This document shows, piece after piece, positions 1 to 38,325 of a stretch of DNA of 38,325 nucleotides. Where the stretch lies: IMG/VR virus record IMGVR_UViG_3300021364_000065, positions 1-38,325 of that record; one strand, written 5' to 3'. The position numbers were made by a program, and so were the translations under genes. The notes beneath the pieces were generated by a model that saw nothing but the letters and a program-made list of their open reading frames with translations, was not told the DNA's origin and did not search any database. This DNA comes from a virus. How positions within the stretch are numbered: the stretch's first letter is position 1; every line of letters begins with the position of its first letter.

Positions 1-4
1 ATAA

Positions 5-229
5 TTATACATCGTATATCAACTTTACATCTTTACCAGGACCAGTTTTACTAGGTAAATCGCCATACTGCTCTATGTACCATTCAATAACTGCTTTATA
101 CCAATTTTGACTATTATGATGTGCCTTTTTGTTAAACTGCCAAATGTTATTATTTGTTGCTTGCATAGTGCTTAATGCTCTTGCACTTTCTTTTTGCAAC
201 TGTCTTACATCCAAATCATTTATATCCAA
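5..229 (-). CDS. Small protein of unknown function, last gene of the region E operon
   Basis: I do not recognise this 74-aa protein. It is hydrophilic, with an alpha-helical look and a Trp/Tyr-rich second half (NWYKAVIEWYIEQYGDLP), and has no signal peptide or membrane segment. The reading frame opens with TTG at 229, about 10 bases after an AAAAGG ribosome-binding sequence; the first in-frame ATG is at 166 and would give a 53-aa protein, so the start is uncertain. It overlaps the end of the methyltransferase-like gene by 14 bases, which suggests translational coupling and membership of the same transcript. The frame ends in TAA at 5-7, so it is complete. It could be a small partner of the enzymes upstream, but nothing in the sequence shows that. 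Confidence 0.6.
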   Translation of the reverse strand: MDINDLDVRQLQKESARALSTMQATNNNIWQFNKKAHHNSQNWYKAVIEWYIEQYGDLPSKTGPGKDVKLIYDV

Positions 230-1253
230 TTTTCATAAACCTTTTGTATTGAGATAATTGAAGTTCACCTTGATATAGAACTTTAGACATTGGTGCTTTA
301 TTGCTAAATTCTTGTAAATCTTTACTACAATTTACATGTTCTTCTACTTCAAAATAATCATTGCCTTGTAAAATTATTAATTGATCTTGTAATATATAAT
401 CATACCACTCTTCAAAGTTTTCAATGTGTTCTGTACTGGTATTTATAACTGTGTTAGGATATCCCCAAAGTGTTTCTGTTGTTCCATCTAATTTATTTAC
501 ATCATATATATGTTCGTCAAACATAATTTCAAATATGTCTTGCGTACTTGCTTTAAAACGCCAATCATCTAAAACCCATTTTTTATTAAATGTTTCAGCT
601 ATTTGCCAAACATCAGGATCAATATCAAAACTTACAATTTTATCAATTTGTAGTTTGCTTTCAAATAACATAGTTGCCAATGTAGCATACCAACCTGCAC
701 ACAAAAATACAGTTCCTAACTCTACATTTAAACTTTTTAAAGTATCAACTAACCAAATTTTACTTTTTAATTGTCCTCTACTAAAACAATCTTTATCAAA
801 TTCTATATTATTAGTAATTAAATCCTTTAATGCCTTTACAAAATATGTTTCGGTATTATCTTCTAGTAGTCTAAACATACTCCAAACATTGTCATCTAAA
901 ATTAATTTTTTTAAGTCTTCATTGTCTAATAATCTAAAAATACTATGAATATTATTTTCTGTAACTGCTTTACGCAAATCCTCATTGCCTGGCAATAATC
1001 TAAATAAACTGTGTAAATTATTTTCTAACATTGCTTTGCGTAAATCTTCTAGTTCTCCTACACAACGCTTGTTTTCAACAATCCTAAAAATACTATGTGC
1101 ATTTTTTTCTAAAACAGCTTTACGCAATTCTTCTTTATTACAAAGTTTAAATATACTAGGCAAATCTTGATCGATATATGCCCTTCGTAAGTCACTAAAT
1201 TTTTCATTATTATGCAATAATTCAAATCTATCTAATATTTCAAAAATTTCCAT
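216..1253 (-). CDS. Methyltransferase-like protein with five N-terminal tandem repeats
   Basis: 345 aa. Residues 20-132 hold five tandem copies of a 21-28-residue unit with the pattern (E/D)DLRKA-x-x-ENN-x-HSxFRLL, best kept in copies 3 and 4 (EDLRKAMLENNLHSLFRLL, EDLRKAVTENNIHSIFRLL). Residues about 160-345 resemble a class I SAM-dependent methyltransferase: a strand-turn segment VFLCAGWYATLA (182-193) in the place of the SAM-binding glycine loop, then VSFDIDPDVWQIAE (207-220), whose Asp residues fit the position that binds the SAM ribose. The glycine loop is poor, with one Gly, so activity is inferred. I chose ATG at 1253, preceded by AAAGGA, over a TTG one codon upstream. It overlaps the preceding glycosyltransferase-like gene by 14 bases. 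The repeats may form a helical binding surface; the substrate is unknown. Confidence 0.7.
   Translation of the reverse strand: MEIFEILDRFELLHNNEKFSDLRRAYIDQDLPSIFKLCNKEELRKAVLEKNAHSIFRIVENKRCVGELEDLRKAMLENNLHSLFRLLPGNEDLRKAVTENNIHSIFRLLDNEDLKKLILDDNVWSMFRLLEDNTETYFVKALKDLITNNIEFDKDCFSRGQLKSKIWLVDTLKSLNVELGTVFLCAGWYATLATMLFESKLQIDKIVSFDIDPDVWQIAETFNKKWVLDDWRFKASTQDIFEIMFDEHIYDVNKLDGTTETLWGYPNTVINTSTEHIENFEEWYDYILQDQLIILQGNDYFEVEEHVNCSKDLQEFSNKAPMSKVLYQGELQLSQYKRFMKIGYK
858..1196 (-). repeat. Five tandem coding repeats in the methyltransferase-like gene
   Basis: Five in-frame units of about 65-85 bases each encode the DLRKA..ENN.HSIFRLL motif. The similarity is also visible in the DNA, where the plus strand shows repeated versions of gctttacgcaaatc and tattttctaa. 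Copies 2-4 are closest to one another. Copy 1 and copy 5 have drifted, with SDLRRAYIDQD and EDLKKLILDDN in place of the core. This suggests expansion by duplication of the middle units. Boundaries are approximate. Confidence 0.75.
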
Positions 1254-2274
1254 CAAACTTTTCCTTTAACCAGTCAAAGTCATTGATTTTTTTCAATTCA
1301 TCTTTGTTGTTTCTATGTCTTGCACCATACGAAGCACCTGCTTTTGCACCTTTTAATGCATAGGTTCCATATTCGGGATTATTTTCAGTATATGTACACC
1401 ATGTTCGTAAACGTCTATTAGTTTCTTCGTCTTTTTGTCTATCAATTATTTTTGAACTTAATTTAACACACTCTCTAAAAGCACTTTTCCAAGTATTAAA
1501 TGGATCAGTGTTGAATGCTGTAATATTAGATATTTTATCCATTGCAACAAATTTATCACTTATACTTGTTGTCATATCAGGTTTATCAACATCCATTACA
1601 AGTGTTTTTTCGGTTGGAAAAAGTTTTACTCCACCATATCCATACACTAAACCATTAACTGGATTTAGACTACGCCATACATGCACTGCTTCTTTATTAT
1701 GATGTTCAGGAATATAATCAAAAGCAAAATGCTCCATTAATTGTGCATCACCGTCTATAATCCAAAACATTTCTGTTTCGCATAAACTCGCTGCCGCAAT
1801 ATGAGCTTGATGAATTCCTTTTATACCGTGAATACGTTTAACATCGGGAAACCGTTCTAATATACGTTCATAGTTTTCATCAGCATTAGGTTCATTGTAA
1901 CTTATAAAAACTTTATCAAAATCAGATACTACAGGCAAACTTGCTTGGATTTCAACAAACTTTTTGTTAATATAAAAACGTGCTTTAATTTCTCCAGGTC
2001 CGTGATGACTGTTTTTTGGCATTAATGCTACACCATCGTAAAATTCTCCATTTTGGAAAACGTGTGTATACGTATCATCATATTCGTCAACACTATAATC
2101 AAAATTAAAATTTTTATCAATTACTAGATTGTTGTATACAATCCATAACATCTTTGTTAAACTTTTTTGTTTAGCTTCTATTACAGAGTCGGCATATTTT
2201 GCAGTTGGAAACCGTTGTTTTAAATCTTTAAATAATTGTTCAGAAGGATTGCCTATATAAAAAATATCATACAT
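1240..2274 (-). CDS. Glycosyltransferase-like (GT-A) protein with internal duplication
   Basis: 344 aa. Residues about 120-344 match the 305-aa protein at 7042-7959: VFISYNEPNADENYERIL, KGIHQAHIAAAS, then MFWIIDGDAQLM with a DGD motif (D174, D176) in the place of the metal/nucleotide-sugar DxD of GT-A enzymes. Later shared signatures are NGLVYGYGGVKLFP and WKSAFRECVK. Residues 1-118 look like an older copy of the same unit: YDIFYIGNPSEQLFKDL, then RFPTAKYADSV, then MLWIVYNNLVID, where the acidic motif has been lost, followed by FNFDYSVDEYDDTYTHVF against FAFDYIPEHHNKEAVHVW. The frame extends upstream to 2430, but that part overlaps the divergent gene and lacks similarity, so I start at ATG 2274. 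The predicted promoter would start transcription almost exactly there. The family assignment is inferred from motifs; a transferase role is likely but unproven. Confidence 0.75.
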   Translation of the reverse strand: MYDIFYIGNPSEQLFKDLKQRFPTAKYADSVIEAKQKSLTKMLWIVYNNLVIDKNFNFDYSVDEYDDTYTHVFQNGEFYDGVALMPKNSHHGPGEIKARFYINKKFVEIQASLPVVSDFDKVFISYNEPNADENYERILERFPDVKRIHGIKGIHQAHIAAASLCETEMFWIIDGDAQLMEHFAFDYIPEHHNKEAVHVWRSLNPVNGLVYGYGGVKLFPTEKTLVMDVDKPDMTTSISDKFVAMDKISNITAFNTDPFNTWKSAFRECVKLSSKIIDRQKDEETNRRLRTWCTYTENNPEYGTYALKGAKAGASYGARHRNNKDELKKINDFDWLKEKFDGNF

Positions 2275-2280
2275 ACTATA

Positions 2281-2309
2281 ATTATATAGTAACTTAATCA
2301 TTAAGTCAA
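2281..2309 (-). promoter_or_regulatory. Sigma70-type promoter for the region E operon
   Basis: Read on the minus strand this is TTGACT, a 17-base spacer, then TATAAT, one base short of the full consensus. The predicted transcription start falls at about 2274, the A of the first ATG of the downstream gene. No purine-rich ribosome-binding sequence precedes that ATG, so the message would be leaderless or nearly so. Confidence 0.75.
2292..2306. promoter_or_regulatory. Perfect 7-1-7 inverted repeat, possible operator
   Basis: ACTTAAT-C-ATTAAGT is a perfect inverted repeat lying in the spacer of the minus-strand promoter and reaching into its -35 element. A dimeric repressor bound here would block that promoter, and the site also lies just upstream of the divergent late-type element. 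No regulator is identified, and AT-rich palindromes arise by chance fairly easily. Confidence 0.4.
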
Positions 2310-2319
2310 GAATAGAATA

Positions 2320-2327
2320 GATAAATA
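2320..2327 (+). promoter_or_regulatory. Late-type promoter element GATAAATA for the lone fibre gene
   Basis: GATAAATA followed by ACATA lies 17 bases before the ATG at 2345, with the ribosome-binding sequence GCGGAGGA (2333-2340) between them. It matches the T4 late element TATAAATA at 7 of 8 positions. The same element occurs at similar spacing before the structural genes starting at 14223 and 18811. The transcript leader would be only about 10-13 bases but would still include the ribosome-binding site. Confidence 0.6.
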
Positions 2328-2344
2328 ACATAGCGGAGGACGTT

Positions 2345-3808
2345 ATGACAGATTTTATACCAGGTGAAGCATATAGATTAGATGTTAAAGCTGCTGATGA
2401 AAAAATAATTGTAGACAGTTGGCAAAACAAAATTAGAGCAGATGTTGTTTCAGATGATGGAGCAATTCAAGTTGATGTTTCAACTGGAAAATTATACGGT
2501 CCTTTGATTGGCAATATTGAAGATGTAGACGGCAATGTTATTTTTAATTCTAATGCACAAGTTTTAAGAGGTGATATAGAAGGAAACGTATACGATTCTA
2601 CTGGTATGTCTAAATTAGTAGACGGAATGACAGGAAGAATTCTTGCTCCTTCACAAGGAAATATTATAGATTCTGCAGGTGAAGTGATTGTAGATACGTT
2701 TAATAAAACTATTACAGCAACTACATTTACAGGCGATTTATACGGTAATGTATACGGAAGTATTTCAAGCGACAGTGTTATATATGGAACATTCAGTGGT
2801 GATTTTAACGGCACTGCATATGGAGAATTTTTTGGAGAAAGCACAGGTGAACATACAGGTAATGTAATAGGCGATTTAACAGGTAATGTTACTGGTAATG
2901 TGGACGGTAATTTAACCGGTTTTCTATTAGGTGCTAATTTAGACACTAGCGAAGGTGCTCCAGAGATAGCAAAAATTACAAATTTAAATACAACTATTGA
3001 AAATCATCAATATAGTTTTTACGGTGGATTAGAACATCATCTTGCTGCTGATCCAGATGCGGTTGCAAATGGGCCAATTGTTATGCTAGGTGCTACAAGA
3101 GCAGATACTAGTGTTAGAGCACACTTGCATCATTACAATGGCCAAGAAATTATTACATTACACGATCCTATTGATCCAGACTGTGATACTGCACCTGCTA
3201 CTATTAGAGGAAATTTTGATGGTAACTTTATATACAGTGACGGAGAAACTGCGCAAGATGCATTAACTGTTAGTTCCCAAGGAACTGTGTTACACGCTGT
3301 TAATGGTATAGTAACAATTGGTGGTTATATTACAGATGACGTTGATTGCGATGTAAATATTTTTGCAGATGCTATTACTATTGAAACAAGTGCCGACGAA
3401 GATTTAATCAATGTAAAAAAACACGGCGGAACTATTACAAATAAAACAAATTTGTCTGCAGGAGATGCTATTGTTAGTGTTTATGGACAAGGATATAATG
3501 GAAGCGCATATGCCGATGCTGGTAGATTTGGACTTACTGCTGTTGGTACTCCTGACCCATCTGCTAATTATGTCAATACAGAATTTACTGTAAGTTTACC
3601 ATCTGTGTCACAAGGTAGTATATTTACAAATACTAACAAACTGTCATTTAATAACAGCGGTGTTTTATCAGTTCCTGTATTTAAAGCCAATGGACATACC
3701 TTTGCAACAAGAGATGCTTTAACTGCTGCTGCAGGAATGATAATTTTCAATACTAATAGTAATAAATTCCAAGGCTATACAGGAAGTGCTTGGGTAGATT
3801 TACATTAA
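2345..3808 (+). CDS. Fibre-like virion structural protein on the plus strand
   Basis: 487 aa. Residues about 170-200 carry short Gly-Asn repeats (GDLTGNVTGNVDGNLTG) typical of beta-rich shafts in marine T4-like phage fibres; the same motif occurs in the tail-collar fibre at 16155-18209. The N-terminal half is built from similar polar beta segments (GNIEDVDGNVIFNS, GDIEGNVYDS), and the C-terminus ends in a small AxGMIIFNTNSNKFQGYTG-type segment often seen at the end of such proteins. There is no signal peptide or enzyme motif. GGAGG precedes the ATG by 6 bases. It stands apart from the main structural block, on the other strand, between glycosyltransferase and ligase genes, behind its own late-type element. 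It is probably a variable tail or head fibre and a possible target of the neighbouring enzymes. Confidence 0.75.
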   Translation: MTDFIPGEAYRLDVKAADEKIIVDSWQNKIRADVVSDDGAIQVDVSTGKLYGPLIGNIEDVDGNVIFNSNAQVLRGDIEGNVYDSTGMSKLVDGMTGRILAPSQGNIIDSAGEVIVDTFNKTITATTFTGDLYGNVYGSISSDSVIYGTFSGDFNGTAYGEFFGESTGEHTGNVIGDLTGNVTGNVDGNLTGFLLGANLDTSEGAPEIAKITNLNTTIENHQYSFYGGLEHHLAADPDAVANGPIVMLGATRADTSVRAHLHHYNGQEIITLHDPIDPDCDTAPATIRGNFDGNFIYSDGETAQDALTVSSQGTVLHAVNGIVTIGGYITDDVDCDVNIFADAITIETSADEDLINVKKHGGTITNKTNLSAGDAIVSVYGQGYNGSAYADAGRFGLTAVGTPDPSANYVNTEFTVSLPSVSQGSIFTNTNKLSFNNSGVLSVPVFKANGHTFATRDALTAAAGMIIFNTNSNKFQGYTGSAWVDLH

Positions 3809-3817
3809 AAGTAAAGG

Positions 3818-3846
3818 TTGACTTACACTACAATTTGTTATATAGT
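3818..3846 (+). promoter_or_regulatory. Sigma70-type promoter for the region C operon
   Basis: TTGACT, a 17-base spacer, then TATAGT, starting ten bases after the stop codon of the fibre gene. The predicted start is near 3853, giving a leader of about 25 bases with AAAGGGA (3864-3870) before the ATG at 3878. Confidence 0.75.
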
Positions 3847-3852
3847 ATAACA
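3836..3852. promoter_or_regulatory. Perfect 7-3-7 inverted repeat over the -10 element, possible operator
   Basis: TGTTATA-TAG-TATAACA is a perfect inverted repeat that covers the -10 hexamer and reaches to the predicted transcription start. This is a common place for a repressor site. Part of the symmetry comes from the -10 sequence itself, so chance is a serious alternative. Confidence 0.35.
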
Positions 3853-3877
3853 TATTAATTTGGAAAGGGATATTAAT

Positions 3878-4111
3878 ATGTTATTAGAATTGGACCATTT
3901 AAAAAAAGCAAATGCTAATTACTTTAAACACGGAGCGATTGCTATCGCTTACAGTTTTTTAGGCTTGGCTGTTTTTATTATGGGAGTAATCCACGCTATT
4001 TTTCCATTCATGTTTGGATTTACACCATATAGATTAGCCAAAAAAATCACAGATGGTACGGAAAAGAATTTTCCTGCTTGTATTATTGAAGAGGATACAG
4101 ACAAAAAATGA
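3878..4111 (+). CDS. Small single-helix membrane protein, DUF6356-like
   Basis: 77 aa. A polar N-terminus (MLLELDHLKKANANYFKHGA) leads into one hydrophobic helix at about residues 20-46, then VIHAIFPFMFGFTP and a charged C-terminal tail. The pattern of His-(6-8)-aromatic, hydrophobic helix, HAxFPFxF and a small polar end fits the DUF6356 family of short membrane proteins, whose function is unknown. I chose ATG 3878, with AAAGGGA seven bases upstream, over a TTG at 3860 that would lie in the leader. Its last codons overlap the ligase start as ATGA, so the two are translationally coupled. It may hold the adenylating enzyme or its product at the membrane. That is inference from the pairing alone. 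Confidence 0.7.
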   Translation: MLLELDHLKKANANYFKHGAIAIAYSFLGLAVFIMGVIHAIFPFMFGFTPYRLAKKITDGTEKNFPACIIEEDTDKK

Positions 4112-5097
4112 TTTACATTGACGGTGTTGAATACTTAAAAAGTGAAAATGAGCATGTCAAAACCGCGGTTATTAAGTATCTTGATAACTGGAATATTACA
4201 GTTAGTACCAGCGGTACAACTGGTAAACCCAAAACATATACTCATTCATCTGATCTAATGAGGAAGATAGCAGAATATAACGCAGAATATTTCATGCTTG
4301 ATTCTAACAGTAGAATGTTAGCATTGTACAATCCAAGAGGCATTGGTTTCACGTCAATGAGTTTATATCCGTGTAGTGTTGCAAACTGCGATACCTATAT
4401 CGAAACAACAGTTGCATCACTGCCGGATCGAATACAAGAAGTACAACCAACAAATATGTTAATTCTTCCTAATGTTTGGAAAACTTGGCATAGACATAAA
4501 AAATGGAAAAACTTGGACTTGAGTTGTGTGAAACAAATGCAAGTAGGTAGTGATATTACTCCAAACGGTTTAATGGAAGATTTACGTGCAAAAGGAGCTC
4601 AACAAGTTAACACAGCTTATGGAAGCACAGAAGTACCTCCTATTATTATGAGTACAGAGCTCCAAGATGTTTACAAGTTTGATGATATCAATCCCAACAT
4701 TGATTTTAAATTTGTTGAACATGATGACGGTACAACTGAATTTTATTGCAAATACAAAGATCAATCTGAATGGTGGGACAGCGGCGATCTAGTTGAATTC
4801 AACAGTGCAGATGAATTTGCATTAAGTGGACGTAGATATAATGCATTTAAAATGGAAAACTGTGGAGACAGAGTTTATCCAGAACAGATTGAAAAAGTTG
4901 CTATCGAAAATGGAGCAAGTTTAGCATTGTGTAGAAAAGTGCATCATGAATGTGTTGTTTACTATACAGGAGATCTAGACGTAAAAAACTTTACAAAACA
5001 GCATCAATGTGCGTATGAAATTGTACCAAAAAAAGTTGATACTATCAAAGTAGACGATAACTTGCGTAAAATTGATAGGAATCAAGTGTTTGTATAG
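4108..5097 (+). CDS. Truncated adenylate-forming enzyme (AMP-binding ligase/synthetase)
   Basis: 329 aa, against about 500-550 for ordinary acyl-CoA synthetases. The core motifs of the ANL superfamily are present in order: the phosphate loop TVSTSGTTGKPK (31-42), NTAYGSTE (168-175), WWDSGDL (222-228), the hinge segment GRRYNAFKMENCGDRVYP (241-258) and the C-terminal LRKIDR with K321 at the catalytic-lysine position. The missing part is the N-terminal subdomain, about 150 residues, so the phosphate loop starts within 30 residues of the Met. Because all catalytic motifs survive, this looks like a functional minimal form rather than a decaying gene. The family activates a carboxylate as its acyl-AMP and usually passes it to CoA or a carrier thiol. 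The substrate cannot be read here; MenE-like ligases are relatively short relatives. It overlaps both neighbours in a three-gene operon. Confidence 0.85.
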   Translation: MIYIDGVEYLKSENEHVKTAVIKYLDNWNITVSTSGTTGKPKTYTHSSDLMRKIAEYNAEYFMLDSNSRMLALYNPRGIGFTSMSLYPCSVANCDTYIETTVASLPDRIQEVQPTNMLILPNVWKTWHRHKKWKNLDLSCVKQMQVGSDITPNGLMEDLRAKGAQQVNTAYGSTEVPPIIMSTELQDVYKFDDINPNIDFKFVEHDDGTTEFYCKYKDQSEWWDSGDLVEFNSADEFALSGRRYNAFKMENCGDRVYPEQIEKVAIENGASLALCRKVHHECVVYYTGDLDVKNFTKQHQCAYEIVPKKVDTIKVDDNLRKIDRNQVFV

Positions 5098-5704
5098 ATT
5101 AGAAATTTATGACGGAACACAAGATCTAGAAGACTGGTACGAAGGTGCTGCTGCTAGAGGCTTTTATAACAATCACAACAAAACAGTGCTTATCGATTAT
5201 ATCGATAGGCACGAAGATGCTACACTAATACTTTTGTATTACAAAGATCGTGTTATAGGAACAACTATAACACACAGTCTAAAACAATTAGGTATACTAG
5301 GAAAAAATGCACATCGTATTGCTGCACGTACAGCATTGCTTATTGAACGTGTAGACGATATACGTGGACATAAAGTACACAACAATGATCGTAGTCCAAT
5401 GAATCATCATACAAGTCAAATGCTTACACCTGCTTGTTTTTATTATTTAGGATTAGATAAACCTATGTTTGTTAGCACAAATAATTTAGAAACAGCAAGT
5501 CAACGAAAAGTGCATAGAACTTGGGCTAAAATTATGTCACGGCACGGATATTTAAAAGATCCTGTAGAATTAGAATACAAAGGTGCATTTCAAACTTTTT
5601 GGAAAGTTGATGTTGAACACTGGTTGAATGATTTATCTAAAGTGCAATGGCCCGAATCAAAAGAAGTACTAGACGTATTTGCTGCACAACTCAAAAAAGT
5701 CTGA
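5090..5704 (+). CDS. Conserved-looking phage protein of unknown function, possible acyltransferase
   Basis: 204 aa from TTG at 5090, which has AGGA nine bases upstream and overlaps the ligase stop by 8 bases; an earlier TTG at 5072 has no ribosome-binding site. No domain is certain. The middle, with strand-like ATLILLYYKDRVIGTTITH followed by a helix and then RTALLIERVDDIRGHKV, has the feel of a GNAT-type N-acyltransferase (strand 4, then the acetyl-CoA loop), but the R/Q-x-x-G-x-G/A loop is not clear. The C-terminal half is rich in His and Trp. If it were an acyltransferase, it would be a natural acceptor for the product of the ligase before it. The 3' end overlaps the convergent radical SAM gene by 36 bases. 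Confidence 0.6.
   Translation: MYRLEIYDGTQDLEDWYEGAAARGFYNNHNKTVLIDYIDRHEDATLILLYYKDRVIGTTITHSLKQLGILGKNAHRIAARTALLIERVDDIRGHKVHNNDRSPMNHHTSQMLTPACFYYLGLDKPMFVSTNNLETASQRKVHRTWAKIMSRHGYLKDPVELEYKGAFQTFWKVDVEHWLNDLSKVQWPESKEVLDVFAAQLKKV
5188..5210 (+). other. 10-bp hairpin inside a coding sequence
   Basis: GCTTATCGAT-TAT-ATCGATAGGC forms a 10-base-pair stem, with one T-G wobble and a 3-base loop, within the gene at 5090-5704. It encodes VLIDYIDRH in frame. It lacks a following T-run, so it is not a terminator. It could affect RNA stability or be incidental. Confidence 0.4.
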
Positions 5705-7042
5705 CATTTCTGGAAATACTTGTTTATGATCAACTCCACGTCTGCGTCCTTGTTCTTCAAAGAAGTTGTGGAAATCTCTACGTCCCTGTATAACTTTTTC
5801 TAACGGATATTCTGTTGTATCCATATAATCAACAACACGTCTAAACTTTTCATATTCAATAGTGCTAAATGCATCTTTGCGATTGTCATCTACATTTTCT
5901 TTTATAAACTGCAAATGGTCACGCATATAGCTCATGTAGTTGTTAGGCAAAATGTTGATATCATATTGCAACGGCTCTTTAAGGTGCGGTGTATCAAAAC
6001 CCAAACGTTGCCATCTGTGTGTTTCAACATCATTATATTTTGCACGCCATTCTAATATCTTTTCTAATAGTGTGCGGAATGTTGTTACACTGAATATGTT
6101 AAAGGTAATCATCAACACCATAGGTGCTTCACAATTACGCATAAAATAATCCAAGTTGCGTTCAAACACTTCAATGTCTAATCCGTCACGTATATACTCT
6201 GCACGTTTACCCCAAGTGTCAATACTTGTAAACATTTTGAAGCGTCTGATCTTGTTATTTGTTAACAAGTCATTTACACGGTTTGTAAACTTTTCTAACT
6301 GTTTTGGTTTGCCACCTAAATTGCTATTGCAGTTTAGTTCTAGTTCTGGTTTAGGATCTGCGTCCAACATATCAAACAGTTTGTATGTACTTTGTTGTAT
6401 TGTTGGCTCGCCGCCTGTAATTCGTAATATATGCAATTCTTTGCTTAATTCAGGCCACCATTTCCAAAAAGCATCTAAATATGGATTGTTTTCTTCTTCA
6501 AAAATTTGGAACCAGTCAATATCACATCTGTGATTTTTTACATTTGTGTAAGGTCCATGCTGTTTAATTTCTTGATAGTATCTACTACTGGCTTTTGGAT
6601 GACAATATCCACAACGAAAATTACACTCGTTACCAAAAGAAACTTCTAAATATTCTGGATTGACGTCAAACTCTGCACCACCTTCTTTTACAGCATTTAG
6701 CCTATGCTTGAAAAAAATAGTTTGATTACGTTGCTTTCTATCACTAACATAGTCTTTGCCAAGTGCTTCAATTTTCCAACAATAGTTACACCCAGCAGGT
6801 TGTTCACCACGCATCATAGCAGCACGTTCTTGTTTCTTTTGTGCTGTATTGTGTATTGCACTTGGATTTTCTAATAAGGGTGCTGTGTCAATCTTATGCG
6901 GAGCAGGGTGGTAACAACTGTGTGTTTCACCTGTTTGAAAATATATGTTTGCGTGATACCATTTGGCAAAACAAAATGTAGGAGATATTTCCTGCGTAAT
7001 TTTATCAATACGCTTGATTTCTTCGCTTTCGCTACGCTCCAT
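5669..7042 (-). CDS. Radical SAM enzyme with N-terminal twitch-like cysteine region
   Basis: 457 aa. The radical SAM cluster motif is C140-x3-C144-x2-C147 (NECNFRCGYCHPK), followed by ITGGEP (208-213), the SAM-binding GGE motif. Upstream are four more cysteines, C24, C43, C85 and C88 (FCFAKW, SCYHP, CNYCW), in a pattern like a SPASM/twitch auxiliary-cluster domain but at the N-terminus. This matches the class annotated as twitch domain-containing radical SAM proteins. Such enzymes use a 5'-deoxyadenosyl radical to modify peptides, sugars or other small molecules; the substrate here is unknown. It is the last gene of the operon starting at 10520. Its ATG shares one base with the preceding stop (TAATG), and its 3' end overlaps the convergent gene by 36 bases. 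Being joined to glycosyltransferases, a sugar or glycan target is my preferred inference. Confidence 0.85.
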   Translation of the reverse strand: MERSESEEIKRIDKITQEISPTFCFAKWYHANIYFQTGETHSCYHPAPHKIDTAPLLENPSAIHNTAQKKQERAAMMRGEQPAGCNYCWKIEALGKDYVSDRKQRNQTIFFKHRLNAVKEGGAEFDVNPEYLEVSFGNECNFRCGYCHPKASSRYYQEIKQHGPYTNVKNHRCDIDWFQIFEEENNPYLDAFWKWWPELSKELHILRITGGEPTIQQSTYKLFDMLDADPKPELELNCNSNLGGKPKQLEKFTNRVNDLLTNNKIRRFKMFTSIDTWGKRAEYIRDGLDIEVFERNLDYFMRNCEAPMVLMITFNIFSVTTFRTLLEKILEWRAKYNDVETHRWQRLGFDTPHLKEPLQYDINILPNNYMSYMRDHLQFIKENVDDNRKDAFSTIEYEKFRRVVDYMDTTEYPLEKVIQGRRDFHNFFEEQGRRRGVDHKQVFPEMSDFFELCSKYV

Positions 7043-7959
7043 TAATTTTCTCTATCTAAAAATTTTGTACTGTTGTCTCTAACAGGATTTTGATATACAC
7101 TTTTAAAGAATGCACTTTGCTGTGCATTTAAACATTCCTCTGCAATTGGAATATCTAATTCGTGTATTAATTTTGCACCAAGTTCTTCTGTTTGTTCTTC
7201 CATATCGGCAATGTCTTTATTGCTCCAATAGTCGTTTAGATATTCAAAATCACGTACATTTATATAATCCCAGTCAGTACACATTGTTTTGTACAAACCT
7301 TCTCTTGCACCGTGTATTGCCCAACGTCCGTTTTCTACATCAGCACCTACCATTAACCAAATGTATAATCTGTGCAAGTTTTTCCAGTGATTACGTTTAA
7401 ATCCTTCATAGTCTGGACGCACACCTTGATCTAGTGCCATTTTAACACCTTCACGGAAACCAGCACGCCATGCTTGTTGCGGAGTAGCATTATTATGAAT
7501 AGTGCTAAATGTACCGTTCATTTGAATGTATTGTGTATCCCAACAAAAGTCTACTTGTGCATGTGGATTATCCGACGGTGCATTTTCATGTGTACGCATG
7601 TTAAGCACATGTTGTTTAGGCCAACACTTTAGTCCACCATTTCCATAACTCAATCCATTAATAATATTTTTTGCAGTCCAACTGATAACTTTGTTTGTTA
7701 AATCTGTATTTTCATCAAAGTCAATAACTTGATTCAAAAAGTCATCATTAATAATATTATCAGCATCTACTGTGATAAATCTGTCAGTTGTAGATTTTTC
7801 TGCTGCTGCTTTATGAGCACTGTCGCTGCCTTTTACTCCGCTTACATGTTCAGCCCAAGGACATTTACTAACCAAATCTGCAAAGTTTTTTTCTGCATTT
7901 GGTTCATCATATGACAAGTATATAATATCGTAATCAACAACTCTAAATGTGTTACTCAT
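7042..7959 (-). CDS. Glycosyltransferase-like (GT-A) protein, single-copy paralogue
   Basis: 305 aa. YDIIYLSYDEPNAEKNFADL (10-29) is the strand-loop-helix start of a Rossmann-like GT-A fold, and FITVDADNIINDDFL (61-75) carries a DAD motif (D65, D67) at the usual metal-binding place. INGLSYGNGGLKCWP and AWRAGFREGVKMAL match the protein at 1240-2274, as does the C-terminal pattern of a Gly-Ala-Arg stretch (HGAREGLY against YGARHRNN). It lacks the N-terminal duplicated unit of that paralogue and has its own acidic C-terminal extension (NKDIADMEEQTEELGAKL). The gene overlaps both neighbours (8 bases and 1 base). It probably transfers a sugar from a nucleotide-sugar donor, but donor and acceptor are unknown and the family link rests on motifs only. 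Confidence 0.75.
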   Translation of the reverse strand: MSNTFRVVDYDIIYLSYDEPNAEKNFADLVSKCPWAEHVSGVKGSDSAHKAAAEKSTTDRFITVDADNIINDDFLNQVIDFDENTDLTNKVISWTAKNIINGLSYGNGGLKCWPKQHVLNMRTHENAPSDNPHAQVDFCWDTQYIQMNGTFSTIHNNATPQQAWRAGFREGVKMALDQGVRPDYEGFKRNHWKNLHRLYIWLMVGADVENGRWAIHGAREGLYKTMCTDWDYINVRDFEYLNDYWSNKDIADMEEQTEELGAKLIHELDIPIAEECLNAQQSAFFKSVYQNPVRDNSTKFLDREN

Positions 7960-8500
7960 TTACTTCCTCAAGATAGTACGAATCAAATCTACGTGTAGTA
8001 TACACAGAAATTGGTGTTCCGTCAAACTCAAAATCATCAGTAAACGACAAAAAATTTCCATCAGTAAATCTTATTAATTTGTAAAGCACATTTGGATCGT
8101 GTTTTTTTGTAATACTAAAATAATAGTTAGATAAATTTACTTTGATATTTTGTTCTTGCAAATCTAATTCAAATTTATCATCTAGCATAATATGCCAAGA
8201 TTTCGTTTTGTTATTTTTAGTAATAATTATTTGTCTTTCTGCAGGTTCTTTTGTGGGAATTTCGTATAAAAAACTCCACATAAGTTTGTCTTCGTCTATT
8301 TGTTTTTGATTTTTTATAATATATTTTTTTTCTATAAAATCAAATTCAACCTTATGTTCTAATAAACTTAATTTTCCCGAAATAAAATCTTCTACTTCAG
8401 AAAACTCCATTTCTAAATTTTTAAATCTATCATCTGGTTTATTTGAAATTTTATATATATTTCCATCACTATTAAAACAGACATATCTAATAATTTTCAT
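7952..8500 (-). CDS. Protein of unknown function in the glycosyltransferase operon
   Basis: 182 aa, not recognised. It is rich in beta-type segments and charged residues with no signal peptide, membrane helix or catalytic motif. The start (KIIRYVCFNSDGNIYKIS) and a later segment (YKLIRFTDGNFLSFTDDF) share an IRY/F-x-DGN pattern, suggesting two related small beta units. The ATG is one base from the stop of the glycosyltransferase upstream, and the end overlaps the next glycosyltransferase by 8 bases, so it is certainly co-transcribed with them. A structural accessory or an acceptor protein are both possible. Confidence 0.65.
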   Translation of the reverse strand: MKIIRYVCFNSDGNIYKISNKPDDRFKNLEMEFSEVEDFISGKLSLLEHKVEFDFIEKKYIIKNQKQIDEDKLMWSFLYEIPTKEPAERQIIITKNNKTKSWHIMLDDKFELDLQEQNIKVNLSNYYFSITKKHDPNVLYKLIRFTDGNFLSFTDDFEFDGTPISVYTTRRFDSYYLEEVNE

Positions 8501-8501
8501 T

Positions 8502-9344
8502 TTACAACCCTAAAACTTTTTCATATTTTTTCATAATTTCTAAACTAACAAAATCTTTTTCTGTATAATGAAAAATACCATTTTGTTGATAATTTCCTAT
8601 TTTCATTTTTAAATTATCGTCAATATATACACCAACTCTATCTTGCCATCTATATTGGAAATTTTCTTTCCAATTTTGTACTTTTGGCTTCATGTGAATA
8701 AAACTAGGATATTTTACTTTGCTATTTGTAATTAAACTTTCATTGTCCATTATAACACTTGCAATTGCTGCTGTAAGATCCATACTTGGTCCAGGCAAAT
8801 GTTTTAGCTGATTGTCAATTTGTTTATAAAATTGTTGCCAATTGTTTGTTATTATCTCTAACCAATTGTTAAATTCATGAGCATGATCGCTTTTTTTGAA
8901 CCAATGAAATCCGCTATATAAACTAGGTAAATTATTTTTAAAAAAATGTTTTCTGTAAAAACTATTTTTATTTACACATTCACCTCTATATGTGTATACA
9001 TTACTTGTATAAAATAAATCGTAATTCTTTAAGAATTTAAACCACGCTGACAAATCATCTAATATAAGCATATCAGTATCTATTACCACTGTTTCATTAT
9101 ACGGAATAGCATGATATATTTTCCAACGATTGCTTACTTTCCATTGTTCGTTTGTTGCATGATCGCCCCAAGGTATTTCTACAATATGATCAAAGAGAGG
9201 TTTGTACTTTGTAGGAACAGGATCATTGGTAATTAAACAAATATCACTGTTTTTATTTGTAGCTTTTATACTCATTGCTGCAAGACATGCTTGTCTAATA
9301 TAGTCAAAGTCACTATTTTGTGCAAGCATGGTAAAATTATTCAT
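8502..9344 (-). CDS. Glycosyltransferase-like protein (GT8-type GT-A fold), second copy
   Basis: 280 aa. The N-terminus (FTMLAQNSDFDYIRQACLAA, then SDICLITNDP) is a GT-A-type nucleotide-sugar fold, and NETVVIDTDMLILDD carries a DTD motif (D89, D91). The Met-Asp-Leu-Thr-Ala-Ala helix (SMDLTAAIASVIMDN) and a late FIHMKP segment are in the positions of the acceptor helix and late His seen in GT8-like enzymes. It is clearly related to the gene upstream (9337-10176), which shares VKQ/IRQA, a YDET/YNET-VxxDTD core and a late HM segment, so the two arose by duplication. I chose ATG 9344 over a TTG two codons earlier. GGAG lies 13 bases upstream, inside the preceding gene, which it overlaps by 8 bases. 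Sugar and acceptor are unknown. Confidence 0.78.
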   Translation of the reverse strand: MNNFTMLAQNSDFDYIRQACLAAMSIKATNKNSDICLITNDPVPTKYKPLFDHIVEIPWGDHATNEQWKVSNRWKIYHAIPYNETVVIDTDMLILDDLSAWFKFLKNYDLFYTSNVYTYRGECVNKNSFYRKHFFKNNLPSLYSGFHWFKKSDHAHEFNNWLEIITNNWQQFYKQIDNQLKHLPGPSMDLTAAIASVIMDNESLITNSKVKYPSFIHMKPKVQNWKENFQYRWQDRVGVYIDDNLKMKIGNYQQNGIFHYTEKDFVSLEIMKKYEKVLGL

Positions 9345-10176
9345 TGTCAATTATTCGCTCCAAACTAAATTTATTCATAATATGCAAATTAGTTCCTTTT
9401 GTCTTTACAGCAGTATATTCACCAAATCTATTAGTTTTTTGCACTAATATTTTTATTTCGTCATCAATTATGTCCACTAAAACATCTTTATCAATTGCGT
9501 AGAATTTTTTTCCAGGCAATAATCCAGCAAAATCACCTGTTTGATAACCATTCATAATATGTATAGCAATGCTAAATGCAAAATCATTTCTAAAGACAGT
9601 GGTTCTAAACTGATACATACTACGATAATGCATGTAATTTTTTTCTATATGTTGTAATAAATCAAAAAATATTTTTGTTTCAGCAGTTTTTCTAAAGAAA
9701 AATATAGTAGCCCAATAAAAATCTACACTTGTATCACTAACACGCAAAAATTCAGGTGTTCCGGTATGCGTTCCTATGTGTATTGCATCTTTATAAATTA
9801 AGAAATCTTTTTGCTGTAAGAAACAATTTTTTAAAATATCATTACAAATAATATAGTCTGTGTCCATTACAATTGTTTCGTCATAAGGACTTAAATTATA
9901 AGCATTTACACGATTACTATTATAAAATTTAGCAGTAACATCGTGTAAATCACCGTCGTGATATCTTTTGTTAGTTTCATTATAACTAACAGAATCATGA
10001 ATTATATTATCAAAAACATCTACATAATCTGGAAATTTATCATGTATGTTAATATTTGTAACAATACTAGTTGGTAAATTTAAATACTTTTTTATACGCT
10101 TTGCAAGGAAATATGCTTGTTTTACATAATTTAATGTGCCATTATTATTTGCAAAAAGCAAAACACCTTTATTCAT
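9337..10176 (-). CDS. Glycosyltransferase-like protein (GT8-type GT-A fold), first copy
   Basis: 279 aa. GVLLFANNNGTLNYVKQAYF (4-23) begins the fold; YDETIVMDTDYIICND (98-113) has the DTD motif (D105, D107) that would hold the metal and nucleotide sugar. The FRNDFAFSIAIHIMNG helix and C-terminal LHIMNKFS fit acceptor and late-His elements. An insert at about 128-150 (HIGTHTGTPEFLRVSDTSVD) differs from its paralogue at 8502-9344 and probably changes the substrate. The start ATG overlaps the preceding TGA (ATGA). Soluble, with no membrane segment. The family is inferred from motifs. Confidence 0.78.
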   Translation of the reverse strand: MNKGVLLFANNNGTLNYVKQAYFLAKRIKKYLNLPTSIVTNINIHDKFPDYVDVFDNIIHDSVSYNETNKRYHDGDLHDVTAKFYNSNRVNAYNLSPYDETIVMDTDYIICNDILKNCFLQQKDFLIYKDAIHIGTHTGTPEFLRVSDTSVDFYWATIFFFRKTAETKIFFDLLQHIEKNYMHYRSMYQFRTTVFRNDFAFSIAIHIMNGYQTGDFAGLLPGKKFYAIDKDVLVDIIDDEIKILVQKTNRFGEYTAVKTKGTNLHIMNKFSLERIIDNE

Positions 10177-10520
10177 AGATCAACAATACTTTCAACTGTC
10201 CGGTTTTTCTTTAACTTTGTATACTCATTTAAGTATTTGTTAGAAGATTCAAAATAGGTTGTATAGATTTCTGTAGAAAAATCTTTTAAATTTTCAATCA
10301 TAATTGGTAAGTCATTATCATCAATCAAAATGGTGCTATCTTGTTCTAGAGTGACTAAACTTTGACAAAAACTTACAAGCTCTTTTGTAACTGTAAATTG
10401 TCCACCATTGTAATAATAAACAAGATTTTCTTTATACTGTTCTTTTAACAATCTCTTTTGATTGTTAAGAGTAATCATATAATTACTGTGATCTAATGCT
10501 TTTTGAAGACGTTCGTCCAT
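10173..10520 (-). CDS. Small protein of unknown function, first gene of the glycosyltransferase operon
   Basis: 115 aa, not recognised. It is hydrophilic and looks alpha-helical, with one strand-like stretch (YKENLVYYYNGGQFTVTKEL) and an acidic segment (DSTILIDDNDLP). The pattern could be a small structural or coiled-coil adaptor. The start ATG at 10520 has a strong ribosome-binding sequence (GGAGG, 10526-10530) and follows the sigma70-type promoter at 10543-10571, with a leader of about 16 bases. It is translationally coupled to the first glycosyltransferase by an ATGA overlap. Confidence 0.7.
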   Translation of the reverse strand: MDERLQKALDHSNYMITLNNQKRLLKEQYKENLVYYYNGGQFTVTKELVSFCQSLVTLEQDSTILIDDNDLPIMIENLKDFSTEIYTTYFESSNKYLNEYTKLKKNRTVESIVDL

Positions 10521-10542
10521 AGATACCTCCTACGTGTGTAGT

Positions 10543-10571
10543 AGTATATATTAAAAAAACTGTTGTGTCAA
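10543..10571 (-). promoter_or_regulatory. Sigma70-type promoter for the six-gene glycosyltransferase/radical SAM operon
   Basis: Read on the minus strand: TTGACA, exactly 17 bases, TATACT. The -35 element follows the TAA stop of the fibre-like gene upstream with no gap (TAATTGACA). The predicted start is near 10536. This separates the operon from the late-controlled structural block on the same strand. Confidence 0.8.
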
Positions 10572-11732
10572 TTATAAACTTGAATTTACAACACCTGTCG
10601 GTACTGGTAAAACAATGCCATTATATGTTACACTGTTATAAACAAATGTACTATTTGGTGTTTTGGTGTATACTGTGCTGTTGATTGTTGCTGTTACGCT
10701 TTCATCAACCCTCTGACCAGGATCGCTTTCTCCTGGATAACCAGATTGTCCACTTGTACCAAGATCTCCGTCATCAAATTCTATTTTAAATTGTAGTGCT
10801 GTTGCACTAGAAAATGCACTATTGGTTCTAGCATAAATTCTAAAAAAGTTATCATCATAAATTTCTGCTATTGGTGTTTGTCCAGGATTACCACCTGCTC
10901 TGCCACCACCTTGTTTTTCAAAAACCTTTGTCCAAGTTGTACCACTGCCTATTGTTGGTGCATCATATCCAGTGCCACTTCCTGGACTAATTGCTTCGCA
11001 AACCCAATCAGTTTGATTTCGGCGTCTAAATCTTACAGTTCCGCTGTCGCTTAAAACTTGTGCCCAATCCCAATCCTTACTGTACAAAGTACCTGTGGTA
11101 CCACCTGTAGCACTAGCTTGAAAAAGTATTTCTCCACCAGCGGCTAAAAAATATATTAGATTATTGTGACTTCCAAAATTAACTGTCACTTCGTGTGTAA
11201 TAACTTTTACAGAATCTGCACTACCGCCCCAATTGGCAGTTCTAGTGCTTGCTGTACTGGCTCCCCCACTTGTTTCAAGAGGCTCTAGTCCAGTAAAACT
11301 ACTATTTGGAAATTCAGTGCTTGCATGGTTGAATGCTAAAACATCATCTGCAATAGTATCTAAATCTACTTTGTGCTGCCAGGCAATAGGATCTCTATTT
11401 GTAAAATCTGCATCATTCGGATATGTCAATTTACCTTCAAATTCTGTTGGTGAAATTTCAGCTGATGATGCACCATAACAATGGTTATAACCTGCTTGCA
11501 AATCAAGCCACAGATTAAAATGCTGTTGTTCTGTAACAGTATCACTTACACCAGGTGTACTACCTCCAACAACATTACCACTAGTAAATGATCTACCATA
11601 CCCACCAGATGTTGTCAATGGCGTGGTTAACGAACCATAATCATTATATACACTAACATTACCCAATCGACCTGCAATAAGTTCTCTAATTGAATTATAA
11701 TGTTGTGCTAATATTGGGGTATTTTGAGCCAT
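10572..11732 (-). CDS. Virion structural protein, fibre-like, paralogue of the next gene upstream
   Basis: 386 aa. A short N-terminal helix region (ILAQHYNSIRELIAGRLG) is followed by low-complexity Gly/Ser/Thr segments and beta-rich domains. It shares several blocks with the 301-aa protein upstream: a WGG start, a VTVNFGSHNN segment, an AAGGEILFQA block, DWAQVLSDSGTVRFRR, and a late FKIEFDDGDLGTSG. No enzyme motifs or signal peptide. AAAGGA lies seven bases before the ATG. Position at the end of the structural block and composition suggest a tail-fibre or baseplate-associated protein; the exact place in the virion is unknown. It has its own sigma70-like promoter, unlike the other structural genes. 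Confidence 0.7.
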   Translation of the reverse strand: MAQNTPILAQHYNSIRELIAGRLGNVSVYNDYGSLTTPLTTSGGYGRSFTSGNVVGGSTPGVSDTVTEQQHFNLWLDLQAGYNHCYGASSAEISPTEFEGKLTYPNDADFTNRDPIAWQHKVDLDTIADDVLAFNHASTEFPNSSFTGLEPLETSGGASTASTRTANWGGSADSVKVITHEVTVNFGSHNNLIYFLAAGGEILFQASATGGTTGTLYSKDWDWAQVLSDSGTVRFRRRNQTDWVCEAISPGSGTGYDAPTIGSGTTWTKVFEKQGGGRAGGNPGQTPIAEIYDDNFFRIYARTNSAFSSATALQFKIEFDDGDLGTSGQSGYPGESDPGQRVDESVTATINSTVYTKTPNSTFVYNSVTYNGIVLPVPTGVVNSSL

Positions 11733-11743
11733 TTAAAATCCTT

Positions 11744-11761
11744 TTGTATATTTTAATACAA
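11744..11761. promoter_or_regulatory. Inverted repeat TTGTAT/ATACAA framing the -10 element, possible operator
   Basis: The two 6-base arms TTGTAT (11744-11749) and ATACAA (11756-11761) form a perfect inverted repeat with exactly the -10 hexamer between them. This geometry suits a repressor dimer covering the promoter. It is short and AT-rich, so chance cannot be excluded. Confidence 0.35.
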
Positions 11762-11778
11762 ATTCTCCTGCTTGTCAA
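11750..11778 (-). promoter_or_regulatory. Sigma70-type promoter before the 386-aa fibre-like gene
   Basis: Read on the minus strand: TTGACA, 17 bases, TAAAAT, with the -35 element again directly behind the TAA of the gene upstream (TAATTGACA). The predicted start is near 11743, giving a leader of about 10 bases with an AAAGGA ribosome-binding site. Confidence 0.6.
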
Positions 11779-12684
11779 TTACAAATCACTTGTTTTTGCG
11801 TAACTAGGCGCATCATTTTCCACATAACTACCTGCTGCTCTAAAATGAACTATAGAACTTGTTAAAAATCCAGCTACATATTCATCTGCTCCACCTGTTC
11901 CTACATCTTGATCCCAAAAAACAATGTTAAAAGTAATTGTTGAAGAATTTTTTTGCTTCGCTTCTATATACCATTGATTTTCTGAATAAGTTCCTGTTGG
12001 ATCGCCTTCTTTTAAATATATTTTTTGAAATGTCTCTGTTAAATCTTCATTACCTATTGCGTAAGCTGTTCCACTTCCTGTAGTAACAGTAGCAGCTCTA
12101 CCAAATTGTATCTGTCCAGAGTTGGATAACATAGTTTGCCAGTCTTGATTTTTTGCTAAATTTGTATCAGCAGGAACATTTGATATATCTAAAAAGGCTT
12201 CAAATCTTATTTGACCGCCAGCATTAAAAAATCCTCTTCTTTCGTTAGAATTTTGAAAAGAAACATCTACAGTATGGTTAATCTGTTGTGGTAATGATGT
12301 GCCACCCCACGGTGCTGTTGCACCATTTTTTTCACTGTTTGCTCCGGAAACCTCTGTGGTAGATTGAGTTAGATCTATAATAAATCTATCTGCTTCAACT
12401 TCTGCAATTAAAGTTTCGTACGCAGCATACAAAGCTTCAGTAATTTCATCATCGGTTGTGACTGTAATAACAGTTGTAGGTTCTCTGCCATTAATGTGCG
12501 TATATACTTTACCAAAATCTATACGCAAATCATTCATATGATCAGCTCTAATTGTTGTACCTATAGGTTGTGGCGAAGAATTTACATTTTGGTTATATCC
12601 TTTATCTCCAGAACCTACTCCTAAAAGTGCTGCTATTCTGCCTTGTAATTCATTATATCTAGCTGCTGAAATTATTTCTGCCAT
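11779..12684 (-). CDS. Virion structural protein, fibre-like, paralogue of the next gene downstream
   Basis: 301 aa. The N-terminus (IISAARYNELQGRIAALLG) is a short amphipathic helix like that of its downstream paralogue. Further shared blocks are HTVDVSFQNSNERRGFF, NAGGQIRFEAFL, WQTMLSNSGQIQFGR and FNIVFWDQDVGTGG. It lacks the first Gly/Ser-rich stretch of the longer paralogue. Composition is beta-rich and polar, as in tail-fibre and baseplate decoration proteins. AGGAGA precedes the ATG by about seven bases. Its exact place in the virion is unknown; the pair likely arose by tandem duplication. Confidence 0.7.
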   Translation of the reverse strand: MAEIISAARYNELQGRIAALLGVGSGDKGYNQNVNSSPQPIGTTIRADHMNDLRIDFGKVYTHINGREPTTVITVTTDDEITEALYAAYETLIAEVEADRFIIDLTQSTTEVSGANSEKNGATAPWGGTSLPQQINHTVDVSFQNSNERRGFFNAGGQIRFEAFLDISNVPADTNLAKNQDWQTMLSNSGQIQFGRAATVTTGSGTAYAIGNEDLTETFQKIYLKEGDPTGTYSENQWYIEAKQKNSSTITFNIVFWDQDVGTGGADEYVAGFLTSSIVHFRAAGSYVENDAPSYAKTSDL

Positions 12685-12702
12685 TATTATCTCCTAATGT
12701 AC

Positions 12703-14223
12703 TTATACTTTCAGCACACACTCTACTAATTTTTCTCCGTCATCTACGTTGGTTTCAAGTGCAATACCAACTAATCCTCTTGTTGCAGTTGTTGTGCAAA
12801 ATCCGTCTTCCCAAGCATATACAGCTTGTCCTTTTTCAATTGGACCTAAACAACGTACAGGAACTCTTCCTTTGAGAGCAATAGCTTGTCCGTCAATATC
12901 TGCATTCATTAAGTATGCAGGGTTTTCGCTAATTACTCCAATAACAAAATCACTAGATCTTGCAGCCCTAGTTTCTTTACTTACATCCATTTCGGCTTCA
13001 TATTTAGGCGTAGCAACAGCCATTACAGTTCCTACAGGATAATTAGTGTCTGTAGTATACTTTTCTGCTAGATCTGCATATTGTGCTTTTGTCGCTGTGC
13101 CGTTAAAAAAACGTGCAGTGAGATCACCGTCGCCGTCTCTTGCTGCTATAGTGTCTGGACTTGCTGCTGTGCTTGCAGTTCTACCAGTACCGCCTACGTC
13201 AACAGTAGTTGCTTTATCAGCAGTACCTCTTAATGTTGTTGCATAAATTTCTGCAAATTTTTGCGTAGCACTACCTATGTTGAAAACTTCTGTATCTTCT
13301 GGATATAAGCCTTTAACTTCGCCTGCTACATTTCTTACACTTACAATTGGTGTTGGATCTTCTCCTGATTGACTTGCTTCAAAAACAATTTTTGGACCTT
13401 TGTTTTCAAATTTAGCTTGGTTATCAGATTCAATTTTAATTCTTAAATCATTACTATCACCTACAGTAAAGCCTGCGTCACCAAAACTAATTGTATCTGT
13501 TCTTTTCAAATAATCCGTATAAATAGAACCTCCCAAGCGTAAAGCATCATTGGCTGTACCCCATATAATAGGTTCATTTTCGGCAGCACTAATATATTCG
13601 CCTAAATTATTCTCTGTTAATCCTGTAGTGCTATTTACAAGTGTAATACCACGTTTGATTAGGCTGAAATTTGTTAACGGAGGAACGCCGTCTGGTTGAT
13701 CACCTAATAATGTAAATTCTTCATTTGATATAATATATACAGCAACGTCATTAATTAGAGCAACAATAATTGTTTTTTCATTTTCAGCAATGTCTAAAAC
13801 ATTGATACTTAACATTTGTGTGGTTCCACTGCCTGCTGCCTGTGGTCCAACAAGGATAAATTCTCCTGCGGCTGTTTTACCATACAATTGGTTACTTGTA
13901 CTACTCCACCATAAATCGCCTTCAAGTAAACCAGCTGGTTCGGTAGCACTTACTTCTGTTCCACCTGCTGTTTTCCATGTGCTACCAGTATAAAATTTTA
14001 ATTTTGTACTACTAGCATCATACCAAACTTGTCCATCTAATGCTTTGCTCGGAGCACTTGTTCCAGAAAAATTTTCTAATAAATGTAGATAATTTTCATT
14101 TTGTACTTCTCCGTAGCCGCTGTAATTTCTACCAACAAACTTAATATCTGTTGTTTGATCAATTGTGCCATCTTCAACTACTGTAAGTTGAGTGCCGTTA
14201 AATCTGTTTACAATGTATGCCAT
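12703..14223 (-). CDS. Fibre protein with shared N-terminal attachment module (third of three)
   Basis: 506 aa. Residues 1-125 are the module shared with the two upstream proteins: a VVEDGTIDQTTDIKFVG segment, then NENYLHLLENFSGTSAP, GQVWYDASSTKLKFY and EGDLWWSSTSNQLYG ending in ILVGPQ. The middle is polar beta shaft with a KGLYPEDTEVFNIGSATQKF segment. The C-terminal 110 residues (GTVMAVATPKYEAEM, VIGVISENP, LKGRVPVRCLGPIEKGQAV) form a compact beta domain like the C-terminal caps of trimeric fibres. It starts after a late-type element with CGAGGA as ribosome-binding site. Probably a tail or baseplate fibre whose N-terminus docks to a shared site. Confidence 0.75.
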   Translation of the reverse strand: MAYIVNRFNGTQLTVVEDGTIDQTTDIKFVGRNYSGYGEVQNENYLHLLENFSGTSAPSKALDGQVWYDASSTKLKFYTGSTWKTAGGTEVSATEPAGLLEGDLWWSSTSNQLYGKTAAGEFILVGPQAAGSGTTQMLSINVLDIAENEKTIIVALINDVAVYIISNEEFTLLGDQPDGVPPLTNFSLIKRGITLVNSTTGLTENNLGEYISAAENEPIIWGTANDALRLGGSIYTDYLKRTDTISFGDAGFTVGDSNDLRIKIESDNQAKFENKGPKIVFEASQSGEDPTPIVSVRNVAGEVKGLYPEDTEVFNIGSATQKFAEIYATTLRGTADKATTVDVGGTGRTASTAASPDTIAARDGDGDLTARFFNGTATKAQYADLAEKYTTDTNYPVGTVMAVATPKYEAEMDVSKETRAARSSDFVIGVISENPAYLMNADIDGQAIALKGRVPVRCLGPIEKGQAVYAWEDGFCTTTATRGLVGIALETNVDDGEKLVECVLKV

Positions 14224-14247
14224 TTATATTGTTCCTCGTGCTTATGT

Positions 14248-14255
14248 TATTTATC
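14248..14255 (-). promoter_or_regulatory. Late-type promoter element GATAAATA
   Basis: Read on the minus strand: GATAAATA followed by ACATAAG, 24 bases before the ATG at 14223, with CGAGGA in the leader. It fits 7 of 8 positions of the T4 late element TATAAATA and is identical to the copies at 2320 and 18842. Confidence 0.6.
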
Positions 14256-14256
14256 G

Positions 14257-16155
14257 TTAAACGGCTGATGCTGCTATTGTACCTGTTGTTGGTTGCCAAA
14301 TACCTGATGCAATTTCAATAGTAATAATTAATCTAGATACAGTCAAATTCACTGTTGCAGTAGGATCATTAATTGCTATATCACCTAAAACATTAACGTT
14401 TTGTACACCAGCGCTATCTACCGGTTGTAAAGTTTTTATAATATTACTGTCAACATCAATTGGATCAGTGGATGCTTGATAATATACTGCATGTAATTTT
14501 GCTACAGTACCATTTCGTATTCCAGTTGGGGGCGATATTTCTGTAAGCAACGCTGCAATATTTACAATTAAAACATCATCACAAGTTCCATCATTGTAGG
14601 TACCTGTTGCATAAGTTGAGCCCAAGCCGGTAACATCTATTCCACTTACTATTGTTATATTTTCTAATGAATTATCAACATAACCTTTGTTTGCAACATC
14701 TGTTAAATCAATAGGTGTTGCAACTTGTTTAATTACTTGATTGTTAAATGTTACATCTCCAGTAGAGGTGATGTTTAGTGCAGTGGTTGAATATATTGTG
14801 TCTTCAGAAATAGTAATTTTATGAATTTGCGAACTAGACCCAACAGCTAAACTTTCTAACTGTCCAACACTAGTCAGACTACTATTAACAACACTTGCTC
14901 CTAATGTATCTAAAGATAATACATTAGACGAGCCAATAAAATAACTATCTAACTTATTTTCTAAATCTATACCGTGTGAACTTGTCCAGTTTTCTGTTGC
15001 TGATCTCCAAGTCCAACGTATATCGTCGCCGTCGTCTACTCTAACAACCAGTCCAGAATCATCTGCTAATGCGTAGTCAATATGAGTACTATCGTCTTTT
15101 CTACCCAATTCAATTTGTTTGTCTTCCACAACTAATGTTTGTACTTCTAATGCTACAGTATCGCCTAAAACTGTCAAATCACCAGTCACAACTAGATTTT
15201 TTTCTTGACCGGGAGCATTTGTTCCTATAACGACATCACTGCCTGGCGATGAATTAAAAAATCCAACACCTTTTTGATCAGCATCAAAATACAATGCTTC
15301 ATATTCACCTGTAACATCTTTGAGATTAATTGTTAGGTCTGCATCTTGTTTTAAATTTTTTAAAAGTGTAACTGTACCATTATTTCTAATTTGGAAATTA
15401 CCATTACTTCCAACAACTATTCCATCAGTGGTATTGATATACAGTTGTGTGGTTATGCTTTGTGGGGTTCCTCCTGCAACTGATGTTCTTATGAATTCAT
15501 CAAATCCATAAGTTTGTCCACCTGTGCCAATTAATTTTTCAGCAAAATCGGCTTTTCCGTGCCAAGAATAATCTGCAAAAGAAGCACTTATATTAAAACC
15601 TATTTCAATATTTGTAAATCCTGGTATAGCAGGAAAAGGAGTAAATGCAGCCTTCGATTCAATACCGACTAGACTACCATTAATATATCTTTTTGTAACA
15701 ACCTTGTTTTGACCAGTTGTATCTCTAATTGTTTCTACAAAGTCTCCTGTAGGTAATTGATTTTTCGTATAACTAGGCCCTACTAAAATTGTTTCAACAC
15801 CATTCCAGAAAAACAACTGATCTTTAGAACCATCAATCCAAATATCACCTTCTATCAATTCGCTGGGCTGTGAACTTGCAAATATAGTACTATCTGTGCT
15901 TCTAAAAGTCACACCGTCATAAATTTTTAATCTACCTTCTGCAGAATCATACCATAATTGTCCTTTGATTGGTTTGCTAGGTGCTGTTGTGTTTGAAAAG
16001 TTTTCAAGCATTTTGATGAAGTTTTCATTTATACTTTCGCCAAAACCTTGATAATTTTTACCTATGAGATTTATATCTGCGGATGTAGTATCTAATCTTC
16101 CATCTACTAGTTCTACTAATAAAGATCCATCTGTTTTATTAAGTTTATAGGACAT
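14257..16155 (-). CDS. Fibre protein with shared N-terminal attachment module (second of three)
   Basis: 632 aa. Residues 1-130 carry the common module (VELVDGRLDTTSADINLIG, INENFIKMLENFSNTTAP, GQLWYDSAEGRLKIYDG, EGDIWIDGSKDQLFF, ILVGPS). The shaft contains a DLTVLGDTVALEVQTLVVED segment that matches the trimeric beta-prism style of marine T4-like phage fibres, and KQVATPIDLTDVANKGYVDN near residue 490 is a common fibre linker. The C-terminal 130 residues are a separate beta domain with no recognised enzyme motif. The ATG shares one base with the stop of the upstream gene (TAATG), so it is translated with the collar-domain fibre as a unit. Confidence 0.78.
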   Translation of the reverse strand: MSYKLNKTDGSLLVELVDGRLDTTSADINLIGKNYQGFGESINENFIKMLENFSNTTAPSKPIKGQLWYDSAEGRLKIYDGVTFRSTDSTIFASSQPSELIEGDIWIDGSKDQLFFWNGVETILVGPSYTKNQLPTGDFVETIRDTTGQNKVVTKRYINGSLVGIESKAAFTPFPAIPGFTNIEIGFNISASFADYSWHGKADFAEKLIGTGGQTYGFDEFIRTSVAGGTPQSITTQLYINTTDGIVVGSNGNFQIRNNGTVTLLKNLKQDADLTINLKDVTGEYEALYFDADQKGVGFFNSSPGSDVVIGTNAPGQEKNLVVTGDLTVLGDTVALEVQTLVVEDKQIELGRKDDSTHIDYALADDSGLVVRVDDGDDIRWTWRSATENWTSSHGIDLENKLDSYFIGSSNVLSLDTLGASVVNSSLTSVGQLESLAVGSSSQIHKITISEDTIYSTTALNITSTGDVTFNNQVIKQVATPIDLTDVANKGYVDNSLENITIVSGIDVTGLGSTYATGTYNDGTCDDVLIVNIAALLTEISPPTGIRNGTVAKLHAVYYQASTDPIDVDSNIIKTLQPVDSAGVQNVNVLGDIAINDPTATVNLTVSRLIITIEIASGIWQPTTGTIAASAV

Positions 16156-18209
16156 TATGCTACTCCGTGATAAATGATAAAGTTAAGTGCTACATACGGA
16201 TTTACAATATTTACTGGAAGGTTTTGTACATCAATAACACCGCCACTGGTTTCTAGTCTTGTACCAGTACCGGCAGTATCACCATTAGATGGAACACTAT
16301 CTGTACCTGTATATGTTGCAGTAGATGTGGCATAATATTGATTATTATCGCCATCTCGTAAATCGTGTTTGTGTTCTGGTAAATTTTCTTGTAACAGTGT
16401 AACTTCTTCATCGCCGCCAGTTGAACCTAAATCTGCTATACCACTACTTATTGCATTACTAGGTATTGCACCTCTTGCTGATACACTCGTTGCCATGGTA
16501 GGAAATTGTCCTCGTAAATCAGGTACCTTAAATAAAGTACTAGGACTACTAGACGTACCATAATAGTATGTAGTAGGATCTGAAGGATTATATCCTAGTG
16601 CAGTGGCTAAATTAGAATAAGTTGTTCTGGAATATTCTTCGCCGTCACAAATAAACCACCCTGTAGGCGCAACTGGTCCACCAAACATTGTAATAGTACC
16701 AACTGGTAAAACTTCTGCTGCACCTATAAGTTGTGTAGGTGTAGCCTTTTCTAATAATCCGGTGCTTTCTCTATATATTAGAAGTGTATCGTTTTCTCTA
16801 TCAATACTTGCAGAAGCTGTTTGATCTGAAATTATTGTAGGAGAAGCTAATGTTGCAAAAGTTTTAACATTACCGCCTGTCTGTCCATCAAATGTAAAAC
16901 TTCCCGAAGTAATTTGTCCTGTCATACCAAATGTTGTTGTACTGTTTAGTTTGCCAGTGCTACCGGCAGTTCCACTTACATTTCCTGTAACATTGCCTGT
17001 TAAATTTCCTGTAATTCGATTTGCATACAATGTATCAAAAGGTAAAACACTAGATCCTATATTTCTTAAATTAGCAGTATCAGGTAATAAGTTTTCTATA
17101 GTAGAATTACCTTCTACAGAAAAATTACCTCCGACATTTAAATTTTTTGCGACACCTAATCCGCCACTAGTTGTAATTGAACCAGTAATCGGATCATTAC
17201 TTTGTGTTGTACCATTTACAATTATATTACTATCAGTTTTTATATTTCCAACAACATCTAAACTTTCGGTAGGACTTAAATTGTTGATTCCAACATTTGT
17301 ATTACTTTTGACTCTAATAGGAATAGTAAATGTGCCATTATTGTTTACACGTAAATCAATTGGTGCTCCAGGAATTGTATTTTCAATAATACCGTTGTTA
17401 CCTTCAACTAATAAACTTAAAGTTTTTGCTGTACCAATTTCAACACCCTGGTTAACTTTAATTTGTAATTTTTCAGTTACCTGATTTACAATATTATTTC
17501 TCATAACAGTGCTTGTTGGTATTGTTGCACCACTTATTAACAGGTTTTCCGCAAGCGTAGCTGTTCCGTTAAATTTTGCACCATCTAAATTTTTATTAAA
17601 ATTAACACCTTTTTTAATTGGCACACTACTACTATATCCAGCTATAGGCGTTTTAGGTGAAAATTCTTCTGCACTTATAATGCTTACAATAGTGCTTACA
17701 GGGCTTTCAGTTGTTCCAACATAAGCATAGTTTACTACTACAGTTCTAGTGTTACTAGTGGTATCGATAATTTCTTCTACAATTGCACCTGCTTTTGCGC
17801 CATCAATTGTACTAGGTCCAACTAATAACCATCCGCTTCCGGTATATAGATACAATTGACTTGTACTAGTATTGACCCATAGGTCACCCTTTACACTGTT
17901 TGAAATGTCTGGTTCAAAACTGCCTTTTTTCAAACCGCCTGCTGCAACCCAGTTTGTACCATCATAAATTTTTAATTGATCAACTTCTTGTGTTGTATCA
18001 TACCATAGTTGTCCTTCAACTGGATTACTAGGAGGACTAGCATTTGCAAAGTTTTCTAATAAATGTAAAAAGTTTTCATTAACAGCTCTACCGTAATCTG
18101 TTGTTAATCTACCTGGTAAATTAACACTTGTTTCGGTATTAATGGCTCCATCTTCTACTGTGATATTACCTTTGTTTGCTTCATCTGTGAAATTTACACT
18201 ATATGACAT
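16155..18209 (-). CDS. Tail fibre with C-terminal phage tail-collar domain (first of three)
   Basis: 684 aa. The shared N-terminal module is at about 1-130 (VEDGAINTETSVNLPGR, VNENFLHLLENFANASPP, GQLWYDTTQEVDQLKIYDG, LLVGPS). The middle is shaft with TGNLTGNVTGNVSG at about 400. The C-terminus from about 500 is a phage tail-collar domain (Pfam family Tail Collar): PVGTITMFGG, APTGWFICDGEEYSRTTYS and VPDLRGQFP, ending in LPEHKHDLRDG and the closing NPYVALNFIIYHG. In T4 this domain type occurs in the short tail fibre gp12 and related proteins. This makes it a candidate receptor-contacting fibre. It shares one base with both neighbours (TAATG). Confidence 0.88.
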   Translation of the reverse strand: MSYSVNFTDEANKGNITVEDGAINTETSVNLPGRLTTDYGRAVNENFLHLLENFANASPPSNPVEGQLWYDTTQEVDQLKIYDGTNWVAAGGLKKGSFEPDISNSVKGDLWVNTSTSQLYLYTGSGWLLVGPSTIDGAKAGAIVEEIIDTTSNTRTVVVNYAYVGTTESPVSTIVSIISAEEFSPKTPIAGYSSSVPIKKGVNFNKNLDGAKFNGTATLAENLLISGATIPTSTVMRNNIVNQVTEKLQIKVNQGVEIGTAKTLSLLVEGNNGIIENTIPGAPIDLRVNNNGTFTIPIRVKSNTNVGINNLSPTESLDVVGNIKTDSNIIVNGTTQSNDPITGSITTSGGLGVAKNLNVGGNFSVEGNSTIENLLPDTANLRNIGSSVLPFDTLYANRITGNLTGNVTGNVSGTAGSTGKLNSTTTFGMTGQITSGSFTFDGQTGGNVKTFATLASPTIISDQTASASIDRENDTLLIYRESTGLLEKATPTQLIGAAEVLPVGTITMFGGPVAPTGWFICDGEEYSRTTYSNLATALGYNPSDPTTYYYGTSSSPSTLFKVPDLRGQFPTMATSVSARGAIPSNAISSGIADLGSTGGDEEVTLLQENLPEHKHDLRDGDNNQYYATSTATYTGTDSVPSNGDTAGTGTRLETSGGVIDVQNLPVNIVNPYVALNFIIYHGVA

Positions 18210-18811
18210 TAAGTGTTACCTCCACTTAAACTTTGTACTCTAACAGTATAATCAATTTGAATCAATCTGTTGAGTGATTTTTGTACAGGATGGAAAATAA
18301 CGTGTGTTAGTAATCTGCCATTGCCATCAGCTGCGTAACCTTTTAACCCTAGCTCATCAAATACATATTGATTTTCGGTATCTGTTGCAGTGTCAAATGC
18401 ATCTTGTCCATCTGGCTCACCATAATCTAACAAACAACTTACAACAATATCAGTATAATTTGTACCTGTTACGTGACGAGTTTCAATTTTGTTACGCTGT
18501 GGGTCAACATTGTTAACGGAACGGTCGTCAACAACTTTACTATATGTTTGATTATACAAACTTGCATTTGTTCCTGTGCTGTTTGGTGTTAGGTATGTAA
18601 TAATACCAGTTGGATCAACACTTGTGCCACCATTGCCAAACGCCATTTCATAAATGAAACCTTCGCCAGCATTGCCTAAACTTTCAGCAAGACTGATACT
18701 CATATTTTCATAATGAATAGCATTACGCTTGTTAACAAATACATGTCCAGATTCTGGATTGTGTATTTTAATGTGTCCTTCTATATGTACGCCACTTTGT
18801 TCATTAATCAT
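18209..18811 (-). CDS. Conserved baseplate/tail structural protein
   Basis: 200 aa. MINEQSGVHIEGHIKIHNPE leads into a beta-rich domain without enzyme motifs, signal peptide or low-complexity sequence. It follows the giant baseplate/fibre protein and precedes the collar fibre, the place occupied by small baseplate wedge proteins (gp8/gp9 region) in T4-like order, but it is shorter than T4 gp8 (334 aa) and I cannot assign it to one of them. It has its own late-type element and an AGGAACGGA ribosome-binding region, suggesting strong late expression. It couples to the collar fibre gene by a TAATG overlap. Confidence 0.7.
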   Translation of the reverse strand: MINEQSGVHIEGHIKIHNPESGHVFVNKRNAIHYENMSISLAESLGNAGEGFIYEMAFGNGGTSVDPTGIITYLTPNSTGTNASLYNQTYSKVVDDRSVNNVDPQRNKIETRHVTGTNYTDIVVSCLLDYGEPDGQDAFDTATDTENQYVFDELGLKGYAADGNGRLLTHVIFHPVQKSLNRLIQIDYTVRVQSLSGGNT

Positions 18812-18834
18812 AATTTTATTCCGTTCCTATATTG

Positions 18835-18842
18835 TATTTATC
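18835..18842 (-). promoter_or_regulatory. Late-type promoter element GATAAATA overlapping a stop codon
   Basis: Read on the minus strand: GATAAATA then CAATATAGG, 23 bases before the ATG at 18811. The TAA stop of the 4645-aa gene is part of the element. The leader contains AGGAACGGA. It is identical over 8 bases to the elements at 2320 and 14255. Confidence 0.6.
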
Positions 18843-21800
18843 GGGGTAGCGATATTGTTTTGTCTGTTATAAATTTAGCAATCTGATTTTCGCTGTCTGC
18901 TATAGTTTTTCCAGTATCATTCCAAATTTTACCTGTTTTTCTCACTATCTCTATCCTTGTTCCATCTGCAGGAGGATCAATGTAATCCGCTAGATACAGT
19001 GCAGTTACAACACTATCTCCCCATACAATTGTTTCAATTGTAAATTCTGGCGCAATTGTTACATCTGCTTCTGGAGAATCTTGATCTTTTGTTGGATCAA
19101 AAGTTACCACGTTATCTTTGCGTAACCTTACACCTCCTAAAAATACTTCAATTTCATTTACAGAACTAGGTACAAAGTCTAGTAAGAATTGTTTTGTACT
19201 ACTATCACCTATAAAAATAGTTTTACTTGTTTGATCTTTGTAAGGTATTGTTTCGTCTATACCTTGTCCTATAAGAGTTGTATTTGTATCGTAAACGTTT
19301 TTTATACCAGTGCCTAGTGTACCTCTACGTAGTCGACGTAATAAATTTCCATCAACTGTATAGTACTCTATACGTTCTTTGTCTATCCAAACTACTCCTG
19401 GGATTCCTAAATCTGGATTAGGTTCTTGTATACCTGTTGCATCTTTCAATTGAATTGTTTGATCGTAATAGTTTAATGGCTGCTGAAGCTCGTATTGATT
19501 ATCTCTATTTAGACGTTTGTAATGATATCTGTTTAGCATATCCTTAAATATTCTATAACCAAATTTAGGTTTACTTATAGGAGCAGCAAATTGTAAAACA
19601 TCAATAGTATCAGCAGGTTTTACTTTTTCATAAAGTTGTATTCCTTGCTTATTGTTAGATATTTTATAATCTACTTGCGGTGTTAAAATTCTGCCATTCT
19701 TTATAATCCAAACGTAATTAGCAGATACAGCAGGTTTTTGTAATTGAATATAACCTTTACTTAATAAATTTTTATCAATATATTCATCAGTTCCCGAAGG
19801 TGCTAAAGTTGTATTCCAAACCACATCATAACTATCTCTTTCAAATTCATTTATATCGTGATTACTAAACACATAGATATCAACAGTTTCCCAGCTTTTT
19901 GGTGCTTCAGCTAAATTTAACACATCGGTTTCAACTAATTCTATTTTACCTAGTGTTGGTTGAGTGCTATCTCTACGGTCGCTTATTGTAAGACTTGCAA
20001 CAACTGGTGGAGTGTCATCTTTACTCTTAAGTTCAAATAACTCTCTCACATAACCATTTAATTCTAACGTTAATATATCGTCTTGTCTTGAAAAACTTTC
20101 TATTGTAGTTAAAACAACAGTGCTATCATCTGTAAGTTTAAATTCTGCTATACTACCTATTACTGGATCGTCAATCGAGTCTCCATTTAAAATTTGTATT
20201 GTAGTGTTTAAAAAGAAATATTCAGCATCTTTAATTACAAAAATTTCTAAAATATCACCTATAGTGCCTGTGCCTTCTTTAGTAAAAATAATTCTACCAT
20301 TTTCGTTGTCATAAATGTATTCTTGACTTTGCACAATTTCGCTATTAATGTAGATAACAAAATCACTTGTATCTAAAAGATTTGAATTTTTAAATCTCCA
20401 TGAATCTATATTATAGGTCCTAGATGCTGTCATTGTATATTTTTTTCTATAACCAGGATTTAAAAATCTTTCGTTTAATTGTCTTTTAACTAAAATATTT
20501 TGTGCTAATGGTTTTTTAATTACAGGAGCTGTTACATCATTTGTAAATCTATGAATCTTATTCACTCCATCGGTTAACATAGTACTATCAATTACCATTT
20601 GACTGTATTGATTTACATTTCCGTCATAAATTGTATAACCAATAATGCTTCCTGAAGCTAATTTTGTTGGAAATTCTAATGTAATAAATCCGTCGCTATC
20701 AAATGTAAATCCATAATCAGTACCAGATTCTTTAAAAACACCATTGATCGTAACAAAACTACTCATGTTACTATTATATTTTATCGGCAATGAATAGAAT
20801 GTTTTATTTCCGTCTGCGATTATATTATCACTATCTATAACATCAACACCATTTGTTCCTATTGTAAGGATAGTTAAATTTTTATCTGCATCAAACACTG
20901 CACTATCTGCTGCCGAGATGGTTTTGTTTATCCAATCTATGTTTAATTCGTTATTGTCGATTATCACTCCGTCTAGTTTTACAATAATTGTATCTTTTGT
21001 TTGTGCATAAGATTCAAATGCCCATTCTAGTGTATTTCCATCAGTGATATAATTTGAAACTGCTATTGCACCTTGACCATCTGAACTTCTATTATAAATT
21101 TGTATATCTACCGTATCTAAAACTTGTCCAGGAACTTGTTCTTCTGGACCTTTGCTAGTTGTCTCGGTTACAAATCCGTCACCGTCTACAACTATATCTC
21201 CAGAATCTATGCCTGTTGCTGTAGTATATTCAAAATTACCACCTTGTAAACTTACATCAAACGAATTGTTTTCCGGAGTAAAACTTCCGTCACTTGTAAT
21301 TTTTCTTACAACTACTACATCATCGGCTTGTGTACGAATAATATTACTATCTAAAAATACAGTGTTTGTTATGCCGTCTCCTACAGGAGAAACCATTTTG
21401 GCATTAGGGTTTGTTACTCCATCACTTGGATAATTAGGATCGTCAATTCTTACATTATTCAAATAAACATTGTAAGTTATACCCGATTCAAGAACTTTAC
21501 TTAAAACAACTGTTTGTGTGCTTCCATCTAAAACAATTACTTCGTCTTCGTTATTGATATCAAATGTATCAAAATCTACACCAAACGGCTGTAACTCAAA
21601 TCCTTTGTTTTCACCAAAACCAATGCTGTCCATTTGAACACCACCATAATCAACTCCATCCATAAGTTGTGATAAATCTTTGCCAGGCATATTAGTTTTA
21701 GGATTGTAAAAGAAATTAATTCTATCAGCGGCGGTTAATAGTTCAGTTGATTTTTTGTAATTTATTTCAATTAATGAATTATTTGTCGGGGCATTAACAA

Positions 21801-24800
21801 ATGTTATACGCCCGGTATATCTTTCAAAATCTCTAGTTTTATCTAATTCATTGCTTACTACTATATCACTAGATAATTGTTCTACACCGTCTACAATAAC
21901 ATTTACATCAGATGTCTTTGTACTTAAAGGCCATTTAAGATTAAATTCAGTTAATCCACCATTTCCTATAAAGTTTTCAGTTTCATCTAAAGTAGTAAAT
22001 AGGTAATTTCCTGATACACGATCAAACTTCATTAAGATATGAGAATTTCTAACTAGATTATTTCCAACAATAGCATAAACAATTGCTTCCCTACCATCAT
22101 CTAACAAACTTCCGTTTATTGTTACTTGAGGTGTGTTAAAATACCTTGCTCCTTTTGTATCCACATCGATAAATTGAATACTACTTCCGCCTAAATATGC
22201 AAAACCTTCTAGTGTTGGACCACCACCGCCACTAACAGTTACATTAGCTGTATTAGTATAACCTTCACCTCCATCGAAGATAACAAATTCTTTGATTTCA
22301 AAGCCAACATTATCTAACCAATGGCGTTTTGGATATTGATATACATCATCTTCTATATTTGTTAATTGATTATTTGCAAATTTTATTGCTTCTGGAACAA
22401 TCTTTCCTAATACCGAATCATAACTAGGCGGCAAATCAAAATCTGTAACACTAGTTTGTGTAGGTTCTATCTTTTCATATGCACTAACATATTCTCTAAT
22501 TTTAGTGCTAAATGGCTTAACTTCATTTATATAGTCTTGATAGTTAGGCAAGTTATCGTTTTGATATGTAATTTTCTGTTGTAATTCTCCAACATTGTGT
22601 TTTGCAGTTACAAAACTTGATTTAAATATCCAGTCAACATCTACTTGTTCACTAATAGCATATCTAATACTACTAAAGAATAATTTATTCCATTCTACTT
22701 CTAATTGATCAACAAATATGTTATTTTCAATGGTATTTAAAATAATTCTAATTTCTTGTGTAGGTTCTCTATCGTAGAAACTTGTATCGTAAATTTGTTT
22801 ATCGTAACCTACTGTATCACTTTTATACAATTGGCTACTAAATTCTATTGTTCCGTTTTGTCTACCTACTGTTTTATAATTTACAGTATAATCAACATTT
22901 TCTTGATTATCAATTTTTTCTAATAATAACCAGCCGCCAGATCCTATGTTTTCGATCTTTACAATTGATCCAATAACATCTTTAGTTCCTTCTAATGCAT
23001 ATGCACCAGGAATAATAAAATCTATGGCAGTATCTATGTTATAATCTGTGGCATACCAATCTTTATAACTCCAATAATTTGGAACTGCATAATCTTGTAT
23101 ATAACTTCTAAACCATTCTTGTGTTGATGAGATCCAATTATAAACAGCCCAGAACCCGCCTATGTCGCTGTCATTTTTGACAAGAACACTAAATGGACGT
23201 ACAATTAATGTTGTGTCGTCTAAATAATTATTACCACTACTAATAACTTCAACACTTGTAATTTGACCTAAATTATTTATAAAGGTTTTAATTTCGGCTC
23301 CTGTACCTGTTCCTTCGATTGTAACTGTTGGTCCGTTACGAATAGCACCATCAGAATAGTTACTATCAATATAACCACGACCAGAGTTTACAATTTGCAC
23401 TTCTTTGATTCTGCCGTCAACTATAACTGGTGTTAATTTTGCTTGTTCTAACTTGGCTGTACCAATAAATCTTAATAGTGATTCGCTTTCAATTTCTGTA
23501 TCCCACTGATTGCTAAATTTACTTGGCAAAGGATCAATCTGCATTAAAGGTGAAATATCAAACTCGTCAACTATTACATATTGTGTCATAATAGCATTAA
23601 CTCGCTCGATTATCTGTTTTAGTGCTTCTTTTCTATTTACAAACATACTTTGATTTGGTTCATTTAATATTCCAAATCTTCTTGCAATACTAATAGATGT
23701 ATCCGGTAACTGTATATTTTGTTTGTTGTAACCTACTAAACTATCAATCCATTTATCAACTATATCTCGATTAGGCTTACTACTTGCAAGTCCTTCAGTA
23801 AGTAATTGATATTCACTATGGATATTATTTTCTACGTTATCGTTTACATAGTAATCTATATGTAGTATAGTATCCTTATCTTTGATTAAATTTCTAACAT
23901 TGTGTAAAGCAAAGTTTTTTTGATCAAATAAATTTACAAATCTGTAACCTTGGCTAGCAGGATCAGCAATTAAATTTTCAACATCTAAAGCACTTATTTT
24001 TCTGCCATAAGTATCAGGAATAGTTGTTTTTGATTTAACCCAATAATAATATTTAGGAATAGCAACACCCGAAACAGTATCGTATGAATTTAAAAAGACA
24101 TAAGTTTCGTCTCCATATAAACTTTGTCCACTAATACCTTCTGCTAAACCTTCAGTTGTATCTGCTAAACTATCCCATTCACTGGGTAGATATGTGCTTT
24201 CAACCCATTCATAAACGTCAATGGAAAAGCCTGGAATAATTTGATTCCATGTATTAGATTTAAATTGTAAATCTCCTTGATATGGATTATACCACTTGAT
24301 AGTTTCAATATTCCACCATAGTTTTCCTACCTGTTCTTTACCCCACAAATCTCTAATGCCAGTATTAGTTGAACCAGAATTATACACAGCAGGATCATAA
24401 TACAGCTTGTATGATATTTCTTGTTCGGCTGGCCCAGCAATACGTCCTTGAATTGGATCGATAAAATCTAAATAGGAAATTAAATCTTTTGTTCTATTAT
24501 CGTATAACCATATACCCCTAATTTTTTCTAAATTTACAAAAGGGTTTATACTATCATTTAGTGTCCAAGCATTTTGATTTAAATTGGTTCTAAAATCTTG
24601 AATTAAACCTGTGTTATTTGTACTATCGCCAAGTATTTCGTCTAAAGGCATAGACGGCGAAACAACATACAAATGATTTCTATTTAATAATCCATAAGAA
24701 CTATTTGAATTACTTGTATCTACACTAGAATATAATTTTTCTGCATATATGAATTTATTATCAATTGTTTCATAAATGTAAACTTGATTATTGTTGATTA

Positions 24801-27800
24801 CATAATCTACAAGATTAGTTGCATTATTATCAAAACTTGTTTCATCGTTGTCAAAAGTAACTTCGTATTGAGTTTTTCCTGCTCTACTAGTAACAGCTAA
24901 TTTGTCTGTATCTATTTTTACAAATGAACCAAATTTACTTGCAATTTCATCAGCTGGAGAGAATAAATTTTGATCTAAAACAAATTGTTGATTTTCTAAT
25001 TTATATACATAAACCTTGCCATTTAAATTTCCATTTTCTGACGAGTAAGGAGCACCAATTGCTAGTTTGTTTCCATTTGAATTTAAAGAGACACTGTAAC
25101 CAAACAATTCGTCATCAACTGGACTATCTATGCTTTGTGAAAATACAAATCTACCATTTTCTTTTTTGTAAATTGCTACTCTGTATTCTGCACCTAATAA
25201 AATTGCACTAACTGCTAACACTTCGCCGTTATTACTGATATCAAACGTTATGCCAACATCGGTGGCTAAACCAAAACCGCTACTATCTTCATTGAATAAA
25301 TCTGTTGTAGAGTATGAGGTAGAAATCCAATATGACGAATTATCAGGTGTCCAAATATTTAAATTAGACTCGTCTCTTGATGAATCACTGGTGTGAGATA
25401 CAGTTGCTCGATACTGATTTCCATCAAAAAACACAATATCGTCTACATCATAAAATGTATTGTTTAACCAAGTGCCTTTGTAAAAACTGTTATTTAAACT
25501 ATTTGGAATGTAACCTGTATAATCAATAAAATCATCTAGTTGATTCCATAATTCAGGGTTCCAAGGATTTCCAGGAAATACTGTTTGATTAGCTTGATAA
25601 ACCTTATCTAGATAAATTACAATTTCATTTTCTATATATTTAGAAATAGTTTGCCACTCACCTCTGTATCGTGTGTCTATATTATAAACAAAGTTTTCAA
25701 CATCAGACTGTCCACCGTTCTTAATTATGTAAACTCTTCCATTGTTAGCAAAACTTCTTACAAACAAATTATGATCAAAATCTCCAGGTGATGCTACCTT
25801 AATACCATAACCAAATTTTTCATCTGTAGCCGGAGTTGAACTACAGATAATTTCAATTAATTCAAAGGTATTATCTATTAATTTTTTATAAATGTAAATC
25901 ACGCCTTGATTGGTATATCCCATTGCAAGTGCATCTGGCTCTGAAGTAATAATTTGCACTTGTTCCCAATCTTGGCTATCTAAATTAATAGTACTACTTT
26001 CAACTGTAACATTTCTAACTGCTTTCCATAGAGCTCCTTTTTGACTTACAATATCTCCTGCTGTGTATGCTTCTAAAGGATCTAAAACACCCTTATAGCG
26101 AGATTTAACATTTGAAGCAGTTGGTGCACCTACAAAAAGATATTGTCCATTTTGTGTAACTGCTACACTTGCTCCGAAATCTCCACTATCGTGATTTTGC
26201 GGTAAAGGTTCTAACGTTTGTATTAATTTGTAATCAACTGCTTCACTGTTTCTATTGTAAACAAATACTTTACCATTGTTGCCCAAATCAGGAGCCCCTA
26301 CAGCCATTGTTGTATTATTATAACTTACAGCAACACTTCTCCCATATTCTGTGCTACTTTCCTCGGGAGCTGTGATATTTTGTAATTTTGTACGTATTAC
26401 ATTACTATCATAGACAGCACTAATATCATTTCCTATATTATCAATCCAAAACCTGTCATTTTGTTCAATATCAAATGTTTTTAAAATATTGTTTATATCT
26501 TCTACATTGGAAACTCTACGAGAACTAAATTCAGATATCACTCCTAAAGTACTGTCACTTAAATCAATAAATGTTTCACTTATGGGATTATCAGTTTCTA
26601 TTTCAATGTTAGGAAATATTTTTGAAGAGTCTTCGCCTCTAATAACATTTGGTTGTATATTTGTTGTTAGCCAAAAACCATTAACTTCGTCATTTACATT
26701 GTTTATTCCAATTATTGTGTCTTCAGTAAAATCAACAGGCTTATCAAAATACACTCTAAACCCTAAATCAGTTTTTTCAATACTAGTAACATTTATTTTA
26801 GAAACTACATGCTTGTAAACATTCCAACTTACACCTTCTTGGGGTACCCATATATAATTTCCAATGTCAACACTGTTTATATCTAAATTTAAAATATCAA
26901 TTTGTTTTTTTGCTATAAAATTAATCTGATCTAATTTCACATAGCCACCTGTTTTGGTATATTCTTGCACTGAATTATAAACTGGCAAAACACCATCATC
27001 ATAATTTGCAGGTGCAATATAAACATCTTTACGAGGATATTGGTAAATTAAATCTGTGCGACTATTATCGATTTGATTTACTAGTTCAACAAGTTGTGGT
27101 TCAATTCTAAATTGTTTTTCATCTAGTTTGAATTCTACTTCGTCAAAACTTTTAGTAGCACCATATTGTCCTACTCTTATTGCCCATTCTTCGTATAATT
27201 CTATACTATCTTGGTTAGCACTTCCTAGTTTATCAAACAATTTTGTAACACTATTTGACGTTCCTTTATCTTGAATAAATCCTTGGTAGAATTTATACTG
27301 GCTTATATCATCTTGTATTATATTTGACAAATAATTACGTTTTTGATATCCAATTAAGTGCTGTGCTAAACGTTGTTGTTCGCTATCAAAATTATCACTA
27401 TCTAAATCATAAAAATCTGCAAATTGATTTGTTCTATATTCCCAGTTAGCTAATAATTCACTTTGTGGTTTTTTATCCAATTGACTCCAAAAATTGTAAT
27501 TGAAATTTTCAGTTCCACTATGCGATATATTTGCCGAATAATAAAATTCTTTGAATTTAACCAGTTCGCCAATTTTGTAATCTTTGTAAGAAACCCATTC
27601 TTCTACTTTTGCATCATCATATATAAACCCAGGAATGTTAAATCCACCATTCCAATCATCGGTCCTATAACCCACAACTTTTAATCTGTCTTGTCTATAA
27701 CCTGTACTTGGACTATACAATGTATCATTAAATACAGTTGTATTATCTACAAATACAAGATGTTCTTTCTGTATCAATGGCAATTTAATCATGTAAATGC

Positions 27801-30800
27801 CATTATCATTAGAATTTAAATTAAATGTATTAGATTTGTTTCTAAATACATTGAAAAAATTATTATTAATTTTTTGGCCATTTTCATTTAAAATAGGATA
27901 ATCATAAAAACTATTAAAAATATTATCAACAATATAATATTCATTACTAAATTGTAGATTATTTGCACTAGGACTTAAAGTCAAAATACTAGTAGTTGCC
28001 CAATTTTGTGTTGTCCAAAATAAAAACTCTTTGGCTGCAAGTTTCCAATTTTCTATGGCTTCAGTTTGTTTGTTGAAAAAATTAAACTCAAATCCTAAAT
28101 TCAAAAGTTGATTTTCATAACCAAGAATAAAATCTACAACATCTTGTACTTGAGGTAATATTGTTCCGTAATTTAATTTACTAACTTTGCTGCTAAATTT
28201 TTTCCTAAAATATGCTCCTACGCCTCCAATTTGAGGCAAACTTGATAATCTAGTAAATTTTTCTGCTTCAAAATCTGCTGTTGTTGTATGATTAACATTT
28301 ACTCTATAATATACATCATTAAATTTTACAATTTTTCCTGCTATTAAAGTTTTATTTTCAGTCCAATTAATAAAACTTTCGCTAATGCCTCCTACTACAA
28401 TAAATGGATCTTTTGCTAATTCTTGTACTGGATTGTATTCAAAATATGGTTGCTCTTTATCATATCCATTAATTTTGTATCCTAGTGATGTTTTTTCTAT
28501 AATTACGCCACTATAAGTCACAACAGTTTGTGGTGACGAAGATCTTAAGAAAATGTTATAATTTTCAAATGGAACAAATACATTTCCTTGATTTAAAGGA
28601 GTTTTACTATCTAAAACTAATTTTAGTTTTTCTTTATTAGCAAATCCTGCTAACTTAAAACCTAATTTGTTTTTGATATTTTTTATATTTTCTATATATT
28701 GATTATAAGTAAATTCTGTATCGGTGTTAATATAATTACTAATATAGTTTAAAAAGCCACCTGTAATATTACTATCATCTTGAGGGAAAACTATTTCATT
28801 TAACCGTATTCTACGATTGGTATTTGAATAAACTAGATTTCCAACTTTATCTCTTTTTATCCTTGATCTATCAAAGCCAATACCCATTGTATGTGCAGGT
28901 CTTAATAAAACCATTGCAACTACCAGACTAAATGGAAAATCACTGCTGCGTCTCCATGCTGTTTCTACAGGCGCATGATCTCCAAATTTATATGATAAAT
29001 TATTTTGCCTTGCAAAATTAAAATTTTTCGCATATCCGCTTTCTAGAGGAGAAAGCAATTGTCCGTTTTCATTTACTGGAATATGATTTAATAAATCTGT
29101 TCTTACATATTTAGATCTTACTTTTATAGGTTTGCCAGGTTCTCTAACAGTTCCATTTTGCAAATCTGTCCAAAGTATTAAATTGTTACTTGTGTAAGGA
29201 GCAGGTCCATAAACTTCTTGCCACCATATAGGCTCACTGGTAAATCCTAGCATTTCCCACGGATGTGTATGTGGACGATCAGTGTCATATGCTTGAATAT
29301 AAACACCTCTCCAAAATCCCGGAAGAGTTTGATTTTTTGCATTTGTGCTTAAACTATAATTATACGTAAAGGTATTACCACTAGTTGTATAACTGTTTTG
29401 GGTATAATCATTTATTTTTGCAATATCGAGCCATTTTACAAAGTCACTTATCAATATGTTATCAATATGTTGTTTTGTTACATCAGTATTCCTACTATAA
29501 CCTCCTACAATATCATGTATATCAAAAATATCAGTATTATAAATAGTTTTTAAATTATTATAGATTCTTTTTTCTAATTCTAATATTAAATCATCTCTAT
29601 AATCATTAAACGCAACAATTATGCTTCCGTCATGGCCTCTGATAACGTTAGTAGGACCAGTATTATCAATAATTTCACCATTTTCATCATAGTCTGTTTG
29701 ATAAGTGTTATCATAGAATATTTCTGGCTTAAATGCAGGATACAAACCAATTTTCGTCGGCGTAGGTGGAATAAAACTACCTTCGGTATTTGTGTATTCA
29801 TTAATTTTAATGATATCTCCATTGTTCAAATCTTTTTTAATTTCAACAAATCCAGATTCAGTAAATTCATAATCATAATCATGTAACAATTGTTGATCAT
29901 TAATGTAAACATACACAGCTTTATTACTAATAGCGGTTTTAGAAAAAATATTGTTTAATGCATAAACTTTTAATCTATTATCTAAAACTTCATATTCAAT
30001 TTCTACACTACCGCCTGTGCCTGCCATATCGGTGCTATAAAAATTCATATTTTCAGTTTTATCTTCATTTAATAAATTGAAAATAAAATCTACGTGTTGT
30101 TTTACAGTACCATTAAATGTATTATCAGTTGCAAGTTGAATAAATCTTCTTTTAAATTTTTGATATTCATTTGATGCGTAACGAATTGATTTTACAACAT
30201 TTGCTTTTTTAGAAACAAGATTGTACATTGGAATATTTAAAGGACCAGAATGTTGCACAAATTTACGTCCAAACTGTGTAAGTATTCCTAAATCACGTAA
30301 GTTACCAACACCAGGTTGTGCACCTTCAAAATCTTTTTGTTTTGAACTAACAATTTCAGCAACAATGCCTTCGACATGGTCATTTACCTCGCCTAATGTA
30401 AATTCAATAACATTATCATTTAAAGGATTGCGTTCTAAATTATGTGGTATTTCGTAATAACCGTTTGTATTTTTATTTGCGTTTGAATAAGTTTTTACAA
30501 CTACAATATCAGTAAATTTTAAATCATTATTAAAAACAATTTTTCTAATTTTATTTTCACTTACAAAACTATAGTCGATGTTTTCATATTTAAACTGATT
30601 ATTGACAAATACTTGAACTATTAAATCATTTAATTCAGCACTATTATCGTAAACATCGATAGGAAAATTATTGATAAGATCCTCACCAGTAAATTTCCTT
30701 ACTACATATTGTCTACTTTTTGTATTTGATTTTTTCCAAGCATTTTCATATGTAATTGTATTATTTTGATATTTTTGCAAATATAATACATCACTTTTAA

Positions 30801-32775
30801 TATTTTCAAATACTCCATTAACTTTATAATTGTAATTTTCATTCAATAAAGGAAAATCAAAAACAATATCTCCAATATTAACAAAATTTTTGTATGTTAA
30901 AGGAAATCCTAACTCGTCGTCATTTGTACCTTCACCGATGCGATAATTAAAAATTCTGTTACCTGTAAATTCTGTACTGTCATAAACATCACTATTGCCA
31001 ATACTATTTGAATTTTCATCAAAAAGATCAAACTTTGGACTTTGATTAATTCCTGTTTTATCTTGTGCTAGTTTCCACTCTAAACCATTATACCAGTACA
31101 TTCTACCAGCGTTTTCGGCTCCGTCTCTAATTAATATAGTTTGATTTTGCACAGGTAAAGTATCTTCTGTTTCTATCAAACTTATTTGGGTTCTGTTATT
31201 ATGCCTAATAAATTTTACTTCAAATATTTTTCCATTTACAAGAGTGTCAGGATCGGCAGTGAATAATACTCGCATACCTTCTACTAAATCAACACCGTCT
31301 ACATTATATCCAATATTGCCTTCGATTGTACTAAAAACATCTTTGGTAAAAGTATCAACTAGGTCTACATCTTGTTTAGACTCATTGCCATGATTAAATA
31401 ATCGTAAATTGGCTTCAAATTCAATAATAGGCCTACGTGCTCTTAATTCTTGAAAAATTTCTATTGGCTGGTTATTGATTTCTGCAGATTTTTCAATAAC
31501 AGTTCTATGTGTCCATCTATTATATCTAGACCAAGGATTTCGACTTGAATCTTTCCTATTAATACAAATGTAGTCTTTAGTTCCAGCAAAACTTTTTGCA
31601 TCTCCAAATGGAACTCTATCAAAACCATTTACATCAAAAGGAACTTGTGTGTCTTGGGTAAAAATAGCTGGAACTTGTAGATTATTTGCAGGCACAAGTT
31701 GTATAGATTCGCCAACTCCTTCTACATAATACAATCCTTCGGCATATTTTTCTGGCGTTACATTTCCTTGAAAATAAACTTTCATGCCATTTGAAAGATC
31801 CCATCCATCTGATGTTGTATAATATACTTTTCCAATAATTTCTTTTTCAACGTCAATTGATGTATTATCTTCAATATCAAAAATGTTTAGATTGCCACTT
31901 ACATCGATATCATTTTGACTTATATAATACAAATTATTTGGAGCATAGGTAGGTACTGTAAATTCTAAAACACCCTTTTCTAAAAATCCTTCATCGACTA
32001 AATCAGATCTATTTATAACTGTATCATTGTATTCTTCAATAATATTCACACCATCTAGATATAAATTTTCCACATAACCTGTGCTATCAGAATATGGAAT
32101 TTTTTTCAATCTACTTAATGCTATTCCAAAAGGGTGTCCGGGTGTGTCTATAACAAAACGATATTTTTGACCTCTAAATAACTTCAATACAGGGTTTCTT
32201 GTAATGCCGTCTGGCGAGAAAACAAATGCTTGATTGTCATCGTCCTCAACAAGTGTTACCATGTATGTACTGACAACATCTTGACTTTGTCCTTTTATAG
32301 GTACTTCTTGAGGCCCATTTGGTAACCAATAATATTCTCTAAAGTTTGTAAATTTATCAAAATCAATGTGAGGATTCCAAGCATAAAATTCTTGAGAAAA
32401 TGTTTTATCATGATTTTCAACATTTCCACCAAATGCTTTTATTTGTCCTAATAAGTCTAAATAATCAGCATCGTAAGTAACATTTCCGAGTTCGTCCTCA
32501 ATTATTGTATATGGTTCAAATTGATAATTTTCTCTATCTTTTGAAACATCAGGAATAAATGAATCGTTTATTGTAACAGCTTTAGATTCTCTACGTCCTA
32601 CAAACCCATTAATTTTTTCAACTACACCAGGTGAGGTAAGTTGATCTAATGTGCTTTCTACGAATTTTTTATTAGCATCAGTTCTAAAATATCTTGGCAA
32701 CAAAGAAGAATTTGTTCTTTTGTTATCGTCTCTATTAGGAACAGGATATTCATTTTGATTTTTATCGTATGCCAT
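18838..32775 (-). CDS. Giant baseplate/fibre structural protein, in the gp7 position
   Basis: 4645 aa, one uninterrupted frame. The N-terminus (about 1-230) resembles large structural proteins of marine T4-like phages, including LFRGQKYRFVIDTPGHPFGI near 200-220. Residues about 2140-2650 contain FG-GAP-like propeller blades (YGRSVAVSYNNTTMAVGAP, FGASVAVTQNGQYLFVGAP, FGYSVSLNSNGNKLAIGAP). Five carbohydrate-binding-like units lie near 1471, 1727, 2235, 2374 and 2436. Two pairs of Gly-x-Gly-Tyr beta repeats lie near 3130 and 3500. At least nine beta-hairpin units occur near 720, 957 and 3627-4540, and LRRLRRGTLGTG lies near 4480. It follows gp6 directly, where T4 has gp7 (1032 aa), so a baseplate-wedge role is inferred; the extra domains suggest glycan contact. 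Its ribosome-binding site GAAGGAAA lies inside the end of gp6. Confidence 0.82.
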   Translation of the reverse strand: MAYDKNQNEYPVPNRDDNKRTNSSLLPRYFRTDANKKFVESTLDQLTSPGVVEKINGFVGRRESKAVTINDSFIPDVSKDRENYQFEPYTIIEDELGNVTYDADYLDLLGQIKAFGGNVENHDKTFSQEFYAWNPHIDFDKFTNFREYYWLPNGPQEVPIKGQSQDVVSTYMVTLVEDDDNQAFVFSPDGITRNPVLKLFRGQKYRFVIDTPGHPFGIALSRLKKIPYSDSTGYVENLYLDGVNIIEEYNDTVINRSDLVDEGFLEKGVLEFTVPTYAPNNLYYISQNDIDVSGNLNIFDIEDNTSIDVEKEIIGKVYYTTSDGWDLSNGMKVYFQGNVTPEKYAEGLYYVEGVGESIQLVPANNLQVPAIFTQDTQVPFDVNGFDRVPFGDAKSFAGTKDYICINRKDSSRNPWSRYNRWTHRTVIEKSAEINNQPIEIFQELRARRPIIEFEANLRLFNHGNESKQDVDLVDTFTKDVFSTIEGNIGYNVDGVDLVEGMRVLFTADPDTLVNGKIFEVKFIRHNNRTQISLIETEDTLPVQNQTILIRDGAENAGRMYWYNGLEWKLAQDKTGINQSPKFDLFDENSNSIGNSDVYDSTEFTGNRIFNYRIGEGTNDDELGFPLTYKNFVNIGDIVFDFPLLNENYNYKVNGVFENIKSDVLYLQKYQNNTITYENAWKKSNTKSRQYVVRKFTGEDLINNFPIDVYDNSAELNDLIVQVFVNNQFKYENIDYSFVSENKIRKIVFNNDLKFTDIVVVKTYSNANKNTNGYYEIPHNLERNPLNDNVIEFTLGEVNDHVEGIVAEIVSSKQKDFEGAQPGVGNLRDLGILTQFGRKFVQHSGPLNIPMYNLVSKKANVVKSIRYASNEYQKFKRRFIQLATDNTFNGTVKQHVDFIFNLLNEDKTENMNFYSTDMAGTGGSVEIEYEVLDNRLKVYALNNIFSKTAISNKAVYVYINDQQLLHDYDYEFTESGFVEIKKDLNNGDIIKINEYTNTEGSFIPPTPTKIGLYPAFKPEIFYDNTYQTDYDENGEIIDNTGPTNVIRGHDGSIIVAFNDYRDDLILELEKRIYNNLKTIYNTDIFDIHDIVGGYSRNTDVTKQHIDNILISDFVKWLDIAKINDYTQNSYTTSGNTFTYNYSLSTNAKNQTLPGFWRGVYIQAYDTDRPHTHPWEMLGFTSEPIWWQEVYGPAPYTSNNLILWTDLQNGTVREPGKPIKVRSKYVRTDLLNHIPVNENGQLLSPLESGYAKNFNFARQNNLSYKFGDHAPVETAWRRSSDFPFSLVVAMVLLRPAHTMGIGFDRSRIKRDKVGNLVYSNTNRRIRLNEIVFPQDDSNITGGFLNYISNYINTDTEFTYNQYIENIKNIKNKLGFKLAGFANKEKLKLVLDSKTPLNQGNVFVPFENYNIFLRSSSPQTVVTYSGVIIEKTSLGYKINGYDKEQPYFEYNPVQELAKDPFIVVGGISESFINWTENKTLIAGKIVKFNDVYYRVNVNHTTTADFEAEKFTRLSSLPQIGGVGAYFRKKFSSKVSKLNYGTILPQVQDVVDFILGYENQLLNLGFEFNFFNKQTEAIENWKLAAKEFLFWTTQNWATTSILTLSPSANNLQFSNEYYIVDNIFNSFYDYPILNENGQKINNNFFNVFRNKSNTFNLNSNDNGIYMIKLPLIQKEHLVFVDNTTVFNDTLYSPSTGYRQDRLKVVGYRTDDWNGGFNIPGFIYDDAKVEEWVSYKDYKIGELVKFKEFYYSANISHSGTENFNYNFWSQLDKKPQSELLANWEYRTNQFADFYDLDSDNFDSEQQRLAQHLIGYQKRNYLSNIIQDDISQYKFYQGFIQDKGTSNSVTKLFDKLGSANQDSIELYEEWAIRVGQYGATKSFDEVEFKLDEKQFRIEPQLVELVNQIDNSRTDLIYQYPRKDVYIAPANYDDGVLPVYNSVQEYTKTGGYVKLDQINFIAKKQIDILNLDINSVDIGNYIWVPQEGVSWNVYKHVVSKINVTSIEKTDLGFRVYFDKPVDFTEDTIIGINNVNDEVNGFWLTTNIQPNVIRGEDSSKIFPNIEIETDNPISETFIDLSDSTLGVISEFSSRRVSNVEDINNILKTFDIEQNDRFWIDNIGNDISAVYDSNVIRTKLQNITAPEESSTEYGRSVAVSYNNTTMAVGAPDLGNNGKVFVYNRNSEAVDYKLIQTLEPLPQNHDSGDFGASVAVTQNGQYLFVGAPTASNVKSRYKGVLDPLEAYTAGDIVSQKGALWKAVRNVTVESSTINLDSQDWEQVQIITSEPDALAMGYTNQGVIYIYKKLIDNTFELIEIICSSTPATDEKFGYGIKVASPGDFDHNLFVRSFANNGRVYIIKNGGQSDVENFVYNIDTRYRGEWQTISKYIENEIVIYLDKVYQANQTVFPGNPWNPELWNQLDDFIDYTGYIPNSLNNSFYKGTWLNNTFYDVDDIVFFDGNQYRATVSHTSDSSRDESNLNIWTPDNSSYWISTSYSTTDLFNEDSSGFGLATDVGITFDISNNGEVLAVSAILLGAEYRVAIYKKENGRFVFSQSIDSPVDDELFGYSVSLNSNGNKLAIGAPYSSENGNLNGKVYVYKLENQQFVLDQNLFSPADEIASKFGSFVKIDTDKLAVTSRAGKTQYEVTFDNDETSFDNNATNLVDYVINNNQVYIYETIDNKFIYAEKLYSSVDTSNSNSSYGLLNRNHLYVVSPSMPLDEILGDSTNNTGLIQDFRTNLNQNAWTLNDSINPFVNLEKIRGIWLYDNRTKDLISYLDFIDPIQGRIAGPAEQEISYKLYYDPAVYNSGSTNTGIRDLWGKEQVGKLWWNIETIKWYNPYQGDLQFKSNTWNQIIPGFSIDVYEWVESTYLPSEWDSLADTTEGLAEGISGQSLYGDETYVFLNSYDTVSGVAIPKYYYWVKSKTTIPDTYGRKISALDVENLIADPASQGYRFVNLFDQKNFALHNVRNLIKDKDTILHIDYYVNDNVENNIHSEYQLLTEGLASSKPNRDIVDKWIDSLVGYNKQNIQLPDTSISIARRFGILNEPNQSMFVNRKEALKQIIERVNAIMTQYVIVDEFDISPLMQIDPLPSKFSNQWDTEIESESLLRFIGTAKLEQAKLTPVIVDGRIKEVQIVNSGRGYIDSNYSDGAIRNGPTVTIEGTGTGAEIKTFINNLGQITSVEVISSGNNYLDDTTLIVRPFSVLVKNDSDIGGFWAVYNWISSTQEWFRSYIQDYAVPNYWSYKDWYATDYNIDTAIDFIIPGAYALEGTKDVIGSIVKIENIGSGGWLLLEKIDNQENVDYTVNYKTVGRQNGTIEFSSQLYKSDTVGYDKQIYDTSFYDREPTQEIRIILNTIENNIFVDQLEVEWNKLFFSSIRYAISEQVDVDWIFKSSFVTAKHNVGELQQKITYQNDNLPNYQDYINEVKPFSTKIREYVSAYEKIEPTQTSVTDFDLPPSYDSVLGKIVPEAIKFANNQLTNIEDDVYQYPKRHWLDNVGFEIKEFVIFDGGEGYTNTANVTVSGGGGPTLEGFAYLGGSSIQFIDVDTKGARYFNTPQVTINGSLLDDGREAIVYAIVGNNLVRNSHILMKFDRVSGNYLFTTLDETENFIGNGGLTEFNLKWPLSTKTSDVNVIVDGVEQLSSDIVVSNELDKTRDFERYTGRITFVNAPTNNSLIEINYKKSTELLTAADRINFFYNPKTNMPGKDLSQLMDGVDYGGVQMDSIGFGENKGFELQPFGVDFDTFDINNEDEVIVLDGSTQTVVLSKVLESGITYNVYLNNVRIDDPNYPSDGVTNPNAKMVSPVGDGITNTVFLDSNIIRTQADDVVVVRKITSDGSFTPENNSFDVSLQGGNFEYTTATGIDSGDIVVDGDGFVTETTSKGPEEQVPGQVLDTVDIQIYNRSSDGQGAIAVSNYITDGNTLEWAFESYAQTKDTIIVKLDGVIIDNNELNIDWINKTISAADSAVFDADKNLTILTIGTNGVDVIDSDNIIADGNKTFYSLPIKYNSNMSSFVTINGVFKESGTDYGFTFDSDGFITLEFPTKLASGSIIGYTIYDGNVNQYSQMVIDSTMLTDGVNKIHRFTNDVTAPVIKKPLAQNILVKRQLNERFLNPGYRKKYTMTASRTYNIDSWRFKNSNLLDTSDFVIYINSEIVQSQEYIYDNENGRIIFTKEGTGTIGDILEIFVIKDAEYFFLNTTIQILNGDSIDDPVIGSIAEFKLTDDSTVVLTTIESFSRQDDILTLELNGYVRELFELKSKDDTPPVVASLTISDRRDSTQPTLGKIELVETDVLNLAEAPKSWETVDIYVFSNHDINEFERDSYDVVWNTTLAPSGTDEYIDKNLLSKGYIQLQKPAVSANYVWIIKNGRILTPQVDYKISNNKQGIQLYEKVKPADTIDVLQFAAPISKPKFGYRIFKDMLNRYHYKRLNRDNQYELQQPLNYYDQTIQLKDATGIQEPNPDLGIPGVVWIDKERIEYYTVDGNLLRRLRRGTLGTGIKNVYDTNTTLIGQGIDETIPYKDQTSKTIFIGDSSTKQFLLDFVPSSVNEIEVFLGGVRLRKDNVVTFDPTKDQDSPEADVTIAPEFTIETIVWGDSVVTALYLADYIDPPADGTRIEIVRKTGKIWNDTGKTIADSENQIAKFITDKTISLPR
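24826..26358 (-). repeat. FG-GAP-like beta-propeller region with embedded binding units
   Basis: This part of the giant gene encodes about 510 residues with repeated blades of the pattern FGxSVAxxxxGxxLAVGAP followed by GKVYVY. Clear blades start near residues 2144, 2195, 2320, 2545 and 2616, and some are separated by the carbohydrate-binding-like units. Blade number is not certain: the third and last blades are diverged. FG-GAP repeats are known from integrin-type propellers that contact ligands at cell surfaces. Confidence 0.65.
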
Positions 32776-32777
32776 TA

Positions 32778-35700
32778 TTATTCATTTCCTTCAGTAATAA
32801 TGTAAGTATTAGTTGTAGAACTTTGTATTCCGGTGTTTAAAACTTCGTCACTTGTAATTACATTACCAGTTGCTTTGAGTCTTGCTGCTGTAATGCTGTC
32901 AATAACCTCTACATTTGCAACTGTAGCTGCATTTACAAATATTTCATCATTTTCACAAACAATTTCATATAAACTGCCAAAAACTTGTGTTTCACTATTT
33001 GGTACTAAAACAATACTTGCTACATCAGGTGCTACTTGTTTCATTATGTATGCTGCAAGTTCACTGAAGTAAAATGTTTCGCCAAAATCCCAATTTTCTA
33101 AAGCAAAAAATTCATTCATGCTATCTATTACACGAGATTTAATATCGTTATCGTTGATAACACGTGAATTATTTTTAACAATTTTAATTGTAGCTTGTAA
33201 ATCTTCGTCAGCTAAATTGCCAAACAATGGTTTGTATTTTACTGGATGATATATTATTTCATCAGATATACTTTTAATTTTTTTAATATCACTTCCATAA
33301 CTTAAAAATAAAGCATCGCTACTAGGCGGCAACGGCAAAATATCTAAATCACCTTTGAGATATTTTCTATATTCTAAATCATATGTTTTAGTAAGCAAAT
33401 ATAAATCTATGATATTACTGCTACTGGGATCAATTCTGCGATTTTCCGCTGCTGCATGTCTATAATTAAATCTCAATTTATCTCTGCCTACATATGCTCT
33501 CCAGTTTACATCTAATTCAAGAGCCGTTTGTGTGTTATTAAACTTTTTAAATACATCTGTACTGCTGATATAAAAAATTTCATTACCGTTGTAATTACTA
33601 AATGCTCCTACAGCAGCTTCTGTGGTTTTAACAATTATATTGTTTTCTTCAGCGTCAGCATATTCGTAAGTTTCTATATTATTTTGAATAATTTTTTTAG
33701 AAAAAATATACTTGGTGTCAGGTAAATTATTAGGAGCAACAATTTGAGAAAATAAATCTGGATCGTCGATTATTCCGTCACTGTCTGAATCAAAAAAACC
33801 TATTTCGATTTTTTTGCTGTCAACATATCCTGCTTCATTTCTATAAGATGAAATAATTTCCCATTTCCAATCTTTTGTAAAATTTTCAATATTGTCTGGT
33901 TTGGTGTTTACACTTAAAACATCTATTGTATCTGTGATGATTTTTCCAGTTTTACTATCATAAATTCTATCGTTGCCATCAAAGTAAAAACGTATTTGTT
34001 CATCGCTTTCAAACACGTATCTTAAACCTCTATGTGTAACTGTATAGGTTTCGCCATTTGTTTCAAATAAAAATATCCAACTACTATCTTGATTTGAACC
34101 CGTAGCGTCTCCAGTCTTACCAGTGCTAAAACTATTTACTGTGTCTAAATTTGTATTTGTGATTACTTTCCAATTTAATGTTTCTGTATCATATCTCAAA
34201 CCAAATGTTTTGTATGAAAAAATTTGTTCTACCATTTGAGACAAAGTATCGTCAACAATTTGTAAATTCAAAACTGGTATTATTTCACTCAATATAGATC
34301 CACTAGGAATATTATCATTTAAAAGGATTGGTCCTAAATCACTATCTATATCTTGAATAGTACCGTTTTCAAATACACTTACAACTTTTGTCCATATATA
34401 TTCTTTATCTCCTAATGTGTTAGGAGTGCCTACTTTGATAACATTATCTTTATCATAATATGAGCCGCTAGGTGCAACAAATTTTACTAAACTGCCTGGT
34501 GCAACAAAACGCATAGAACTTGCTGTGAAAGAACTTACAGCAACTGGTATCTCAAATTGATCTTGAAAAATGCCAGAACTTTGGTTTGTATCATTTGTAC
34601 TTGGATTCCAAATATAATTTAAATCTTGTATACTTTGATTGCGATCAAAATTTTTGTAATAAAAATTCTTTGTTTGTGTATGTCTAATTATTTCAGTCAC
34701 TTGACTATTGATTACAGCTTCAATATCAGTTCTATTTGAAAAATCAAAACTGAATTTTTTTGCAAGAGTTTCTTCAAAAACACTTCCGTCATCGCCAAAC
34801 ATTAGGGTATTACTGTATTTTCCAGTTGCATCTCTCAAATCATAATAACGACTAATTCCACTACTAGTTCTGTTTATGCTTTTTGTTTTAATAATTTGCT
34901 GACTTACACCCAATGGTCCAATATTATAATCTTCAGCTGTAATTAATCTATTTTGTGTGTAATATGTGCTAGGAGCATTAGTTTTAATACTCTCGTTAGA
35001 TTCGCTAATGTCTGCATTTGCCACAGGTGTTTTTAATTCTAGCACCAAATTTAATGTTTCACTAGTTCCATTTTTACTCAAATATGGAATTTGAATTTGT
35101 ATACCAATTAGGTCGCTAGGATTGATTTTGTATTGCTCATTTGAACTTGTCCTATAATATACCTTGAAATTGCCTTTAGGTAAAGTTCCAAAAACTCCAT
35201 CACTGAAAATTAAACTTATTCTATCATTAATACGGCTTAAAACTCCGTATATATCTCGCACGCCTTTTTCTAAACTATTGTAAACAATATTATTACCTTC
35301 TATACTGCTTACTTTAGTCCAAAGATCTTGCTCATTACCATTACTGTCTAATTTATATAACCAAACATCTGTATCGTTGATATTATCAGTGTCAATGTTT
35401 ACTGTAGTATTTGGCACTGGATTGGTAATAGAGAACACATTATTGTTTAAAATACCTTGTCTAAAATGGAAAAAGAAACCGCTGTTTGAACTGCCTGCGC
35501 CTTGACCATTGTCTCTATATAAAAATGCTAGTTTATTACCTGGAAATGGTTCTTCTTCGTAAAGATAATTTTCTTCAGTGTCAATGCCTACACTTGTTAT
35601 TTCAAATTTTCGACTTTTATTATCAACTGTCTTTGTAAAACTATAGACAGGAACATCAGTATTAACACTGTTAAAACGATACTGTTCTGTTACGATACCA

Positions 35701-36239
35701 TTCACAGTGCTTTTTTTGACAGGACGACCAAATCTAGAATTAGCAGGCAGTGCTGCATTTAAAATTTTTACAAATTGTTCATACCAGTCATTATTTGTAG
35801 CATCATTCCATTGAATTGTTTGTCCACTTAAATTGTTGTTGTTACTATCAAAAATATCTTCAGTAGAACTTATACTTTCGATTTTTAACAAGCCATTTGC
35901 TGCTGTATTTCTATTAACATTATAGCTAATCAAACGAGCAAGTCTTAAAATACTTTCTCTGCGTTCTGCAGTTTCAATAAAGTTTTCTCTAGCATTTAAG
36001 TCTGTGCGGAAAGCAAGGTTCTGACCCAAGAAAGCAATAAGATCAATCAGTGCAAGATATTCACTGCTTTCAATGTAATCATTAAAATCTTCTGGATAAT
36101 TTTCTCTAATATATGAAATCATAGTTCTACGTAAATTGTCAAAGTCGTAACTTTGAAAATCTGCGTATTTGAAACTTTGATAGATTGTTTTCCAGTCTTC
36201 GGCCAAAAGAAGTCTATTTTGTCTATCTGTTGTTGACAT
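32778..36239 (-). CDS. 6: Baseplate wedge protein gp6-like
   Basis: 1153 aa, against 660 for T4 gp6. The N-terminus (DWKTIYQSFKYADFQSYDFD, IESSEYLALIDLIAFLGQNL, AERRESILRLARLISYNVNR) is the typical start of gp6-type baseplate wedge proteins. YYTQNRLITAEDYNIGPLG near 420 and the C-terminal block (MNEFFALENWDFGETFYFSE, IMKQVAPDVASI) match baseplate-J-like parts. Two gp6 copies per wedge form the iris ring around the hub in T4. The extra length sits in the middle and is likely additional beta domains. It follows gp25 with a late-type element and GCGAGG ribosome-binding site between them, and its last codons hold the ribosome-binding site of the giant gene. Confidence 0.88.
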   Translation of the reverse strand: MSTTDRQNRLLLAEDWKTIYQSFKYADFQSYDFDNLRRTMISYIRENYPEDFNDYIESSEYLALIDLIAFLGQNLAFRTDLNARENFIETAERRESILRLARLISYNVNRNTAANGLLKIESISSTEDIFDSNNNNLSGQTIQWNDATNNDWYEQFVKILNAALPANSRFGRPVKKSTVNGIVTEQYRFNSVNTDVPVYSFTKTVDNKSRKFEITSVGIDTEENYLYEEEPFPGNKLAFLYRDNGQGAGSSNSGFFFHFRQGILNNNVFSITNPVPNTTVNIDTDNINDTDVWLYKLDSNGNEQDLWTKVSSIEGNNIVYNSLEKGVRDIYGVLSRINDRISLIFSDGVFGTLPKGNFKVYYRTSSNEQYKINPSDLIGIQIQIPYLSKNGTSETLNLVLELKTPVANADISESNESIKTNAPSTYYTQNRLITAEDYNIGPLGVSQQIIKTKSINRTSSGISRYYDLRDATGKYSNTLMFGDDGSVFEETLAKKFSFDFSNRTDIEAVINSQVTEIIRHTQTKNFYYKNFDRNQSIQDLNYIWNPSTNDTNQSSGIFQDQFEIPVAVSSFTASSMRFVAPGSLVKFVAPSGSYYDKDNVIKVGTPNTLGDKEYIWTKVVSVFENGTIQDIDSDLGPILLNDNIPSGSILSEIIPVLNLQIVDDTLSQMVEQIFSYKTFGLRYDTETLNWKVITNTNLDTVNSFSTGKTGDATGSNQDSSWIFLFETNGETYTVTHRGLRYVFESDEQIRFYFDGNDRIYDSKTGKIITDTIDVLSVNTKPDNIENFTKDWKWEIISSYRNEAGYVDSKKIEIGFFDSDSDGIIDDPDLFSQIVAPNNLPDTKYIFSKKIIQNNIETYEYADAEENNIIVKTTEAAVGAFSNYNGNEIFYISSTDVFKKFNNTQTALELDVNWRAYVGRDKLRFNYRHAAAENRRIDPSSSNIIDLYLLTKTYDLEYRKYLKGDLDILPLPPSSDALFLSYGSDIKKIKSISDEIIYHPVKYKPLFGNLADEDLQATIKIVKNNSRVINDNDIKSRVIDSMNEFFALENWDFGETFYFSELAAYIMKQVAPDVASIVLVPNSETQVFGSLYEIVCENDEIFVNAATVANVEVIDSITAARLKATGNVITSDEVLNTGIQSSTTNTYIITEGNE

Positions 36240-36262
36240 ATGCCATTCCTCGCTTTATAGTG

Positions 36263-36270
36263 TATTTACC
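36263..36270 (-). promoter_or_regulatory. Late-type promoter element variant GGTAAATA before gp6
   Basis: Read on the minus strand: GGTAAATA followed by CACTATAAAG, 23 bases before the ATG at 36239, with GCGAGG as ribosome-binding site. It has two mismatches to T4 TATAAATA but the spacing equals that of the other late-type elements. Confidence 0.5.
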
Positions 36271-36291
36271 TGAAGTAATAATATGCGCAGT

Positions 36292-36729
36292 TTAAATAAG
36301 ACCGTTGTTTTGATCAAATTTTATACGTAATGTTTCGGTAATACTGTATGGAATATATGTCAAACTACAATCAATTTGTAGTCCACTTTCGTATGTGTCA
36401 ACTGTAACAAATTGAACGCTTACACGAGGATCGTAATTTACAATTTCAGTAATATCTTTTACCACTACTTCTTTTAAATCTTCGGTAAAAGGTTCAAATA
36501 AAAGATCCCAAATAATTGTGCCAAATTGTGGATTTTCTAATTTTTCTCCTTTGCGGATATGAAAATGATTAATAATATCTTGTTTGATAATATCCAAATC
36601 ATAAAGATTAAATCCACGTGGATTGGCTACAGTGCTTATGCCTCTATATTGCTTTGAGGTAACAGGTTCTTCGGTGGTAGGCGAAGATACTGTTATGTTT
36701 TTGTAAAGTGGTTTTTCATTTGTAGCCAT
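36292..36729 (-). CDS. 25: Baseplate wedge protein gp25
   Basis: 145 aa, close to T4 gp25 (132 aa). NPRGFNLYDLDIIKQDIINH leads to IRKGEKLENPQFGTIIWDLL and then FEPFTEDLKEVVVKDI, the conserved core of gp25-family proteins; YDPRVSVQFVTVD is the later strand. The family is often called lysozyme-like, but its role is structural, in the wedge-sheath connection of contractile tails. It starts eight bases after the upstream stop; the only ribosome-binding sequence is a weak TTAGG, 11 bases before the ATG. It lies directly before gp6, as is usual in marine T4-like phages. Confidence 0.92.
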   Translation of the reverse strand: MATNEKPLYKNITVSSPTTEEPVTSKQYRGISTVANPRGFNLYDLDIIKQDIINHFHIRKGEKLENPQFGTIIWDLLFEPFTEDLKEVVVKDITEIVNYDPRVSVQFVTVDTYESGLQIDCSLTYIPYSITETLRIKFDQNNGLI

Positions 36730-36736
36730 ACTGTAT

Positions 36737-38317
36737 TTAACCTAATCTATTTGCTTTCCTAGAAATAAATCCAATTTGATTTTTCGGTAATAATGGACTT
36801 GTAAAATCTTTTACTTGTTTTGGAACTAATACAGGTTGTTTACCTAACACTCTAGTAAAACCAAAGGATTTTATTTTACCATCTAAAGTTAAATCATTTG
36901 GTACAAGTGGTTCAAGACTTGTACGTAGGTTGTTTCTATATTTCTGCACTGCTTTACCTAACACAGGCGCAATAGTTTCTTGTTTAATATTTTTTTCAGT
37001 TTCGACTTTTCTAATTTCTTTTTCTAGTGTTACAGGAATTTTTTCTTGAATTAAATCGTCTTGTTCTTTTTCAGTAAGTTCTGATATAGCAATTGTAACT
37101 TCTACCGGCATTTCATCATTTTTAATTTGTGTTACTTGTTCGTCGTTTAAAACCAAATCATATGCACGTTGATATTCTTTTGCAGGACTGTTCTTTTCTC
37201 CAAAAATTGCACGTCTTTCTTTTGCAGTATACAATTTTCCATTTTCAACTTTTGTTACAACAGGATCTATTGGAAGTTGGCTAAATCTTAAATACCAAGG
37301 ATTTTTTTTGAATAATTTTGTACTAAATTTTTTTGCTGCTTTTTTTGCAGCTTGTCCAACTTGAGAAAATATTTTATCTCCTGTTGTTTTAAATGTTTTT
37401 AAATTCATGCTGTTAGCAGAATTAGCTATATCTATTAATTGTTTTGCAGGATTGTCTTTAAAAGCAATTTTACGTGCTACTTGTATGCCTACATCTTTTA
37501 CAATATTTGGTTTTTTGAATGCTTTTCCGATTAAATTTGCACCCACTTGTGCAGAAGCAGCAGAAATTGCTGTTTGTAGATCGCTAGGAAGACCATTTAC
37601 TGCATCAGACAAATTTTTACTAAAACTTCCTATTCCTTTTGTTAAACCTTGAAAAACTGGTCCTACTCCCGGAATGTTTCCAATTACTTTTCCAAAATCT
37701 CCTGCAATTTTACCAGCCATATTACCTAAAGCATTGCTCATACCGCCGAGTGCATTTCCAAGAGCAGAATCAAAATTAGATAATGCACTTCCTAATGCTC
37801 CAGTTAAGCCAGTACTACTTAATAATTGCTGGACTGTTCCGGGTAAACTGCCAAGAAAATTATTCAATCCTTGTCCTAAAATACTACTTAATCCACCGGC
37901 TAAACCTTGTAAAAAACTATCTACAATTAAATTTACTTCACCTTTAGTTGGGTCTAAAATTGTTGTTCTCACCTTTTCCACATTGTTAGCAGGCGCTGTT
38001 CCAGCATATGTGTTTGTATTTGCATTCGAAGCAGCAGGGCTGGCTTTAGCAGCAGCAGCGGCAGTGCTGCTTGGTTGACCAGTTCCCCAACCTATGCCTT
38101 CTATATAGGCAGTTGGGTTAGTAACAGGCGGAACCTGTAATGCCGCAGCAGCCTTTGCTAATTTTGCATCAACTTGTCCTATAGCATTGCCAACGGTTGC
38201 AATAGTGCCAGCTGGAATTTTACTACTTAATTGTTTAGGTAGATTATTTACTGCATTACTTATTTTAGGTGCTGCACTTTGCACTGCCCCGTTTACTACT
38301 GCCCAAGTGTCTGCCAT
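36737..38317 (-). CDS. Gly/Ala-rich virion structural protein upstream of gp25
   Basis: 526 aa, complete, with ATG eight bases from the window edge. Residues about 85-115 are an Ala/Ser/Asn linker; 135-260 are strikingly rich in Gly, Leu and Ala with amphipathic helices (LTGALGSALSNFDSALGNAL, NIPGVGPVFQGLTKGIGSF); 310-335 are basic (KKAAKKFSTKLFKK); and the C-terminal 190 residues are charged and helical, ending in basic NQIGFISRKANRLG. Position just upstream of gp25 suggests a tail or baseplate component. I cannot match it to a named T4 protein. The helix-rich hydrophobic middle resembles membrane-active or injected proteins, so a role at the tail tip or in DNA entry is a possibility, not a finding. 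Confidence 0.65.
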   Translation of the reverse strand: MADTWAVVNGAVQSAAPKISNAVNNLPKQLSSKIPAGTIATVGNAIGQVDAKLAKAAAALQVPPVTNPTAYIEGIGWGTGQPSSTAAAAAKASPAASNANTNTYAGTAPANNVEKVRTTILDPTKGEVNLIVDSFLQGLAGGLSSILGQGLNNFLGSLPGTVQQLLSSTGLTGALGSALSNFDSALGNALGGMSNALGNMAGKIAGDFGKVIGNIPGVGPVFQGLTKGIGSFSKNLSDAVNGLPSDLQTAISAASAQVGANLIGKAFKKPNIVKDVGIQVARKIAFKDNPAKQLIDIANSANSMNLKTFKTTGDKIFSQVGQAAKKAAKKFSTKLFKKNPWYLRFSQLPIDPVVTKVENGKLYTAKERRAIFGEKNSPAKEYQRAYDLVLNDEQVTQIKNDEMPVEVTIAISELTEKEQDDLIQEKIPVTLEKEIRKVETEKNIKQETIAPVLGKAVQKYRNNLRTSLEPLVPNDLTLDGKIKSFGFTRVLGKQPVLVPKQVKDFTSPLLPKNQIGFISRKANRLG

Positions 38318-38325
38318 TTTTTGCT

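Follow-up and report, generated by a model that had tools for sequence, protein, structure and literature searches.

Large variable islands among the tail-fibre genes of pelagimyophages and cyanomyophages, known as host recognition clusters (HRCs), encode glycosyltransferases, most commonly of family GT8, and in some genomes radical SAM (rSAM) cassettes. In the portion of that study considered here, the glycosyltransferases were proposed to remodel the host surface (PMC7029224). A T4-like environmental viral genome, TARA_ERS488813_N000010, has 12 radical SAM genes according to an excerpt of its description (PMC5332604), and Bdellovibrionota carry phage-fibre-like adhesins, the mosaic adhesive trimer (MAT) fibres of Bdellovibrio (PMC10769870). 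Here we analyse a viral stretch of 38,325 nucleotides (IMGVR_UViG_3300021364_000065; the window), whose positions 5 to 10,520 were described in an initial annotation as an accessory set of sugar, acyl and radical enzymes next to fibre genes. All of the genes it listed are present. A literature search found no account of the system or of the link to Bdellovibrionota reported below.

The source appears to be a marine jumbo myophage. Its baseplate protein, gp6, places it with the jumbo phages, the best matches (34–36%) being Phosso, Atu_ph07 and SCTP-2. A pelagimyophage identity, prompted by PMC7029224, was dropped because of the gp6 search, in which no Pelagibacter phage stood among the organisms listed. 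Against cultured phages, neither megablast of the region nor tblastn of genes F and I (see below) gave a match; H and a 466-aa rSAM protein gave weak matches to Vibrio phage K566/K567 and nothing more.

The core of the locus is a minus-strand operon, M-L-K-J-I-H. Its first gene, M (10173..10520, 115 aa), and J (7952..8500, 182 aa), which always lies between I and K, belong to no recognised family. L (9337..10176) and K (8502..9350) are putative GT8 (glycogenin-like) glycosyltransferases: their profile matches glycogenin at E=2e-4 over ~100 residues and a DxD motif (DTD) is present, without a Pfam GT8 match. Glycogenin is a protein glucosyltransferase. I (7042..7959), which has its own conserved sigma70 promoter, and its paralogue C (about 30% identity) are putative divergent glycosyltransferases of a GT2-like/GT-A kind. 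The AF2 model of I (pLDDT 88) has WrtF, SunS and TarP (GT2) as its best PDB matches, with Foldseek probabilities mostly of 0.9–1.0 and a TM of only about 0.3; C/I reach 15.7 bits against PF00535, under the cut-off, and a PDB profile search of I/C gave no useful match. These are the four glycosyltransferase-like proteins of two families first noticed in the sequence. H (5669..7042), which shows the strongest conservation in the locus, is a twitch-domain radical SAM enzyme with 298 bits against NF033640 (NCBIfam, cut-off 170). Its CxxxCxxC core reads CNFRCGYC, four Cys of the N-terminal twitch/auxiliary set are kept, in line with the auxiliary-cluster region already reported, and Tyr replaces the second Cys of the CC pair. 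The PDB entry nearest to the rSAM profile is SkfB, a peptide maturase.

C (1240..2274), B (216..1253) and A (5..229) form a second minus-strand group. The start of C was corrected from 2430 to 2274, so that its sigma70 promoter (2309-2281, minus strand, conserved in relatives) lies 6–7 nt from the ATG; given this gap, the C mRNA is probably leaderless. B had been called methyltransferase-like, a description that holds only by eye. It has no Pfam, NCBIfam or PDB profile match, SAM-methyltransferase profiles included, and we do not class it as a Class I methyltransferase. Its C-terminal domain is conserved in both phages and Bdellovibrionota; bacterial homologues lack the N-terminal ~22-aa repeats, whose copy number varies. 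A, of 74 aa, is present in relatives of the clade, is the sole invariant small protein and is conserved along its whole length. It was phage-only among the sequences searched and was not found in the Bdellovibrionota clusters inspected. Three loci labelled bacterial (L152, L158, L159) were rejected as such and counted as phage because A_74 is present in them and they seem to be phage contigs that were misbinned.

On the opposite strand, D (2345..3808) is predicted to be a fibre from its composition (Gly/Asn/Thr-rich repeats), position and weak PHROG match. It is followed by E (3878..4111, start corrected to 3878), a small DUF6356 membrane protein (36.4 bits, cut-off 24.4), by F (4108..5097), a short AMP-binding acyl-activating enzyme (PF00501, 49.8 bits, cut-off 29.9), and by G (5072..5704), a FeeM/BjaI-like acyltransferase left unnamed in the initial annotation. 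Both E and F, recognised earlier, lie above their cut-offs. F carries the A3/A5 motifs STSGTTGKPK and YGSTE and lacks the usual N-terminal ~150 residues. G has no Pfam match above cut-off and its PDB profile search gave no useful match; the GNAT fold was assigned from an AF2 model (pLDDT 87.6) with 48 PDB matches at E<=1e-3, the best of which are GNAT enzymes. Found in 88/89 mapped loci, G lies between H and D on either strand. F (49/89 mapped relatives) and E (a minority) are accessory. Elsewhere F is replaced or accompanied by a flavin halogenase, a TauD dioxygenase or a desaturase; all ten halogenase loci also bear F, and in other viruses F adjoins a halogenase without the rSAM island. A fibre-linked halogenase/AMP-ligase module was considered and rejected: the fibre-size ORFs 5′ of F in L013 and L015 are the halogenase.

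Directly upstream of the M operon lie two minus-strand genes of a beta-rich family, N (10572..11732) and O (11779..12684), for which a PDB profile search gave no useful match. The operons are served by two classes of promoter. A late-type element, ATAAATA/GATAAATA at defined positions, stands 5′ of D (GATAAATA, 2320..2327, plus strand), back to back with the C promoter; ATAAATA occurs 5′ of D in 95% of 41 distinct relatives and 5′ of the structural gene P in 86% of 35. The T4 late promoter TATAAATA was considered as well and is not enriched (5 found versus 9.5 expected). Sigma70-type promoters precede E-F-G (3818..3846, plus strand, TTGACT-17-TATAGT) and the M operon (10543..10571, minus strand, TTGACA-17-TATACT, conserved in relatives). 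Sites of at least 11/12 occur in relatives upstream of M (74%), I (80%), C (56%), F (46%) and N (50%), against about 0 in shuffled sequence. The division into sigma70-type enzyme operons and late-type structural genes, proposed from this one sequence, thus recurs in relatives as two real classes, with the exception that structural-looking N also has a sigma70-type promoter (11778-11750, minus strand). The picture of operons around a lone fibre gene is likewise altered in part: D-E-F-G share one strand, yet D is late-type and E sigma70-type.

Hundreds of fragments of giant marine phages contain the island, in which rSAM genes adjoin sugar transferases and fibre genes. We mapped 89 relatives, many of them overlapping loci (34 distinct), and in nearly all the order and orientation of M-L-K-J-I-H and C-B-A are kept. 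The expectation of one linked set co-occurring in relatives therefore holds for these core groups and fails for E and F, which are optional and exchanged. The set runs on past the left end of the window. In 44/44 relatives with at least 3 kb past A, further rSAM genes follow, and the stretch is the right-hand edge of an island of 14–40 kb with 9–20 rSAM ORFs (eight contigs); the extent of the window's own island is inferred from these relatives because the window stops at A. On one side the island is flanked by a giant structural protein of 4645 aa; the pelagimyophage HRC is bounded by VrlC and gp14. Island rSAMs are of twitch, plain and B12-binding kinds, and most of those in family f0 exceed the NF033640 cut-off, like H; larger viral contigs have up to 17 NF033640 matches each. 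A Pfam scan of phage islands identified UDP-glucose dehydrogenase, Caps_synth and Gly_transf_sug; a nucleotide-sugar dehydrogenase, glycosyltransferases, methyltransferases and hydroxylases occur in the wider island, and island-type loci include an Asn-synthase-like and a weakly PLP-decarboxylase-like gene. Most small island genes had no Pfam match in these scans.

Outside phages, the core genes appear to be shared almost only with Bdellovibrionota, a phylum of predatory bacteria. Glycosyltransferase family f4 was present in 15/241 sampled Bdellovibrionota genomes and in none of 647 others (0/399 in the phylum of L178, 0/248 in that of L220). Bdellovibrionota chromosomes carry the glycosyltransferase in clusters with the methyltransferase-like protein and several of the rSAM subfamilies; GT2 accounts there for 7/50 unassigned neighbours, besides UDPGP, PMT_2 and QueC-like proteins. 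C-type and I-type glycosyltransferases have separate bacterial sister groups (support 0.95 and 1.0), and the f0 rSAMs of phages form 29 clades interspersed among bacterial clades. M has a bacterial homologue at E=2e-23. One Bdellovibrionota contig (G032:C21; 42–45% GC) has the same gene order as the window, namely an N/O-like protein followed by M, L, K, an unassigned ORF and I, with the O homologue immediately preceding M; besides N/O it has no match to the window's virion genes. Its ORF corresponds to J by position alone, homology not having been found by profile. Since the core is shared almost exclusively with these bacteria, the unusual sugar decoration that the phage makes is probably of one kind with that of the predator.

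Our lead model, which we hold tentatively and at rather less than an even chance, is an island that builds and tailors a glycoconjugate on a phage protein. A short glycan would be built by the GT8-like pair K and L and the GT2-like pair C and I, its sugars modified by twitch rSAMs (H, and the 9–20 per island in relatives), B and other oxidoreductases, and a variable acyl cap added from the exchangeable F-G cassette (acyl-AMP ligase plus GNAT), joined elsewhere by halogenase, dioxygenase or desaturase. Host-type sigma70 promoters may express the enzymes either ahead of the late fibre genes or with no dependence on them. The comparisons establish gene content and linkage, the two promoter classes, the family or fold assignments of the glycosyltransferase, rSAM, GNAT and AMP-ligase proteins and the sharing with Bdellovibrionota; from these we infer the glycan, its acceptor and this order of steps. 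The earlier proposal, a pathway for making an unusual modified group and transferring it, is consistent with the wider island, with up to 20 rSAMs, glycosyltransferases and a nucleotide-sugar dehydrogenase, and Bdellovibrionota chromosomes encode the same core pathway. The likeliest acceptor would be the N/O family 5′ of M-L-K-J-I-H, or neighbouring fibres. N/O is a candidate from its place in one bacterial genome (1/241) and from divergence correlations across relatives (N versus L, rho 0.91; H, 0.88; D, 0.93), which are confounded by common descent.

As regards fibres, one narrower reading has E-F-G acylating D itself, independently of the rSAM island. The four genes are adjacent on one strand and G is almost always found between H and D; however, the divergence of G does not track that of D (rho 0.40), whereas D follows N and H, the promoters of D and E differ in class, and F occurs beside a halogenase in viruses without the island. 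We regard this reading as very unlikely. D as the dedicated target of E-F-G is accordingly weakened, and neighbouring fibres are still candidate acceptors. Peptides are frequent substrates of twitch/SPASM rSAMs, which makes a peptide-type product possible as well, and the many rSAMs, AMP ligase, GNAT, halogenase, dioxygenases and desaturase, the constant pairing of flavin halogenase with AMP ligase, the Asn-synthase-like and PLP-decarboxylase-like genes and the SkfB match would suit a natural-product-like cluster whose product, a small molecule or modified peptide, is either diffusible or carried by the virion. We find this quite improbable: no PKS, NRPS, carrier protein or recognisable precursor peptide is among the families listed (PKS, NRPS and carrier-protein families in phage and bacterial tallies, the latter the first 25 of 39), glycosyltransferases and nucleotide-sugar enzymes recur, and A, invariant and conserved from end to end, is absent from the bacterial clusters inspected.

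The main rival, to our minds somewhat unlikely, is remodelling of a host-surface polysaccharide during infection, for superinfection exclusion or receptor masking. Sigma70-driven enzymes next to a late-type fibre gene, variation of G independently of D, nucleotide-sugar and capsule-type enzymes, and GT2s that stand beside bacterial versions all agree with it, O-chain modification was proposed in the portion of the pelagimyophage paper considered here (PMC7029224), and the Bdellovibrionota sharing would fit if these bacteria are the hosts. Nonetheless, the families that the island scans listed include no lipid carrier, flippase, polymerase or export gene, a pathway of 14–40 kb is a heavy cost for exclusion, and the linkage of N/O is left unexplained. 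Beyond the preferred phage-protein glycoconjugate lies a broader and unlikely proposition, namely an undescribed rSAM-rich class of glycoconjugates, made with up to 20 distinct rSAMs and two glycosyltransferase families, sharing a beta-rich surface-protein family and used both on jumbo virions and on the cell surface of Bdellovibrionota, which the phages would probably infect. Radical SAM enzymes perform chemistry beyond ordinary enzymes, and up to twenty reside in one phage island; the conserved order and the sharing with Bdellovibrionota imply costly, selected and uncharacterised chemistry at a phage-host (or predator-prey) surface. The results provide a testable gene set (N/O, M-L-K-J-I-H, C-B and F-G), a candidate host phylum for a common marine jumbo-phage group, and a large set of uncharacterised enzymes in shared context.

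VirX1 is a marine viral flavin halogenase of a cyanophage; relatives of the locus similarly carry a PF04820 halogenase next to F, but the window has none, and in relatives it is tied to an AMP ligase and GNAT cassette by fibre genes. NF033640 (N_Twi_rSAM) is a family without assigned function, which appears here as a multi-paralogue set tied to two glycosyltransferase families and B. MAT fibres parallel the N/O-like protein in Bdellovibrionota, and we draw the parallel without claiming a tie between MAT fibres and the rSAM/glycosyltransferase clusters. TARA_ERS488813_N000010 resembles the island in having many rSAMs in one marine T4-like phage; its genes were framed as Fe-S cluster metabolism, and the excerpt considered gives no pathway, synteny or bacterial counterpart (PMC5332604). 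The HRC likewise has glycosyltransferases and, in some genomes, rSAMs in a large island near fibre genes. As far as the portion of its description considered here extends, the HRC is nonsyntenic and has no Bdellovibrionota link, whereas the present island, in phages whose baseplate points to the jumbo rather than the pelagimyophage lineage, has 9–20 rSAMs and rigidly conserved M-L-K-J-I-H and C-B-A groups.

The genes that the initial annotation recognized in the left 10.5 kb (5-10520; A to M from the window's left end, followed by N, O and P) are present in the window sequence at the positions assigned. In library searches, H matched the twitch radical SAM (rSAM) enzymes (NF033640, 298 bits against a cut-off of 170), E matched DUF6356 and F the AMP-binding family. 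K and L are GT8-like by a profile match to glycogenin (E=2e-4), C and I are two GT2-like glycosyltransferases (GTs), and an AF2 model of I (pLDDT 88) has GT2 enzymes as its top PDB neighbours, at low TM. G, which had gone unnamed, is predicted by fold to be a GNAT acyltransferase. The methyltransferase likeness of B is visible by eye, but library and profile searches gave it no support. Comparison with relatives places the starts of C and E at 2274 and 3878. B (219-1253; L102:12729-14045 in a relative) has N-terminal repeats of ~22 residues, which differ in copy number among relatives and are missing from its bacterial homologues. To the right, a single 4645-aa open reading frame (18838-32775) encodes a structural protein.

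In IMG/VR, H has at least 428 relatives and F at least 23. Gene order was analyzed in 89 loci with H, C and the fibre-like gene D mapped, which overlap heavily and represent 34 distinct loci. M-L-K-J-I-H and C-B-A kept order and orientation as far as the contigs extend, and in 88 of the 89 loci H and D flank G. F was found in 49 of the 89 and E in 16; in other relatives this slot is taken by a TauD dioxygenase, a fatty acid desaturase, or F together with a flavin halogenase. From the constant core order and the variable slot we infer that the core genes form a unit and that E/F is an exchangeable cassette. The proposal of one linked gene set is thus supported for the two core blocks but not for E and F, which are optional. 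All ten halogenase loci also carry F, and no rSAM island was seen in the virus type contributing four of them. Halogenases (PF04820) adjoin F at L053:11954-13447, L013:8325-10001 and L015:8326-10008, and the pairing occurs both in relatives and in this other virus type.

Further rSAM-family genes lie past A in 44/44 relatives with at least 3 kb there, reaching 9 to 20 ORFs across 14-40 kb in eight contigs. They comprise twitch family f0, two further PF04055 families (f1 and f3) and B12-binding rSAMs; paralogues within one genome are ~22% identical, and viral contigs of 202-328 kb contain 10-17 NF033640 matches. The island also encodes UDP-glucose dehydrogenase, capsule-type and DxD glycosyltransferases, methyltransferases, Asp/Asn hydroxylases and an Asn-synthase-like protein, and Pfam gives no match for most of its small genes. 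The f0 profile also yielded a second and broader set of viral loci, most of which have B and C close to a 466-aa rSAM. At the island's far edge, L145:6175-8568 encodes a subtilase and a cupredoxin-domain protein, adjoining a protein whose N-terminal domain is of the major-tropism-determinant type.

The contrast drawn earlier between sigma70 promoters on enzyme operons and late-type elements on structural genes was borne out, and is conserved in distinct relatives. ATAAATA precedes D in 95% of 41 distinct relatives and P in 86% of 35, and strong sigma70 sites (11-12 of 12 positions) precede M (74%), I (80%), C (56%) and F (46%), against ~0% in shuffles; the structural-looking N has a sigma70 site too (50%). 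We infer early expression of the enzymes from sequence. The conserved sigma70 site of C (2274-2309, minus strand) and the late-type GATAAATA of D (2320-2327, plus strand) stand side by side as divergent, back-to-back promoters. Window and relatives alike have 6-7 nt between the C promoter and the start codon, so the C message is probably leaderless.

A gp6-like wedge protein is nearest, among the matches listed, to jumbo phages Phosso, Atu_ph07, SCTP-2 and the 121Q group (34-36%), so the window most likely comes from the genome of a marine jumbo myophage. Within the collection of cultured phages searched, F and I had no carrier, and H had weak relatives only, in two Vibrio phages. Three contigs titled as Neisseriaceae, Gammaproteobacteria and Rickettsiales MAGs (L152, L158, L159) resemble misbinned phage contigs and carry the 74-aa protein A with island genes.

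When the f0 alignment was searched against 84,980 species genomes, matches were mostly to Bdellovibrionota, and the 466-aa rSAM reaches 58-63% identity in bacterial loci without phage markers. NF033640 proteins number 10-37 in those Bdellovibrionota genomes that were examined. In a sample of 241 genomes of this phylum, 73 have such proteins above the cut-off, and the count of first-look candidates peaked at 50, in G260. Bacterial clusters group f0, f1, f3, the C/I-type GT (f4) and B (f8), with f4 immediately preceding f8 as C precedes B in phage. Family f4 occurs in 15/241 of these genomes and in 0/399 and 0/248 of two other phyla, both zeros lacking an internal positive control. In the f4 phylogeny, phage proteins of C-type and of I-type form clades with separate bacterial sisters (support 0.95 and 1.0), and phage f0 proteins fall into 29 clades interleaved with bacterial ones. 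Five bacterial clusters contain 50 unassigned genes between them; seven of these are GT2, and UDPGP, PMT_2 and QueC-like genes are also present. That Bdellovibrionota are the hosts of these phages is a reasonable hypothesis.

N and O, beta-rich proteins encoded directly upstream of the M-L-K-J-I-H operon, are candidate partners or acceptors of its GTs, because on a 140-kb contig of one Bdellovibrionota genome (G032:C21, 42-45% GC) an N/O-like gene precedes M, L, K, an unassigned ORF of 163 aa and I, an arrangement matching that of the window. This contig gave no match to gp6, gp25 or the giant protein of the window. Among the 241 genomes, N/O- and K/L-type genes were found in G032 alone; the N/O E-value in that scan is inflated by a G032 sequence in the profile, and phage-only profiles gave 5e-27 and 9e-15. 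Our leading, still tentative reading is a pathway that builds and tailors a glycoconjugate, in which the likeliest acceptor is N/O or a fibre protein encoded nearby. Its main rival, remodelling of the host surface, we consider somewhat doubtful, and a small molecule or peptide as product improbable. Least plausible is acylation of fibre D by E-F-G alone. Across the 34 distinct loci, D divergence tracks N (rho 0.93), L (0.87) and H (0.85), positive correlations confounded by vertical descent, but G diverges independently of D and fits every gene compared poorly (0.16-0.47). The acyl cassette is thus swapped independently of D, which speaks against E-F-G being a modifier dedicated to D.

In the open-licence literature searched we found no account of a conserved unit of GT and rSAM genes, of an acyl/halogenase cassette that is exchanged beside it, or of a connection with Bdellovibrionota. 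Tasman Sea phages are reported to be enriched in radical SAM and GT genes (PMC7150976). Pelagimyophages have islands in the fibre region that carry GTs and, in some genomes, radical SAM cassettes (PMC7029224), and one T4-like marine viral genome has 12 radical SAM genes, treated there as Fe-S metabolism (PMC5332604). The island described here resembles that of pelagimyophages in combining GTs and rSAMs in the fibre region, and the T4-like genome in gathering many radical SAM genes in one marine phage.
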